Part shown: positions 1-64,000 of the stretch, in pieces | Position numbering within the stretch: position 1 is the stretch's first letter | Layout of the letters: every line of letters starts with the position of its first letter | Origin: an uncultured Sphingomonas sp. | GTDB taxonomy: Bacteria; Pseudomonadota; Alphaproteobacteria; Sphingomonadales; Sphingomonadaceae | Reading direction: 5' to 3' | NCBI GenBank assembly: GCA_913775315.1 | Contig: CAJYIX010000013.1 | Coordinates: 62,001 to 126,000, forward strand | DNA: 64,000 nucleotides | Made by a program: the position numbers and the translations under genes | Notes under the pieces: model-generated | Database searches by the model: none | What the model was told of the DNA's origin: nothing | What the model saw: only the letters and a program-made list of their open reading frames with translations

Positions 1-2
1 AC

Positions 3-278
3 GTCTGTCCTGTCGTCATCGGCGACCGGACGCAGATCGGGCCGAAGGTGCAGATCTATGCCGCCGACCACCCCCGCGACGTCGCCAGCCGCGCGGCGGG
101 GATCGAGTTCGGGCGCCCGGTGACGATCGGCGCCGACGTGTGGATCGGCGGCGGCGCGATCCTGTGCCCCGGCGTGACCGTGGGCGACGGCGCGATCGTC
201 GGCGCAGGCGCGGTCGTCACGCGCGACGTGCCGCCGGGCGCCACCGTCGCCGGCAATCCTGCGCGCATCCGGGGATGA
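3..278 (+). CDS. Maltose/galactoside O-acetyltransferase-like hexapeptide transferase, C-terminal part (5' end outside window)
   Basis: The frame is open from the window edge to the stop at 276-278, so only the C-terminal 91 residues are present. An internal GTG at 48 is not a likely start because the family pattern continues upstream of it. The visible part shows hexapeptide left-handed beta-helix repeats ([44 protein letters not shown]) and ends in the family signature AGNPAR. The YAADHPRD segment carries the His expected as catalytic base in the Maa/LacA/NodL acetyltransferases, which move acetyl from acetyl-CoA to a sugar hydroxyl. The acceptor cannot be told. The stop lies 31 bases before purL on the same strand. 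Confidence 0.88.
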
Positions 279-309
279 CGAAAGGATCATGCGACGCTAG
301 AGCGCGCGC

Positions 310-2526
310 ATGACCCAGATCACGCCCGAGATCGTCGCCGAGCACGGCCTGTCCGCGGAAGAATATGAGCGCGTCCTGAAGGCGCTCGGCCGCGAGCCCA
401 ACCTCACCGAACTCGGCCTCTTCTCAGTCATGTGGTCCGAGCATTGCAGCTACAAGTCGAGCCGCATCCACTTGAAGAAGCTGCCGACGGAGGCGCCCTG
501 GGTGATCTGCGGTCCGGGCGAGAATGCCGGCGTGATCGACATCGGCGACAATCAGGCCGCGATCTTCAAGATGGAGTCGCACAACCACCCCAGCTACATC
601 GAACCGTATCAGGGCGCGGCGACGGGCGTGGGCGGCATCCTGCGCGACGTGTTTACGATGGGCGCGCGGCCGGTCGCGAACATGAACGCGCTGCGCTTCG
701 GCCGGCCCGATCATCCGAAGATGCGCCACCTGATCGCGGGCGTCGTCCACGGCATCGGCGGCTATGGCAATTGCGTTGGCGTGCCGACGGTGGGCGGCGA
801 GGTCAATTTCCACCCCGCCTATGACGGCAACATCCTCGTCAACGCGATGACCGTCGGCGTCGCGCAGCAGGACAAGATCTTCTATTCGGCCGCGGCGGGC
901 ATCGGCAATCCGGTGGTCTACGTGGGGTCCAAAACCGGCCGCGACGGCATCCACGGCGCGACGATGGCCTCGGCCGATTTCGACGAGAAGTCGGATGAGA
1001 AGCGCCCGACCGTGCAGGTCGGCGACCCCTTCACCGAAAAGCTGCTGATCGAGGCCTGCCTCGAACTCATGGCGTCGGACGCGATCGTCGCGATCCAGGA
1101 CATGGGCGCGGCCGGCCTGACCAGCTCCAGCGTCGAGATGGCGTCGAAGGGCGGCGTCGGTATCGAGCTGGTCATGGACAACGTGCCGCAGCGCGAGACG
1201 GGGATGACCCCGTACGAGATGATGCTGTCCGAAAGCCAGGAGCGGATGCTCATGGTGCTGAAACCCGGCCGCGAGGGTGAGGCCGAGGCGATCTTCAAGA
1301 AGTGGGAACTCGACTTCGCGGTCATCGGCACCGTCACCGATACCGGCCGCATGGTGCTCAAGTGGCAGGGCGAAACCGTCGCCGACATCCCCCTCGCCCC
1401 GCTCGCCGACGAAGCGCCGCTCTACGACCGCCCGCACGTGCCGACGCCCAAGCCCGCCGAACTCGAGGATGCGCCCGAGAGCAGCGACGTGGCCGCCGAC
1501 CTCCTGAAGCTCATGGGCACCCCCGACCTCGCCAGCCGGCGCTGGATCTGGGAGCAGTACGACCACATGGTCGGCGCCGACACCGTCCAGCGCCCCGGCG
1601 GCGATGCCGCGGTGGTGCGCGTCCACGGCACCGACAAGGCGCTGGCGATCACCACCGACTGCACGCCGCGCTACTGCTTCGCCGATCCCGTCGAGGGCGG
1701 GAAGCAGGCGGTGGCGGAGGCGTGGCGCAACCTGACCGCGGTCGGGGCGACGCCGCTCGCCATCACCAACTGCCTCAACTTCGCCAACCCCCAGCGGCCC
1801 GAGATCATGGGCCAGATCGTCGGCTGCCTCGAGGGGATGGGCGACGCCTGCCGCGCGCTCGACTTCCCGATCGTCAGCGGCAACGTGTCGCTCTACAATG
1901 AATCCAAGGCGACCGGCGGCGGCTCGGCGATCCTGCCCACCCCCGCGATCGGTGGGGTCGGCCTGATGCAGGACTGGCAGAAGTCGGTCGGCATCGGCTT
2001 TCGCCGTACCGGCGACGCGATCATGCTGGTGGGCGAGCGCGCGGGCCATCTCGGCCAGTCGCTGTGGTTGCGCGAACTGCACGGGCGCGAGGACGGCCCG
2101 CCGCCCGCGGTCGACCTCAAGGCCGAGCGCCGCACCGGCGACTTCATCCGCGCCCAAATCCAGAAAGGCGCGATCCGCGCCTGCCACGACGTGGCGGACG
2201 GCGGCCTTGCCGTCGCGGTCGCCGAAATGGCGCTGGCGAGCGGCATCGGCGCGCTGGTCGATTCGGTGCAGCCGTTCGGGCTGGCCGAAAGCTTCTTCGG
2301 CGAGGATCAGGGGCTCTACGTCGTCACCGTCTGCGACCAGTGCATGGCCGACTTCATGGCCGATGCCGAACGCGCCGACGTGCCCGCCGACCTGCTTGGC
2401 CGCACAATCAAGGACCGGCTGGTGTTCGAGACCGAGGGGGGCGACTATGCCGTCACGCTCGATGCACTGCGGTCGGCGCATGAAGGGTTCTTCCCGAAGC
2501 TGATGCAGGGCGAGGTCGCCGCCTGA
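310..2526 (+). CDS. purL: Phosphoribosylformylglycinamidine synthase subunit PurL
   Basis: PurL makes FGAM from FGAR, ATP and ammonia in purine biosynthesis. At 738 residues this is the small type that works with separate PurS and PurQ subunits, neither of which is in the window. The N-terminal SEHCSYKSS carries the family's catalytic His, and KMESHNHPS and [16 protein letters not shown] are conserved ATP- and metal-site segments. A second, repeated half begins around residue 400 and contains the [10 protein letters not shown] and SLYNES blocks. ATG at 310 gives the usual family N-terminus. Its stop overlaps the probable start of the DUF418 gene. Confidence 0.97.
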
Positions 2527-3749
2527 CGCATAACGCCGCCGCACGCGTCCCCGGCCTCGACGTCGCGCGCGGGGCGGCGGTGATGGGCATTCTCCTGCTC
2601 AACATCGTCTCGTTCGCGATGCCGGGGGATGCGTACATCAATCCGCTGGCATGGGGATCGGGCCGGCCGGTCGACCTCGCCGTCTGGGCGATCAACCAGT
2701 TGCTCTTCGAAGGACGGATGCGCGGGCTGCTCGCGCTGCTGTTCGGCGCGGGCGTCATCCTCGGCGCGGCGCGGGCCGAGCATCGATTGCGGCGCCATTA
2801 CGCGCGGATGGCGGTGCTGGCGCTGTTCGGCCTCGCGCACGGATACCTCGTCTGGAACGGGGATATCCTGCTTCATTATGCGATCCTCGGCTGCCTGTTG
2901 CCGATCGCGTGGGACTGGTCGGCGGGGCGGCTGGCGCGCGCGGGGATCGTCGTGCTGCTCGTCTTTTCGGCGTTGTTGAGCCTGCAATTCGCGGGGCTGC
3001 TCGGCTTGCAGGCCGCAGCCACCGCGCCGGATGCGCCCGCGTCGCTGGTCGCGAGCTATCGCGCGATGCTGGAAACCTTTCCACAGCCGGGCAGCGCGGT
3101 CGTTGCCGCCGACCTTGCCGCCTATCGCGGCGACTGGCTCGACATTCTCGATTATCGCGTGAATGTGCGCGGCAGCACGCCGCTTCGCCTGCTCGAGTTC
3201 GCGGGCGGAGAGACGCTGGGCTACATGCTGATCGGCATGGCCCTCGCCCGCGCCGGCATGTTGACCGGCGGGTGGAGCGAGCGCGGGCTGCGGCAGATGA
3301 TGATCTGGGGCTACGGCATCGGCCTGCCCGTTATTGCCGGCCTGACGGTTTGGGCGTTCGCCAGCCGGTTCGATCCGATCGTCCTCATGGGCAATTTCCT
3401 TGCCTGGTCGATCCCGTTCCGCGCCGCGACCGCGCTCGCGCATCTGGCGCTGATCCTGTGGCTGGCGCGGCGGTTCGCGGACCGGCCGATCGTGCGGAGG
3501 ATTGCGGCGGTGGGGCGGATGGCGTTCACCCACTACCTTCTCACCAGCCTCATCATGACGACGATCTTCTACGGCTATGGCTTTGCGCTGTTCGGTCGGG
3601 TCGGGCGGGCCGAGCTCTATCTGTTTGTGGCGGGGATGTGGGCGATCATGCTCGCCCTTTCGCCTTGGTGGCTCGCGCGGTTCGGCCTCGGGCCGTTCGA
3701 ACGCGTGTGGCGGCTGCTCGCCGCCAAAGCTGCGAACGCGACGCAATAG
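2523..3749 (+). CDS. DUF418 (YeiB-type) multipass membrane protein
   Basis: A hydrophobic protein with several membrane segments and the DUF418 C-terminal domain ([12 protein letters not shown] motif about 70 residues before the end). The first conventional start is GTG at 2580, but the frame is open upstream back to 2484. It encodes [15 protein letters not shown], the usual DUF418 N-terminal signature, before that codon. The only NUG codon in the open upstream stretch is CTG at 2523, overlapping the purL stop and preceded by the purine-rich 2507-2515 (AGGGCGAGG). I therefore place the start at 2523; 2580 is the conservative minimum. Function is unknown, although the family resembles acyltransferase-3-like membrane proteins. 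Translational coupling to purL is likely. Confidence 0.82.
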
Positions 3750-3752
3750 GGG

Positions 3753-3781
3753 TTGCGCGGTCTTTCGGGCGTAGTTAGAAC
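3753..3781 (+). promoter_or_regulatory. Possible promoter of bfd-bfr
   Basis: TTGCGC (3753-3758) and TAGAAC (3776-3781) are separated by 17 bases and lie 24 bases before the bfd start. Both hexamers match the sigma-70 consensus only partly, which is common in sphingomonads. I see no convincing Fur, Irr or RirA box here, although iron control would be expected for these genes. Confidence 0.35.
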
Positions 3782-3804
3782 GACTCGCAATAGCGAGGAA
3801 GCCG

Positions 3805-3975
3805 ATGGTCGTCTGCGTCTGCAATGCCCTGCGTGAGCGTGAAGTCCGCGAAGCCGCGCGCGGCGGTGCGATGAGTGCCTGTCAAGCGTATCGCGCGCTC
3901 GGATGTCAGGCGAAATGCGGCCAGTGCGTGCCGTTTGCGAGAGCCATTATCGACGCCGAACGCGCGGCTGCCTGA
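3805..3975 (+). CDS. bfd: Bacterioferritin-associated ferredoxin (Bfd)
   Basis: A 56-residue [2Fe-2S] protein. Cysteines at residues 4, 6, 38 and 41 (MVVCVCN at the start, KCGQC later) match the four cluster ligands of Escherichia coli Bfd in both order and spacing. Bfd docks on bacterioferritin and passes electrons to the stored ferric core so that iron is released. The gene lies 108 bases upstream of bfr on the same strand, the classic pairing. ATG at 3805 is preceded by the purine-rich GAGGAAG. Two extra cysteines (26 and 34) are not part of the ligand set. Confidence 0.93.
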   Translation: MVVCVCNALREREVREAARGGAMSACQAYRALGCQAKCGQCVPFARAIIDAERAAA

Positions 3976-3986
3976 CAGTCGCAACA

Positions 3987-4007
3987 GCGGAAAGCTCGGA
4001 TTTCCGC
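3987..4007. promoter_or_regulatory. Hairpin between bfd and bfr
   Basis: A perfect 7-base inverted repeat, GCGGAAA and TTTCCGC, with a 7-base loop, 12 bases after the bfd stop. There is no T-tract, so it is a weak terminator at best. It could instead stabilise the bfd message or mark a processing site that sets the Bfd:Bfr ratio. This role is inference. Confidence 0.3.
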
Positions 4008-4083
4008 CGCCTTCCGGCTATCGTCCAGCACCGCTTCGGGCTATCCTGATCGCCTGTTTCCATCACGGTAGAAGGCCGCGCGC

Positions 4084-4578
4084 ATGAAGGGCGACCCCAA
4101 GGTCATCGAGTTTTTGAACACGGCGCTCAAGAACGAGCTGACCGCGATCAACCAGTATTGGCTGCACTATCGCCTGCTCGACCATTGGGGCGTCTACAAG
4201 CTCGCCCAGTTCGAGCGGAAGGAATCGATCGAGGAGATGGAGCACGCCGATTGGCTGGCGGAGCGCATCCTGTTCCTCGATGGCCTCCCCAATTTCCAGC
4301 TGCTCGGCCGTTTGCGCATCGGCGAGACCGTCGAGGAAGTTTTGAAAGGCGACCTCGCGCTCGAGGAAGAGGCGATCCCGCTGCTGCGCGACGCGATCGA
4401 GCATTGCGAAAAGGTCCGCGATTACGTCAGCCGCGACCTGTTCCGCCGCATCCTCGACAGCGAGGAAGAGCATCTCGACACGCTGGAACGCCAGTTCGAC
4501 ATGATCGCGCGCATGGGCATCCAGAACTACGTCCAGCTCAATTCGCAGTCCGAGGCCGACGCCAAGCGCGAGGATTGA
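4084..4578 (+). CDS. bfr: Bacterioferritin
   Basis: A 164-residue four-helix ferritin-like protein that assembles into a 24-mer iron-storage shell. The di-iron ferroxidase ligands are all in the standard positions: Glu18, Glu51, His54, Glu94, Glu127 and His130. Met52, the axial heme ligand that distinguishes bacterioferritin from ferritin, is also present. The tail after about residue 158 is short and charged. It follows bfd, its reductase partner, and a GC-rich hairpin follows the stop. This is a single intact gene, not the split Bfr-alpha/beta arrangement. Confidence 0.97.
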   Translation: MKGDPKVIEFLNTALKNELTAINQYWLHYRLLDHWGVYKLAQFERKESIEEMEHADWLAERILFLDGLPNFQLLGRLRIGETVEEVLKGDLALEEEAIPLLRDAIEHCEKVRDYVSRDLFRRILDSEEEHLDTLERQFDMIARMGIQNYVQLNSQSEADAKRED

Positions 4579-4587
4579 GCCGAGTAT

Positions 4588-4620
4588 CGTCGCCCGGCCG
4601 CCGCGCCGGGCGACGTTCGA
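4588..4620 (+). terminator. Probable terminator after bfr
   Basis: CGTCGCCCGG (4588-4597) and CCGGGCGACG (4606-4615) form a perfect 10-base-pair stem with an 8-base loop, starting 9 bases after the bfr stop. The T-tract is poor (TTCGAAT), so termination may be only partial. Confidence 0.55.
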
Positions 4621-4648
4621 ATAGCCTGACCGCTGATCCAAAGGCGCA

Positions 4649-6094
4649 TTGAACGCCGCGCGCGCTAACGCGTTCGCACGCCATCCACGTTCAAGGTCGC
4701 CCGCCATTCTCCAGCCCGCCGACACCGCTCACCCCGCCACGCGCCCCACCGCCGAACCCGCCGCCGACGGTCTGCCGATGCCGCGGCGTGCGTTGGCGAT
4801 CGCGGCGATCTCGTTCGGCACCGCGCTGTTCGTCATCGACGGCGCGATCGCCAACGTCGCGTTGCCGACGATCGCGCGGGACACCGGCGTCGGGCCGGGA
4901 TCGGTGGTGGCGGTAGTCACGCTCTATCAGCTCGTGCTCGTCATGGGCCTGCTTCCCTTCGCCAATCTGGGCGACCGGCTGGGGCACCGGCGGCTGTATC
5001 AGATCGGTCAGGTGATCTTCCTGATCGCCTCCGCGATGAGCCTGCTCGTCACCGGCTTCGCCTCGCTGCTCGCGGTCCGCGTCGGCCAGGCGCTGGGCGC
5101 CGGTATGGCGCTCAGCGTATCGGCGGCGATGCTGCGGTCGATCTACCCTTCCAAGAGCCTTGGCTCGGGCCTCGGCATCAACAGCGTGATCGTCGCCTCG
5201 GCCAATGCGCTTGCCCCGACACTGGGCGGGTTCATCGTCGGCCATGCCGACTGGCGCTGGGTGTTCTGCGCTGCGGTGCCGTTCGCGCTTCTGTCGATCC
5301 TGCTCGGCCGCGCGTTGCCCGATCCCAAGCCCGTGCCGGGTCATTTCGACTGGACCGGCGGGGTGTGGAGCGCCGCCACGATCGGCGCGATCATCGGCGG
5401 AATCGAGCTCGCCGCGCACAGTGCCGCGGTGCCCGGCGGCGTGCTGATCGCGGCGGGGGTCATCTCCGCGATCCTGCTCGTTCGTCGCGAGCGCGCGCGG
5501 GCGCGGCCGGTGCTGCCGGTCGACCTGCTCGCCCGCCCGGTCATCGGCCTGTCGGTGCTGGGCGCGATCAGTGGTTTCCTCGCGTCGGCTTCGCTGATCG
5601 TCCTCCTCCCCTTTCGGTTCGAGCAGGGGATGGGTTATTCGCCGGAACAGGTGGGGCTCTTGATCCTGCCGGTGCCGCTCACGCTACTGTTCGTCGCGCC
5701 GCTGGCGGGCTGGCTGTCCGACCGGGTGAAGCCCTCATTCCTCGGCATCGCCGGGTGCGTCGTCTCGATCACCGGCTTCGTCCTGATCGCGACGATGCCG
5801 AACGACCTCGTCTGGCCGCATATCGCATGGCGGCTGTCGCTGACGGCGAGCGGATTCGGCCTGTTCTTCGCGCCCAACTCGCGGCTCATCATCGGCAGCG
5901 CGCCGCGGGACCGGGCGGCGGCGGCGGGAGGCCTCCTTTCCACCGGACGGCTGCTGGGCCAGACGCTCGGCGCATCGGTCGTTGGCGTGATGCTGGCACT
6001 CGGTCTTGGCCTCGGCCCCGTCCCGCTGATCGTCGCGGCTTGCTTTTCCGCGCTCGCACTCCTGTGCAGTGCCCTCCGGCTAAAGGCCGGGTGA
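4649..6094 (+). CDS. MFS transporter, DHA2 (EmrB/QacA-like) family
   Basis: A membrane exporter-type protein. The first transmembrane segment contains VIDGAIANVALPTIA, the D-x-x-x-(I/V)-NVALP motif of 14-helix DHA2 drug:proton antiporters, and the GDRLGHRR loop motif between helices 2 and 3 is clear. The frame opens at a TTG (4649) that adds 43 Pro/Ala-rich residues. ATG at 4778 (MPRRALAIAAISFG) is an equally plausible start. The substrate is unknown; multidrug or solvent export is the usual role. It appears monocistronic, between bfr and the flavin-type gene. Confidence 0.85.
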   Translation: MNAARANAFARHPRSRSPAILQPADTAHPATRPTAEPAADGLPMPRRALAIAAISFGTALFVIDGAIANVALPTIARDTGVGPGSVVAVVTLYQLVLVMGLLPFANLGDRLGHRRLYQIGQVIFLIASAMSLLVTGFASLLAVRVGQALGAGMALSVSAAMLRSIYPSKSLGSGLGINSVIVASANALAPTLGGFIVGHADWRWVFCAAVPFALLSILLGRALPDPKPVPGHFDWTGGVWSAATIGAIIGGIELAAHSAAVPGGVLIAAGVISAILLVRRERARARPVLPVDLLARPVIGLSVLGAISGFLASASLIVLLPFRFEQGMGYSPEQVGLLILPVPLTLLFVAPLAGWLSDRVKPSFLGIAGCVVSITGFVLIATMPNDLVWPHIAWRLSLTASGFGLFFAPNSRLIIGSAPRDRAAAAGGLLSTGRLLGQTLGASVVGVMLALGLGLGPVPLIVAACFSALALLCSALRLKAG

Positions 6095-6150
6095 CGCAAC
6101 CCACGCGGGCGCGGGCCGTTGTCCGGTCCTAGCCTTTTGGAGGATGCACG

Positions 6151-6633
6151 ATGCAGGTCGATCAGCAGGAAGACACCCGGATTCGCGAAGACATGTGGAA
6201 GGCGATGGCCAAGAGCCCGTTCGTCATGGTCGGCCTCGTCGGCAGCCATGAGCATTCGGAGCCGATGACCGCACAGCTCGACGAGGACGCCAACAGCGAG
6301 TTCTGGTTCTATTGCAACCGCGACAACCGCGTGGCCAAGGGCGGCGAGGCGATGGTACAGTTCGTTGCCAAGGGTCACGACCTGTTCGCCTGCATCCACG
6401 GCACCCTGACCGAGGAAACGCGCCCCGAAATCTTCGACAAATACTGGTCGAAGCCGGTCGAGGCATGGTTCGAGGGCGGCAAGGACGATCCCAACGTCAT
6501 GATGCTGCGCTTCGACCTCAAGGACGCGGAGATCTGGGAAGCCGACATGTCGCTGACCGGCAAGCTCAAGATGCTGACCGGCCACACGATCCGCCCGCAG
6601 GAAGCCGGATCGCACGCCGAAGTGAACCTCTGA
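6151..6633 (+). CDS. Pyridoxamine 5'-phosphate oxidase-family (general stress protein 26-like) flavin-binding protein
   Basis: A 160-residue cytosolic split-barrel protein of the PNPOx-like group. After an amphipathic start (EDMWKAMAKSPFVMVGL) it has the SEPMTAQLDED and FWFYCNRDNR strands that line the flavin pocket, and the conserved YWSKPVEAWFEGGKDDPNV segment typical of the general stress protein 26 subgroup. Members bind FMN or FAD, but enzymatic roles are mostly unproven. AGGATG ahead of the ATG is a fair ribosome site. It converges on the formate/nitrite transporter gene with a 20-base gap. Confidence 0.85.
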   Translation: MQVDQQEDTRIREDMWKAMAKSPFVMVGLVGSHEHSEPMTAQLDEDANSEFWFYCNRDNRVAKGGEAMVQFVAKGHDLFACIHGTLTEETRPEIFDKYWSKPVEAWFEGGKDDPNVMMLRFDLKDAEIWEADMSLTGKLKMLTGHTIRPQEAGSHAEVNL

Positions 6634-6653
6634 ATCGAACGGCGGCGTGGGCT

Positions 6654-7493
6654 TCAGTCCTCGCCGCCGCCCTCGATCTCTTCCTTAACCTGTCCGTGCG
6701 CGATCAGCGCGAACAGCCCGCTGCCCCCAATCACGTTGCCGAGAAACGCGGGCAGCACGAACCCGAACGCGACCCAGGCGAGGCTCGCACGGCCCGACAG
6801 CCACAGCAGCCACGCCTCCGCCGATCCCACCACAACGTGCGCGAAGCCGCCGGCAGAGACGAGCCAGGTGATCGCGACGACCACCCACAGCGCATTCTCT
6901 CGCGCATTGGGCAGCACCCAGGCAAGGCTGGCAATCAGGAAGCCGGCGGGGATCCCGAGCACCAGCGTCCGCCCGAAGCTGTTTTCCATCAGATGCGAGG
7001 AGAATTCGAGCGCGCCATTCAGCGTCTCGGCATCGACGATCCAGCCTTGTGAGATCATCGCAGCCACGACGAGCGTCCCGATCAGGTTACCGACCAGCAC
7101 GATCCCCCACAACCGCCCAAGCCGCCAGAAATTGCGCGGGCTGGGCTCGGCGACGACGGGGACGACCGCGGTGACGGTTGCTTCCGTGAAAAGCTGCAAA
7201 TTACCGAGGACGACGATGATGAAGCCGATCGTATAGCCCATCGCGACGACCAGCTCGGTCCATTTCGCCTCGGGCAGGTCGGCGCGGATCGTCGCCACTG
7301 CGATCAACGACGCACAGACGGCGATACCCGCCGCCAAGCCCGAGAAGAACAGGCCGCTTGCCGGACGCTCGAGTTCCTCGTCCCCCGCCTTGCGGATCAC
7401 TTCATAGATGACGACGGCCGACCCGGTCTCGCGTTCGGCCACCGCCTCCCGCTCGCCCTGATCGAGATGCGCGGGCGCGGGCTCCTCGCTCAT
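6654..7493 (-). CDS. Formate/nitrite transporter (FNT) family channel, YfdC-like
   Basis: A 279-residue inner-membrane protein with about six membrane helices and an N-terminal cytosolic stretch of some 45 residues. The pattern of glycines and small residues in the helices (GNLIGTLVV, GGFAHVVVGS, LPAFLGNVIGG) matches the FNT pentameric channels, and the charged N-terminus fits the YfdC subgroup better than FocA or NirC. The transported anion is unknown. The start codon overlaps the stop of the upstream PHA depolymerase gene (ATGA at 7495-7490), so the two are translationally coupled. A longer open frame exists upstream but runs antiparallel inside the depolymerase gene's other frame. Confidence 0.88.
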   Translation of the reverse strand: MSEEPAPAHLDQGEREAVAERETGSAVVIYEVIRKAGDEELERPASGLFFSGLAAGIAVCASLIAVATIRADLPEAKWTELVVAMGYTIGFIIVVLGNLQLFTEATVTAVVPVVAEPSPRNFWRLGRLWGIVLVGNLIGTLVVAAMISQGWIVDAETLNGALEFSSHLMENSFGRTLVLGIPAGFLIASLAWVLPNARENALWVVVAITWLVSAGGFAHVVVGSAEAWLLWLSGRASLAWVAFGFVLPAFLGNVIGGSGLFALIAHGQVKEEIEGGGED

Positions 7494-8722
7494 CAGGCGT
7501 GCGCCGCCATCCACTCTTCCATGACGGGCGCGATGCGCGTGCGCCACTTCGACCCGTTGAAGATGCCGTAGTGGCCGACCCCCTCGGCCAGCAGATAGCG
7601 CTTGTGCGCCTCTGGCAGGTTGGTCGCGATCGTCAGCGCCGCCTTGGTCTGGCCGATGCCGGAAATATCGTCGCGCTCGCCCTCGATCGCGAGGATGCCG
7701 ACATCGGTGATGGCACCGGCATCGACCGGCCGCCCGCGATGCGTCATCGTCCCCATCGGCAGCGCATGCCGCTGGAAGACGAGGTCGATCGTCTGGAGAT
7801 AGAATTCCGCCGTCATGTCGCAAACCGCGCGATATTCATCGTAGAAGCGCATCGTCGCGCCCGCGCTCTCGCCGTCGCCCTGGACCAGATGCTTGAACAT
7901 CTCCCAGTGCGAAACGAGGTGGTTGCCGAGGTTCATCGTCATGAACCCGGCCAGCTGGAGGAAACCCGGATAGACGCGGCGGCCGGCGCCCGCATAGAGC
8001 GACGGCACCGTCGCGATCACGTTCTGCGCGAACCAGGCATGCGGCCGCTCGGTCGCGAGCGTGTTGACCGCGGTCGGCGCCTCGCGCGTGTCGATGGGCC
8101 CGCCCATCATGGTGAGCGTGCGCGGGCGATTCGGATGCTTGTCCGCGCTCATCAGCGCGACCGCGGCATAGCAGGGGACCGAAGGCTGGCAGACCGCCAG
8201 CATGTGCGGGCGCGCGTCGCCCTCCGCACCGATCACCGCGCACCAGTCGGTCACGTAATCGATATAGTCGTCGAGGTCGAAGCGCCCGTCCGCCACCGGC
8301 ACCAGCTTCGCATCGCGCCAGTCGGTGATGTAGACGTCGGCCACGGGCAGCATCCGCTCGACCGTGCCGCGCAGCAGCGTGGCATAGTGGCCCGACATCG
8401 GTGCAACGATGAGCAGCTTGGGACCACCCGAAACCCCCTCGCGCACGAAATGCTTGAGCTGGCCGAACGGCTTGCGCGCCACGATCTCCTCGCGGACCGC
8501 AACCTCGCGGCCGTCGATGGTGATGGCCGTCAGGCCGAAGTCGGGCTTGCCGCGCGGTGCGGCCGCGTGGGCGAACACCTCGAGCGCGGAGGCGAGCACC
8601 GGGCCGCCGCCGAAATAGGAAAACGGGTTCGCCGGATTGTTGAGCAGCCCCGCGCTGAAATTGGCAAACGCGCTGGCCCCGGCCAGCATCGAGCGTTGCA
8701 TCTCATAGGCGTCGTAGAGCAT
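7493..8722 (-). CDS. phaZ: Intracellular polyhydroxyalkanoate depolymerase
   Basis: A 409-residue alpha/beta-hydrolase that degrades cytoplasmic PHA granules. The N-terminus MLYDAYEMQRSML is the hallmark of intracellular PhaZ, and a putative nucleophile sits in AVCQPSVP, the Cys-containing lipase-like box of this family. A late conserved His lies in LAEGVGHYGIFNG. The start at 8722 is chosen because of this N-terminus and a strong AGGAAGGA ribosome site just upstream; the longer open frame is spurious. No phaC or phasin gene is in the window. Confidence 0.92.
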   Translation of the reverse strand: MLYDAYEMQRSMLAGASAFANFSAGLLNNPANPFSYFGGGPVLASALEVFAHAAAPRGKPDFGLTAITIDGREVAVREEIVARKPFGQLKHFVREGVSGGPKLLIVAPMSGHYATLLRGTVERMLPVADVYITDWRDAKLVPVADGRFDLDDYIDYVTDWCAVIGAEGDARPHMLAVCQPSVPCYAAVALMSADKHPNRPRTLTMMGGPIDTREAPTAVNTLATERPHAWFAQNVIATVPSLYAGAGRRVYPGFLQLAGFMTMNLGNHLVSHWEMFKHLVQGDGESAGATMRFYDEYRAVCDMTAEFYLQTIDLVFQRHALPMGTMTHRGRPVDAGAITDVGILAIEGERDDISGIGQTKAALTIATNLPEAHKRYLLAEGVGHYGIFNGSKWRTRIAPVMEEWMAAHA

Positions 8723-8877
8723 TCGGTATCCTTCCTCGCCCCTGCCACCGCGGCGGAAAGGGTTGGGTGACATAGCGCCTGCGAGCGGTAACTCGCAACG
8801 ACGCTGCGACGATACGCACGTAACACTTTCGTTCGGGTATCGTAACGCCCGTCTTGCCGAGACGTTCAGCGCCCCTG

Positions 8878-9501
8878 TTATCTGGGCGCGAGGCCGTGGC
8901 GCAGAAAGTCGGCCATCTCGGATGCGATGGCCGCTGCCGGGCGATCCTCCTCCCACACGCCGAAGCGCAGGCCGAGGAACACGTTCATCCCCATGATCGC
9001 CCAGGCATGCGCCGCGCCCACGTCGGCGCGCACCTCGCCGCGGTCGGCGGCGGCGCGCAGCCGCGCCTCGATCCGCTCGGCGGTGACGGCGTAATGGAGG
9101 CGGAAGCTTTCGGCATCGACGAACTCGGCCTCGTCGATGATGCGGTAGATTTCCTTGTGCGCGCGCACGAAGTCGATGAAATGGGAAAGGCCCGCCTGCT
9201 CGGCAGCGATGCCGTCGGGGGCAGCGCGGATCGCGGGGGCGACGTGATCGCGCACCTGCGTCGACATGTCGCGCACGAGGGCGCGGAACACCGCGTCCTT
9301 CGAGTCGAAATAGGTATAGAAACTGCCGAGCGCGACGCCCGCGCGCCGGGTGATCCCGCTGATCGACCCTTCGTGAAAGCCCTTTTCGCCGAACTCCGCC
9401 GCGGCGGCGTCGAGGATGGCGCGCAGCGTCCGCCGGCCCCGCTCGGTGCGCGGCACCTTGCCCTCGCTCGCGGCTTCCGCCTCTTCCATCGCCTCCCCCA
9501 T
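8878..9501 (-). CDS. TetR/AcrR family transcriptional regulator
   Basis: A 207-residue regulator. The N-terminal helix-turn-helix runs through about residues 44-72, ending in GVALGSFYTYFDSKDAVF, the classical TetR recognition-helix signature. The C-terminal ligand domain is of TetR_C type and the ligand is unknown. The gene is divergent from the TonB receptor at 9605. The 103-base gap holds a 21-base palindrome 11 bases upstream of this gene's start, a probable operator. It also lies upstream of, and in the same orientation as, phaZ, so a role in polymer metabolism is possible but not shown. Confidence 0.9.
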   Translation of the reverse strand: MGEAMEEAEAASEGKVPRTERGRRTLRAILDAAAAEFGEKGFHEGSISGITRRAGVALGSFYTYFDSKDAVFRALVRDMSTQVRDHVAPAIRAAPDGIAAEQAGLSHFIDFVRAHKEIYRIIDEAEFVDAESFRLHYAVTAERIEARLRAAADRGEVRADVGAAHAWAIMGMNVFLGLRFGVWEEDRPAAAIASEMADFLRHGLAPR

Positions 9502-9510
9502 TTTCCCAAG

Positions 9511-9539
9511 TTGAAACCCGGTTCAGGTTTCAGTATAGC
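9511..9539 (+). promoter_or_regulatory. TonB-receptor promoter with embedded TetR-type operator
   Basis: TTGAAA (9511-9516) and TATAGC (9534-9539) are 17 bases apart, a good sigma-70 promoter pointing at the TonB receptor. A perfect inverted repeat, TGAAACC (9512-9518) and GGTTTCA (9526-9532) with a 7-base spacer, occupies the -35 element and the spacer. Repressor binding here would block the polymerase. The palindrome is also 11 bases from the tetR start, so autoregulation is likely. Assignment to this TetR protein is inferred from position. Confidence 0.65.
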
Positions 9540-9604
9540 CAAAGCGAACCACGCACAACCCGCCGGCAAAAGGCGGGATGCGGCACAGGGAGGGGATAAG
9601 GCCG

Positions 9605-12013
9605 ATGGCTCGCCTGAACACGCGTTTCGTCCAGTTTCTGACGCTCACCGCGGCGCCCGCCGCGCTTTTCGCCATGCCCGCCCACGCGCAGGACGTGCCC
9701 GCCGAGCCCGAGGCGCAGGCCGCCGCGACCGAGGCCGGCTCCGCCGCGATCGGCGACCAGGACATCGTCGTGACGGCCCAGCGCCGGTCCGAATCGCTGC
9801 TCCGCGTGCCGATCGCCGTCACCGCCTATTCGGGCGAGGCGCTGGAGGCGCAGGGCGCGATCGACCTGTCGGATATCGGAGACACGACGCCCAACGTGAC
9901 GCTGGAGCCGTCGCGCGGCACCAATTCGACGCTCACTGCCTTTATCCGCGGCGTAGGCCAGCAGGATCCGGTCCCCGGCTTCGAAAGCGGCGTCGGCCTC
10001 TATCTCGACGACGTGTATCTCAACCGGCCGCAGGCGGCGCTGCTCGACATCTACGACGTCGAGCGGATCGAGGTGCTGCGCGGGCCACAGGGCACGCTCT
10101 ATGGCCGCAACACGATCGGCGGCGCGATCAAGTACGTGACCCGCCGGCTGCCCAATGACTTCTCGGTCAACGCCCGCGCCACCTATGGCAGCTATGACCA
10201 GGCCGACGGCGTACTCAGCATCTCCGCCCCGCTGACCGACGGCATCCGCATCGGCGTCGCGGGCGCCCGCCTGTCGCGCGGCGGGTTCGGCGAGAACACG
10301 ACGCTCGGCATCGAGAACTACAACAAGGACGTGTGGGCGGGCCGCGGCACGATCGAGTTCGAGACGCCCGACAGCCGCCTCTTTGTCCGCCTGTCCGGCG
10401 ACTACACGCACGACAAGTCGAACGCGCGCAACGGCCATCGCCTGCTCCCGGGGCTCCTTTCGGGGGCGCCGGTGCTGGAAGACGTCTACGACACGCGCGC
10501 CGGCCTCGCCTTCCCGAAAAACGATATCGAGGCGGGCGGCCTCGCCATGAACATCAGCGCGGAGATCGCGACCGGCCTGACGCTGCGCAGCATCAGTGCG
10601 TGGCGCAAGGACAAGAGCCTGACGCCGATCGACTTCGACGCGCTGCCCAGCGTCGATGTCGACGTGCCCGCGGTCTATCGCAACGAGCAGTTGAGCCAGG
10701 AATTCCAGCTTGCCTATGAGAGCGACCGGCTGAAGGGCCTTGTCGGATTCTACTATCTCGACGCCCGTGCCTCTACCCGGTTCGACGTGATCCTCGCCAC
10801 CACTGGCCCCGCGCTCGGTCTACCGGTCGCCGCGGGCTTCGGGCAGCAGACCGCGGGCGACGTGCGGACCGACACCTGGTCGGGCTTCGCCGACTTCACC
10901 TTCGACGTGACCGACTGGCTCTCGCTGACCGGCGGAATCCGCTATACCAGCGACACGCGCAAATCGACGATCTTCAAGGCCAATCGCCTGGGCGGCGCGG
11001 ACCCGCAGTTCGGCGGGAACGGCGTCAATCTCGGCAATCCGATCACCAACTTCACCGGCGAGGCGACGTTCGAGAAATGGACGCCGCGCGCGGTCGTCAC
11101 GATCAAGCCCAGCGACACCTTCCTCGCCTATGCCTCCTACTCCAAGGGGTTCAAGGGTGGCGGCTTCGACCCGCGCGGCTCGGCCAATATCGCGCCGAAC
11201 AACAACGGCGTGCCCGGCATCCAGTATGACGACATCTACAACTTCTTCCTCTTCGATCCCGAAGAGGTAAACAGCTACGAAGTGGGCCTGAAGGGTTCGT
11301 TGTTCGACCGCGCCTTCACCTATGCGGTGACGGGCTTCTACGCCGACTACAAGAACGTGCAGGTTCCGGGATCGGTCGGCGTCGACGCCAATGGCGACGG
11401 CATCTTCGAGGGGTTCGCCGGCGTCACCACCAACGCCGCCGCCGCGACGCTGAAGGGTATCGAGGCGGAGCTCTTCGCCCGCCTCGCCCGCGATTTCGCC
11501 GGTGCGGGCAGCCAGGTCACGCTGTCGGGCACGCTCGGCTATATCGATGCGAAGTATGACAGCTTCATCGGCCCGGCGGGCAACCAGGTGGCCGATTTCC
11601 GCCGCATCCAGAACACGCCCGACTGGACGGTGTCGGGCACGCTCGGCACGATCCTGCCCATCGGGCCGGGCGAGCTCAATGCCTCGACCACCGTCAGCTA
11701 TCGCAGCGACACGACGCAGTTCGAGGTGCCCAATCCGTTCCTCGACCAGCCGGGCTATGCGCTGTGGGATGCCAGCATCAACTACCGCTTCGGCCCGGAC
11801 AATCGCTACTCGATCGGCCTCCACGGCAAGAACCTGACCGACGAGCGGTACATCACCTCGGGCTACCTCTTCGCGGTGTCGAACCCGCAGACCGGCCTGC
11901 CGATCATCACGCCGGCGGGCGGCATCACCCCGTCGTTGGGGCGAGAGGGCGTGGCGACCGCCTTTTACGGCAATCCGCGCCAGTTCTACGTGACGCTCGG
12001 GCTTAAGTTCTAA
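9605..12013 (+). CDS. TonB-dependent outer-membrane receptor (first copy)
   Basis: An 802-residue outer-membrane receptor. It has a signal peptide ending at AHAQ, an acidic Ala-rich linker, a TonB box-like DIVVTAQRRSES, a plug domain with IEVLRGPQGTLYGRNTIGGAI, and a beta-barrel ending in the aromatic C-terminal GLKF. I chose ATG at 9605 over the upstream frame opening because it begins the signal peptide. These large sphingomonad receptors usually import plant-derived or aromatic compounds rather than siderophores; the ligand is unknown. Its promoter overlaps a TetR-type palindrome, and an MFS importer gene follows after a hairpin. Confidence 0.93.
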   Translation: MARLNTRFVQFLTLTAAPAALFAMPAHAQDVPAEPEAQAAATEAGSAAIGDQDIVVTAQRRSESLLRVPIAVTAYSGEALEAQGAIDLSDIGDTTPNVTLEPSRGTNSTLTAFIRGVGQQDPVPGFESGVGLYLDDVYLNRPQAALLDIYDVERIEVLRGPQGTLYGRNTIGGAIKYVTRRLPNDFSVNARATYGSYDQADGVLSISAPLTDGIRIGVAGARLSRGGFGENTTLGIENYNKDVWAGRGTIEFETPDSRLFVRLSGDYTHDKSNARNGHRLLPGLLSGAPVLEDVYDTRAGLAFPKNDIEAGGLAMNISAEIATGLTLRSISAWRKDKSLTPIDFDALPSVDVDVPAVYRNEQLSQEFQLAYESDRLKGLVGFYYLDARASTRFDVILATTGPALGLPVAAGFGQQTAGDVRTDTWSGFADFTFDVTDWLSLTGGIRYTSDTRKSTIFKANRLGGADPQFGGNGVNLGNPITNFTGEATFEKWTPRAVVTIKPSDTFLAYASYSKGFKGGGFDPRGSANIAPNNNGVPGIQYDDIYNFFLFDPEEVNSYEVGLKGSLFDRAFTYAVTGFYADYKNVQVPGSVGVDANGDGIFEGFAGVTTNAAAATLKGIEAELFARLARDFAGAGSQVTLSGTLGYIDAKYDSFIGPAGNQVADFRRIQNTPDWTVSGTLGTILPIGPGELNASTTVSYRSDTTQFEVPNPFLDQPGYALWDASINYRFGPDNRYSIGLHGKNLTDERYITSGYLFAVSNPQTGLPIITPAGGITPSLGREGVATAFYGNPRQFYVTLGLKF

Positions 12014-12023
12014 AAGGGGGAAT

Positions 12024-12058
12024 GGGCGGGCGGCCTCGGCCGTCCGCCCTCCTTGTTT
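12024..12058 (+). terminator. Terminator after the first TonB receptor
   Basis: GGGCGGGCGGC and GCCGTCCGCCC (12024-12049) form a strong stem with one G-T pair and a short loop, followed by TCCTTGTTT. It lies 11 bases after the stop codon and should separate the receptor from the MFS gene, perhaps incompletely. Confidence 0.7.
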
Positions 12059-12119
12059 CAAGGCGCTTGGCATCGCGCGCGGTTCGCGTAAGCTCTGCCC
12101 AAACATTCGAGGATCGGGT

Positions 12120-13415
12120 ATGGCGAGCAGCGCAGCGGATGTACGGGGCCGGTTGACCGAAGTGACGCCCGGCTATCGCGCGCTCGTCCTCGCGATGCTG
12201 CTGGTTGTCTACACCTTCAACTTCCTCGACCGACAGATCCTCGGCATCCTCGTCCAACCGATCAAGGTCGAGCTCGGCCTGACCGACACACAACTGGGCG
12301 CACTTGGCGGCATCGCCTTCGCCATGCTCTATTCGACGCTCGCCATCCCGCTGGCGCTGATCGCCGACCGGACGAGCCGGAGCTGGGTCATCACCCTCTC
12401 GCTCGGTATCTGGAGCGCGTTCACGGCGCTGTGCGGCATGGCGACCAGTTTCTGGCAGCTCTTCGCGTTCCGCATCGGCGTGGGCGTGGGCGAAGCGGGT
12501 GGCGTCGCCCCCTCCTATGCGATGATCTCCGACTATTTCCCGCCGAACAGGCGCGCCAAGGCGCTCGCCATCTATTCGCTCGGCATCCCGATCGGGCTGG
12601 CGGGCGGGTCGATCCTCGGCGGGTACATCGCCGCGACCGTTGACTGGCGAACTGCGTTCCTGGTCGTGGGCCTGGCGGGCGTCGTCATCGCCCCGATCTT
12701 CCGCCTGATCGTGCGCGAGCCTGTGCGCGGGATGAGCGACCCCGTGCCCCCCTCGACCGAACGTGTGCCGGTCGGCCGCGTCTTCGCGATCCTGGCAAAG
12801 AAGCCGAGCTTCTGGCTGATGGGCTTCGCCGCGGGGTTCAGCTCGATGTGCGGTTATGGCCTTGCCTATTGGATGCCCTCGGTCCTGATCCGCAGCTTCG
12901 GGTTCGAGCTGTTCGATGCGGCGCTCTACATGGGGTCGGTGCTGCTGGTCGGCGGCAGTGCGGGGGTACTCTTGGGCGGCGTGCTCGCCGACAGACTCGG
13001 GGCCGCTGACAAGGGCGCCTATGCCAAGCTGCCGATGATCGCGTGGCTCATCACCGTGCCGCTGTTCGCGGGCGGGCTGCTGGCCAGCGGATCGCCCTGG
13101 CTCGCCTGGGCGCTGCTCCTCATTCCCAACGGCTTCAACATCCTGTGGCTGGGGCCGGTGACGACCGCGGTACAGGGCCTCGTCCCCCCACCGATGCGCG
13201 CGACGGCGAGTGCGTCGTTCCTCCTCATCAACAACCTTGTTGGCCTCGGCCTCGGCTCATGGATCATGGGCGCGATGGCCGATTCGATGAAGGTGTCGCT
13301 CGGCGACGATGCGCTGCGCTGGGCGGCGATCGCGGCGCTTGGGTTCTATCTGGTGGCGGCGGGGCTGATGGCGCTGGCGATCAAGCCACTACGCCGAGAT
13401 TGGCATTGCAGTTAG
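12120..13415 (+). CDS. MFS transporter, spinster-like/anion:cation symporter type
   Basis: A 431-residue protein with about 12 membrane helices. The first segment reads TFNFLDRQILGILVQPIK followed by LGLTDTQLGALGGIAFA, the conserved start of the MFS transporters that accompany TonB receptors in sphingomonad and Caulobacter uptake loci. The loop 2-3 motif IADRTSR and the conserved GVGEAGGVAPSYAMISDYFP segment are present. It probably carries across the inner membrane the compound that the adjacent receptor brings into the periplasm; this is inferred from gene order. A GAGGA ribosome site precedes the ATG. Confidence 0.87.
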   Translation: MASSAADVRGRLTEVTPGYRALVLAMLLVVYTFNFLDRQILGILVQPIKVELGLTDTQLGALGGIAFAMLYSTLAIPLALIADRTSRSWVITLSLGIWSAFTALCGMATSFWQLFAFRIGVGVGEAGGVAPSYAMISDYFPPNRRAKALAIYSLGIPIGLAGGSILGGYIAATVDWRTAFLVVGLAGVVIAPIFRLIVREPVRGMSDPVPPSTERVPVGRVFAILAKKPSFWLMGFAAGFSSMCGYGLAYWMPSVLIRSFGFELFDAALYMGSVLLVGGSAGVLLGGVLADRLGAADKGAYAKLPMIAWLITVPLFAGGLLASGSPWLAWALLLIPNGFNILWLGPVTTAVQGLVPPPMRATASASFLLINNLVGLGLGSWIMGAMADSMKVSLGDDALRWAAIAALGFYLVAAGLMALAIKPLRRDWHCS

Positions 13416-13458
13416 CGCCGCCTAGGTCTTTCCGCGTGGTCTAGCGAGCGGAGGGATC

Positions 13459-13989
13459 ATGAGCGCAATCATCAGCGGGTTGGTGGGCGGCGCGGTCGCA
13501 GCCGCACTCTGCTTGGTGGCAGAGCGCCGCCGCAGACCCGTCGATGTCGATCGCGCTGGATGGCGGTCGCTGCAGCCTGGACGCTTGATGGTCACAACGA
13601 TCGTCGAATGTTGCGCGATGGCGGCCTTGCCAATCTACATCCTGGGCACCGGCGGCTCGACCCGGCCCGACGTCGAAACCCAGAACCTGTTCGCGGTGCT
13701 ACTCGCGATCGGCTTTGCGTGCGCAGCCGGCTATACGAGCTGGGCGGCCTATGGTCAGGATGTCAGCTGGGACAATCGCATGCTGCGGGTCCGCGGCGCA
13801 TTCGGACCCACGAAGACGCGCCGACTGGAAAATGTAGTCGCGATTGCGATCGGCGACTGGTCCGGCCTGTACCGCGTTTCGTTCAATGACGGATCGACGG
13901 TGCGCTTCTCGTCACAACTGCGCGGCGCACGCGAATTGTCGTCGCTGATCACAGACCTGATGACGGAACCAAGACGCAAACGGCCTTGA
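13459..13989 (+). CDS. Membrane-anchored protein of unknown function with a PH-like C-terminal region
   Basis: I do not recognise a family. The 176 residues begin with a glycine-rich hydrophobic helix, then two further hydrophobic stretches (about residues 45-65 and 75-97). The last 75 residues are soluble and strand-rich (VSWDNRMLRVRGAFGPTKTRRLENV, then YRVSFNDGSTVRFSSQLRGARELSSLI), similar in pattern to bacterial PH-domain membrane proteins. A GGAGGGA ribosome site precedes ATG 13459. It faces uvrB tail to tail. Codon use looks a little less GC-biased than that of its neighbours. Confidence 0.7.
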   Translation: MSAIISGLVGGAVAAALCLVAERRRRPVDVDRAGWRSLQPGRLMVTTIVECCAMAALPIYILGTGGSTRPDVETQNLFAVLLAIGFACAAGYTSWAAYGQDVSWDNRMLRVRGAFGPTKTRRLENVVAIAIGDWSGLYRVSFNDGSTVRFSSQLRGARELSSLITDLMTEPRRKRP

Positions 13990-14009
13990 TCGAAGCGAGT
14001 GGACCGTCC

Positions 14010-16196
14010 CTACCGCTTCCCGGTCCACTTCCGCTTCGTCTTCCCGAACCGGTCCTTCCTCGTCCCCGGCTTGCCCTCGTTGGACCGCCCCATGATCGGC
14101 GCCTTGCGCTCATGATCCGGCAGCCCCAGCTCCTCCGCCTCCAGCGAGCGGATCTCGTCGCGGATGCGACCGGCTTCCTCGAACTCGAGGTCGGATGCGG
14201 CCTTGCGCATCTTCTTCTCCAGCTCCTCGATGTAGGCGCGCAGGTTATGGCCGACCATGTGCGGGCGGTCGTCGCCGATCTCGACCGTCACCTGGTCCTG
14301 TTGCGACACGTGCTTGATGATGTCGCCGATGTCGCGGCGGATCGTCTGCGGCGTGATGCCGTGCTCGGCGTTGTATGCCTCCTGCTTTTCGCGCCGGCGG
14401 CCGGTTTCGTTGAGCGCGCGCTCCATCGACCCCGTCATCTGGTCGGCATAGAGGATCACCCGCCCGTCGACGTTGCGCGCCGCGCGGCCGATCGTCTGGA
14501 TCAGCGAGGTTTCGGAGCGCAGGAACCCTTCCTTGTCCGCATCGAGGATCGCGACCAGCCCGCATTCGGGAATGTCGAGCCCCTCGCGCAACAGGTTGAT
14601 GCCGATCAGCACGTCGTACACGCCCATGCGCAGGTCGCGGATCAGCTCGATACGCTCCAGCGTCTCGACGTCGCTATGCATGTAGCGGACCTTGATCCCC
14701 GCCTCGTGCATATATTCGGTGAGGTCTTCGGCCATCCGCTTGGTCAGCGTGGTGACGAGCGTGCGGTACCCGGCCTCGGTCGTCTTGCGCGCCTCGACGA
14801 TCAGGTCCTGCACCTGCTCCTCGACCGGCTTGATCTCGACCGGCGGGTCGATCAGGCCGGTGGGGCGGATGACCTGCTCGACGAAGACGCCGCCGGTCTG
14901 CTCCATCTCCCACCCGCCGGGCGTCGCGGAAACGCAGACCGTCTGCGGCCGCATCGCATCCCATTCGTTGAAACGCAGCGGCCGGTTGTCGATGCAGCTC
15001 GGCAGGCGGAAGCCGTATTCGGCCAGCGTGATCTTGCGCCGATGATCGCCGCGCGCCATCGCGCTGATCTGGCCGATCGTCTGGTGACTTTCGTCGACGA
15101 AGAGGACGGCGTTCTCGGGTAGATATTCAAACAAGGTCGGCGGCGGCTCGCCGGGCAGGCGGCCGGTCAGGAAGCGGCTGTAGTTCTCGATCCCCGCGCA
15201 ACTGCCGGTGGCGGCGATCATCTCGAGGTCGAAGTTGGTCCGCTGCTCCAGCCGTTGTGCCTCGAGGAGCTTGCCCTCCGCCTGCAACTCCTTGAGGCGC
15301 TCGTCCAGCTCGTGCCGGATCGCGTGCGTCGCCTGCTTCATTGTGGGGCCGGGCGTCACATAATGGCTGTTGGCATAGATGCGGATCGAATTGAGGCTGG
15401 CGACTTTCTGGCCGGTCAGCGGATCGAACTCGGTGATCTCCTCGATCTCGTCGCCGAAGAAGCTGATCCGCCACGCACTGTCCTCATAGTGCGAGGGGAA
15501 GAGTTCGAGGCTGTCGCCGCGCACGCGAAACGCGCCGCGCTGGAAGGCGGCGTCGTTGCGCTTGTATTGCAGCGCGACGAGCTTTCGGATGATCTCGCGC
15601 TGGTCGTGCGTCTCGCCCTTCTTCAGGTCGAAGATCATCGCCGAATAGGTCTCGACCGAACCGATACCGTAGAGGCAGGAGACCGACGCAACGATCAACA
15701 CGTCGTCGCGTTCGAGCAACGACCGGGTGGCCGAGTGGCGCATCCGGTCGATCGCCTCGTTGATCGAGCTTTCCTTCTCGATGTACGTGTCCGACCGCGG
15801 GACGTAGGCCTCGGGCTGGTAATAGTCGTAATAGCTGACGAAATATTCGACCGCGTTATCGGGGAAGAACGACTTGAACTCGCCGTACAGCTGCGCGGCG
15901 AGGATCTTGTTGGGGGCCAGGATCAGCGCGGGGCGCTGCACCGCCTCGATCACCTTGGCCATGGTGAAGGTCTTGCCCGAGCCAGTGACGCCGAGCAGCA
16001 CCTGATCGCGCTCCCCCGCCTCCGCCGCCTCAACCAGTTCCTTGATCGCGGTCGGCTGGTCGCCCGAGGGGGTATAGTCGCTGACGAGCTTAAACCGCTT
16101 GCCCCCTTCCGCCTTGGGCGGCCGTGCGGGGCGATGGGGGACGAAGCTCTGCCCGGTTTCGGGCTCGGCCAGGCTGGTGCGGATCTGGATAGCCAT
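14010..16196 (-). CDS. uvrB: Excinuclease ABC subunit B
   Basis: A 728-residue damage-recognition helicase of nucleotide excision repair, partner of UvrA and UvrC. The Walker A motif GVTGSGKT is at residues 69-76. The beta-hairpin region ([18 protein letters not shown]) and the helicase motifs DADKEG and QTIGRAARN are present, and a C-terminal UVR domain ([20 protein letters not shown]) contacts UvrC. The N-terminal 35 residues and the basic tail ([11 protein letters not shown]) are longer than in E. coli, as is usual for alphaproteobacteria. I could not find a convincing GTTC-N7-GTTC LexA box upstream. Confidence 0.97.
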
Positions 16197-16485
16197 GCCG
16201 CGAATATGCGAACGAAAGGAGGCCGGGGCAATGGGTCGAGCCCGCCTAAGCGAGGTCGGTCAGCCCTTCGCTCCCCCATCCGCGCGTTCATGCCGAGCCG
16301 CTCGGAAGGCGCGTCGCTACGCGACCTAGATGCGCCTCGTTGAGGTGGCGCAACCATTCCCAAAGGCAGACGGAGAGGCGAGGCCGACAAGCCGGCGGCG
16401 AACGCACGCGCAGCTAAAGACGATCGGGCAAGGCTATCGGCGCATCGTGCTAACCGAGACCCCGCGAAGCGCCTATCGTCCAACC

Positions 16486-16938
16486 ATGCCCATCAGCGCC
16501 GCGCCCCCGCCCGCCCTCGTTGCATTTCAAGCTCAGGCGCCGGCCGAAACACGCAACGCCGCGATCATTCGCGCGGCATTCGCGAATTGGAGCGCTGGGC
16601 GGGCCGCTATATTCGACCTGCTCGCCCCCGATTTTCGCTGGACGATCGCCGGCAGCGCACCGTCCGCCGGCACCTATGACCGCCAATCGTTCGACACCCT
16701 GCTCGCGCCGTTCAACGCGCAACTGGCGGCGCCGCTCAAGCCAACCCTGCAGATGCTGGTGGCCGACGGCGACCAGGTTGTGGTTCGCTTCACCGCGACC
16801 GCGCCGCTGAAAGACGGCGGCACCTATCGCAACGACTATGCCTGGTTCCTGACGATGCGCGGCGGGCGGATCGTCGCGGTGACGGCGTTTCTTGACCTTC
16901 CCGCCTTCGAGGCGGTGCGCGATCGCCCGGCCCGTTGA
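16486..16938 (+). CDS. SnoaL/NTF2-like fold protein (ketosteroid-isomerase-like)
   Basis: About 150 residues with an NTF2-like cone fold: an initial helix (NAAIIRAAFANWSAG), LLAPDFRWTIAG, a helix (YDRQSFDTLLAPF) and the terminal strand set QVVVRFTATAPLKDGGTYRNDYAWFLTMRGGRIVAVTAFLD. The LFxxDFxWTIxG pattern is typical of the small SnoaL-like proteins near bacterial housekeeping genes. The substrate is unknown. The ATG at 16486 starts the conserved part; the frame is open 156 bases further upstream, but that stretch is Arg-rich and looks non-coding. It converges on pyrC with a 15-base gap. Confidence 0.72.
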   Translation: MPISAAPPPALVAFQAQAPAETRNAAIIRAAFANWSAGRAAIFDLLAPDFRWTIAGSAPSAGTYDRQSFDTLLAPFNAQLAAPLKPTLQMLVADGDQVVVRFTATAPLKDGGTYRNDYAWFLTMRGGRIVAVTAFLDLPAFEAVRDRPAR

Positions 16939-16953
16939 GCAGCGGGACGACTC

Positions 16954-18279
16954 TCAGGCGAACTCCGTCCCCTCGAACTTCAGCGGCTCGCCTTGCGGGG
17001 TCCCCACCAGCGCATCCTCCCACATCGCCGTTTGCCCGCGGATGATCGTGCCGATCGGCTTGCCGGTCAGGTCCCAGCCCTCGAACGGTGACCAGCCGCA
17101 GCGCGACGCCAGCCAGTCGCTCGTCACCGTCCAGCGGCGCTTCAAATCGACCACGGTGAAGTCGGCGTCATAGCCGATCGCGATCCGGCCTTTGCGCACC
17201 AGCCCGAAGATGCGCTGCGGCCCCGCGCTGGTCAGGTCGATCAGCCGCTGCAGCGTCAGCCGCCCCTCCGCCGCATGGTTCAGCATCAAGGGCAGCAGCG
17301 TCTGCACGCCCGGCATCCCACTCGGGCTGGCGGGATAGGCGCGTTCCTTCTCTGCGATCGTGTGCGGCGCGTGGTCGGAGCCGATGACGTCGGGCACCCC
17401 CTGCCCCATCCAGTGCCAGAGGCCATCGCGGTGCGCGCCCGAACGGATCGGCGGGTTCATCTGCGCGTAGGTGCCGATCTTCGCGTACGCTTCCTCGCCC
17501 GCCAGCGTCAGATGCTGGGGCGTCACCTCGCAGGTGGCGATATCCTTGTGCTGCGCGAGCAGTTCCAGTTCGGCGGGGGTCGAGATGTGGAGGACGTGGA
17601 TGCGCCGCTTCGCCTCTCGCGCCAGCCTGAGGATGCGGCGCGTCGCCAGCATCGCACTTTCGTCATCGCGCCAGACGGGGTGCGAGGCTGGGTCGCCGTT
17701 CACCCGATGCTCGGCGGCGCGCTCGTTCATCCGCGCCTCGTCCTCGGCATGGATCGCGACGCGGCGGGTGCCCGACGCCAGCACCCGCGACAGCGCCTCG
17801 TCCTCCGCCACCAGCAGATTGCCGGTTGAGGAGCCCATGAAAATCTTGACCCCCGCGGTCCCCGGCATCCGTTCGAGCGCGCGCAGTTCCTCGGCATTCT
17901 GGCCCGTCGCGCCGACGTAGAAGGCGTGGTCGCACCACATGCGATGATGCGCACGGGCGAGCTTGTCGAGGATCGCGCCCTCGTTATCGGTATTGGGGTT
18001 GGTGTTCGGCATCTCGAACACCGCGGTCACGCCGCCCATGACGGCGGCGACGCTGCCGCTCTCGAGGTCTTCCTTGTGCTCCAGCCCCGGCTCGCGGAAA
18101 TGGACCTGGCTGTCGATGACGCCGGGCAGCACATCGAGGCCGGTGACGTCGATCGTCTCGCCCGCGTCCCCGCTCCCGCCGATCGCCGCGATCCGGCCAT
18201 CGCGAACGAACACATCGACCCTGGCCGGCCCGCCGGGCAGGTGCACGGTGCCGCCGGAAAGCTTCAGGTCGTAGGTCAT
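16954..18279 (-). CDS. pyrC: Dihydroorotase (class I type)
   Basis: A 441-residue amidohydrolase that closes carbamoyl-aspartate to dihydroorotate in pyrimidine synthesis. The carboxylated Lys lies in GVKIFMGSSTGN. Metal-site His residues lie in VLHISTP and HAEDE, and the catalytic Asp in VIGSDHAPH. In the usual metal-binding HxH of strand 1 the first His is replaced: the sequence is GVIDSQVHFREPG. I recall the same QVH in other alphaproteobacterial dihydroorotases, so this is probably a subgroup feature rather than a defect. A hydantoinase-like role is less likely given VTAVFEMPNTNP. Confidence 0.9.
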   Translation of the reverse strand: MTYDLKLSGGTVHLPGGPARVDVFVRDGRIAAIGGSGDAGETIDVTGLDVLPGVIDSQVHFREPGLEHKEDLESGSVAAVMGGVTAVFEMPNTNPNTDNEGAILDKLARAHHRMWCDHAFYVGATGQNAEELRALERMPGTAGVKIFMGSSTGNLLVAEDEALSRVLASGTRRVAIHAEDEARMNERAAEHRVNGDPASHPVWRDDESAMLATRRILRLAREAKRRIHVLHISTPAELELLAQHKDIATCEVTPQHLTLAGEEAYAKIGTYAQMNPPIRSGAHRDGLWHWMGQGVPDVIGSDHAPHTIAEKERAYPASPSGMPGVQTLLPLMLNHAAEGRLTLQRLIDLTSAGPQRIFGLVRKGRIAIGYDADFTVVDLKRRWTVTSDWLASRCGWSPFEGWDLTGKPIGTIIRGQTAMWEDALVGTPQGEPLKFEGTEFA

Positions 18280-18323
18280 GGCCGCCTCTTTCGCTGTGTC
18301 GGTCGAACCCTTACGTCCTCGCC

Positions 18324-19061
18324 ATGAGCGATGCCACCCACCTTGCCGACCGTTCAGTCATCCGCTTGTCCGGGGAGGACGTGCGCGGCTTCCTCCAGGG
18401 CCTCGTCACCCATGACGTTCGCGAACTGACCGAGGCGCAGCCGGTCTGGACGGCGCTGCTCAGTCCGCAGGGCAAGGCGCTGTTCGACTTCATCCTGTGG
18501 GCCGACGGCGACGACGTGCTGGTCGATGCCGAGGCGGCGCGGGCCGAGGCTCTGGCGAAGCGGCTGACGCTCTATCGCCTGCGCCGCGCGATCACGATTC
18601 AGGCCGAGCCCGCGCGGTTCGTCCACTGGTCGCCCGCCGGGCTCGACCAGCCCGCCGACCCGCGGCTGGCGACGCTGGGGCATCGCTGGCTGTCGGACGA
18701 AGCCGGAACGGACGCCAGCGAGGCGTGGCGCGCCCATCGCCTGTCGCTCGGAGTGACCGAGGGGGCGGGCGAACTCGGCGACGGCGAGACGCTGTGGCTT
18801 GAGGTGAATGCCCGCGAGCTCGATGGTGTGAGCTTCACCAAGGGGTGCTATGTCGGGCAGGAGAATACCGCGCGGATGCACCACCGCGCCAAGGTCAACC
18901 GCCGGCTGGTCGTCGCGCCGCTCGGCGAGCCGGGACCGCGGACGCGCGCGGTGTATCCCGACCTCGGTCTGATGGTCGAGCATCGCCGGGTCGAAGCGCT
19001 GGGCGATGCCCTCATCCCCGACTGGCTGGCGGCGGCGCTGCGCGAGGACAGCGCCGCCTGA
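18324..19061 (+). CDS. ygfZ: YgfZ/GcvT-domain folate-binding Fe-S assembly factor
   Basis: A 245-residue tetrahydrofolate-binding protein needed for maturation of some Fe-S enzymes. The family motif K-G-C-Y-x-G-Q-E is at residues 173-180, with Cys175 as the reactive residue. The N-terminus (RSVIRLSGEDVRGFLQGLVTHDV) is the GcvT-like folate-binding start. At 245 residues it is shorter than E. coli YgfZ (326), in line with the compact alphaproteobacterial form. It is divergent from pyrC by 44 bases and convergent with the FAH gene. Confidence 0.92.
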   Translation: MSDATHLADRSVIRLSGEDVRGFLQGLVTHDVRELTEAQPVWTALLSPQGKALFDFILWADGDDVLVDAEAARAEALAKRLTLYRLRRAITIQAEPARFVHWSPAGLDQPADPRLATLGHRWLSDEAGTDASEAWRAHRLSLGVTEGAGELGDGETLWLEVNARELDGVSFTKGCYVGQENTARMHHRAKVNRRLVVAPLGEPGPRTRAVYPDLGLMVEHRRVEALGDALIPDWLAAALREDSAA

Positions 19062-19065
19062 TCGG

Positions 19066-20073
19066 TCAGCCCGCCACCACCGTCTGCTCGATCGCGCCGA
19101 AGATCGAGTGGTGCCGGTCGTCCTCCGCCCAGATGCGCACCGTGTCGCCAGCCTTCAGGAACGGCGTCGTCGCCGCACCGCCCTCGATCGTCTCGACCGT
19201 GCGGATCTCGGCGATGCAGGAATAGCCGACGCCGCCCTCGGCGATGGGCTTGCCCGGCCCGCCATTGGCATCGCGGTTGGAAACGGTGCCCGAACCGATG
19301 ATCGTCCCGGCCCCCAGCGCGCGCGTCTTGGCCGCGTGCGCGATCAGCGTGCCGAAGTCGAAGGTCATATCGACCCCCGCCTCCGCCCGGCCGAAAGGCT
19401 GGCCGTTGAGATCGACGTTCAGGCGGCGATGGAGCTTGCCGTCCTGCCACCAGTCGCCGAGCGATTCGGGGGTCACGAACACCGGCGAAAAGGCGCTGGC
19501 GGGCTTGGACTGGAAGAAACCGAACCCCTTGGCGAGTTCGCCGGGGATGAGGCCGCGCAGCGACACGTCGTTGGTCAGCCCGACCAAGCGGACGGCGGCC
19601 AGCGCCTCCTCCCGGCTCGCGCCCTGCGCCACGTCGCCGGTCACGACCACCACCTCGGCCTCGAGATCACAGCCCCAGCTTTCGTCGGCCAGCGGGATCG
19701 GATCGCGCGGGGATAGGAACCCGTCCGAGCCGCCCTGGTACATCAGCGGATCGTGCCAGAAGCTCTCGGGCATTTCTGCCCCGCGTGCCTGTCGCACCAG
19801 CGCGACGTGGTTCACGTACGCCGAACCATCGGCCCACTGATACGCGCGCGGCAGCGGCGAGGCGGCGTCGCGCTCGTGGAACCGCTCGCGCGGGATCACT
19901 TCGTGGTCCAGGTCGGTCGCCAGGTTCTGAAGGTCGCCCGCCAAGCGGTCCCAGTCGTCGAGCGCGGCCTGCAGCGTGGGCGCGATCTGACTGGCGTCGG
20001 CATACCAGGCAAGGTCGCTCGACACGACCACCAGACGACCGTCCCGTCCCGCTTTCAGGCTTGCCAGTTTCAT
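19066..20073 (-). CDS. Fumarylacetoacetate hydrolase (FAH) family protein, first copy
   Basis: A 335-residue metal-dependent C-C hydrolase of the FAH fold. The metal-binding acidic residues sit in CDLEAEVVVVTGD and the following TNDVSLRG, and the substrate-loop segment AGTIIGSGTVSN is conserved. The start at 20073 is chosen for its GGAGAGAG ribosome site and the KLASLKAGRDGRL N-terminus. Residues 95-190 align well with the second FAH gene at 40794 (LPRAYQWADGSA against LPRAWQWLDGSA, PLMYQG in both), so the two are paralogues of one subfamily. Fumarylacetoacetase in tyrosine breakdown is possible, but no homogentisate dioxygenase is nearby. Confidence 0.88.
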   Translation of the reverse strand: MKLASLKAGRDGRLVVVSSDLAWYADASQIAPTLQAALDDWDRLAGDLQNLATDLDHEVIPRERFHERDAASPLPRAYQWADGSAYVNHVALVRQARGAEMPESFWHDPLMYQGGSDGFLSPRDPIPLADESWGCDLEAEVVVVTGDVAQGASREEALAAVRLVGLTNDVSLRGLIPGELAKGFGFFQSKPASAFSPVFVTPESLGDWWQDGKLHRRLNVDLNGQPFGRAEAGVDMTFDFGTLIAHAAKTRALGAGTIIGSGTVSNRDANGGPGKPIAEGGVGYSCIAEIRTVETIEGGAATTPFLKAGDTVRIWAEDDRHHSIFGAIEQTVVAG

Positions 20074-20180
20074 ATCTCTCTCCACATCCTCTGTCCCATC
20101 CTTAGCCCGCTCTCGCCCCATGTCGAGCGACCCTGCGTGGGTGATTGACAAGTCCCTGAAATCCCCGCCATCGCTGGCAC

Positions 20181-23100
20181 ATGCATTCGGGGCTGCGCTT
20201 TCTGGACCATCCGGGCGAGATGGCGGCGCGCATCCGCGAAAAGGATTGGCGCGGCCACCCGCTCGGCCCGCCGGAGACGTGGCCGCAGGCGCTGCGATTC
20301 AGTCTCAACCTCGCGCTCGCCTCGTCCTTTCCGATGGCGATCTATTGGGGGCCGGACTTCCACCTCCTCTATAACGACGCGTGGTCGGCGATCCCGGCCG
20401 ACCGGCATCCCTGGGCGCTGGGACGGCCGGGGGCGGAGGTCTGGTCGGATATCTGGGACGTGGTCGGCCCCGCGTTCGAGACCGCGATGCGCGACGGCAC
20501 GCCGTTCACCAGCTTCGATCAGTTGCTGATGATGGAGCGGGACGGCGTCCCGACCGAAACCTACTGGAATTATTCGGGCACGCCGATCCGCGACGAGTTC
20601 GGCAAGGTCGCCGGCATCCTCAACCAGGGGAACGAGACGACGCGCTTCGTGCTGGCCGAACGCGAGAGCCGCGCCGAAATCGAGCGCCTGAACGAGCTGT
20701 TCCAGCAATCGCCGGGCGCAGTCGCGCTGGTCTCGGGCCCCGAGCACCGGTTCGAGATGGCCAACGACACCTATCTGGAGTTGATCGGCCGGCGCGACGT
20801 GATCGGCCGTCCGGTGCGAGAGGTAGTCCCCGAAGTGGTCGAGCAAGGCTTCGCCGACCTGCTCGACAATGTGCGGAAAACGGGCAAGACCTATCGCGCG
20901 TGGGGCGCGCGGATCATGCTGGCGCGCGGCGGCACCGCCCCGCTCGAGGAACGGATCGTCGACTTCGTCTATCAGCCGATCCGTGACGGTACGGGCGAGG
21001 TCGCGCGCATCTTCATTGAGGCGACCGACGTCACCGACCGCGCCGTCGCCGAACGCGCGCTGGAGGAAAGCCAGGCGCGGCTCGAACTCGCGCTACAGGC
21101 GGCGCAGGGCGTCGGCGTCTGGGACTGGGACGTGGTCAACGACCGCGTGACCGCCGATGGCAGCTTCGCACGGCTCTACGGTGCCGAGGTCGGCGACCCG
21201 GCCGAAGGGGCGCCGCTCGACGATTTCTTTGCCGCGATTCATCCCGACGATGCCGAGCGGGTTCGCGCTTCGATCGACGCGACGCTGCTCCACGGCACTG
21301 CATTTTCTGAGGAGTATCGCCTCGTCCAGCCCGACGGCTCGATCCGCTGGGTGATGGCGGAGGGGCGGGCGCTGCGCGGCGAGGGCGGCGCGATGGTCCG
21401 CTTCCCCGGCATCACCTTCGACATCACCCAGCGCAAGGCCGCGGAGGAAGCCGCGCGGGCGACGACCGAGGAACTGCGTCAGGCGACCGAGACGCAGGCG
21501 TTCATCTATTCGCTCGCCGAACGACAGCGCGGGCTCGACACGCCCGATGCGATCATGCGCCTGACCGCCGCGGCGCTGGGCCGGCGGATGGCGCTCGACC
21601 GCGTCGGCTTCTATCGTATCGCACCCGACGGCAGCGCGTGGTTCGGCCCCGGCTGGACCAGCGGGCGCTTGCCGCTGATGCGCGGCTCCCTTTCGGCGGA
21701 CGAGCTCGGCCTTCCAATGACGGAGGCCTATCGCGAGGGCCGGACGCTCGTCAGCGGCGATTGCGCCAGCGACGAGTGCGTCGCGGGCAGCGCGGTCAGC
21801 CGGTTGACCGCCGCGGTGATCGGCGTGCCCCTGCTGCGACAGGGACGCTGGCTCGCCACCCTCTACGTCAATCAGGCCGAACCGCGTGCCTGGAGCCCGG
21901 AGGACATCGCCTTCGTTGAGGCGGTGGCCGAAATCTCATGGGATGCGGTGGAGCGCGCCAACGCCGTCGCCGCGCTGCGCGAAAGCGAGGCCCAGTTCCG
22001 CGCGATCACCGATTCGATCGACCACATGGTCTGGGCCGCGACACCCGACGGCGCGGTCGATTACTATAATGCGCGCTGGTACGAATATACCGGCAGTGAG
22101 CCGGGCAGCACCGATGGCGATGCCTGGGACCGCGTCCTGCACCCCGACGACCGCGACGGGGCGTTCGCCGCTTGGGGCGATGCGGTCGAGACCGGCCGGG
22201 ACTATCAGCGCGAATACCGCATCTGGCACGCGCCGAGTGGCAGCTATCGCTGGGCGATGGGCCGCGCGACGGCGGTGCGTGACAGCGATGGGCGCGTCAC
22301 CCGCTGGTTCGGCACCACCACCGATATCCAGACCGTGGTCGAGGCACGCGACGTCCTCGCCCGCTCGCGCGAGGATCTGGAGCGCGCGGTCGAGGATCGG
22401 ACGCGGCAGCTGATGGCCGCGGAAGAACAGCTGCGACAGGCGCAGAAGATGGAAGCGGTGGGCCAGTTGACCGGCGGCATCGCGCACGACTTCAACAACA
22501 TGCTCGCCGTCGTCATCGGCGCGCTCGACCTGCTCGAACGGCGGGTGGCGCAGGGGTCGACCGATATCGCCCGCTACCTGACCGCCGCGCGTGACGGCGC
22601 GACGCGGGCAGCCGGGCTGACGCAGCGGCTGCTCGCCTTTGCGCGCCAGACGCCGCTGGCGCCGCGACCGATCGACCTCGACGCAATGGTGACGGGGATG
22701 CTCGACCTGCTCGTCCGCACGATCGGCGACGATATCCGCGTCGAGACGCATCTGGCCGGCGACTTGCGCCCCGCGGTCGCCGATCCCAGCCAGCTCGAGA
22801 ACGTGGTCCTCAACCTTGCCGTCAATGCGCGCGATGCAATGGCCGGCGGCGGCACGCTGACGATCGCGACCAGCCAGCACCGCGTCGAGGGGGAGGAGGC
22901 CGAACGCTACGGCGTCGCCCCCGGCGATTTCCTGCGCCTCTGCGTCGCGGATACCGGGGCGGGCATGCCGCCCGACGTGGTCAGGCGCGCGTTCGAGCCC
23001 TTCTTCACGACCAAGGCGGTGGGCAAGGGCACCGGTCTCGGCCTCAGCCAAGTGTTCGGCTTCGTGCGCCAGTCGGGTGGCCATGTCCGCATCGATTCGA

Positions 23101-23567
23101 CGCCCGGCGAGGGAACGTCGGTGCACCTCTACCTCCCCTGCGCCGCGGCCGAAGCGACGGCTCCGCGCGATCGCGTGGCGGCCGATCGCGAGCCGCCGCG
23201 CGCACGACCGGGTGAGCGCGTGCTGGTAGTCGAGGACGAGGAGCGCGTCCGCAGCTTCTCGGTCGAGGCGCTGCGCGACCTCGGCTACGGCGTCGATGCG
23301 GCGGCGAGCGGGCCGGAGGCGCTGGCGGTGATCGATGCGGGGCTGCGACCCAGCCTGCTCTTCACCGACATGGTGATGCCCGACATGACCGGCCGCGAGC
23401 TGGCCGATGCCGCGCGCCGACGCGTCCCCGATCTGCGCGTCCTGTTCACCAGCGGCTACACACGCGAGCAGCGGGCCGAGGGGATTCCGGGCGGCCCGCC
23501 GCTCCTGCCCAAGCCCTTCAACCTCCAGCAACTGGCCGACCGCGTGCGCGAGGCGCTGGATCGCTGA
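20181..23567 (+). CDS. Hybrid sensor histidine kinase with PAS, GAF and receiver domains
   Basis: A 1128-residue soluble kinase with no membrane segment seen. Rough order: an N-terminal PAS-like domain (about 30-150), PAS (170-290), PAS_3 (300-415), GAF (435-590), PAS (600-720), HisKA with the phospho-acceptor His769 in GGIAHDFNNML, HATPase (865-985, with the G box GKGTGLGLSQVFGF), and a C-terminal receiver (1010-1125) with phospho-acceptor Asp1063 in LLFTDMVMPDMTG and Lys in LLPKPFN. The absence of a DNA-binding output means it hands the signal to an unlinked partner. The signal is unknown; multiple PAS and GAF domains suggest redox, light or small-ligand input. It is divergent from the FAH gene by 107 bases. 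Confidence 0.93.
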   Translation: MHSGLRFLDHPGEMAARIREKDWRGHPLGPPETWPQALRFSLNLALASSFPMAIYWGPDFHLLYNDAWSAIPADRHPWALGRPGAEVWSDIWDVVGPAFETAMRDGTPFTSFDQLLMMERDGVPTETYWNYSGTPIRDEFGKVAGILNQGNETTRFVLAERESRAEIERLNELFQQSPGAVALVSGPEHRFEMANDTYLELIGRRDVIGRPVREVVPEVVEQGFADLLDNVRKTGKTYRAWGARIMLARGGTAPLEERIVDFVYQPIRDGTGEVARIFIEATDVTDRAVAERALEESQARLELALQAAQGVGVWDWDVVNDRVTADGSFARLYGAEVGDPAEGAPLDDFFAAIHPDDAERVRASIDATLLHGTAFSEEYRLVQPDGSIRWVMAEGRALRGEGGAMVRFPGITFDITQRKAAEEAARATTEELRQATETQAFIYSLAERQRGLDTPDAIMRLTAAALGRRMALDRVGFYRIAPDGSAWFGPGWTSGRLPLMRGSLSADELGLPMTEAYREGRTLVSGDCASDECVAGSAVSRLTAAVIGVPLLRQGRWLATLYVNQAEPRAWSPEDIAFVEAVAEISWDAVERANAVAALRESEAQFRAITDSIDHMVWAATPDGAVDYYNARWYEYTGSEPGSTDGDAWDRVLHPDDRDGAFAAWGDAVETGRDYQREYRIWHAPSGSYRWAMGRATAVRDSDGRVTRWFGTTTDIQTVVEARDVLARSREDLERAVEDRTRQLMAAEEQLRQAQKMEAVGQLTGGIAHDFNNMLAVVIGALDLLERRVAQGSTDIARYLTAARDGATRAAGLTQRLLAFARQTPLAPRPIDLDAMVTGMLDLLVRTIGDDIRVETHLAGDLRPAVADPSQLENVVLNLAVNARDAMAGGGTLTIATSQHRVEGEEAERYGVAPGDFLRLCVADTGAGMPPDVVRRAFEPFFTTKAVGKGTGLGLSQVFGFVRQSGGHVRIDSTPGEGTSVHLYLPCAAAEATAPRDRVAADREPPRARPGERVLVVEDEERVRSFSVEALRDLGYGVDAAASGPEALAVIDAGLRPSLLFTDMVMPDMTGRELADAARRRVPDLRVLFTSGYTREQRAEGIPGGPPLLPKPFNLQQLADRVREALDR

Positions 23568-23643
23568 GCCCGCCACGGGTGGACGAACCCGCCCCCCCGC
23601 GATAGGGCGGCGGCTTCTCTTCGAACAGCATCGGATGGGCTGA

Positions 23644-24933
<1,290 letters not shown>

Positions 24934-24942
24934 CAAAGAAAA

Positions 24943-24971
24943 CCCCGCGCCGGACGGCGCGGGGCATCTTT
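24943..24971. terminator. Bidirectional terminator between purA and the minus-strand exported-protein gene
   Basis: CCCCGCGCC (24943-24951) and GGCGCGGGG (24956-24964) make a perfect 9-base-pair stem with a 4-base loop. It is flanked by AAAGAAAA on the left and CATCTTT on the right, so it can act on both strands. Confidence 0.8.
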
Positions 24972-24993
24972 CCGTAGTGATCCGTCGAGGGGG

Positions 24994-25275
24994 TCAGCCC
25001 TGCGGCGGGGTCGTGCCGGTCTGCGGCGCGGTCGTGGTGCCGGTGGGCGACGCCGGCACCGGATCCGGAGTCGTATCCGGCGTGTTCGGCACGTTGGGCT
25101 CGGTCGTCGCCGTATCGGGCTGCTGGTTGTCGTCGGCCGGATTGGTCGGCGCCTGATCGCCCGGCATCGGCTGCGTCTGGCCCTGCGTCTGCGGGGTGGT
25201 CTGCGGCATCGTCTGGGCGACCGCGGCGGTCGATCCGGCAAGGATCAGAAGGCCTGCAAGAGCGTGCTTTTTCAT
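24994..25275 (-). CDS. Small exported Pro/Thr/Gln-rich low-complexity protein
   Basis: A 93-residue protein with a clear Sec signal peptide (MKKHALAGLLILAGSTAAVAQ, cut near AVAQ). The mature part is almost entirely Pro, Thr, Gln, Asp and Asn with no predicted fold. Start 25275 follows a GGAGAGG ribosome site; a longer frame start lacks one. I know no function. Such disordered periplasmic tails occur commonly in sphingomonads, and the gene may be conserved in context rather than in sequence. It shares the purA hairpin as its terminator. Confidence 0.72.
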   Translation of the reverse strand: MKKHALAGLLILAGSTAAVAQTMPQTTPQTQGQTQPMPGDQAPTNPADDNQQPDTATTEPNVPNTPDTTPDPVPASPTGTTTAPQTGTTPPQG

Positions 25276-25384
25276 GGCGTTACCTCTCCATTGTCGTGTC
25301 GGAAAGAATAACTGCCGAAAATCGCAAAGGAGCCGCAATTCAACGCTTGACAGGCTCGATTGGCCCGATTCCGGCCATAATCGA

Positions 25385-26455
25385 TCAGGTCCCGCACTGC
25401 GCGCGGTGGAGCAGCTTCTGATCGGCGAGGACCAGCGCCAGCATCGCCTCGACCACCGGCACCCCGCGAATGCCGACGCAGGGGTCGTGCCGCCCCCTGG
25501 TCATGATCTCCGCCGCCGCGCCGTCGCGGTCGATCGTCTCGACCGGGGTCAGGATCGAACTGGTGGGCTTGAACGCGCAGCGCAAGCGCACCGGCTGGCC
25601 GGTCGAGATGCCGCCCGCGATCCCGCCGGCATGGTTGGCGAGGAAAGCGGGCCCTGTATCACCCGGCCGCATCGGATCGGCATTCTGCTCGCCGGTCAGC
25701 CGCGCCGCCTCGAACCCGTCGCCGATCTCCACGCCTTTGACCGCGTTGATCGACATCACCGCTGCCGCCAGCTCGCTGTCGAGCTTGGCATAGAGCGGCG
25801 CACCCCAGCCTGGCGGAACCCCCGTTGCCTCCGCCGCGACGACCGCGCCCAGTGACGACCCGGCCTTGCGCGCATTGTCGACAAGGCGTTCCCAGCGGAT
25901 CGCGGCGTCGGGGTCGGGGCAGAAGAAGGGATTGCGGGTGATCTCGGCGGCATCGAAGCGGGAATAATCGATCGCGTCACCGCCGATCGCCTCGACCCAG
26001 GCAGTGATCGATACCTCCGGGATCACCGCCCGCGCCACTGCGCCCGCCGCCACCCTGCTTGCGGTCTCGCGCGCCGACGACCGCCCGCCGCCGCGATAGT
26101 CGCGGAAGCCGTATTTGGCGTCATAGGCATAGTCGGCGTGGCCGGGACGATAGGCCTTGGCGACGTCGGAATAGTCCTTCGACCGCTGGTCGACATTCTC
26201 GATCATCAAGCTAATCGGCGTGCCGGTCGTCCGCCCCTCGAACACGCCGGACAGGATGCGCACTTCGTCGGGCTCACGGCGCTGCGTCGTGAACCGGCTG
26301 GTGCCCGGCCGGCGCGCATCAAGGAAGGGCTGGATGTCCGCTTCACTCAGCGCCAGCCCCGGCGGGCACCCGTCGACCACTGCACCGATCGCCCGCCCGT
26401 GGCTCTCCCCCCAAGTGGTGAAGCGGAAGACACGGCCGAAGGTGTTGAAGCTCAT
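25385..26455 (-). CDS. aroC: Chorismate synthase
   Basis: A 356-residue FMN-dependent enzyme that converts EPSP to chorismate, the last step of the shikimate pathway. The N-terminus [17 protein letters not shown] is the family signature 1, [29 protein letters not shown] is signature region 2 and RGRHDPCVG is signature 3. The start at 26455 overlaps the stop of the GNAT gene (ATGA), so it is the last gene of a coupled minus-strand run. A chorismate mutase gene lies far away at 62610. Confidence 0.97.
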
Positions 26456-26961
26456 GCGTCCTCCGCCAGCATCGCAAAGGCGGGCGCATGCGCCGCGACC
26501 CCGCGCACCCCGCACGGCATCCCCGCCGTCTGGAGCGGCAGGGCCATCAGGTTCGCGCCCGCATAGGGGCTGTCGAATCCCTGCGCGAGATCGGCGGCAT
26601 AGCCGAACCGCCCATAATAGGCCGGATCGCCGAGCACGAAGCTCAGCACCCACCCCGCCTTCGCCAGCGCGTCGTGACCCGCGGCGACCAGCGCCTCACC
26701 CACGCCCTGTCGCCGCCACGGCCCCGCGACGGCGAGCGGCGCGAGCGCAACGGCGGCGATGTCGCTGCCGTTTACATCCACCGCCATCCGGCTGAACACC
26801 GCCGCCCCGACCAGATCGGGGTCGGTCGCGACCATCGTCAGCACCATGTCACCGTCGATGCACAACCGCCGTACCAGATCGGCCTCCCCCGCGCCGAAGC
26901 TCTGGCGCAGGAAGGTGTCGAGCGCGGGCACGTCCTCGGGCCGGGCGGGGCGGATTTCCAT
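26452..26961 (-). CDS. GNAT family N-acetyltransferase (YhbS-like)
   Basis: A 169-residue acetyl-CoA-dependent transferase. The start [14 protein letters not shown] and the acetyl-CoA loop [10 protein letters not shown] (Q/R-x-x-G-x-A) are typical of GNAT proteins. [15 protein letters not shown] is the YhbS-subgroup signature. The acceptor, a small molecule or protein, is unknown. It is translationally coupled to aroC by a 4-base overlap and follows fabI by 14 bases. The longer open frame over this region is a shadow inside fabI. Confidence 0.87.
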
Positions 26962-26975
26962 CTGGCGAGCGGCTG

Positions 26976-27803
26976 TCAGCTCAGCGCGATATCCGGCGCG
27001 TCCTCGGCCTTCATGCCGATGACGTTGTAGCCGGCGTCGACGTGATGCACCTCGCCCGTCACGCCCGAGGCGAGGTCGGACAGGAGATAAAGGCCCGCGC
27101 CGCCCACATCCTCGATTGTCACGTTGCGGCGGAGCGGGGCGTTGAGCTCGTTCCACTTGAGGATGTAGCGGAAGTCGCCGATGCCGCTGGCCGCCAGCGT
27201 CTTGATCGGTCCGGCCGAGATCGCGTTGACGCGGATGTTCTCCGGCCCCAGGTCGACCGCCAGATACTTGACCGAAGTGTCGAGCGCCGACTTGGCGACG
27301 CCCATCACGTTGTAATGCGGCACGACCTTTTCCGAGCCATAATAGGTGAGCGTCAGCAGCGAGCCGCCGCCCGTGCCCGTTTCGGGGTCGTAGGGCTTCA
27401 TCATCGCGCGCGCGCGCTGCGCGACGGCGGTGAACGAATAGACGCTGACATTCATCGTCATCAGGAAGTTTTCGAGGCTGGTGTCGTAATAGCGGCCGCG
27501 CAGCTCGTTCTTGTCCGAAAAGCCGATCGCGTGGACGACGAAGTCGATCGTCTCCCACCGCTCGCGAAGCGTCGCGAAGGCGGCGTCGAGCGAGGCCATG
27601 TCGGAGGCGTCGCATTCGAAGGTGAAGTCGGAGCCCAGCTGCTCGGCCAGCGGCTTCACCCGCTTGCCCAGCGCCTCACCCTGATAGCTGAAGGCCAGCT
27701 CGGCGCCATGCTGGGCAAGCTGCTTGGCGATCCCCCAGGCAAGCGATCGGTCGTTGGCCAGGCCCATGATGAGCCCGCGCTTGCCCTGCATCAATCCGGT
27801 CAC
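26976..27803 (-). CDS. fabI: Enoyl-[acyl-carrier-protein] reductase (NADH), FabI
   Basis: A 275-residue short-chain reductase that completes each fatty-acid elongation cycle and is the triclosan target. It has the divergent FabI nucleotide-binding start GKRGLIMGLANDRSLAWGIA, the catalytic Tyr-x6-Lys in HYNVMGVAKSALD and the substrate-loop SAGPIKTLAASGI. I prefer GTG at 27803 (MTGLMQGKRG) because AAGGAGAT lies upstream at a better distance than for the ATG at 27791, and because GTGA overlaps the yihY stop. This is a tightly coupled gene in the dnaJ-type to aroC run. Confidence 0.95.
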   Translation of the reverse strand: MTGLMQGKRGLIMGLANDRSLAWGIAKQLAQHGAELAFSYQGEALGKRVKPLAEQLGSDFTFECDASDMASLDAAFATLRERWETIDFVVHAIGFSDKNELRGRYYDTSLENFLMTMNVSVYSFTAVAQRARAMMKPYDPETGTGGGSLLTLTYYGSEKVVPHYNVMGVAKSALDTSVKYLAVDLGPENIRVNAISAGPIKTLAASGIGDFRYILKWNELNAPLRRNVTIEDVGGAGLYLLSDLASGVTGEVHHVDAGYNVIGMKAEDAPDIALS

Positions 27804-28750
27804 GACGCCTGTATCTCCTTTTCGACGTGCGCGGGCTCTAGACCGTTTTCGGGCACTTCCGCCAGTGCGGCGTTCAATTCCGCGCCGACGACGAGGCCAA
27901 GGCCGACGACGAAGAAGAAGATGAGTGCGATCATCACCCCAGCCAGGCTGCCATAGGTCAGATCGTAATTGCCGAGGCTCCCCAGGATCGCGGGGAGCAG
28001 CGCAGTCGTCGCCATCCACCAGACGGTGACGATCGCCGCGCCCGGCCATTTCGGGCATTTCGAATAGCGCCAGCGCGACGGGGTGAGCGAATAGAACAGC
28101 ATGTAGAGCGCGCCGAACAGCGCCAGCGCCGGCGCGATCCGGGTGATCGACACGATCTGCGCCACGTCGCCCGCGAACGGCAGGACGCGGACGATGAACG
28201 CCTCCGCGCCCGTCAGCACCACCTGGAAGCTGAAGGCGATGAGGACGAGGATGACCGAAGCAATGATGAGCCCGATCGACCCCAGCCGATATTCCCAGAA
28301 CGGCCGCGACATGGTGACGCCATACGCCTGGCGAAGGACGCCGCGCACCGTCTCGATGAAGCTCGCCGTCGTCCATAGCCCGACGATGACACCGAACCAC
28401 ACAAGGCTGCCCGCCCGCGCCGCCAGCACGTCGGTGATCGGCTTTTGCAGCACCTCCGCCACATCGGGGGGAACGGTGTTCAGAAAGCCCTGCAACGCAC
28501 GCAGGCCGTCGCCGGTCCGCCCGAACACCCGTGCGATCGACGCGGCGACGATGAAAAACGGGAACAGCGTCAGGATCGACAGATAGGCAAGGTTGCCCGC
28601 GTGCGTAAATCCGCTGGTGAAGGTGCCCACCGCCACCCGCTTCGTCACCTCGATCGCGCGCGCGCCGATGCCCAGGCTGGCGAGGTGCCGGCGCACGGCA
28701 CCCTCCTTCGCGCGCCCCTCAGGCGTCAGGTCGTGCGGATTCCCCTTCAT
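27800..28750 (-). CDS. YihY/virulence factor BrkB family membrane protein
   Basis: A 316-residue inner-membrane protein with about six helices: LAYLSILTLFPFFIVAAS, SLVWFGVIVGLW, SIGLIIASVILVLIAFSF, APALALFGALYMLFY, a segment after the YxxTPSRWR motif, and LAGVMIALIFFFVVGLGLVVGAELNA. These are the YihY/BrkB pattern. The family was once labelled RNase BN in error, and its transport or other role is unknown. The start at 28750 (MKGNPHDL) sits 7 bases after the dnaJ-type gene; the upstream extension lies inside that gene. Confidence 0.9.
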   Translation of the reverse strand: MKGNPHDLTPEGRAKEGAVRRHLASLGIGARAIEVTKRVAVGTFTSGFTHAGNLAYLSILTLFPFFIVAASIARVFGRTGDGLRALQGFLNTVPPDVAEVLQKPITDVLAARAGSLVWFGVIVGLWTTASFIETVRGVLRQAYGVTMSRPFWEYRLGSIGLIIASVILVLIAFSFQVVLTGAEAFIVRVLPFAGDVAQIVSITRIAPALALFGALYMLFYSLTPSRWRYSKCPKWPGAAIVTVWWMATTALLPAILGSLGNYDLTYGSLAGVMIALIFFFVVGLGLVVGAELNAALAEVPENGLEPAHVEKEIQAS

Positions 28751-28757
28751 CGAGGGG

Positions 28758-29687
28758 TCAGACGCCGAGGCGACCGCGCGGGTTCCCCTTGCGTCCGGCG
28801 TCCCAGCGCTCGGCAAACTCGATCAGCGCATCGTCTGGCGCCGGCAGGTCGACCATCAGCGTGACATAGAGGTCGCCGCGCCCGCCGCCGGCCCTCTTGT
28901 GAAAGCCGCGCCCGCGCACGCGCAGCGTCTTGCCCGAGGTCGAACCCTTCGGCACCTTGAGCATCACCGCGCCGTCGGGGGTGGGCACGCGCACCTCGGC
29001 CCCGAGCACCGCCTCGGCCAGGCTGACGGGTAGATCGAGACGCACATCGTCGCCGTCGCGGGTGAAGAAGGCGTGCGGCTGCACCTCAATCGTCACGATC
29101 GCGTCGCCGTTGCCGCCGGGGCCGGCCTGACCCTTGCCGGCGAGGCGCATCTGCGTGCCGCTCTCGACCCCGGCGGGCAGCTTCACCTCGATCGTCCCGC
29201 CGTCGGGCAGCGTCAGCCGCTGCGGCGCTAGCGTCACGGCGTCGATGAAGGATACCGCCACGCGATAGGCGACGTTCGCACCCTTGGGCGCCTGTTGCCG
29301 CCGGCCGAACCCGCTGGCGAACCCGCCGCCGCCGCGACCGCCGCTGAACAGCCCCTCGAAAATGTCGCTGAAGTCGCCGCCCTCGCCGCCGAAATCGGGA
29401 CGAAAACCGCCCGCGCCGCCCCCCGATCCCGGCCCGCCGCGCCCGAAGCCGAACGGGGCGGCCGGATTACCGTCGCCGTCGATCTCACCGCGGTCGAAGC
29501 GCGCGCGCTTGTCCTTGTCGCTCAGGAGGTCGTAGGCGTTGGTCACCTGGCTGAAGCGCTCGGCGGCCTTTGGATTGTCGCGATTGCGGTCGGGGTGCAG
29601 CTCTTTCGCGAGCTTGCGATACGCCTTCTTGATCTCGTCCTCGCCCGCACCGCGCGCGACGCCCAGGATTGCGTAAGGATCGGCCAC
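28758..29687 (-). CDS. DnaJ-type co-chaperone without zinc finger (CbpA-like)
   Basis: A 309-residue Hsp40. The J domain (residues 1-70) contains the HPD triad in ELHPDRNRDN, followed by a Gly/Phe-rich linker (about 75-130, almost all Gly, Phe, Arg and Ser) and two C-terminal substrate-binding barrels (VEVKLPAGVESGTQMRL, and VMLKVPKGSTSGKTLRVRGRGF). The four CxxCxGxG repeats of true DnaJ are missing, so this is a class II protein like CbpA. It starts the coupled yihY-fabI-GNAT-aroC run. The long glycine linker gives spurious open frames on the other strand. Confidence 0.92.
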   Translation of the reverse strand: MADPYAILGVARGAGEDEIKKAYRKLAKELHPDRNRDNPKAAERFSQVTNAYDLLSDKDKRARFDRGEIDGDGNPAAPFGFGRGGPGSGGGAGGFRPDFGGEGGDFSDIFEGLFSGGRGGGGFASGFGRRQQAPKGANVAYRVAVSFIDAVTLAPQRLTLPDGGTIEVKLPAGVESGTQMRLAGKGQAGPGGNGDAIVTIEVQPHAFFTRDGDDVRLDLPVSLAEAVLGAEVRVPTPDGAVMLKVPKGSTSGKTLRVRGRGFHKRAGGGRGDLYVTLMVDLPAPDDALIEFAERWDAGRKGNPRGRLGV

Positions 29688-29742
29688 TTGTTTCCCCGTT
29701 TTTGTTCGATCCGCTCATGCGGATATGCAGTGACGGCCCGCG

Positions 29743-29761
29743 CCTCGTTCACCGAACGAGG
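29743..29761. promoter_or_regulatory. Perfect 8-base inverted repeat upstream of the dnaJ-type gene
   Basis: CCTCGTTC (29743-29750) and GAACGAGG (29754-29761) flank a 3-base loop, 56 bases upstream of the dnaJ-type start. It could be a stem-loop in the leader, a terminator for the transglutaminase gene, or a protein site. There is no T-tract and it does not resemble the CIRCE consensus. A smaller repeat, TCCGC/GCGGA, lies at 29710-29723. Confidence 0.35.
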
Positions 29762-29815
29762 AAACGACCCTGCACCTTTCGTCCTTAAATGGGCGCGGGT
29801 TACCGGATTGGCAAT

Positions 29816-30697
29816 TCAGTCCTGCGGCGCCACGTCGACCGAGACGCGCATGTCCTGCGCGCCCGAGCCGAGCACGATGCCGTCGATCGGCGCGATGTCG
29901 CCGTAATCGCGGCCGATCGCGACGATGACGTGATCCTCCGCCATCCAGATGCCGTTGGTGGGATCGACCCCGACCCAGCCGCGCGCCTCCCCCGCCCAGA
30001 CCAGCACCCAGGCATGGGTGGCGTCCGCGCCCACCAGCCGCGCCTCCCCCGGCGGCGGCAGCGTGCGGAGATAGCCCGAGGCATAGGCGGCGGGCACGCC
30101 CGCGGCGCGGAGACCACAGAGCATGATCTGCGCGAAGTCCTGGCACACCCCGCCCCGCTTGGCGAACGCCTCCGCCGGCGGCGTGTCGACCAGCGTCGCG
30201 GTGGGATCGAAGGCGAACTCGCGCTGGATGCGGCGGGCGAGCTCGATCGCTGCCTCCAGCACCCCGCGCTCGGGCGACAGGTCGGGCGCGCACCACGCCG
30301 CGATCGCCTCGTTCACCGGGATGCGGGGGCTAGGATAGCAATAGGCCGCAGGCGACAGCGGCGACAGATCGCGGCTCATGCGAGCGAGCGCGCCGACCTG
30401 CGCGATCGTCGGATCATGCGCGTCCGGGATCGGGATCGGCCGGTCGACGGTCATGTGCGCGACGCTCTCGATCTCCAGCTCGCGCGTCGGGCGGTCAAGG
30501 ACGAGGCGGGTGACATGCGCCAGCCCCGCCTGTGCCCGCGCCGGCGCGGTGCGGCCGCCGGGGGTGACATTGAGCGCATAATCCTCGACCCGCTGCCCCG
30601 GCCAGTCGATCGGCTGGAGGCGAAGGTTGCAGCGCGCGAAATCGACCGTCTCGGCATAGTCGAACCGCGTCACGTGGCGGATGGCATAGCGCATCAT
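29816..30697 (-). CDS. Transglutaminase-like cysteine peptidase family protein
   Basis: A 293-residue protein with the N-terminal beta domain of bacterial transglutaminase-like proteins (YAIRHVTRFDYAETV, then CNLRLQPIDWPGQRV) and a catalytic core. The triad is visible as Cys in GGVCQDFAQIM, His in DATHAWVLVW and Asp in GVDPTNG. Genes of this type stand next to alpha-E and permuted ATP-grasp genes in many bacteria, as here, and are thought to act on a small peptide or peptide tag. Its start overlaps the alpha-E stop (ATGA at 30697-30694). Confidence 0.9.
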   Translation of the reverse strand: MMRYAIRHVTRFDYAETVDFARCNLRLQPIDWPGQRVEDYALNVTPGGRTAPARAQAGLAHVTRLVLDRPTRELEIESVAHMTVDRPIPIPDAHDPTIAQVGALARMSRDLSPLSPAAYCYPSPRIPVNEAIAAWCAPDLSPERGVLEAAIELARRIQREFAFDPTATLVDTPPAEAFAKRGGVCQDFAQIMLCGLRAAGVPAAYASGYLRTLPPPGEARLVGADATHAWVLVWAGEARGWVGVDPTNGIWMAEDHVIVAIGRDYGDIAPIDGIVLGSGAQDMRVSVDVAPQD

Positions 30698-33137
30698 GCC
30701 AGCGTCAGCCCCGCGGCGCGCAGCGGCTCGGCCCCCTGCAGGAAGTAACGCCGCGCCACTTCCTCGGCCAGCGTGACCAGCCGCGCCTCGATCCTGAGCA
30801 GCGTCTCGGCACCCAGCGTGCCTGCATCGGCGGTAGCGATCAGCGCGGTCAGTTCGGCGGCAACGCGCTGTTGCGGCTCGGCAAGCCCGTCGTCCTTGAG
30901 CACGGGCAGCGCCGCCAGATGCTCGGCGATCCGCGCGCGACGAGGTCGAGCACCGCGATCCGGGCGATCCCGGTCAGGTAACGCTGGCGATAGCTGATCT
31001 GGCTGTCGGCGAGGTCGAGCAGGACCGACAGGTCGTCGGCGCTCGACGCCTCGATCCCGAAGGAGAGGATCGCGCGGACGGTCTTGAGTGCCCGCTCGAT
31101 CCGGCGGCCGAGGTCGTGGAAGCGCCAGCCGTCGGTGCGGCCCATATGCTCGGCGGACAGGCCCGCGAGCGCGGCATAGCGGCGCTGGAGCGACCCGGCG
31201 CGGTCGAGCACGCCGCCGCGCGTCGGGTGCGGCGCATCGAGCAGGCGGATCATGTCGGCGGACAGCCGGTCGCGGCTGACCGCACCCAGCCCGCGCGCCT
31301 GCCGGTTGATCGCCCGGACCGAATACCAGCCGTTCTCGACGCTCTCCATCGCGGTTCGCGCCATGGCGACCAGTTCGGCGCGGCGGTGCCCGGCGGGGAC
31401 CGGGGCGGCGCCCACCTGTACCAGCGCGTCGGCGATCCGCGCGACGGTCGAGCGGTCGAGCGCCGCGCCCGCATCGGCGCTGATCGAGTGGCCGAGCAGG
31501 ACGCGAATGAGGCCGAGAAGCGCCTCCCCCCGCTCCAGATAGCGGCCGAGCCAGAAGAGGTTGTCAGCCGCGCGGCTGGGCAGCGTACCCGGATTGCGGC
31601 GGAGGTGGAGCGAATCGACCGCGGGCAGCAGCGAAACGGGCTCTACGGGCGCGGGGCCGTGGACGATCACGTCGGCGGACCACTCCCCCTCGCCGATCGC
31701 GGTGATGCGCGGGTCGGCATGTTCGCCGATCCGCGCGAAGCCGCCGGGCAGCACCTGCCACGCGCCCTTGCCGTCGCGGGCGGCGAAGACGCGCAGCGTG
31801 AACGGGCGCGGGGTCAGCGCCCCCTCGACCACCACGGGCATGGTCGAGAGATGCACGACCTCCTGCCCCACATAATCCTGCGGCCGCGCCTCCAGATCGG
31901 CGAGCAGCGCGGCGCGCCGGGCGTTCGGGAGGTCCGCACCGATGACCGGCTTGCCATCGGGCAGCGCGCGGGTGGGGACGCCGAAGGCGGGGGCGACGAT
32001 CATGCTCGAAAGCTCGTCGATCACCTGCGCCGCCTCCGCGGGCTGGCCGCACCACCAGGTGGCGATGTTGGGCAGGTGCAGCCCCGCCCCCGTGAGCCGC
32101 GCCGACAAGGCAGGAAGGAAGGCGGAAAAGGCCGGCGCCTCGATCACCGCCGCGCCCGGTGCGTTGGCGACAACGACATTGCCCGCCGCCATCGCGTCGA
32201 TCAGGCCGGGGATGCCGATGGTCGAGGTCGAATCGAACGCCAGCGGATCGAGCAAGGTTGGGTCGGTCCGCCGCCACAGCCCATCGACGCGCTTCAGCCC
32301 CGCGATCGTACGGACGTACAGCCGATCCTCAATCACCGCGAGGTCGGCACCCTCGACCAGCAGGAAGCCGAGATAGCGCGCCAGATGCGCCTGTTCGGCA
32401 TAGCTCTGGTTGAGGCGGCCGGGGGTGAGCAGGCCGAGGCGCGGTTCGGCGCGCTCACACGCAGCGCACAGCCCCTCGCGCAGGCTGGCGAAGAAAGGCG
32501 CGTGCCGCTCGACATTCAGCCGCGCCTGAAGCCCGCCGAGCGTGCGGGCGATCGCGAGGCGATTCTCCAGCGCATAGCCCGCGCCCACCGGCCCGCGGAC
32601 ATGGTCGGCGATCACCCGCCACTCGCCCGTCGGGCCGCGGCACAGGTCGACCGCGACGATGTTGAGGTGGTGGCCGCCGGGCGGCTCCAGTCCCTGCATC
32701 GGCCGCAGGAAATAGGGGCTGCCAGTCACGACCGCGGCGGGGAGCAGGCCCTGTGCGACCAGCCGGCCGGGGCCGTAGAGATCGGCGACGATCGTTTCGA
32801 GCAGGTCCGCGCGCTGGATCACGCCGCGGCGGATGCCCGCCCATTCGGCGCTGTCCAGCATCAAGGGGATCGGCGAAAGCGGCCAGGGACGCTCGTCGCT
32901 GTCACCCGCGACACGAAAGCCCGTGCCGATATCGTCGGCCTGTCGCTGCGCCCGCTCGCGCGCGTCGGTCAGCGAGTCGCCCGCACTTGCCGCCAGTTCC
33001 TCGAACACGACGCGCCAGGCGTGCGGATCGGCGGCATCGACCATCGCGTCGCCGCGCGTCCGCCCCGCGCCATAGGCGGCGATCCAGCGGTCGGCGATCA
33101 CCCCCGCGTCGAACAAGCTGGCCGTGCGCGTCGCCAT
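30694..33137 (-). pseudogene. Circularly permuted ATP-grasp / alpha-E fusion protein, frameshifted near its C-terminus
   Basis: From ATG 33137 one frame encodes a permuted ATP-grasp ligase (about residues 1-470, with GRLNQSYAEQAHLARYLGF and the strong AFDSTSTIGIPGLIDAMAAGNVVVANAPG) followed by an alpha-E helical domain (from RAADNLFWLGRYLERGE). This frame ends at 30849 with an out-of-character Arg/Ser/Pro tail. The real alpha-E ending (IAEHLAALPVLKDDGLAEPQQ through ARRYFLQGAEPLR) is in another frame and stops at 30694, where it overlaps the transglutaminase start by the ATGA typical of coupled genes. The shift lies at 30931-30938, between LDLV and IAEHL, and about 14 family-typical residues are absent there. 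A sequencing error would leave the gene intact. Confidence 0.75.
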
Positions 33138-33197
33138 TCCATGCCCCCGTCGCCCTCCCCCTTTCCCCAAAGCGGGCCGCCGCGCAATGGCCCGCGG

Positions 33198-33944
33198 TCA
33201 GTTCCCGTCGGAGATCAGCGTACCCCCGTCGACCACCAGCGTCTGGCCGGTGACGAACCCGCCCGCGCCGCTCGCAAGGAACAGCGCGGCGGCGGCGACC
33301 TCCTCGATCGTGCCGATACGGCGGAGCGGGGTGGCGGCGAGGCGGCGCTCGGTCCGCTCGGGGTCCGACAGGATCGCGCTCGCCCAGTCGGTGCCGATCA
33401 GGCCGGGGGCGATCGCGTTGGCGCGCACGCCCATGGGACCGAACTCGACCGCCAGGTTGCGGGCAAGCTGCGCCAGCGCTGCCTTGGTGATGCCATAGTG
33501 GCCGATGCCTGCATTGCCGCGTAGTCCGGCGAGGCTGGAGAGAAGGACGATGCTCCCCCGCCCCCGCGCCGCCATCGCCGGGGCGATCCGCGCGGTCAGG
33601 CGGATCGGGTGGTCGAGGTTGATCGCATAGAGCGCGGCGCGGGTCTCCTCATCCATGCCGTGCATCGGCCCGGCCGGCCCCGCGATCCCGGCGTTGCAGA
33701 CGAGGATGTCGGCGGCCTCGTCCCCCAGCGCATCGACCTGACCCGCGTCGGCGAGATCGGCGACAATGCCCCGCCCGCCGAGATCGGCGGCGATTCCCTC
33801 GACCGCCGGATCGCGGTCGGCGAGGATCAGCCTCGCCCCTGCCCCCGCGAACAGTCGCGCGATGGCAAGGCCGATCCCGCTCGCCGCGCCGGTGACGAGC
33901 GCGGTGCGGCCGTCGAGGCGGAAGAGGCCAAGCGGGTCACTCAT
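33198..33944 (-). CDS. Short-chain dehydrogenase/reductase (SDR), last gene of catabolic operon one
   Basis: A 248-residue classical SDR. The cofactor motif TGAASGIG is at residues 19-26, NAG is at CNAGIAG, the catalytic Ser is in LLSSLAG and Tyr-x3-Lys is YGITK. Asp in LADRD points to NAD(H). The C-terminal FVTGQTLVVDGGTLISDGN is the family end. The substrate is unknown, perhaps an alcohol or keto intermediate of the neighbouring aromatic pathway. Its start overlaps the DenD-like stop by 8 bases, so it is translationally coupled. Confidence 0.9.
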   Translation of the reverse strand: MSDPLGLFRLDGRTALVTGAASGIGLAIARLFAGAGARLILADRDPAVEGIAADLGGRGIVADLADAGQVDALGDEAADILVCNAGIAGPAGPMHGMDEETRAALYAINLDHPIRLTARIAPAMAARGRGSIVLLSSLAGLRGNAGIGHYGITKAALAQLARNLAVEFGPMGVRANAIAPGLIGTDWASAILSDPERTERRLAATPLRRIGTIEEVAAAALFLASGAGGFVTGQTLVVDGGTLISDGN

Positions 33945-34818
33945 CGAACGCAGCGTCGATCAGCGTGTCGAGGTCGGCGTCTGCACGAAAGCCGAGCGCT
34001 TCGGCCCGCGGCGTGGCGAGCGGCGGATAGCTGCCGAACACGGCGCGAAGCCGCGCGTCCTCGGCATAGGTGAATCCGCGCGTGTCGCCGGTCCGGCCCA
34101 GCGCCTCGACCAGCGCACCGATGCGGACTTGGAGCGCGGGCAGCGTGATCGCGTCTCCCACCGTCGCGTCGGACACCAGCGCATCTACGAGCACCCGCGC
34201 GATCGCCCTTGCCGAGAGGAGCCAGCTGGTCGCTTCTGGCGAAACGGGTACCGTATACGCCTCCCTCGCACGCGCCGCGTGGAACAGGTCGCTGAGGAAT
34301 GCCGAGCCGAAGCCCCCCGCCCCGCGCGGCCGCGCGACGATGCCGGGCAGGCGCAGCGCCATGCCGCCGACCGCTCCCCGCCGCACCGCGTCGGCAAAGG
34401 CGAGCTCGATCATCCGCTTGTGCGTGCCGTAGACGCTCATCGGTGTCGGCACCGTCGCATCGTCGACCGGCGCATCCAGCCGCCCGCCGAACACCGCGAT
34501 CGAACTCGCCAGCACCAGCCGCCGCCCCGCCATCCCCTCAATCAGCGACAGCGGAAGGTCGAGATTGACCGCGCGCGACGCCACCGGATCGGCCGCCGCC
34601 GCGGCGCCCGGCAACGCGGCGAGGTGGAGGACGGCATCCGCCCCGACCACGCGCTCGAACACCGCCGGATCGGCAAGGTCGCGCGCTAGCGCCTCGTACA
34701 CCGGCGGCGCGGCAAAGGCGCGGTCGGTCAGCAGTACGTCATCCACCCCGCGCGCCGCCAGTTCGCGCACCACCGCACGGCCGACGAAGCCGTCGGCGCC
34801 GGTGATCGCGACTCCCAT
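33937..34818 (-). CDS. NAD-dependent epimerase/dehydratase family protein, DenD-like
   Basis: A 293-residue extended SDR. The Gly-rich start is MGVAITGADGFVGRAVV and the active site Tyr-x3-Lys is VYGTHKR. The DLADPAVFERVVGADAVLHLAALPG layout resembles D-erythronate dehydrogenase DenD. Start 34818 is set by the ATGA overlap with the cupin gene; the upstream Arg-rich extension is spurious. In this operon it may oxidise a side-chain alcohol rather than erythronate. That is inference from context. Confidence 0.85.
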   Translation of the reverse strand: MGVAITGADGFVGRAVVRELAARGVDDVLLTDRAFAAPPVYEALARDLADPAVFERVVGADAVLHLAALPGAAAAADPVASRAVNLDLPLSLIEGMAGRRLVLASSIAVFGGRLDAPVDDATVPTPMSVYGTHKRMIELAFADAVRRGAVGGMALRLPGIVARPRGAGGFGSAFLSDLFHAARAREAYTVPVSPEATSWLLSARAIARVLVDALVSDATVGDAITLPALQVRIGALVEALGRTGDTRGFTYAEDARLRAVFGSYPPLATPRAEALGFRADADLDTLIDAAFDE

Positions 34819-35387
34819 CAGCGAAGCTCGTGCGCGTATTCGCCGTCGACGAGGATGAAGGCGACGCGGCAATTCGCGTCCGACCGGTTCGACCAGCCGT
34901 GATTGGTGCCCCGCTGCACGACGATATCGCCTGCGCGCACCACCGTCTCGCCCACGTCCATGATGAGCGTCAGCTCGCCTTCGAGGACGATGCCATAGTC
35001 GATCGTCTCGGTCCGGTGCATCAGCGCGTGGCGGCCCTCGCCGCTGCCGTGCCCTGCCGCCTCGACCGCGCCAATCTCCGCAAAGTGTGCGCGCGCCGCT
35101 TCGGGCGACATGGTGCGGATCTCGTCCCCCTCGGGCGGGATGTCGAGGACGCGGAGGCGCGTGCCGCGCTTCGGCGGGGCAAGAGCCAGCGCGCCTTCGT
35201 CGGGTGTGCTCGCGGCCTCGATCGGGGCGGGGGTGTCGTGGGTCGCCCAGACTTCGTGGAACAGCGGGCCGATCGCGCCGCCGACGCGCTGGACGAAGGC
35301 AACGGGCGCGTCGGATTCGATGATCGCGCGGCCGTCCGCGTCATGCCCGGTGACGATGCGGCGGACGGGGCGATGCGCTTGGTCCAT
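34818..35387 (-). CDS. Cupin-domain protein
   Basis: A 189-residue protein whose C-terminal half is a single cupin barrel: ETIDYGIVLEGELTLIMDVGETVVRAGDIVVQRGTNHGWSNRS, with the G(X)5HXH-like region reduced to TETIDYG plus the second-motif His in GTNHGW. The metal set looks partial. The first 90 residues (RRIVTGHDADGRAIIESD, then LFHEVWATHDTPAPIEA) fit the cupin proteins placed beside aromatic-degradation oxygenases. It may be an isomerase, a dioxygenase-like enzyme or a non-enzymatic binder. Both ends overlap neighbours by ATGA, so it is deeply embedded in operon one. Confidence 0.85.
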   Translation of the reverse strand: MDQAHRPVRRIVTGHDADGRAIIESDAPVAFVQRVGGAIGPLFHEVWATHDTPAPIEAASTPDEGALALAPPKRGTRLRVLDIPPEGDEIRTMSPEAARAHFAEIGAVEAAGHGSGEGRHALMHRTETIDYGIVLEGELTLIMDVGETVVRAGDIVVQRGTNHGWSNRSDANCRVAFILVDGEYAHELR

Positions 35388-36502
35388 CAGATCGGCTCGG
35401 CCACAACCTGGAACATCGCGTGCGTCGCTTTCGCATTGTCGACCGCCGGCCCCTTGCCGAGCTGGCCCATGCAGATGGCGAGGCTCTCGCGCACGATATA
35501 GGCGCAGCGGTCGAACCGGCGGTCGCGGAATGCGGTCAGCGCGGTTTCCATGTCGTCGGCTTTTTCGAGTTCGTCGGCGAGGACGATGCTGTCCTCGATC
35601 GCCATCCCCGCGCCCTGGCCCAGATGCGGCGTCGTCGCATGAACCGCATCGCCGAGCAGCACGACGCGCCCCTTGTGCCACGGCCCCTCGACCAGATGCC
35701 CCTCAAGCGGGCGATAGACCACGCCGTCATCGTCGGTGATGTGCTCGGCCAGCGCGCGGATCGCCGGCGCGCAGTTCGCCAGCTTGCCCCGCATCACCGC
35801 CGCCAGCCCCTTGCGAGGGTAGCGCGGATTGCCGGGCTCGGGCGTGGTCACGTACATGTACATGAGGTCGGTGGAGATCGGCACCAGCCCCACCCCGATC
35901 GGTCCGTTATAGGCATGCATCGCGTCGAGATCGGCGGGCCGCGGCAGGTTGTAGCGCCAGACCGACTGGCCGGTGAAGACCGGCCCAGGCGCCTCGGGCA
36001 GCACGACGGCGCGCGTCTGCGAATAGACGCCGTCCGCCCCGATGACGAGATCATAGCGCCCGCTGCTGCCATCGGAGAAGGTCACGTCGACGCCCGCCCC
36101 GTTATCCTCGATCGCCGTGGCGGTGATGCCCAGCCGCACCTCGGCCCCGCTGGCGATCGTGCGGTCGCCCAGCACCTTGTGCAGCGCGGGGCGCGGTACG
36201 CCCATGCTCGCCGGATAACCATCGACCAGCCGCGGCACCGGCACGCGCGCCACCCGGTCGCCGGCGGGGGTGTAGATCTCCACCGCGTCGAAGCCGACGC
36301 CCGCGGCCAGATACTCGTCGATCAGCCCCAGCTCGGCCATCGCGCGGATGACGTTCGACTGCTGGATGATGCCGACGCCGTACACCGACCAGTCGGGATC
36401 GCGCTCGATCACGGTGACGTTATGGCCCTTGCCGCGAAGCGCGATAGCGGCGGTCAGCCCGCCGATGCCGCCGCCGATGACGAGAATGTCGAGGTTACGC
36501 AT
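35387..36502 (-). CDS. FAD-dependent monooxygenase (aromatic hydroxylase type)
   Basis: A 371-residue group A flavoprotein monooxygenase. The Rossmann motif GGGIGGLTAAIAL begins at residue 10 and the DG-type motif is in DLVIGADGVYSQTR. The FAD ribityl motif is GDAVHATTPHLGQGAGMAIED. The N-terminal Arg/Glu (VIERD) and the length fit salicylate- and 6-hydroxynicotinate-hydroxylase relatives that hydroxylate phenolic rings with NAD(P)H and O2. This would prepare a catechol-type product for the extradiol dioxygenase at 43675. The exact substrate is unknown. The start is 9 bases downstream of the MBL gene stop, and the stop overlaps the cupin start. Confidence 0.92.
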   Translation of the reverse strand: MRNLDILVIGGGIGGLTAAIALRGKGHNVTVIERDPDWSVYGVGIIQQSNVIRAMAELGLIDEYLAAGVGFDAVEIYTPAGDRVARVPVPRLVDGYPASMGVPRPALHKVLGDRTIASGAEVRLGITATAIEDNGAGVDVTFSDGSSGRYDLVIGADGVYSQTRAVVLPEAPGPVFTGQSVWRYNLPRPADLDAMHAYNGPIGVGLVPISTDLMYMYVTTPEPGNPRYPRKGLAAVMRGKLANCAPAIRALAEHITDDDGVVYRPLEGHLVEGPWHKGRVVLLGDAVHATTPHLGQGAGMAIEDSIVLADELEKADDMETALTAFRDRRFDRCAYIVRESLAICMGQLGKGPAVDNAKATHAMFQVVAEPI

Positions 36503-36511
36503 GTCGATCCT

Positions 36512-37444
36512 TCAGAAACGGTCGAGGTCGTTGGCAAGCGCCAGCCTGCCCCGGAAATCCTTGGCGATGCGAGCGCGATAATCGGCGGTGCGCGCCGGAT
36601 CGCTGCCGCCCGCGAAATGCGTCACCGCCACCGCCCTCACCCCCGCCGCGCCCGCGAGCGCGCCCACCGCCTCGGGCGTCAGGTGATGCGTCGACAGGTG
36701 CTGGACCAGCTTTGCGCGGGCGGGCGTGGGCATATTCGGCGAGTTCTGCGCGACCTTGGCGAGCGTGAGGTCGAGGTCGATCATCTCGCTGACCAGCAGG
36801 TCCGCGCCTTTCGCCAGCGCGGCCACTGCCGGGCTGGGCCCGGTGTCGCCGGTATAGGCGATCGACCGGCCGGGCGTGTCGAAGCGATAGGACAGCGACT
36901 TGTACGCGGCGTCCTCGGCGCTGTCGGGGGCGAAGTCGTAATGCGTGTTCTGCGCGGTCCGCACCGTCATGTCGCCGACGCGGACGCTCGCGCCGCCCGC
37001 CAGTTCGACCACGCGGACGATGCTGTCGGGCGCGGGCCAGTGCTGGCCTGGGATGCCGTAGCCCGCCGCGGCGGCGGGCCTGAGCGATGCGACGATGCCG
37101 TCCACCAGCGCTTTCGTCCCCGGCGGTCCGTAGATCGTCAGCACCTCTTGCACATCGGTCTGGTCGCGCAGGCCGATGATCGCGGCCAGCCCGCCGGTAT
37201 GATCGACGTGCAGGTGGCTGAGGAACACCGCCTTCACCTGCGGCAGGCGCAGCCCCGCCTTGGCGAGTTGCTGGGCGGCGCCGTCGCCGGCATCGACCAG
37301 ATAGACCTCGCCCCCGCGCACCAGCGCGTTCGCCGGCTGTGCCCGCTCCGGCGCGCCGACCGGCCCGCCCATCGTGCCGAGCGTGATCCAGGCATCAGCG
37401 GGCGCCTGAACGCCCGCCAGCAGCGCGAGGGCGAGGCCGAGCAT
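36512..37444 (-). CDS. Exported metallo-beta-lactamase-fold hydrolase
   Basis: A 310-residue protein with a signal peptide (MLGLALALLAGVQAPADA). The zinc motif HxHxDH is in SHLHVDHTGG, with later ligands in THYDF, YTGDTG and VTHFAGG. This is the RNase Z/arylsulfatase-like layout rather than a true beta-lactamase. Periplasmic location next to a TonB receptor suggests it cleaves an ester, lactone or sulfate from the imported compound before inner-membrane transport. That role is inferred. The start overlaps the TonB receptor stop (ATGA). Confidence 0.87.
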   Translation of the reverse strand: MLGLALALLAGVQAPADAWITLGTMGGPVGAPERAQPANALVRGGEVYLVDAGDGAAQQLAKAGLRLPQVKAVFLSHLHVDHTGGLAAIIGLRDQTDVQEVLTIYGPPGTKALVDGIVASLRPAAAAGYGIPGQHWPAPDSIVRVVELAGGASVRVGDMTVRTAQNTHYDFAPDSAEDAAYKSLSYRFDTPGRSIAYTGDTGPSPAVAALAKGADLLVSEMIDLDLTLAKVAQNSPNMPTPARAKLVQHLSTHHLTPEAVGALAGAAGVRAVAVTHFAGGSDPARTADYRARIAKDFRGRLALANDLDRF

Positions 37445-39774
37445 CAGAAGTCGAACCCGACGCGAACGCCATAGGTGCGCGGTGGGCGCAGCGTGCCGAC
37501 GGGGAAGTCGAGGATCGGCCGCGCGCCCGCGCGCGCCAGCACTTCCGCATCCTCGATATTGTTGACGAAGCCGGTGAGGCTCCATCCCTCGGCGCGCAGC
37601 GTCACATAGGCGTCGGACATCATGAAGCCGTCCTGCTTCGTCTCGGGCCGGTAGTTGGCGTCGAGAAAGCGGCTGGTCTCGATATTGGTCCGCGCGCCGA
37701 ACACAAGGTCGAGCGACGACGCGAGCGGGAAGGTCCGCTCATAACCCAGGTTGAACGCCCATTCCGGCGACTGGACCGTCGGCTTGCCCGAACAGTCGAT
37801 GTCGTAGAAGCGCGCGCCGTTGATCCCCGGATTGGCCGCGCGGCTGCCCAGCGTCCGGCATCCGGTCGCCACCGGCGCGCCGGTGGGCGAGAAGTTGGCA
37901 GTGGTCAGCTCGTCGTAGCGCCCGTTCAGATATTGCGCGACCGCGGTGAACAGGTCGTTGCGGCTGGGGGCGAAACGCATCTCGACCTCACCGCCGTAAA
38001 TGCGCGACTTGCCCGCATTGACGGTGATCGACCCCTGCGCGATCAGCCCGGTGCCGGTCGGCACGCCGCCGACGAAGGTGATCTGCTGGTCCTTATAGTC
38101 CCAGTAGAACGCCTCGACATTCAGTTGCAGCTTGTTGCCGAAGAAGCGGTTCTTGGCGCCCGCAGTGTACGCGGTCAGCGTCTCGGGCGCGAAGGTGTTG
38201 TTCGGCGGCTGCGCGACGAAGAACCCGCCCGACTTGAAGCCCGTCGCGACGTTGGCATAGAGGAGCGAGGCGGGGCCGGCGTCGAGCTCGACCCCCGCCT
38301 TCCACGTGAACTTCTCGAACGTCAGCGCGCCGGTGAAGGGCGCCCCGAGCGCGGGCTCGATCGGGCCGGGCAGGCCGCCCGCCGCCGTCCGCGTCCGTTG
38401 CCGCTTGTCCTCGCGCGTGTAGCGACCGCCTGCGACCAGGCGGAAAGCGTCGGTCACGTCGAAGGTGAGCTGGCCGAAGCCGGCGATGCTCTCGGTCCGC
38501 AGATTGGGCGCGAACCGGGTCGTCGACAGGTTGCCCTGGCGGAAGAAATTCACCGCCTGCTGCTTTTCGTCGAAGAAGAACGCGCCGACGACGTAGCGCA
38601 GCCGCTGGTCCTCGTTTGACGAGAGCCGCGCCTCGACCGACATCTGCTCGGCCAGATCGGTCACGTCGCCCTGGAAACCCGGCAGATAGGTGCGGAAATT
38701 GGTGTCGGACCGGCGCCAGGCGGGAATGATCGTGAGCTTGCCGAAGCCCATGTCGCCCTCGACCGTCGCCGACAGGCCGTAGAACTTGTTGTCGAGGAAG
38801 CCGTCGCTCCCCGCCTGCGCGATGCAGCCCGAGCGCACGAAGCCGCCGAACCCGCCGCAGAAGGGCGGCGCGAAGATGCCCGCGGCGAACTGTGCCACCG
38901 CTGCCTGGGCCCGCGGGTCGGAGACGCTGACGCGGTCCTCGAGCGGGGGTGCGTTGAGACCGGCATAGGGGAGCAGCACCGCCCCAGCGCCCTTGCCGTG
39001 CTGGTTATAGTAATCGCCGACGATCGTCATCGACCACATGTCGGACGGCTGGATCAGGATCGACGCGCGCACCGCCTCGCCCCGCTCGTCGTCATAACCG
39101 TCGCTGATATAGCCGTCGCGATCGACCACCTGGCCCGCGACGCGCAGCGCCACGACCTGTCCCAGCGGCAGGTTGATCGCGCCCGACGCCTTTTTCGCAT
39201 CGTAATTGCCATATTCGAGCAGACCCTCGACGCCGAACTTGCCCAGCACCGGCTTGCGCGGCAGCACGTTGATCGCGCCGCCCGTTGCGTTGCGGCCATA
39301 GAGCGTGCCCTGCGGCCCCTTCACCACCTCGACGCGTTCGAGGTCGTAGAAGACGCCCGCGGGCGCAGTCGGGCGGCCGACATAGACGCCGTTGAAGTTG
39401 AACGCGACGGCGTTCTCAGAGAACGAGTTCTGCGAATTGGTGCCGACCCCGCGCAGGAAGAAGCTGGTCGTGCCGCCAGTCGGCTGGACGACGAGCGCGG
39501 GGACGAGCTTGCCGAGGTTCGCGGTCTCGGTGATGCCCGCATTCGCAAGCGCGTCGCCGGTGACGGCGGTGACCGCGACGGCAGCGCGCTGAAGCGACTC
39601 CGACCGGCGCTGTGCGGTGACGACGATATCCTGAAGCCCCTCCCCGTCGTCGGGGGCCTGTGCGGCGGCCTCGACCGGGTCGGCGGGGGCCGAATTGGTC
39701 ACCTGCTGCGCCCATGCCGGCTGCGCGGCCAGTGCCAGCGCCATCGCGGTCCCGAGACCCGAAATCCTTCGCAT
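37444..39774 (-). CDS. TonB-dependent outer-membrane receptor (second copy), head of catabolic operon one
   Basis: A 776-residue receptor. Signal peptide ends at AWAQ, the TonB box-like DIVVTAQRRSESLQRAAV follows, then the plug with VEVVKGPQGTLYGRNATGGAINV and a barrel ending in VRVGFDF with the terminal Phe. The start at 39774 gives the signal peptide; a much longer open frame covers the LysR and FAH region on the opposite strand and is spurious. Its ligand is presumably the aromatic substrate of the operon, because all five downstream genes are coupled behind it. The 126-base gap to the divergent LysR gene carries the control sites. Confidence 0.93.
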   Translation of the reverse strand: MRRISGLGTAMALALAAQPAWAQQVTNSAPADPVEAAAQAPDDGEGLQDIVVTAQRRSESLQRAAVAVTAVTGDALANAGITETANLGKLVPALVVQPTGGTTSFFLRGVGTNSQNSFSENAVAFNFNGVYVGRPTAPAGVFYDLERVEVVKGPQGTLYGRNATGGAINVLPRKPVLGKFGVEGLLEYGNYDAKKASGAINLPLGQVVALRVAGQVVDRDGYISDGYDDERGEAVRASILIQPSDMWSMTIVGDYYNQHGKGAGAVLLPYAGLNAPPLEDRVSVSDPRAQAAVAQFAAGIFAPPFCGGFGGFVRSGCIAQAGSDGFLDNKFYGLSATVEGDMGFGKLTIIPAWRRSDTNFRTYLPGFQGDVTDLAEQMSVEARLSSNEDQRLRYVVGAFFFDEKQQAVNFFRQGNLSTTRFAPNLRTESIAGFGQLTFDVTDAFRLVAGGRYTREDKRQRTRTAAGGLPGPIEPALGAPFTGALTFEKFTWKAGVELDAGPASLLYANVATGFKSGGFFVAQPPNNTFAPETLTAYTAGAKNRFFGNKLQLNVEAFYWDYKDQQITFVGGVPTGTGLIAQGSITVNAGKSRIYGGEVEMRFAPSRNDLFTAVAQYLNGRYDELTTANFSPTGAPVATGCRTLGSRAANPGINGARFYDIDCSGKPTVQSPEWAFNLGYERTFPLASSLDLVFGARTNIETSRFLDANYRPETKQDGFMMSDAYVTLRAEGWSLTGFVNNIEDAEVLARAGARPILDFPVGTLRPPRTYGVRVGFDF

Positions 39775-39900
39775 CGCATCCTCCCATCTGCCACGCCCGA
39801 TACGATGCCGGGCATGTTCATGGCTGAAAGGATGGCGCGCGAGAATCGATCGGTCTAACGCATTGTTCTGATCGTCTGTCACAAACGAAAGTGATCGCTG
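39775..39900. promoter_or_regulatory. Divergent control region of TonB operon and first LysR gene
   Basis: The 126 bases between the divergent starts hold TTCTGATCGT at 39866-39875, similar to one arm of the palindrome in front of the second LysR gene (TTCAGATCGTGAA). I found no full palindrome of that type here. A GCCCGATACGATGCCGGGC imperfect dyad lies near 39796-39814. Which protein binds is unknown. Confidence 0.4.
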
Positions 39901-40797
39901 ATGCGGCTCGACCAGTTCGATCTCAACCTGCTCGTCGCGTTCAACGTGTTGGTCGAGGAGCGCAACGTGACGCGCGCCGCCGCGCGGATGAACGTGACGC
40001 AATCGGCGATGAGCGCGGCGCTGAAGCGACTGCGAGAGGCGTTCGCGGACGAGATCCTGGTCCAGCATGGCCGCCGGATGCTGCCCACCTCGAACGCGCT
40101 GGCGCTCGCGCCGCAGGTGTCGGCGGCGATCGTCGAACTGCGCAGCATCCTGTCGACCGGCATGGCGTTCGATCCGGCGGAGGCGCGGCGCGTGTTCCGC
40201 CTCGTCGCGTCGGACTATATCGCCACCGTCCTCATCTCGCCGCTGCTCGCCCGGCTGGAGGCGGAGGCACCGCACGTTCGTCTCGACATCACGCTGCCGC
40301 GCAGTTCGATCGGCGCGATGCTCCAGGATGGGGAGATCGACCTCATCATCTCGCCCGAGACGTTCCTCGAGGCCGAGCATCCGCGCGAGCTGGTGTTCGA
40401 GGAGCGGCACGTCGTCGTCGGTTGTGCGAGCAACCCGGTGTTCGCCGCGCCGATGACCCCGGACGCGTTTTATGCCTGCGGCCATGTCGCGGTCAGCGTG
40501 TCGCGCGACGGCACCTTCATCGACAACTGGCTGCGCCAGCAGGGCGACCGGCGGCGAATCGAGGTGACATGCGCTTCCTTCATCCAGGCGCCGTGGATGC
40601 TGCCCGGGACGACGCGGCTGGCGCTGATGCACGAGCGGCTGGCGCGGGTGATGGCGCCGGGCCTCGGCCTCGCGATCGCGGAGGCGCCGTTCGACCTGCC
40701 GGTAATGCGCGAGATGATGCAGCACCACCGCGCGCGCAGCACCGACCGCGGGCTGGCGTGGCTGCGACAGCGGATCGTGGAGCAGGTCGCCGGCTAG
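39901..40797 (+). CDS. LysR-family transcriptional regulator, first copy
   Basis: A 298-residue regulator. The N-terminal winged HTH (about 5-65) reads FDLNLLVAFNVLVEERNVTRAAARMNVTQSAMSAALKRLR, which has the NodD/PcpR-like LNLLVAF-plus-SAMSxAL signature. The C-terminal half is the LysR effector domain. It is transcribed divergently from the TonB-led operon it probably controls. It is the same length as the LysR gene at 44685 and shares ASDYIAT and VVG motifs with it, so the pair looks like a duplication. The stop shares the four bases CTAG with the FAH stop on the other strand. Confidence 0.92.
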   Translation: MRLDQFDLNLLVAFNVLVEERNVTRAAARMNVTQSAMSAALKRLREAFADEILVQHGRRMLPTSNALALAPQVSAAIVELRSILSTGMAFDPAEARRVFRLVASDYIATVLISPLLARLEAEAPHVRLDITLPRSSIGAMLQDGEIDLIISPETFLEAEHPRELVFEERHVVVGCASNPVFAAPMTPDAFYACGHVAVSVSRDGTFIDNWLRQQGDRRRIEVTCASFIQAPWMLPGTTRLALMHERLARVMAPGLGLAIAEAPFDLPVMREMMQHHRARSTDRGLAWLRQRIVEQVAG

Positions 40798-41732
40798 GCT
40801 TGCACCACCCGCTGATCGATCACCCCGAACGGCCCCGCGCGCATCGCGACGCGCGTGCCAAAGCGCAGGAAACCCGTCTCCGGCTTGCCCCCCGCGATCA
40901 TCTCGATCGCGCGGCGCTCCGAGATACAGGTCGAGCCGACCGTCGCATGTTCGGCATTCGACACGGTGCCTGAGCCGATGATCGTTCCGGCGGGCAGGTC
41001 GCGCGTCGCCGCCGCGTGGGCGACGAGCTCGTGGAAACCGTACGCCATCGCCCGGCCGTTCGGATGCCCGAACCACTGCCCGTCGACCTCGACCGTGAGC
41101 GGCAGGCAGACGCGCCCGTCCGCCCACGCCTCGCCCAGTTCATCCGGCGTCACCGCGAACGGCGCGGCGCTGCACGCGGGCTTGGCCTGTACCCAGCCGA
41201 AGCCGGTCTTCATCTCAGCGGGCGCGAGGGTGCGCAGCGACCAGTCGTTGATGAGGACAACCAGCCGGAGTTGATCGAGAGCATCGGCGGCGGACACGCC
41301 CATCGGCACGTCGCCGGTTACCACACCGAACTCGCCCTCGAAATCGATACCGTCCGCCTCGCTCGGCAAGGGCACGTCGTCGGTCGGGGCGATGAAGCGG
41401 TGGCTCATCCCCTGGTACATCAGCGGCTTGGTCGTCTCGATCGGCGGCAGGTTGAACGCCGTCTGCATGAGGTCGCCGTGCGTCGGAAACGCCGATCCAT
41501 CGAGCCACTGCCACGCGCGCGGCAAGGGTGCGGCGAAGTCCTCCGCCGCCACAGTTTCGCCCGTCTCGGCAGCCTCGATTGCGGCGGCGAGCGCATCCTG
41601 CGCCGCGTCCCAGGTGTCGAGCGCGGATTGCAGCGTCGGGAACCCCGTCACCGGCGCGACCCGCGTGCCGTCGCGGGCGACCGCCACCAGCGTCCCGTCG
41701 CGCCCGCCGCGCTTCAGCGTCGCGAGCCTCAT
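40794..41732 (-). CDS. FAH-family hydrolase (acylpyruvate/fumarylpyruvate hydrolase-like), second copy
   Basis: A 312-residue metal-dependent C-C hydrolase. The metal-binding acids are in DFEGEFGVVTGD with the INDWSLR Asp, and the AGTIIGSGTVSN loop is the same as in the copy at 19066. Start 41732 (MRLATLKRGGRDG) overlaps the cyclase stop by ATGA. As the last gene of catabolic operon two, it would be suited to split a beta-diketo acid into a carboxylic acid and pyruvate or fumarate. This activity is inferred. It ends within the last codon of the convergent LysR gene. Confidence 0.88.
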   Translation of the reverse strand: MRLATLKRGGRDGTLVAVARDGTRVAPVTGFPTLQSALDTWDAAQDALAAAIEAAETGETVAAEDFAAPLPRAWQWLDGSAFPTHGDLMQTAFNLPPIETTKPLMYQGMSHRFIAPTDDVPLPSEADGIDFEGEFGVVTGDVPMGVSAADALDQLRLVVLINDWSLRTLAPAEMKTGFGWVQAKPACSAAPFAVTPDELGEAWADGRVCLPLTVEVDGQWFGHPNGRAMAYGFHELVAHAAATRDLPAGTIIGSGTVSNAEHATVGSTCISERRAIEMIAGGKPETGFLRFGTRVAMRAGPFGVIDQRVVQA

Positions 41733-42517
41733 GCGCCTTCCCCCTCGAAGATCGCGACCGCGCGCGTCCAGCCCGCCGACCCGCGCTTCACCTTGGCGGG
41801 GAAGCACGACACCATGAAGCCCGAGGGCGGCAGCTGGTCGAGGTTGGTCAGCTTCTCCATGTGGCAATAGCCGATCTCGAGCCCCGCCTTGTGCCCCTCC
41901 CAGATCAGCGAGGTATCGCCGGTCTCGGCCACGCGCTTCGCCGTCGCCCCGAACGGCGCGTCCCAGCTCCACGCATCGGTGCCCGTCACGCGGACGCCGC
42001 GCGACGTGAGGTAGAGCGTCGCCTCGCGCCCCATGCCGACACCCTTGGCGAGGAAATCCGGCCCGCCCAGCGCCGCGCCCGCGGCGGTGTTGACGAGGAC
42101 GATCTCCAGCGGCTTCAGCTCATGCCCGATCCGCGCCAGTTCGGCCTCGACCTCGGCAGCGGTCACGACGTGGCCGTCGGGTAGATGGCGGAAGTCGAGC
42201 TTCACGCCGGGCTGGAAGCACCAATCGAGCGGCACCTCGTCGATCGTCATCGCGGGCTTTCCGCCATCCTGCGTCGGGTGATAGTGCCATGGCGCGTCGA
42301 GGTGCGTGCCGTTGTGCGTCGTCAGCGTCAGCGTCTCCGACGCGGCGAAGCCCTGCCCCCCGACCATCTGCTCCGCAGTCAGGCCGGGAAAGAAGTTCTG
42401 CACCTCCGCCACCGTTTCGGCATGCGTCTGATACTGGATCGTCGGGCGCATGAACGGCGGATCGGTGATGACATCGGGGTCGAGCGTGATCGACAGGTCG
42501 AGGATGCGGCGGGTCAT
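41729..42517 (-). CDS. Cyclase-family metal hydrolase (kynurenine formamidase-like)
   Basis: A 262-residue protein of the cyclase family. The metal motif H-x-G-T-H-x-D-A-P-x-H is complete in THNGTHLDAPWHYHP. ILDLSITLDPDVITDPPFMRP begins the protein and KLTNLDQLPPSGFMVSCFPAKV ends it, both as in the family. Members hydrolyse amides, lactones or isatins. Here it might open a lactone or amide formed after ring cleavage, which is inference. The start overlaps the alpha/beta hydrolase stop by 4 bases. Confidence 0.9.
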   Translation of the reverse strand: MTRRILDLSITLDPDVITDPPFMRPTIQYQTHAETVAEVQNFFPGLTAEQMVGGQGFAASETLTLTTHNGTHLDAPWHYHPTQDGGKPAMTIDEVPLDWCFQPGVKLDFRHLPDGHVVTAAEVEAELARIGHELKPLEIVLVNTAAGAALGGPDFLAKGVGMGREATLYLTSRGVRVTGTDAWSWDAPFGATAKRVAETGDTSLIWEGHKAGLEIGYCHMEKLTNLDQLPPSGFMVSCFPAKVKRGSAGWTRAVAIFEGEGA

Positions 42518-43671
42518 GCCGTCCGTCCGCCCAGCGTCTCGGCGAACCAATCGGCGATATAGTCGCGGCCGTAGCTCATATTGTCGGCGCCGACGTGCTC
42601 CACCCCGCCCTCGCGCGCGGTGAACAGCTTCAGTTCGCGCTTCGGGGAATTGACGAGCTGGTCGTAGCAGTCGTGCGCATATTGCACGCTGATCTGGCGA
42701 TCCTCGGCCCCGTGGGTGACGAGGAAGGGCACCTTCACGCCGTCCATATGGCCGTTGAGGTTCATCCCCTCCGCCTTGGCGAGGAAGTCGTCCATGTCTT
42801 CGGCCCCGAACGCCCACATCACGTGCGCCCAGTAATGCGGCACGGGGTTCTCCCCCTCGCGCTTCAGCCGCTTCTGCTGCACTTCGGCCCAGTTGTGGTT
42901 GGCGCCCCACACCGCGCCGCTGGCGAAGCGCGGTTCGTAGGCGACGGCGCGCGGCGCGAAATGACCGCCGAGCGAAATGCCGGTCATGCCGATCCTGGCG
43001 GGATCGACGTCGGGCTGGCGCTCCAGCCAGTCCACCGCCTTCGACGCCCAATGCTCGCTGTGCGGATCGACGGGCAGGTTCTGAAGGCGAAGCGCCTCGC
43101 CCGAGCCGGGCTGGTCGACGCACAGCGTCGAGACCCCGCGCCGCGCCAGCGCCTCTGGCAGGCGCGACCAGTAGAGCAGTTCCTTGCAGCTATCGAGGCC
43201 GTTGCAATAGACCACCACCGGGTGCGGCCCCGGTCCGGCTGCGCGGGTGTAGAGCGCGGGCATCGTGCCGGTGTCGAGCGGCACTTCGACCCGCTCGCGG
43301 TTGATCTTGCCCAGCGCAGTCGACTTGTCGAACGTCTCGCGTGCCTTTCGATACGTCTCCATCCGGCCGGGATGGCCGTGGCCCTGCATCCGCTCTGCGG
43401 TGAAGAGGTAGAGCGACGCGCGCTCCAGCTTGTCGCTGGCGGACAGCGCGCGGCCCTTGGCTTCGTCCTCGGCGGCCAGCTCAATGAGCTTGTCGCCCAT
43501 CGCCGCCCATTGCTTCATGAAGGCGGGCGTGCCGGCGTCGCCGCCGCCGGCCGCGGCGTCCTTGATCGGCTGGCACATGTCGACGATCTCGCCGATCCGC
43601 CCGCCGCTCTCCATCGCGATCGCGACGCTCAGGTTCCAGATATAGTTCGGGAACATCTCGAACAGCGCCAT
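42514..43671 (-). CDS. Alpha/beta hydrolase with helical N-terminal cap, C-C hydrolase type
   Basis: A 385-residue hydrolase. The first 130 residues are helical (cap), followed by a core with the nucleophile elbow GISLGG, the Asp in THGAEDRQIS and the catalytic His near GGVEHVGADNM. The layout recalls 2,6-dihydroxypseudooxynicotine hydrolase and related DUF1100-type enzymes that break a C-C bond next to an aromatic ring or keto group. It follows the extradiol dioxygenase by 3 bases, which fits hydrolysis of a ring-cleavage product or of a side chain. Substrate unknown. Confidence 0.87.
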   Translation of the reverse strand: MALFEMFPNYIWNLSVAIAMESGGRIGEIVDMCQPIKDAAAGGGDAGTPAFMKQWAAMGDKLIELAAEDEAKGRALSASDKLERASLYLFTAERMQGHGHPGRMETYRKARETFDKSTALGKINRERVEVPLDTGTMPALYTRAAGPGPHPVVVYCNGLDSCKELLYWSRLPEALARRGVSTLCVDQPGSGEALRLQNLPVDPHSEHWASKAVDWLERQPDVDPARIGMTGISLGGHFAPRAVAYEPRFASGAVWGANHNWAEVQQKRLKREGENPVPHYWAHVMWAFGAEDMDDFLAKAEGMNLNGHMDGVKVPFLVTHGAEDRQISVQYAHDCYDQLVNSPKRELKLFTAREGGVEHVGADNMSYGRDYIADWFAETLGGRTA

Positions 43672-43674
43672 GGA

Positions 43675-44577
43675 TCAGGCCTCCGCCGCCACGAACAGGC
43701 CCTTGTCGGCCTCCGGGTGCGGCATCGTCTGCGGGCCGCCGACGCCGATGCCCCACTGGTCCATCACCTGCGGGCCGGGGACGTGCACCTTGTGCTCGTG
43801 CGTGTCGAAATCCACGTCCTCCAGTTCGGAGGTATATTCGACCGCAAAGCCGTTCGGCGTCGTGAAATAGCTGAACGTGTTGTTGCCCGCGGTGTGGCGG
43901 CCCGGACCCCAGCGCAGGTCGGTGCCCTTCTTCTTCAGCCGGTTGATGCCGCGCATCATGTCGTCGACCGTCAGCATGTCGTAGGCGACGTGGTTGAGGC
44001 AGGGCGGGCCGGGCAGGAAGGCGAAGCGGTGATGCGCCGAATTGCAGCGCAGGAACGCCATAAAATCGCCCAGCCAGTCCGACAGGCGGAAGCCGAGCAC
44101 GTCCTGGAAGAACTGCACCGCCGCCTTGTGGTCGGGCGAGTGGAGGACGATGTGGCTGATCTTCTGCGGCACGCCGTCCCAGCGCTGCATCTCGCGCGCG
44201 GTGCCGCGCTCGACGCCCGCCGACACCTCGAACGGCAGGCCGTCGGGCGAGAAGAAGCGGAAGCCGTAGCCGCCGCCGAGCGTGGTGAGCGCGCGCGGCG
44301 CGAAGACCACCTTGCAGCCCGCCGCCACGACCTTGTCGTGCAGCGCGTCGACATCGGCGTCGCTGTCGGCGGCGAGCGCGATCACGTCGATGCGCTTCTC
44401 CTCGGCGGCGCGCAGGCGGACGACGTAAAGCTCGTCATTCCCCTCGGCGGCGAAGTGCCACATGCCGTCCTTCTCGCCGACTTCCTTGAGGCCCCAGACG
44501 TCGCGATAGAAATTGCGCTCGGCATCAAGGTCGGTGACGCCATAGCCGACATAACGGATTTCGGTGACGCGGCTCAT
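43675..44577 (-). CDS. Two-domain VOC extradiol dioxygenase (catechol-2,3-/BphC-like)
   Basis: A 300-residue protein with two vicinal-oxygen-chelate modules (YVGYGVTDLDAERNFYRDVWG and ISHIVLHSPDHKAAVQFFQDVLGF). The iron ligands of type I extradiol dioxygenases are in the C-terminal module: His in HIVLHSPD, His in LNHVAYDML and Glu in GFAVEYTSE. It should open a catechol-type ring by meta-cleavage with Fe(II) and O2. A strong GGAGAG ribosome site precedes the start. It leads catabolic operon two, divergent from the second LysR gene. It could instead act on a non-catechol substrate, as some VOC enzymes do. Confidence 0.88.
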   Translation of the reverse strand: MSRVTEIRYVGYGVTDLDAERNFYRDVWGLKEVGEKDGMWHFAAEGNDELYVVRLRAAEEKRIDVIALAADSDADVDALHDKVVAAGCKVVFAPRALTTLGGGYGFRFFSPDGLPFEVSAGVERGTAREMQRWDGVPQKISHIVLHSPDHKAAVQFFQDVLGFRLSDWLGDFMAFLRCNSAHHRFAFLPGPPCLNHVAYDMLTVDDMMRGINRLKKKGTDLRWGPGRHTAGNNTFSYFTTPNGFAVEYTSELEDVDFDTHEHKVHVPGPQVMDQWGIGVGGPQTMPHPEADKGLFVAAEA

Positions 44578-44657
44578 GCTCGCTCTCCTGTTGATTGGTT
44601 GCGCGCTGGATACCGGGCGAAGGGGTGATTGAGAAAATCTTTGTTTCGATGCATTCG

Positions 44658-44674
44658 CATTCAGATCGTGAATG
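44658..44674. promoter_or_regulatory. LysR-type palindromic site before second LysR gene
   Basis: CATTCA (44658-44663), spacer GATCG, and TGAATG (44669-44674) form a perfect 6-base inverted repeat. The inner TTCAGATCGTGAA fits the T-N11-A LysR box. It lies 10 bases upstream of the LysR ATG and about 80 bases upstream of the dioxygenase start on the opposite strand, a normal place for autoregulation and activation. Confidence 0.55.
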
Positions 44675-44684
44675 GGAGAGCGCG

Positions 44685-45581
44685 ATGCGCTTCAAGGGTC
44701 TCGACCTAAACCTGCTCGTCGCCTTCGACGCGCTGCTCGCCGAGCGGAGCGTGTCGCGCGCGGCGGATCGGGTGAATCTCAGCCAGCCGGCGATGAGTAA
44801 TGCGCTTACCCGCCTCAGGCGCTTCTTCGCCGACGACCTGCTCGTCGCCATCGGCAAGCGCATGTACCCGACCCCGCTGGCCGAGGCGCTGGGGCCGCAG
44901 GTGCGCGCCGCGCTCGGCACGATGGAGGGGCTGATCGCCGCGTCCCGCCATTTCGATCCCGCCACCTCGGCGCGCAACTTTCGCATCATGGCGTCGGACT
45001 ATATCGCCACCGCCGTCCTCTTCCCGCTGATCGCGCGGCTGGCAGTCGAGGCGCCGAATGTCCGCATCGACCTGCTCCTGCCCAGCGAGCGGCGGTTCGA
45101 GCTGATCGAGAGCGGCGGGATCGACCTGCTCATCACGCTCGAGCCGTATCTCACGCCCGAGATGCCGTCGGATGCGCTGCTCGAGGACGAATATGTTGTC
45201 GTCGGGCGGGCGGGGCATCCGGCGCTGGCGCGGCCGCTCTCGACCGAGGCGATGCTTGCCTGGCCGCACGTCCTCGTCGCGATCGGCGAGGGGCGGTTGC
45301 CGAGCTTCGGCGACGCCTATCTCGAGCGGCTCGGGCTTTCGCGCCGGGTGGCGGCGGTCGCGCCGTCGTTCACGCCGCTGCCTTGGCTGCTGATCGAAAC
45401 CGACTGGCTGACCTTGTTGCAGAAGCGGCTGGCGACGCTGCTCGCCGCGCGCTTCGACCTTGCCATCGCTGCGCCGCCGGTGCCGATCCCGCCGCTTGCG
45501 GAAATGGCGCAGTACCACCTGACCCGCCGCGGCGATCCGGGGCTGCGCTGGCTGATCGAGCGGATCAGGGCGGCGGGATAG
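44685..45581 (+). CDS. LysR-family transcriptional regulator, second copy
   Basis: A 298-residue regulator. The HTH region reads GLDLNLLVAFDALLAERSVSRAADRVNLSQPAMSNALTRLRRFFADDLLV, the same NodD/PcpR-like type as the copy at 39901. ATG 44685 follows GGGAGAG and gives the right N-terminus; a longer frame start at 44595 adds 30 residues of leader including the palindromic site and is unlikely. It probably controls the divergent dioxygenase-hydrolase operon. Its last 17 bases overlap the D-2-hydroxyacid dehydrogenase gene tail to tail. Confidence 0.92.
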   Translation: MRFKGLDLNLLVAFDALLAERSVSRAADRVNLSQPAMSNALTRLRRFFADDLLVAIGKRMYPTPLAEALGPQVRAALGTMEGLIAASRHFDPATSARNFRIMASDYIATAVLFPLIARLAVEAPNVRIDLLLPSERRFELIESGGIDLLITLEPYLTPEMPSDALLEDEYVVVGRAGHPALARPLSTEAMLAWPHVLVAIGEGRLPSFGDAYLERLGLSRRVAAVAPSFTPLPWLLIETDWLTLLQKRLATLLAARFDLAIAAPPVPIPPLAEMAQYHLTRRGDPGLRWLIERIRAAG

Positions 45582-46497
45582 GCGTCGGCAGCGGCCGCTG
45601 GCCAAGGAACGCGTCGATATTGTCGAGAACCAGCGCCGCCATCGCCGCACGTGTCTCGACCGTCGCGCTGGCGATATGCGGCGTCAGCATTGTGCGGTCG
45701 CTGTCGATCAATGCCCCGGGCACGTTCGGTTCGTCCGCGAACACGTCGAGGGCGGCACCGGCAATGCGCTGTTCGCGGATCGCCTCGACCAGCGCGTCCT
45801 CGTCCACCACCGATCCGCGCGCGACGTTGACGAGCACGCCGCCCGGCCCGAGCGCTTCAAGCACGCGCGCGTCGATCAGGTGCCGCGTCTCCGCCGAGGC
45901 AGCGACCGCGACGATCAGCACGTCGCTTGCCGCCGCGAGCGAGGCTGCGTCGGGATGGAAGGGCAGGTCCACCGGCTTTTGCGACCGCCCGGTATAGGCG
46001 ACCGGCCCGAACGCGCGTAGCCGGTCGGCGATCGCCGAGCCGATCCGCCCGAGCCCGACGATCCCGAACCGCTGCCCGGTCACTTTCCGCGCCAGCGGCA
46101 GGTCGCCGTTCGCCCAAGCGCCGCTGCGCGCATGCGCGTCGGCATGCGGCAAGTCGCGCAGCAGGCCAATGACGAGGCCGATAGCGAGGTCGGCCACGTC
46201 GTCGGTCAGCACGCCCGGCGTGTTGGTCACGCTCACGCCCCGCGCGGCGGCATGGGCGATATCGACCTTGTCATAGCCGACGCCGTTGATCGCAATCAGC
46301 CCGAGATTCGCCAGCGCTTCAATGAGGTCGCGCGGGGCGCCGGTCTGGCCGCCGGTCACGATGATGCGCACGCGGTCGGCATGGGCGGCGAGCCAGTCGG
46401 CATCGGGATCGACCCGCACTCGGTCGCCGCGTGCGTCGAGCGCAGCTTCGAGATCGGCGGACATGGGCGACAGTTGGAGAATTGTAGGGTTGGTCAT
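45565..46497 (-). CDS. D-2-hydroxyacid dehydrogenase (glyoxylate/hydroxypyruvate reductase-like)
   Basis: A 310-residue NAD(P)-linked enzyme. The Rossmann motif is GLGRIGSAI. The catalytic Arg, Glu and His are in NVARGSVVDEDALV, DVFADEPN and TPHIAS. GVGYDKVDIAHAAARGV is the family substrate-binding region. It would reduce a 2-keto acid, for instance one released by the FAH-type hydrolase. That link rests on position alone. It ends 17 bases inside the LysR gene on the other strand and starts 123 bases from a small membrane gene. Confidence 0.9.
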   Translation of the reverse strand: MTNPTILQLSPMSADLEAALDARGDRVRVDPDADWLAAHADRVRIIVTGGQTGAPRDLIEALANLGLIAINGVGYDKVDIAHAAARGVSVTNTPGVLTDDVADLAIGLVIGLLRDLPHADAHARSGAWANGDLPLARKVTGQRFGIVGLGRIGSAIADRLRAFGPVAYTGRSQKPVDLPFHPDAASLAAASDVLIVAVAASAETRHLIDARVLEALGPGGVLVNVARGSVVDEDALVEAIREQRIAGAALDVFADEPNVPGALIDSDRTMLTPHIASATVETRAAMAALVLDNIDAFLGQRPLPTPIPPP

Positions 46498-46514
46498 CGT
46501 CCACTCTCAACACC

Positions 46515-46532
46515 GTCACCCCGGACTTGATC
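46515..46532. repeat. Half copy of a GTCACCCCGGA palindromic repeat
   Basis: GTCACCCCGGACTTGATC, one arm of the dispersed palindrome found in full at 48976-49002 and, in a compact form, at 52711-52737. The second arm here is degenerate (GATGACGCGGG). Confidence 0.5.
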
Positions 46533-46620
46533 AGCGGCTGCGATGACGCGGGCCAGTCCTTAAGCAGGAACCACGAGCGCTCCGGCCGGTTCAGTCGAAA
46601 TTCGCTTTGAAAGGAACGAC

Positions 46621-46923
46621 ATGGCCGCGCTCGACCGCAATTCGAACCTGCCGCTGATCGCCGCCGCTATCGGCGTGCTCGCCGGTGTGGCGGGGATCGC
46701 CACCTGGACGCTGGCGGCGCGGCGCTCGCCCGACGAGGGCCACGCCGCCCCCGATCTTGATCGCGATACGCCGCGCCCCACCGCCGAAGATCGCGCGCCC
46801 GAGCATTTCCGGCCTGATCCCACGGCGCCGGTCGCGGCGGCGGATCGAGAGGCACTGCGCCCCGCGACCGGCCCCTCGCCCAGCCTCGTTTCCGATCGCG
46901 GCACAGTGCGTAGCCAGCCCTGA
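46621..46923 (+). CDS. Small single-pass membrane protein of unknown function
   Basis: A 100-residue protein. One N-terminal membrane helix (about residues 10-33, LPLIAAAIGVLAGVAGIATWTLA) is followed by a charged Pro/Asp/Arg-rich disordered tail ending DRGTVRSQP. A good AAAGGAA ribosome site lies 6 bases ahead of the ATG. I know no function. It stands alone and converges on the DUF3616 gene with a 4-base gap. Confidence 0.6.
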   Translation: MAALDRNSNLPLIAAAIGVLAGVAGIATWTLAARRSPDEGHAAPDLDRDTPRPTAEDRAPEHFRPDPTAPVAAADREALRPATGPSPSLVSDRGTVRSQP

Positions 46924-46927
46924 CGTT

Positions 46928-48037
46928 TCAGCCGGCCAGTGCGATGACGTCGCCGGTCACCGCGCACCGATCGGCATCGACGCGGTCGGGACACGGGCCG
47001 TCGTGCAGCACCACCAGCCGCCGCCCGTTCGCCCCCGGCAGCCAGTCGATCGCCTCGGGCCGGTCGACGCCCATCCGCACGGGCAGGTCGAACAGGTGGC
47101 GCGGGCGGTGAACCACCGCTTCGGCCGCATCGGCGGGCAGGTCGTGGCGCCACCCCTCCCACCGGAACACCGCGCAGCGTCCGTCAATCGCCTGGGTCGG
47201 CCCCGCGAGGATGACGAGGTCGTCGCCGTCGACCTTGAGGTCGCGGATGCCCATGCCGTGCAGATCGACGAGCCGGATCGACAGGCCGGGCGTGACATGC
47301 AGCCGCCCGCGCTTCTTCGGCACGATGCTCGGCTCGGCGATCAGCGCGAAGTCGGCGATCACCGGTCCGCGCAGGCCGAGCGCCACGCGGCCGCCCGCCA
47401 CCGCGATCCCTTCGATATCCAGCCCGCCCTCCTTCGCCGCGATCTGGGTGAAGGGGCCGGTCAAGGGATGTTCGACGAACAGGCGGGCGAGCCTGCTGCC
47501 ATGCGCCTTGGTGAGCTTGACGTGCCCCGCGCGCCGCTTCCCGTCGCGCGCGACCGGCTCGACCCGGCCGTCCGCGCCCACCGCCAGCGGCAGCCGCGCG
47601 AGTACGCAGCGCGCGCGCGTGTCCTTAAGGTCGGCCATCTTGGCGACGTCGATGCGCGGGGCGCCGTCCTCCCCCTCGCGCCGCTTGGGCTTGGGCCGGG
47701 TGCGCGCGTGGCTGCCCGTCACCCACAGCCAGTCGTCCTCGGCATAGGCTAGGCCTTCGACGTCGATCTCGCCCTCGTCTTCCAGACCCAGCAGCGCGAC
47801 GAGGTCGAAGGCGCGATGCTCGCCCCAGACGCCCGGCCCCGTCGGCACCAGCCGCTCCAGCCGCGCGCCCTCGTCCCCCGCCACGAACAGCGTCGTGCCG
47901 ACGAACGCCGCACCCGACAGGTCATGCATCGGATGGTCGTCGTCGTCGGCCCCGCCCCGGAACTCGAGGCGGATATGCCCCACCGCGGCGCGCGGCGCGG
48001 GCAGGCGATCGGCGGTAAAGCTCTGGCGGGGAAGCAT
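46928..48037 (-). CDS. DUF3616 domain protein
   Basis: A 369-residue protein that matches the DUF3616 pattern: an initial HDLSGAAFVGTTLFVAGDEGARLERL, then DVEGLAYAEDDWLWVTGSHA, a repeat GLDIEGIAVAGGRVALGLRGPV, and RPEAIDWLPGANGRRLVVLHDG. The repeated D-x-EG-(I/L)-A segments suggest a beta-propeller. Function is unknown. Start 48037 is chosen for its GAGAGGT ribosome site; the longer frame adds an Arg-rich extension. It is divergent from the DUF72 gene by 66 bases. Confidence 0.88.
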   Translation of the reverse strand: MLPRQSFTADRLPAPRAAVGHIRLEFRGGADDDDHPMHDLSGAAFVGTTLFVAGDEGARLERLVPTGPGVWGEHRAFDLVALLGLEDEGEIDVEGLAYAEDDWLWVTGSHARTRPKPKRREGEDGAPRIDVAKMADLKDTRARCVLARLPLAVGADGRVEPVARDGKRRAGHVKLTKAHGSRLARLFVEHPLTGPFTQIAAKEGGLDIEGIAVAGGRVALGLRGPVIADFALIAEPSIVPKKRGRLHVTPGLSIRLVDLHGMGIRDLKVDGDDLVILAGPTQAIDGRCAVFRWEGWRHDLPADAAEAVVHRPRHLFDLPVRMGVDRPEAIDWLPGANGRRLVVLHDGPCPDRVDADRCAVTGDVIALAG

Positions 48038-48103
48038 GGGGCGACCTCTCGTTACGGCGGCGAAGCGTCGCACGACCGCGCGCAAGCTGCTAGGGGGTTA
48101 GGC

Positions 48104-48907
48104 ATGAGCAACGGCACGATACGCGTCGGCATCGGCGGCTGGACCTACGAACCGTGGCGCGGCGGAGTCTTCTATCCGCAAGGGTTGGCGCAGAAGCGCG
48201 AGCTCGAACACGCCGCCTCGGTGATGACCGCGATCGAGATCAACGGCACCTACTATTCCAGTTTCAAGCCGGCGAGCTTCGAGACCTGGGCAAAGGCGGT
48301 GCCCGACGACTTCGTTTTCACCGCCAAGGCCTCGCGCTACGTCACCAACCGCAAGGTGCTGGCGGAGGCGGGCGAATCGATCGACCGGTTCCTGGGCCAG
48401 GGGATCACTGCGCTCGGCGACAAGCTTGGTCCGATCCTGTGGCAGTTCATGGCGACCAAGAAGTTCGACGCGGACGATTTCGGCGCGTTCCTGGATCTGC
48501 TGCCGGCCGCGCGGGACGGGGTGAAGCTGCGCCATGCGGTGCACGTGCGGCATGAAAGCTTCCGCGATCCCGCCTTCGTGGCGATGGCGCGCGCGGCGGG
48601 GGTGGCGATCGTCAACGCCTGGTCCGACGACTATCCGGGGTTGGGCGACGTGAGCGGCGACTTTATCTATGCGCGGTTCGAGAATGCCGTGGCGGACGAA
48701 CCGCGGGGTTTTCCCGCGGCGACGCTCGACCGCTTTGCGGGTTGGGCGAAAAACTGGGCGGCTGGCAAGCCCGCGGGAGACCTGCCGGTGGCCGGCGAGC
48801 CGGCCGAGCCGAAACCGCGCGACGTGTTCGCCTTCATGATAAACGGCGCCAAGGAACGCGCGCCCGCGGCGGCACAGGCGCTGATCGAGCGCGTCGGCCA
48901 CTCTTAA
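48104..48907 (+). CDS. DUF72 domain protein
   Basis: A 267-residue protein with the DUF72 TIM-barrel-like start IRVGIGGWTYEPWRGGVFYP and EINGTYYSSFKPASFETWA, plus DDFVFTAKASRYVTN and GPILWQFM. The family may be a nuclease or sugar-binding barrel, but no activity is established. ATG 48104 follows AGGGGG; a longer upstream frame belongs to the opposite-strand gene region. It is followed by a palindromic repeat cluster. Confidence 0.9.
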   Translation: MSNGTIRVGIGGWTYEPWRGGVFYPQGLAQKRELEHAASVMTAIEINGTYYSSFKPASFETWAKAVPDDFVFTAKASRYVTNRKVLAEAGESIDRFLGQGITALGDKLGPILWQFMATKKFDADDFGAFLDLLPAARDGVKLRHAVHVRHESFRDPAFVAMARAAGVAIVNAWSDDYPGLGDVSGDFIYARFENAVADEPRGFPAATLDRFAGWAKNWAAGKPAGDLPVAGEPAEPKPRDVFAFMINGAKERAPAAAQALIERVGHS

Positions 48908-48914
48908 TGCTGCC

Positions 48915-49002
48915 GTTATCCCGGAGTTGACCCGGGATCCAGCTTCTTTCTTCTTCGAGGCGGCCAAGAAGAAGCGGGACCCCGGATCAAGTCCGGGGTG
49001 AC
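48915..49002. repeat. Paired palindromic intergenic repeat (REP-like doublet)
   Basis: Two arms in opposite orientation: GTTATCCCGGAGTTGACCCG (from 48915) and, at 48976-49002, a sequence ending TCAAGTCCGGGGTGAC. Inner parts also match (CTTCTTTCTTCTT against AAGAAGAAG). The whole 88-base unit would fold into one long imperfect hairpin and resembles a bacterial REP/BIME pair. Confidence 0.7.
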
Positions 49003-49105
49003 GATCGCGGACACCCCGCCCCTTTCGCAATCGCGGCGAATAGGCTAAGCGCGCGCCCGATGCCTGCGTAACGGGCGCGGCCAACCCAAACCCAACGGAA
49101 CACGT

Positions 49106-50923
49106 ATGAACCTCCGCAACGTGGCGATCATCGCCCACGTCGACCATGGCAAGACCACGCTCGTCGACCAGCTCTTCCGCCAGTCGGGCACCTTCCGCGA
49201 CAACCAGCGCGTCGAAGAGCGCGCGATGGATTCGAACGATCTCGAAAAGGAGCGCGGGATCACCATCCTGGCCAAGCCCACCTCGATCGAGTGGGAAGGC
49301 ACGCGCATCAACATCGTCGATACCCCCGGCCACGCCGACTTCGGCGGCGAGGTGGAGCGCATCCTGTCGATGGTCGACGGCGTCGTCCTCTTGGTCGATT
49401 CGTCGGAGGGCGCGATGCCGCAGACGAAGTTCGTGACCGGCAAGGCGCTGGCGCTCGGCCTCAAGCCGATCGTCGTCGTCAACAAGGTGGACCGCCCCGA
49501 CCAGCGCATCCAGGAAGTGCTGGACGAGGTGTTCGACCTGTTCGTGTCGCTCGACGCCAATGACGAGCAGCTCGACTTCCCCGTCCTCTACGCCTCGGGC
49601 CGCAACGGCTATGCGAGCGAGGATCCGGACCGGCGCGAGGGCACGCTGACGCCGCTGTTCCAGAAGATCGTCGACCATGTGCCGCCGCCGGCGCTCGATG
49701 CCGAGGCGCCCTTCACCTTCCTCGTCACGCTGCTCGACCGCGACAACTTCCTCGGCCGCGTGCTGACGGGCCGCGTCACCAGCGGCAAGGTCAAGGTGAA
49801 CCAGGCGATCCACGCGCTCGACATGGACGGCAACGTCATCGAGACGGGCCGCGCGTCGAAGATCATGACCTTCCGCGGCCTTGAGCGGGTGCCGACCGAA
49901 GAGGCGCAGGCGGGCGACATCATCTCGCTGGCCGGTCTCACCGTCGCCACCGTGTCGAACACCATCGCCGACGTGTCGGTCAGCGAGCCGATCCAGGCGC
50001 AGCCGATCGACCCACCGACGCTGTCGATGCGCTTTGCCGTCAACGATTCGCCGATGGCGGGGCGTGAGGGCACCAAGGTGACGAGCCGCATGATCCGCGA
50101 CCGCCTGATGCGCGAGGCCGAATCGAACGTCGCGATCAAGGTGACCGAGAGCGCCGACAAGGACAGCTTCGAGGTCGCCGGCCGCGGCGAGCTTCAGCTC
50201 GGCGTGCTGATCGAGACGATGCGCCGCGAGGGCTTCGAGCTCGGCATCAGCCGCCCGCGCGTGCTGTTCGGCACCGACGAAGCCGGCGGCCGCACCGAGC
50301 CCTACGAGACTGTCATCATCGACGTGGACGAGGAATATTCGGGCTCGGTCGTCGAGAAGATGAATATCCGCAAGGCCGAGATGACCGACATGCGCCCCTC
50401 GGGCGGCGGCAAGACGCGCATCACCTTCTCCGCGCCCAGCCGCGGCATGATCGGCTATCACGGCGAGTTCCTGTCGGACACGCGCGGCACCGGCATCATG
50501 AACCGCCTGTTCGAGAAGTACGGGCCGTACAAGGGCGCGATCGAGGGCCGCAAGAACGGCGTCCTCATCTCGAACGGTTCGGGCGAGGCGAATGCCTATG
50601 CGCTCGGCCCGCTCGAGGAGCGCGGCGTGCTGATGGTAGGTGTCGGCGAGGCACTCTACGAGGGCATGATCATCGGCGAGAACGCCAAGCCCGAGGACCT
50701 CGAGGTCAACCCGATGAAGTCGAAGCAGCTCACCAACTTCCGCGCGTCGGGCAAGGACGATTCGATCCGCCTGACCCCGCCGTGGAAGATGACGCTGGAA
50801 CAGGCGATCGCCTATATCGACGACGACGAGATGGTCGAGGTGACGCCCAAGACCATCCGCCTACGCAAGCGCTTCCTCGATCCGCACGAGCGCAAGCGCG
50901 CCAGCCGCGCCAAGGCGGCGTAA
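49106..50923 (+). CDS. typA: Ribosome-binding GTPase TypA/BipA
   Basis: A 605-residue translational GTPase of the EF-G group. G1 is [13 protein letters not shown]2 around ERGITI, G3 DTPGHADF and G4 NKVD. Domains III and V ([17 protein letters not shown] and the BipA C-terminal domain with [16 protein letters not shown]) follow. It helps 50S assembly and stress adaptation. The ATG is preceded by ACCCAACGGAACAC, and a strong terminator follows. It is of normal family length. Confidence 0.97.
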
Positions 50924-50944
50924 GCGACCCAAAGTCGAGCCCAT

Positions 50945-50988
50945 GACGGCCCGCGCGTTCGCAATTGCGGCGCGCGGGCCGTCTTGCT
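50945..50988 (+). terminator. Terminator after typA
   Basis: GACGGCCCGCGCG (50945-50957) and CGCGCGGGCCGTC (50971-50983) are a perfect 13-base-pair stem. The 13-base loop itself holds a small GCAATTGC palindrome. TTGCTAAT follows. It starts 21 bases after the typA stop. Confidence 0.8.
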
Positions 50989-50999
50989 AATCGGCCGCC

Positions 51000-51227
51000 A
51001 TGATCGCGCCGCCTGAACTCATCCGCATCGCCAATACCCGCGTCGCCTGTGACGGTGCGGGCGATATCGAGCCTGCGCTCGGCCATCCGCGCGTGTGGCT
51101 GCAGATCGACGATACCGGCTATGTCGACTGCGGTTACTGCGATCGCCGCTTCGTCCTGATCGGCGGGCCGGCGGACGGTGCGGACCATTCGCAGCTCCGC
51201 GATCACGGCGACGGCGCTGGGCGTTAA
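51000..51227 (+). CDS. zf-CHCC domain protein (complex I NDUFS6-like)
   Basis: A 75-residue zinc-binding protein. Ligands fit the zf-CHCC pattern: Cys17, His29, Cys44 and Cys47, in [16 protein letters not shown] and [11 protein letters not shown]. Alphaproteobacterial proteins of this type are homologues of the accessory complex I subunit NDUFS6, implicated in Fe-S insertion or assembly. No nuo genes are in the window. It lies 46 bases before tldD on the same strand. Confidence 0.88.
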
Positions 51228-51273
51228 TCCCCCACCCATTCGACATCGCAGCCGCCGCGCCTATATCGGGCGA

Positions 51274-52704
51274 ATGACCACGCTCACCGATCCGCGCGCG
51301 TTCCTCTATGGCGATGCGCTCGACCCCGACGCCGCCCTCCGCCTCACCCGCGATGCGCTGACCCGCGCGGAGGATGGCGAGCTCTATCTCCAATATTCGC
51401 ATAGCGAGGCGTTCGGGTTCGACGACGGGCGGCTGAAGACCGCGTCGTACAACAATCATTCGGGCTTCGGCCTGCGCGCGGTCTCCGGCGAGCAGACCGC
51501 CTTCGCGCAAGGGAATGCGCTGTCGGCGGACGCGATCGCGCGCGCCGCCTCGACCATGGCGCTGATCGACCCGGCGCGGCAGGCGAAGGCCGCCCCGCCG
51601 CGCGGCAACAACCGGCACCTCTATACCGCCGCCGATCCGCTCGACCTCGTCCCCTTCGCCGACAAGGTGGCGCTGTGCCAGACGATCGACGCCGCCGCGC
51701 GCGCCCGCGATCCGCGCGTCTGCCAGGTTAGCGTCGGGCTGCTCGGCTCGTGGAACGTGGTCGAGATCGTCCGCCCCGACGGCTTCGTCGCGACCGACGT
51801 GCGCCCGCTCGTCCGCCTCAACGTCTCGATCGTCGTCGAGGCGAACGGGCGGCGCGAGACGGGCAGCTTCGGCATCGGCGGGCGCGAGCTTTACGACCGG
51901 ATCATGTCACCCGAGACGTGGAACCGCGCGGTGGACGAGGCGCTGCGTCAGGCGCTCGTCAACCTCGACGCCGTCGCCGCGCCGGCGGGCGAGATGCCGG
52001 TGCTGCTCGGCTCGGGCTGGTGCGGCGTGATGCTGCACGAGGCGGTGGGCCATGGGCTGGAGGGCGATTTCAACCGCAAGGGCAGTTCGGTCTATGCGGG
52101 CCGGATCGGCGAGCAGGTCGCGGCCAAGGGCGTGACCGTCGTCGACGACGGCTCGATCGCCGGCCGCCGCGGCTCGCTGTCGATCGATGACGAGGGGACG
52201 CCGACACAGGAAAACGTGCTGATCGAGGACGGCGTGCTCAGGGGCTATATCCACGATCGCCTGAACGCCCGCCTGACCGGCGTCACGCCCACCGGCAACG
52301 GCCGGCGCGAGAGCTTCCAGCACGCGCCGATGCCGCGCATGACCAACACCTTCATGCGTGCGGGGCAGGACGATCCCGCCGAGCTCCTCTCGCGCATCAA
52401 ACGCGGCATCTATGCGACGAGCTTCGGCGGCGGACAGGTCGACATCGTCTCGGGCAAGTTCGTATTTTCCTGTACCGAGGCGTACATGGTCGAGAACGGC
52501 AAGCTGGGCGCGCCGATCAAGGGCGCGATGCTAATCGGCGACGGTCCCACCGCGCTCACCAAGGTCGAGGGGATCGGCAACGACTTCGCGCTCGATGAGG
52601 GCGTCGGCATGTGCGGCAAGGCGGGACAGTCGGTGCCCGCGGGCGTCGGCCAGCCGAGCGTGCTGATCGGCGCGCTGACCGTGGGCGGGACGGCGCTGAA
52701 CTGA
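51274..52704 (+). CDS. tldD: Metalloprotease TldD
   Basis: A 476-residue zinc protease that, with TldE/PmbA, matures peptide antibiotics and antitoxins. The HExxxH motif is HEAVGH (about residues 255-260, in MLHEAVGHGLEGDFN). ATG 51274 is chosen over a longer frame that starts inside the zf-CHCC gene. The conserved late Cys-containing KFVFSCTEAYMVENGK is intact. The partner pmbA is not in the window. A compact palindromic repeat follows the stop. Confidence 0.95.
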   Translation: MTTLTDPRAFLYGDALDPDAALRLTRDALTRAEDGELYLQYSHSEAFGFDDGRLKTASYNNHSGFGLRAVSGEQTAFAQGNALSADAIARAASTMALIDPARQAKAAPPRGNNRHLYTAADPLDLVPFADKVALCQTIDAAARARDPRVCQVSVGLLGSWNVVEIVRPDGFVATDVRPLVRLNVSIVVEANGRRETGSFGIGGRELYDRIMSPETWNRAVDEALRQALVNLDAVAAPAGEMPVLLGSGWCGVMLHEAVGHGLEGDFNRKGSSVYAGRIGEQVAAKGVTVVDDGSIAGRRGSLSIDDEGTPTQENVLIEDGVLRGYIHDRLNARLTGVTPTGNGRRESFQHAPMPRMTNTFMRAGQDDPAELLSRIKRGIYATSFGGGQVDIVSGKFVFSCTEAYMVENGKLGAPIKGAMLIGDGPTALTKVEGIGNDFALDEGVGMCGKAGQSVPAGVGQPSVLIGALTVGGTALN

Positions 52705-52710
52705 CGGGCC

Positions 52711-52737
52711 GTCACCCCGGATCCGTTCCGGGGTGAC
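52711..52737. repeat. Compact GTCACCCCGGA palindromic repeat after tldD
   Basis: GTCACCCCGGA (52711-52721) and TCCGGGGTGAC (52727-52737) are a perfect 11-base inverted repeat with a 5-base loop. It belongs to the family at 46515 and 48976 and may end both tldD and the convergent 52744 gene. Confidence 0.7.
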
Positions 52738-52743
52738 CAGGGG

Positions 52744-53649
52744 TCACCGTCCCCGCTCGGCCATCAACGCCCGTACGGCGATCGTGCCGCGGACGCGCGC
52801 CAGCGAATCGTCGATATCGCCATTGTCGTCGCTCTGCGACAACGCGGCATACCTCCGCTCCGCCCCGGCGTAATCGTCCGCCGCCTCCGCGCACAGCGCG
52901 CGGTTGTAGAGCGTCGAGGGATGGTCCGGCAGCGCGGCGAACTCGGCGCAGGCAGCGGGCAGGTCGCGCTGCGTCAGGCGGATCGCCGCCTTGAACCGCT
53001 CGCCCGCGTCCTTGTCCATGCCCTTGCGCCCCTCGCGGAAGCGGACATTGCCGGCCCAGTCGTCGGGTGCGAATTTCTCGGTCGCCTCGTCGGCGATACT
53101 GCGCAGCATCTCGTCGACTTGGGCTTCCACGCCGATCGGCCGCGATTCGCCCGGGCACCAGCTCGCCTCGTTGCTTCTGGTGATCCGCGCGCCCCAGCCG
53201 ATGCGGCCGCTCTCGCCGTCAACGACGCGCAGGTCGCTCGCCACGTCGATCCGGCGGCGGGTGCAGTCGAGCTCGACGTCACCCTTCTTGGTGCATTTGT
53301 CCTCGGGGCCCTCGATGCACCGCCGGCGCTTCAGCGTCACGCGCCCTTCGTCCACGTCGGTGATCGCGGTGCCATCGAGGATCATGTCGGCGCGCGCCTC
53401 CCCCGCCCGGCCGCCGAGCAGCTCGAACCACGGGCGCCCGCCGATCGTCCGCCCCGCCAGCGACCGCTCGAGCGCCGGCCCAAGCCGGCTGCCGTCGTTG
53501 CCGCCGATACGGCCAACCGCGATACTGCGCGCCGCCGCCACGCCCATGGCTTCGGGCGCGCGCAGCGCGGCGATCCGCACCGCCTCCGCACTCGCCGCGC
53601 CGCTCATCCCGATCAGCGCCGCCGCCAGCGCGATTCGCCCTTGTTTCAT
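52744..53649 (-). CDS. Exported protein of unknown function, TPR-like C-terminus
   Basis: I do not recognise a family. The 301 residues begin with a signal peptide (KQGRIALAAALIGMSGAASAEA). The middle part has several cysteines (RRRCIEGPEDKCTKKGDVELDCTRR) that could form disulfides, and the last 90 residues (TQRDLPAACAEFAALPDHPSTLYNRALCAEAADDYAGAERRYAAL) look like a pair of TPR repeats. The start at 53649 has GGGGGTG upstream, and an alternative at 53664 is also possible. It may be a periplasmic or envelope-stress protein. It is divergent from the atp operon. Confidence 0.72.
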   Translation of the reverse strand: MKQGRIALAAALIGMSGAASAEAVRIAALRAPEAMGVAAARSIAVGRIGGNDGSRLGPALERSLAGRTIGGRPWFELLGGRAGEARADMILDGTAITDVDEGRVTLKRRRCIEGPEDKCTKKGDVELDCTRRRIDVASDLRVVDGESGRIGWGARITRSNEASWCPGESRPIGVEAQVDEMLRSIADEATEKFAPDDWAGNVRFREGRKGMDKDAGERFKAAIRLTQRDLPAACAEFAALPDHPSTLYNRALCAEAADDYAGAERRYAALSQSDDNGDIDDSLARVRGTIAVRALMAERGR

Positions 53650-53848
53650 CGATGACACCCCCATGCCCCTGAGCTTGTCCGAAAGGATAATCCCCGCCGC
53701 GCCGGAGGCAAGCCGCGCCCCCGCCGACTTGCACCCGCGCGGCAAGGATGCTAGCCGCGCGCCCATCCCGACCGGACCGCACCCGCTGCGGTCCTGTTCG
53801 CGCACCCGGCGCGAGTGGGATACCCAAGGTTCGCGAAAAGGAACGCGC

Positions 53849-55935
<2,087 letters not shown>

Positions 55936-55947
55936 TTTGATTACGTC

Positions 55948-55973
55948 GTGATCCCGGCACGCGCCGGGATCAC
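55948..55973. repeat. Perfect hairpin between atpA and atpG
   Basis: GTGATCCCGGC (55948-55958) and GCCGGGATCAC (55963-55973) form an 11-base-pair stem with a 4-base loop. There is no T-tract, so it is probably a REP-like or mRNA-processing element rather than a terminator. Confidence 0.6.
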
Positions 55974-55990
55974 GGACTGAAGGGTTCGTC

Positions 55991-56875
55991 ATGGCCTCGC
56001 TCAAGGCGCTCAAAATCCGGATCGGGTCGGTCAAGTCGACCCAGAAGATCACCAAGGCGATGAAGATGGTCGCCGCCGCCAAGCTGCGCCGCGCGCAGGA
56101 AGCGGCGGAGGCCGGGCGCCCCTATGCCGAGCGGCTGGAGGGTGTCGTCGCGCGCCTCGCCGCCAAGGTGGGCGGTGCGGACAATGCGCCCCTGCTGCTC
56201 TCGGGCACCGGCAAGGACCAAGTCCACCTGTTCGTCGTTGCGACCAGTGACAAGGGGCTGGCGGGTGCGTTCAACACCAACATCGCGCGCCTTGCGCGCC
56301 GCCGCGCCGACGAGCTGATCGCGCAGGGCAAGACGGTCAAGTTCTACACGATCGGCCGCAAGGGTCGCGGCGTGCTGGCGCGGCTCTATCGCGACCAGAT
56401 CGTCCATTCGGACGAGCCCGGCGATCTCGGCAAGCTGACGTTCGAGAGTGCGCGTGCCTATGCCGACGACATCATCGCGCGCTTTCACGCGGGCGAGTTC
56501 GACGTCGCGCACCTGTTCTATGCGACGTTCAAGTCGGTGCTGACGCAGGAACCGACCGAGCAGCAGATCCTGCCCGTCAAGGTGCCGGTCAAGGCGGTCG
56601 GCGACGACACCGACGGCGGCGCGGTGATGGAGTATGAGCCCGACGAGGAATCGATCCTCGCCGACCTGCTCCCGCGTGCGATCGCGATCCAAATCTTCCG
56701 CGCGCTGCGCGAGAATGCCGCGTCGGAGCAGGGGTCGAAGATGACCGCGATGGACAATGCCACGCGCAACGCCGGCGACCTCATCAAGCGCCTCCAGATC
56801 GAATACAACCGCAGCCGTCAGGCCGCGATCACGACCGAGCTGGTCGAAATCATCTCGGGCGCCGAGGCGCTCTGA
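55991..56875 (+). CDS. atpG: ATP synthase F1 subunit gamma
   Basis: A 294-residue central-stalk rotor protein. The N-terminal coiled helix ([33 protein letters not shown]) and the C-terminal helix ([38 protein letters not shown]) are the conserved ends. The middle [12 protein letters not shown] is a signature. It is followed after 5 bases by an inserted lipoprotein gene and not directly by atpD. Confidence 0.97.
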
Positions 56876-56880
56876 GGCCG

Positions 56881-58942
<2,062 letters not shown>

Positions 58943-58951
58943 TCCCCTCCA

Positions 58952-58976
58952 CCCCTCCCCGGCTTTCGGGGAGGGG
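58952..58976. repeat. Perfect hairpin between atpD and atpC
   Basis: CCCCTCCCCG (58952-58961) and CGGGGAGGGG (58967-58976) form a 10-base-pair stem with loop GCTTT. GTCTAGG follows without a T-tract, so termination should be weak. It may lower atpC expression or stabilise upstream mRNA. Confidence 0.6.
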
Positions 58977-58991
58977 GTCTAGGACTTACCG

Positions 58992-59246
58992 ATGCCCCTG
59001 CACTTCGAACTTGTGACCCCCGAAAAGCTCCTCCGGTCGGAGGAAGTCCACATGGTCGTCGTCCCCGGCAGCGAGGGCGATTTCGGCGTGCTCGAGGGGC
59101 ATGCCCCCTTCATGTCGACGATCCGCGACGGCGAGATCATGGTCCACAAGACCGCCGGCGGTGCGCCCGAGGCGATCCGCGTCGAGGGCGGGCTGGCCGA
59201 GGTCACGACCAAGGGCCTGACCGTCCTCGCCGAAAAGGCGGGCTGA
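58992..59246 (+). CDS. atpC: ATP synthase F1 subunit epsilon, short form
   Basis: An 84-residue epsilon subunit. It keeps the N-terminal beta sandwich ([39 protein letters not shown]) but stops where the C-terminal helical hairpin would begin in E. coli (about 138 residues). Because that hairpin is the inhibitory part, this enzyme probably relies on another brake. Alphaproteobacteria often use the zeta subunit. The ORF ends in its own stop (59244-59246) with no frame continuation, so it looks naturally short and not broken. Confidence 0.9.
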
Positions 59247-59283
59247 CGCGCCGCCGTTGAGACGGCGTTAACCGACTTCGTTC

Positions 59284-60798
59284 ATGAAATGGCGCGTGGA
59301 TCGGGTCCGCGCGCCATTTTCTTTTTCAGCGAGCAGCGGGCGCGCCATCTGGCAGCCCGGATGGATCGAGGCCGCGCTGATCCTTTGCGGCGCGGCACTG
59401 ATCTTGCGTTGGGGGCTGATCGGCGATCCGCTCGCCGGCTATGACGAGCAATTCTATCTGCTCGTGGGGCAGCGCTGGCTGGACGGCGCACTTCCCTATG
59501 TCGACATCTGGGACCGCAAGCCGCCCGGCCTGTTCGCGCTGTACGCGGTCGCGGCGGCGCTGGGCGGCGGCGGCGTGCTGGCCTATCAGTTGCTGGCGGC
59601 CGGCTTCGCGGCGGCGACGGCGCTGGTCATCGCCGCGATCGTCGCCCGGCACGAGGCGCGATGGGTCAGCATCGCCTGCGGCATCCTCTACCTTCTGTAC
59701 CTCACCCCCCTGCGCGGCGATGTCGGACAGGCGCCGGTCTTCTACAATGCGCTGATTGCGGCAGCAGCTTGGGCGGTATTCGTCGCTTGGCCGCGATTGG
59801 AGACGCGGCGCGGGCTCGTCCTTGCCGGCGCGGCGATGCTGGCGTGCGGGGTAGCGCTGACGATCAAGACGACGGCGATCTTCGAAAGCGCCGCGTTCGG
59901 CATCGCGCTGCTGATCGGATCGCGGCGCGCCGGGCTTGGGTGGCCGGCGGTTGCACGGCGCGCCGCCCTGTTCATGGCGATCGGTGCCGCCCCCTTCCTG
60001 CTCTTCGCCGCCGGGTTTGCCGCGCACGGCGCGTTCGATGCCTTCTGGTTCGCGAATGCGCGCTCCGCGATGCTGCGCCGGCACGACTGGTCATGGGCGG
60101 ATGCGATCCAGTTCGGCTTTCTGCTGGCCAATCTCGCACCACTGGCGCTGCTCGGGGTGCTCGGCTGGCGGCATCGCCAGGCGTCGCAGCGCGGAGAGCA
60201 GGCACTGATGCTCGGCTGGCTTGCCGCCGCGGCGATCGGCGTCGTGTCGGTCGGCATTTATTACGAGCATTATGCGCTGCCGATGCTGGTACCGCTGGCG
60301 ATCGTCGCCGCACCGTTCGTCACGCGGGCGCCGCTGCGCCTGCCGCTCCTCGCGCTGGTCGCCGCCTCGCCCCTTTATGCCGCGCTAGTGCAGACGCCGC
60401 GCCAGGGCGTGCGCGACCAGGCCGACTGGCAAGCGATCGCCGCCGCCATTCCGACCCGCGTCCGGCACGACTGCATGTTCGTCTTTGCCGGGCCGCCGAT
60501 CCTCTATGAGGCGAGTGACGCGTGTCTCGTCAGCCGCTTCGCCTTTCCCGATCATCTCGCCTCCACCGGAGAGGCCGGCGCGCTCGGCATCGATCCACTG
60601 GCTGAGCTCAACCGCGTGTTGGCCGCGCGTCCGGCAGTGATCGTCACCGACGACGACCCCTATGCACTGACCCGCAGTGCCGCGGCGACCGCGCGGGTCG
60701 ATGCCGTCCTCGCCCGCGACTATCGCCTCCACGCACGCGTGCGGACCCGGTTCTTCGAGCATGACCGCATGCTGATGATCTGGGTCCATAATGGTTAG
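59284..60798 (+). CDS. Membrane glycosyltransferase, GT39/ArnT-like
   Basis: A 504-residue protein with about ten to twelve membrane helices. The first periplasmic loop has the acidic motif GYDEQFYLLVGQRWLDGALPYVDIWDRKPPGL, with the D-E pair and PY-D-W-D-x-KPP of dolichol- or polyprenol-phosphate-mannose-type transferases. It probably moves a sugar from a lipid carrier to an envelope acceptor. The ATG at 59284 sits right before a terminator-like hairpin (59287-59319) inside its first codons. GTG 59296 and TTG 59404 are alternatives. No strong ribosome site is visible. Confidence 0.82.
   Translation: MKWRVDRVRAPFSFSASSGRAIWQPGWIEAALILCGAALILRWGLIGDPLAGYDEQFYLLVGQRWLDGALPYVDIWDRKPPGLFALYAVAAALGGGGVLAYQLLAAGFAAATALVIAAIVARHEARWVSIACGILYLLYLTPLRGDVGQAPVFYNALIAAAAWAVFVAWPRLETRRGLVLAGAAMLACGVALTIKTTAIFESAAFGIALLIGSRRAGLGWPAVARRAALFMAIGAAPFLLFAAGFAAHGAFDAFWFANARSAMLRRHDWSWADAIQFGFLLANLAPLALLGVLGWRHRQASQRGEQALMLGWLAAAAIGVVSVGIYYEHYALPMLVPLAIVAAPFVTRAPLRLPLLALVAASPLYAALVQTPRQGVRDQADWQAIAAAIPTRVRHDCMFVFAGPPILYEASDACLVSRFAFPDHLASTGEAGALGIDPLAELNRVLAARPAVIVTDDDPYALTRSAAATARVDAVLARDYRLHARVRTRFFEHDRMLMIWVHNG
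59287..59326 (+). terminator. Terminator of the atp operon overlapping the GT39 start
   Basis: AAATGGCGCG (59287-59296) and CGCGCCATTT (59310-59319) are a perfect 10-base-pair stem with a 13-base loop. TTTTCTTTTT follows directly. It is the best intrinsic terminator in the window and lies 41 bases after the atpC stop. A smaller CGCCGT/ACGGCG hairpin is at 59252-59267. Confidence 0.8.
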
Positions 60799-60864
60799 GC
60801 AATTGTCAAACCTTCGCCGCTAGACCGCAGGCTACGGAATAAGCGGATAAACAAGGGCTTTGGC

Positions 60865-62391
60865 ATGAGCGCATTCGGGCGGCGAAGCGGTACAGGGAGC
60901 GGCGGCGGACGGCCGTCCTTCGGCGTCGCACGGCCGATGCACGGGCCGGGCCGCGCCGAACCCGATCATGGCGAGCAATTTCCGCCGCTCGAATCGATTC
61001 CCCTGCCGGGCGCCGGCCTGTCGCCCGAGGCGGACCTGTCGAACTCGTCGATCGCGGTCGATGCGATGCAGCGCCTCGCCGATCGGCAGGCCTCGTCCGG
61101 CGATGCCGCGCAGAGCCGCACCGAGGGCTTCGAAAGCTCGATCCACCGGATCAAGGAACAGGTGCTCCCGCGCCTCCTCGAACGCGTGGATCCCGAAGCG
61201 GCGGCGACGCTTTCAAAGGACGAACTGGCCGAGGAATTCCGCCCGATCATCGGCGAGGTGCTCGCCGAACTGAAGCTGACGCTCAACCGGCGCGAGCAGT
61301 TCGCGCTCGAAAAGGTGCTCGTCGACGAACTGCTCGGCCTCGGCCCGCTCGAGGAACTGCTGAGCGATCCGGCGGTCAGCGACATCATGGTCAACGGCCC
61401 CGAACAGACCTTCGTCGAACGCAAGGGCAAGCTCGAGCTCGCCAACATCCAGTTCCGCGACGAGGAGCATCTGTTCCAGATCGCCCAGCGCATCTGTAAT
61501 TCCGTCGGCCGCCGCGTCGACCAGACCACGCCGCTCGCCGACGCGCGCCTCAAGGACGGCAGCCGCGTCAACGTGATCGTGCCGCCGCTGTCGCTGCGCG
61601 GGACCGCCATCTCGATCCGTAAGTTCTCGGCCAAGCCGATCACGCTCGACATGATGGCGGGCTTCGGCTCGATGAGCCAGAAGATGGCGACCGCATTGAA
61701 GGTCGCGGGCGCGTGCCGGTTCAACATCGTCATCTCGGGCGGTACGGGTTCGGGCAAGACGACGATGCTCAATGCCCTGTCGAAGATGATCGATCCGGGC
61801 GAGCGCGTGCTGACGATCGAGGACGCGGCCGAATTGCGGCTCCAGCAGCCGCACTGGCTGCCGCTCGAAACGCGCCCCCCGAACCTGGAGGGCGTAGGCG
61901 AGATCACGATCCGCGACCTGGTCAAGAACGCGTTGCGTATGCGCCCGGATCGCATCATCCTGGGCGAAATCCGTGGGTCGGAGTGTTTCGACCTGCTCGC
62001 CGCGATGAACACCGGCCACGACGGCTCGATGGCGACGCTTCACTCCAACTCCCCGCGCGAATGCCTCGCGCGTATGGAGAACATGGTGATGATGTCGGAC
62101 ATCAAGGTGCCGAAGGAAGCGATCAGCCGCCAGATCGCCGATTCCGTCGACCTGATCGTCCAGGTAAAGCGCCTGCGCGACGGCTCGCGCCGCGTCACCA
62201 ACATCACCGAGGTGATCGGCATGGAAGGCCCGGTGATCGTCACGCAGGAGCTGTTCAAGTTCGAATATCTGGACGAGAGCGCCGACGGCAAGATCATCGG
62301 CGAATACCGCTCGATGGGCCTTCGCCCCTACACGCTCGACAAGGCCAAGCAGTTCGGTTTCGACCAGGCGCTGCTGGAAGCGTGCCTCTGA
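60865..62391 (+). CDS. cpaF: CpaF/TadA-family pilus or secretion ATPase
   Basis: A 508-residue hexameric ATPase. The N-terminal 90 residues are Gly/Arg-rich and disordered. Walker A GGTGSGKTT starts near residue 292, Walker B is around RIILGEIRGSE, and the His box is in HDGSMATLHSN. SDIMVNGPEQTFVERKGKLE is the conserved N-terminal secretion ATPase domain. CpaF powers tight-adherence (Flp) pilus assembly, but no flp, cpaB, cpaC or tadB gene is nearby, so it is isolated in this window. ATG 60865 is preceded by AAGGG. Confidence 0.92.
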   Translation: MSAFGRRSGTGSGGGRPSFGVARPMHGPGRAEPDHGEQFPPLESIPLPGAGLSPEADLSNSSIAVDAMQRLADRQASSGDAAQSRTEGFESSIHRIKEQVLPRLLERVDPEAAATLSKDELAEEFRPIIGEVLAELKLTLNRREQFALEKVLVDELLGLGPLEELLSDPAVSDIMVNGPEQTFVERKGKLELANIQFRDEEHLFQIAQRICNSVGRRVDQTTPLADARLKDGSRVNVIVPPLSLRGTAISIRKFSAKPITLDMMAGFGSMSQKMATALKVAGACRFNIVISGGTGSGKTTMLNALSKMIDPGERVLTIEDAAELRLQQPHWLPLETRPPNLEGVGEITIRDLVKNALRMRPDRIILGEIRGSECFDLLAAMNTGHDGSMATLHSNSPRECLARMENMVMMSDIKVPKEAISRQIADSVDLIVQVKRLRDGSRRVTNITEVIGMEGPVIVTQELFKFEYLDESADGKIIGEYRSMGLRPYTLDKAKQFGFDQALLEACL

Positions 62392-62400
62392 CGCCCCATG

Positions 62401-62471
62401 CTCCCGCGAAAGCGAGCGCCTAGGGCAACGAGCGTACCGCGCGCGGCTCTGGACCCCCGCTTTCGCGGGAG
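62401..62471. repeat. Long inverted repeat element after cpaF
   Basis: CTCCCGCGAAAGCG (62401-62414) and CGCTTTCGCGGGAG (62458-62471) are perfect 14-base inverted repeats enclosing 43 bases. The core has GCGCCTAGGGC and GGCTCTGGACC. This shape recurs between sphingomonad genes, from memory, and should fold as a strong hairpin shared by cpaF and the convergent DUF2256 gene. Confidence 0.7.
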
Positions 62472-62475
62472 TACG

Positions 62476-62610
62476 TCACCGCTTCTGCCGACAGCGGTCG
62501 GAGCAGAACTTCACCTGGTCCCAGTCGCGCGCCCATTTCTTGCGCCACGCGAACGGGCGGCCGCACGCCTCGCAGATCTTGGTCGGCAGGTTGGGCTTTT
62601 TGTGGGGCAT
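62476..62610 (-). CDS. DUF2256 domain mini-protein
   Basis: A 44-residue protein, [20 protein letters not shown] followed by [20 protein letters not shown] and RQKR. It matches DUF2256: two Cys pairs (CEAC and CSDRC) for a zinc ribbon and the WRKKWxRDWDxVKFCSxRC core. Function unknown. Its start overlaps the stop of the chorismate mutase gene by ATGA, so the two are coupled. It falls below common ORF-length cut-offs. Confidence 0.9.
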
Positions 62611-62906
62611 CAGGCGCGCCGCCGCTCCCACTCGGCCAGTTCATAGGCGATCGACGCCTCGACCAGCGTTTCCCACATCGCGCCGATCGCGTCGGCGGGG
62701 ATGCCCGCTGCCCGCGCGGCGGCGACGGCATTGTCGATGACCGCGGTCTTGCGCGCCTCGTCGCGGACATGGCCGCGCTCCGGCTTGATGCGGGCAGCGG
62801 CGCGCATGTAGCCGAAGCGGCGCGCGAGCAGTGCCACCAGTTCGGCATCGAGCGCGTCGACGCCGGCGCGCACCTCCATCATCGTCGAGCAGTCGTCGGG
62901 GTTCAT
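62610..62906 (-). CDS. Chorismate mutase, AroQ type
   Basis: A 98-residue all-helical mutase of the AroQ fold, turning chorismate into prephenate. The N-terminal helix [31 protein letters not shown] carries the conserved Arg and Lys of the active site, and the final helix [13 protein letters not shown] ends the fold. Start 62906 (MNPDD) is preferred; the upstream M at 62945 adds 13 residues. It could also be an isochorismate pyruvate lyase of the PchB type, which this short fold cannot exclude. Coupled to DUF2256 downstream. Confidence 0.88.
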
Positions 62907-63022
62907 CACGTCCGCCCGACTAGCCGATCCGCAGCGGTTCGTCATCGCCCCTGCCCGCGATGCTTGTCGAACCGCCGAAGCTGCGGCACAAACCGCTGAT
63001 CTTCCTGACGGAGACGCCCTCG

Positions 63023-63235
63023 ATGCTGTTCGCGTTGCTTCTGACCGCCACCCTTCCCGCGCCGCAGGAGGCGCAAACGCCCAGGCCGAAGGCCGAGAAG
63101 ATCTGTAAGGGCCGGGTCAACACCGGCTCGCGCCTGCGCTCCAAGCCCGTCTGCAAGACGCAGGCGGAATGGGATGCGGAGGCGGCGACCAACGCCGATT
63201 CGACGCGCAACATGGGCCAGACGCAGAGCCGCTGA
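63023..63235 (+). CDS. Small exported protein of unknown function
   Basis: A 70-residue protein with a short signal peptide (MLFALLLTATLPAPQEAQ). The mature part is basic and has two cysteines (EKICKGRVNTGSRLRSKPVCKTQAEWDAEAATNAD), a pattern I recall from other sphingomonad hypothetical proteins. ATG 63023 is preceded by GGAG; an upstream start at 62960 would add 21 residues without a signal. No function known. Confidence 0.65.
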   Translation: MLFALLLTATLPAPQEAQTPRPKAEKICKGRVNTGSRLRSKPVCKTQAEWDAEAATNADSTRNMGQTQSR

Positions 63236-63246
63236 CCCCCGCCGCC

Positions 63247-63275
63247 TTGACTCGCGCGGCGGTTGGCGCTAGGCG
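63247..63275 (+). promoter_or_regulatory. Possible rpsD promoter
   Basis: TTGACT (63247-63252) is followed after 17 bases by TAGGCG (63270-63275) about 150 bases upstream of rpsD. The -35 is good and the -10 is poor. The leader is long, and I see no clear S4-type autoregulatory fold in it. Confidence 0.4.
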
Positions 63276-63426
63276 CGCGCCTTCGCAATGAGGCCCCGCA
63301 CCCCGGTGAAGCGGCGGCCACGGCATCGATGATGCCGGGCGATGACCGGGATCGCGATCATGATCGGCCTGCCTTCGGGGCGTTCCGCTCAGGGTCAACG
63401 TCGTTGGCTATTGCAAGGAAGTTACC

Positions 63427-64000
63427 ATGTCGAAGCGCTCCAGCGCCAAGTACAAACTCGACCGTCGTCTCGGCGAGAACATCTGGGGTCGCCCCAAGAG
63501 CCCGGTGAACAAGCGCGAGTACGGCCCCGGCCAGCACGGCCAGCGCCGCAAGGGCAAGATGTCGGACTTCGGCATCCAGCTGCGCGCCAAGCAGAAGCTC
63601 AAGGGCTATTACGGCGACGTCACCGAGAAGCAGTTCAAGAAGGCCTATGAAGAGGCGTCGCGCATGAAGGGCGACACCAGCCAGAATCTGATCGGCCTGC
63701 TCGAGCAGCGTCTGGACGCGGTGGTCTATCGCGCCAAGTTCGCGCCCACCATCTGGTCGGCGCGCCAGATCGTCAACCACGGCCACATCCGCGTCAACGG
63801 CGTGAAGTGCAACATCGCCTCGCGCCGTATCAAGCCGGGCGACGTGATCTCGCTGGGCGACAAGGCCAAGGAAATGGCGCTGATCGTCGAGGCGCAGAGC
63901 CTGTCGGAGCGTGACATCCCCGATTACGTGGCGCCCGACGGCAACGCGGCGGTGACCTTCACGCGCGTCCCCACGCTCGACGAAGTGCCCTATCCGGTGA
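63427..64000 (+). CDS. rpsD: 30S ribosomal protein S4 (3' end outside window)
   Basis: The first 191 residues of S4 are present and the gene runs off the right edge. [26 protein letters not shown] is the alphaproteobacterial S4 start, and [20 protein letters not shown] and the S4 RNA-binding domain ([32 protein letters not shown]) follow. S4 nucleates 30S assembly. AAGGAAG lies 5 bases ahead of ATG. Only the last dozen or so residues should be missing. Confidence 0.97.

Follow-up and report, generated by a model that had tools for sequence, protein, structure and literature searches.

A sphingomonad gene cluster with a probable role in flavonoid A-ring cleavage

Introduction

Two coupled operons of an uncultured Sphingomonas sp. 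encode what looks like a full catabolic route for an aromatic compound, which raises the question of what the substrate is. An earlier sequence-only reading of the window (the whole analysed stretch of 64,000 nucleotides) left the substrate unassigned. The analysis reported here makes a flavonoid, probably a C-glycoside, the leading candidate. We put the probability at about three in four that the genes form a flavonoid A-ring-cleaving catabolic cluster, the sphingomonad equivalent of fde in Herbaspirillum and ifc in Variovorax.

Results

Layout of the locus

The frames, translations and Pfam domains showed that all the claimed genes are open frames with the expected domain (Table 1), so that the gene list of the sequence-only reading stood for the most part, as did its two minus-strand operons, each with a divergent LysR gene. 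Operon 1 runs from the TonB receptor through the MBL hydrolase, FAD monooxygenase, cupin and NAD-epimerase-type dehydrogenase to the SDR, and operon 2 from the VOC protein through the alpha/beta hydrolase and cyclase-family protein to the FAH protein. Neighbours within an operon overlap by 1 to 8 bases or are spaced by 3 to 9 bases, values that rest on the chosen start codons, that of the MBL gene being our own choice. LysR1 and LysR2, with 298 codons each, are separated from operons 1 and 2 by divergent gaps of 126 and 107 bases, respectively. A repeat search for a common LysR operator in both intergenic regions returned short arms only. The 2-hydroxyacid dehydrogenase had been counted in operon 2, but LysR2 lies in between and the two genes are convergent, and it is therefore placed outside that operon. 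It was also set aside as a pathway enzyme, since it was matched in only 1 of 10 sphingomonad loci and 1 of the 80 FdeC-type loci described below; it probably stands outside the pathway.

Table 1. Features of the cluster, with positions in the window
Feature	Position	Strand	Evidence or remark
SDR dehydrogenase; proposed late step after pyranone opening	33198..33944	-	Pfam adh_short_C2 3.2e-55
NAD-epimerase-type dehydrogenase, FdeJ position	33937..34818	-	Pfam Epimerase 9.4e-20
Cupin, FdeH position; proposed IfcD-like role	34818..35387	-	Pfam Cupin_2 1.6e-9
FAD monooxygenase (FMO), proposed flavonoid C8 hydroxylase, FdeE-like	35387..36502	-	NF005313 479.7 bits, above cut-off
MBL-fold hydrolase, arylsulfatase-like, putatively exported	36512..37444	-	PDB 8gyg 1.3e-86
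TonB-dependent receptor, 776 aa	37444..39774	-	Pfam TonB barrel 1.7e-33, Plug 5.6e-13
LysR1, FdeR-like regulator, divergent from operon 1	39901..40797	+	39%, 5.6e-60 to FdeR-position LysR
FAH-family hydrolase, FdeI position	40794..41732	-	Pfam FAA_hydrolase 7.1e-32; 3lzk 3.9e-76
Cyclase-family metal hydrolase, FdeG position; proposed lactone hydrolase	41729..42517	-	Pfam Cyclase 5.1e-35
FrsA/DHPON-type alpha/beta hydrolase, FdeB position; proposed C4a-C5 hydrolase	42514..43671	-	2jbw 3.5e-19, 8qd7 7.9e-15
VOC extradiol dioxygenase, 3b59 subfamily; proposed A-ring cleavage	43675..44577	-	3b59 1.1e-151; 1han 9.4e-19
LysR2, FdeR-like regulator, divergent from operon 2	44685..45581	+	37%, 2.2e-53 to FdeR-position LysR
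2-Hydroxyacid dehydrogenase, converging on LysR2	45565..46497	-	Pfam 2-Hacid_dh_C 4.3e-46

Proteins of the two operons

The residues H142, H196, E247, H182/H183, H228 and Y237 are present in the VOC protein, and H142, H196, E247, H183 and Y237 align with their BphC counterparts; from knowledge of the type I extradiol family we take these residues to form the 2-His-1-Glu metal site and the catalytic His/Tyr. The protein was detected in 48 of 298 host-family genomes at a threshold of 1e-100. A rhizobial VOC group was seen at about 34% identity, and the one region examined there held a cluster of another kind, with genes for a 3-HPP-hydroxylase-type protein, an FAH protein and an amidohydrolase. 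In the alpha/beta hydrolase, S233, D324 and H359 were invariant in an alignment of 10 sequences, the cyclase-family protein carries the motif HxGTHxDxPxH, and the FMO has GxGxxG, DG and GD motifs. The active-site roles of these motifs, and of that in the MBL protein, are presumed from family knowledge. The periplasmic MBL hydrolase claimed earlier remains an MBL hydrolase gene, but its description was corrected to arylsulfatase-like, the closest PDB entry being the MBL-fold arylsulfatase 8gyg, matched end to end over 295 residues. Its HxHxDH motif occurs as HLHVDH, its N-terminus is hydrophobic as judged by eye, and the protein may be an exported arylsulfatase-like enzyme.

Relation to FdeC-type loci

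The operon of Herbaspirillum sp. ASV7, standing in for that of H. seropedicae SmR1, served as the fde reference, and together with 79 others it made up a set of 80 FdeC-type loci from Burkholderiales. The ASV7 order is LysR, then porin, hydrolase, VOC, Rieske, FMO, MFS, cyclase, cupin, FAH and epimerase, and the composition of this ten-gene operon fits fdeA-J, the naringenin operon, whose features were drawn from passages of PMC8552027, PMC11303751, PMC11069340 and PMC10799723. Six window proteins were 37-73% identical to proteins of these loci: the alpha/beta hydrolase was matched in 77 of the 80 (55-60% identity), the FMO in 77, the cyclase-family protein in 68 (49-73%), the FAH protein in 63, the epimerase-type dehydrogenase in 47 (37-44%) and the cupin in 45 (44-51%). 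The SDR was matched in 21/80, and in 3 of the 10 sphingomonad loci. The FMO and the FdeE-position FMO of ASV7 were reciprocal best hits with 43% identity. The FdeR-position LysR of ASV7, compared with the window genome, ranked LysR1 first and LysR2 second of 7, with the third at 1e-5; passages of PMC10799723 describe a response of FdeR to naringenin, chrysin and daidzein.

Identity of the window VOC to the FdeC-type VOC proteins was 26-37%. It was rejected as an FdeC orthologue because the match was not reciprocal, the best Herbaspirillum match being another VOC and the FdeC-position VOC coming second. No gene with a Rieske domain (FdeD) was found in the cluster, where the gaps within the operons are at most 9 bases. 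The earlier suggestion of the Herbaspirillum fde operon as comparator was thus right in kind, given the common genes, the reciprocal FMO hit and the FdeR-like regulators.

Relatives and C-glycoside deglycosidases

The sequence-only reading had staked its proposal on co-conservation of the two operons, and their genes did occur together in the sphingomonad loci (n = 10). The twin-operon layout itself was not a defining feature: in 7 of the 10 relatives the FMO, VOC and hydrolase genes are consecutive on one strand. C-glycoside deglycosidase genes adjoin the module in Croceicoccus, Sphingobium TomTYG65, Novosphingobium P6W and Deinococcus aetherius (PF19906). The window genome has a deglycosidase operon and a second deglycosidase pair, on contigs 17 and 9, outside the window, and also encodes PobA and LigAB. 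Among the 298 host-family genomes, 16 of the 17 that bear a deglycosidase also have the VOC. LigB co-occurs with the deglycosidase in 14/17, so that general catabolic capacity accounts for part of this link. Near the module in relatives lie pobA, ligAB, a gene for a ring-hydroxylating oxygenase alpha subunit or one named vanA. In Sphingobium yanoikuyae, genes of the xanthine-dehydrogenase type occur about 11 kb from the module. One relative originates from the rhizosphere of Rheum palmatum, a plant rich in anthraquinones.

Discussion

Proposed pathway

From gene content, sequence relations, residues, neighbourhoods and co-occurrence, we infer the following substrate, reactions and order of steps. 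The TonB receptor would take up a flavonoid that carries a sugar, probably C-linked, and perhaps sulfate; the putatively exported, arylsulfatase-like MBL enzyme would remove the sulfate, and C-glycoside deglycosidases whose genes lie elsewhere in the genome would remove the sugar. The FMO would then hydroxylate C8, adjacent to the 7-OH, and the VOC would cleave the C8-C8a bond, so that the heterocycle becomes a lactone carrying a 2-oxo-acid side chain. A cut at C4a-C5 by the alpha/beta hydrolase would release oxaloacetate from 5-hydroxyflavonoids, or a C4H4O4 oxo acid from a daidzein-type substrate, and leave a 4-hydroxy-2-pyranone bearing the B ring. The cupin, the cyclase-family and FAH proteins and the two dehydrogenases would open and shorten the pyranone to a hydroxybenzoate, which would pass to PobA and LigAB, while LysR1 and LysR2 would act as flavonoid-sensing activators.

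Evidence from the ifc system bears on this scheme in both directions. The published ifc intermediates, in the passages that describe them, agree with the proposed cuts by mass calculation. However, the IfcD product reported there at 193.05 carries one oxygen more than the scheme predicts, and mutation of locus 59470, which is DHPON-like, did not stop Variovorax from degrading daidzein (passages of PMC11069340); both observations count against it. Further points against the flavonoid reading are that the VOC is no FdeC orthologue, that the cluster has no Rieske gene and that the deglycosidases of the window genome are on other contigs. We propose only tentatively, as somewhat short of probable, a full pathway in sphingomonads for partly sulfated flavonoid C-glycosides that combines extracytoplasmic desulfation, sugar oxidation with C-C deglycosylation, Rieske-free C8 hydroxylation, 3b59-type A-ring opening and release of oxaloacetate by a retro-Claisen hydrolase of the DHPON/Ayg1 type. 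If this were true, the hydrolase would fill the ifc step from X2 to X3, for which the authors did not identify a gene in the passages of PMC11069340 concerned.

Alternative substrates

The same chemistry could serve a related fused-ring polyphenol, namely a C-glycosylated xanthone, chromone or anthraquinone of the mangiferin, aloesin or carminic-acid type. The origin of one relative beside an anthraquinone-rich plant speaks for such a substrate, and published abstracts describe C-glycoside deglycosidases acting on carminic acid and mangiferin, but also on flavonoids. We consider it unlikely: the FMO, the hydrolase and the regulators all indicate an fde-like system, fde has been studied with naringenin as its substrate, and PobA with LigAB suits a 4-hydroxyphenyl B ring. 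Another alternative is an ifc-type pathway for isoflavones as opposed to flavones or flavanones. The ifc system contains the same kinds of enzyme (FMO, VOC, DHPON-like hydrolase and cupins), and passages of PMC11069340 report IfcA relatives and ifc genes from Sphingopyxis. IfcB is, however, 65.8% identical to FdeC in the same source, far from the 26-37% of the window VOC, and this reading seems quite unlikely.

That the cluster degrades lignin-type aromatics or N-heteroaromatics is very improbable. The pobA, ligAB, oxygenase alpha subunit and vanA-named genes near relatives' modules would fit the former. The latter had been left open by the sequence-only reading; a DHPON hydrolase acts in nicotine breakdown, isatin hydrolase is a member of the cyclase family, and the family of the S. 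yanoikuyae xanthine-dehydrogenase-type genes includes N-heteroaromatic hydroxylases. However, the corresponding PDB matches (3.5e-19 and 1.9e-6) are far weaker than those to FdeC-type locus proteins, of which the DHPON-like hydrolase and cyclase-family protein are usual members, and the FMO and regulators are fde-like. The N-heteroaromatic route was set aside on this ground.

Significance and comparison with known systems

With a flavonoid as substrate, a module present in some sphingomonads would have an assignment that can be tested, and a dioxygenase subfamily with a solved structure but only a generic name would gain a likely function. A single genome would then link the deglycosylation of C-glycosides to the cleavage of aromatic rings, and the X2-to-X3 step in bacterial (iso)flavonoid catabolism would have a candidate enzyme. 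Full-text searches gave no published sphingomonad cluster of this type among the matches listed, but the Sphingopyxis ifc genes of PMC11069340 have been described. The VOC protein of PDB 3b59, which belongs to the same subfamily as the window VOC and aligns with it end to end, is named only generically in the PDB; its source is presumably Novosphingobium aromaticivorans, and a full-text literature search with 3B59, the species and 'dioxygenase' found nothing.

The C-glycoside deglycosidase systems (CGDB, PF19906; CarABC/PurABC/DgpABC type) represent a separate upstream function, absent from the window itself, present in its genome and located beside the module in several relatives. The cluster resembles the ifc system of Variovorax sp. 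V35 in its FMO, VOC, DHPON-like hydrolase and cupin (passages of PMC11069340), but differs in the distance of its VOC from the FdeC type, V35 being known here through published identities. With fde, as represented by ASV7 and the 79 other loci, it shares relatives of the FMO, DHPON-type hydrolase, cyclase, cupin, FAH protein and epimerase, and divergent FdeR-like LysR regulators. Unlike fde, its VOC comes from another subfamily, it has neither the Rieske protein FdeD nor an MFS gene, a TonB receptor replaces the porin, an arylsulfatase-like MBL protein is added, and the genes lie in two operons with two LysR genes. Judged on these sequence relations, the cluster is most likely a modified form of an established flavonoid-degrading system in which another enzyme opens the ring.

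Gene layout and conservation of the cluster

Pfam and NCBIfam scans confirmed the genes that a sequence-only reading had named in the two minus-strand operons. Neighbouring genes inside the operons overlapped by 1-8 bases or stood 3-9 bases apart. The regulator genes LysR1 and LysR2 (298 codons each; 45% identical to one another) were separated from their divergent operons by 126 and 107 bases, respectively. The 2-hydroxyacid dehydrogenase gene, previously placed in operon 2, does not belong there, because LysR2 stands between and the dehydrogenase gene converges on LysR2.

Among 61 genomes searched, the VOC protein (the proposed extradiol dioxygenase) was found at 68% identity or more in 10 loci of 9 other genomes, all of which were compared; no stretch was longer than 20 kb, and absences are therefore local ones. 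The VOC and alpha/beta hydrolase genes were present in all 10 loci, the FAD monooxygenase (FMO), FAH and a LysR1- or LysR2-like gene in nine each, cupin in seven, cyclase in six, epimerase in five, SDR in three, MBL in two, and the 2-hydroxyacid dehydrogenase in one. FMO, VOC, and hydrolase were consecutive on one strand in 7/10, four of these also with cyclase and FAH, and locus L031 kept the whole arrangement at 83-99% identity. The transglutaminase-like and ATP-grasp/Alpha-E genes that adjoin the cluster, also in L031, are probably unconnected with it. Twelve plasmid records carried a VOC above 70%; in 7 of the 8 examined the three genes were contiguous, the exception being Croceicoccus (Novosphingobium P6W was scored on its second copy). 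Other VOC types accompanied the related hydrolase and FMO genes seen in Azospirillum, Burkholderia, Massilia, Diaphorobacter, and Deinococcus. The paralogous cluster on pNL2 held relatives of the hydrolase (45%), FMO (44%), FAH (60%), SDR, and epimerase, together with several VOC genes and one gene of hisD type.

Coordinates of features discussed (G000, genome of the window; G357, genome of Herbaspirillum sp. ASV7; C, contig)
Feature	Location	Strand	Remark
Seven-gene C-glycoside set (GMC, small subunit, TIM barrel, Gfo/Idh, GH3, deglycosidase beta and alpha)	L148 (G000:C17:110001-130000), 9542-18016	minus	
Second C-glycoside deglycosidase pair with another FMO	L149 (G000:C9:1-16000), 3466-8131	plus	contig 9
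Transglutaminase-like gene beside circularly permuted ATP-grasp/Alpha-E gene	window, 29816-33137	minus	
Large hybrid histidine kinase	window, 20181-23567	plus	PAS, GAF, receiver domains
Paralogous cluster	L051 (Novosphingobium aromaticivorans pNL2), 15710-36846		
Second adjacent FMO and VOC pair	G357:C110:100802-102405		

Family placement and FdeC-type loci

The VOC protein showed an end-to-end match to 3b59 and weaker ones to BphC-type dioxygenases, the active-site residues being aligned. The hydrolase matched the DHPON hydrolase 2jbw (3.5e-19) and the Ayg1-type enzyme 8qd7 (7.9e-15), and the FMO was a member of NF005313, above the family cut-off. The closest relatives of the FAH and cyclase-family proteins were 3lzk and isatin hydrolase (1.9e-6), respectively. 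That of the MBL protein was the MBL-fold arylsulfatase 8gyg, and this gene, matched in 3/25 sphingomonad loci, raises sulfated flavonoids as a possible substrate.

Genome contigs were scanned with an alignment of five FdeC-type VOC proteins (four from beside a Rieske gene; one, from Roseomonas, not), and the best 80 of 512 relatives, mostly Burkholderiales genera judged by title, were searched with the window proteins (tblastn, 1e-10; several loci short). The data showed hydrolase and FMO in 77/80 each, cyclase in 68, FAH in 63, epimerase in 47, cupin in 45, LysR1 in 35, LysR2 in 30, SDR in 21, MBL and TonB receptor in 6 each, and the 2-hydroxyacid dehydrogenase in 1. Restricted to the 64 of these loci that span at least 20 kb, the counts were 62 for the hydrolase and 61 for the FMO.

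Association with C-glycoside deglycosidases

In Croceicoccus and Sphingobium TomTYG65, the module was set among C-glycoside deglycosidase, GMC, Gfo/Idh, and GH3 genes. The second copy in P6W was adjoined by a cut deglycosidase beta-subunit gene and GMC and Gfo/Idh genes, and in Deinococcus aetherius a GMC gene accompanied a deglycosidase pair. The small subunit belongs to PF19906 (C-glycoside deglycosidase beta subunit); for the TIM-barrel subunit, the matches were 8qvc and chains related to it. In Sphingomonas sp. R1, ligA, its beta-subunit partner, and pobA lay a few genes from the module, and ligA and its partner were also near it in P6W. A vanA-named gene, a ring-hydroxylating oxygenase subunit, and xanthine-dehydrogenase-type genes near some copies do not favour flavonoids. 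In the genome of the window, PobA is encoded some 28 kb away from the VOC on contig 13 and LigAB on contig 21, and contig 17 carries the C-glycoside set, at 62-83% identity to Croceicoccus marinus. About 2.3 kb on from the contig 9 pair lay another FMO, NF005313-like, below the cut-off and 38% identical to the window FMO.

The VOC (1e-100) was present in 48/298 family genomes (at least 65% identity in 37) and PF19906 in 17/298. The VOC occurred in 16 of these 17, including the genome of the window (Fisher 1.7e-15, relatedness ignored), and at genus level in 11/12 deglycosidase genera (2.1e-8, relatedness ignored). LigB, used as a control, was present in 79/298 genomes and overlapped the deglycosidase in 14/17 (1.1e-6; odds ratio 15.5 versus 198 for the VOC; relatedness ignored); general catabolic capacity therefore accounts for part of the VOC link. 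Within LigB genomes the VOC overlap was 13/14 (3.5e-5, relatedness ignored). On shared contigs, with the genome of the window left out, a distance of at most 15.5 kb to the VOC was seen for LigB in 10/36 genomes and for the deglycosidase in 5/15 genomes with both. None of the 11 family genomes (of 298) with only a 50-54% VOC had PF19906, which suggests another substrate for this diverged sister group.

Proposed ring cleavage and substrate

For the isoflavone (ifc) cluster of Variovorax sp. V35, PMC11069340 reports the masses 269.0455 for 8-hydroxydaidzein, 301.0352 for a product of ring cleavage, 203.035 for a pyranone, and 177.0555 and 193.0505 for IfcD products; its authors identified no gene for the 301-to-203 step. 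C8-C8a cleavage followed by C4a-C5 hydrolysis would account for the masses 301 and 203 as computed and release C4H4O4 as a fragment, on a putative atom mapping by which 5-hydroxyflavonoids would release oxaloacetate. Pyranone opening with CO2 loss could then give the 177 product; by mass calculation, the scheme leaves the 193 product unaccounted for. The DHPON/Ayg1-type hydrolase, so widespread among the best FdeC-type loci, is the obvious candidate enzyme for this C-C cleavage. In Variovorax, daidzein degradation was unaffected when the DHPON-like locus 59470 was disrupted (PMC11069340), which argues against an essential early role of the hydrolase and does not decide on a later step. The proposed scheme calls for neither the hydratase nor the aldolase whose absence the sequence-only reading had noted. 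Assignment of the cluster to a flavonoid-type A-ring pathway is well supported, with activities predicted, and C-glycosylated flavonoids are the leading candidate substrate.

Comparison with the fde and ifc systems

In Herbaspirillum sp. ASV7 (L135), a LysR gene was followed in the opposite direction by Phenol_MetA porin, hydrolase, VOC, Rieske, FMO, MFS, cyclase, cupin, FAH, and epimerase genes. In the fde (naringenin) operon of Herbaspirillum seropedicae SmR1, the FMO is FdeE, and FdeA and FdeD are a phenol-degradation-type and a Rieske protein, respectively (PMC8552027). The operon also holds relatives of the ifc VOC (as FdeC), hydrolase, and cupin loci (PMC11069340); for ASV7 we infer the remaining letters from gene order. 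The window and ASV7 FMOs were reciprocal best hits. The FdeR-position LysR retrieved LysR1 first (5.6e-60) and LysR2 second (2.2e-53) of seven matches in the genome of the window, the third being at 1e-5; naringenin, chrysin, and daidzein are compounds to which FdeR responds (PMC10799723).

The FdeC-position VOC matched only the window VOC there (34% over part), whereas the window VOC found another Herbaspirillum VOC first (37%, 2.3e-19) and the FdeC-position one second (34%, 1.5e-13). The nearer VOC forms the adjacent pair with an FMO (32%) listed in the table. No Rieske gene such as fdeD was present in the window cluster, and none was annotated next to the Roseomonas and Deinococcus FMO genes either; the Rieske-less setting is not peculiar to this cluster. 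In contrast to fde, a TonB receptor replaces the porin. Given these three differences, the cluster is considered fde-like in its working and is not classed as an fde operon. It would represent, in a variant form and with all activities predicted, the fde/ifc-like pathway type already known.
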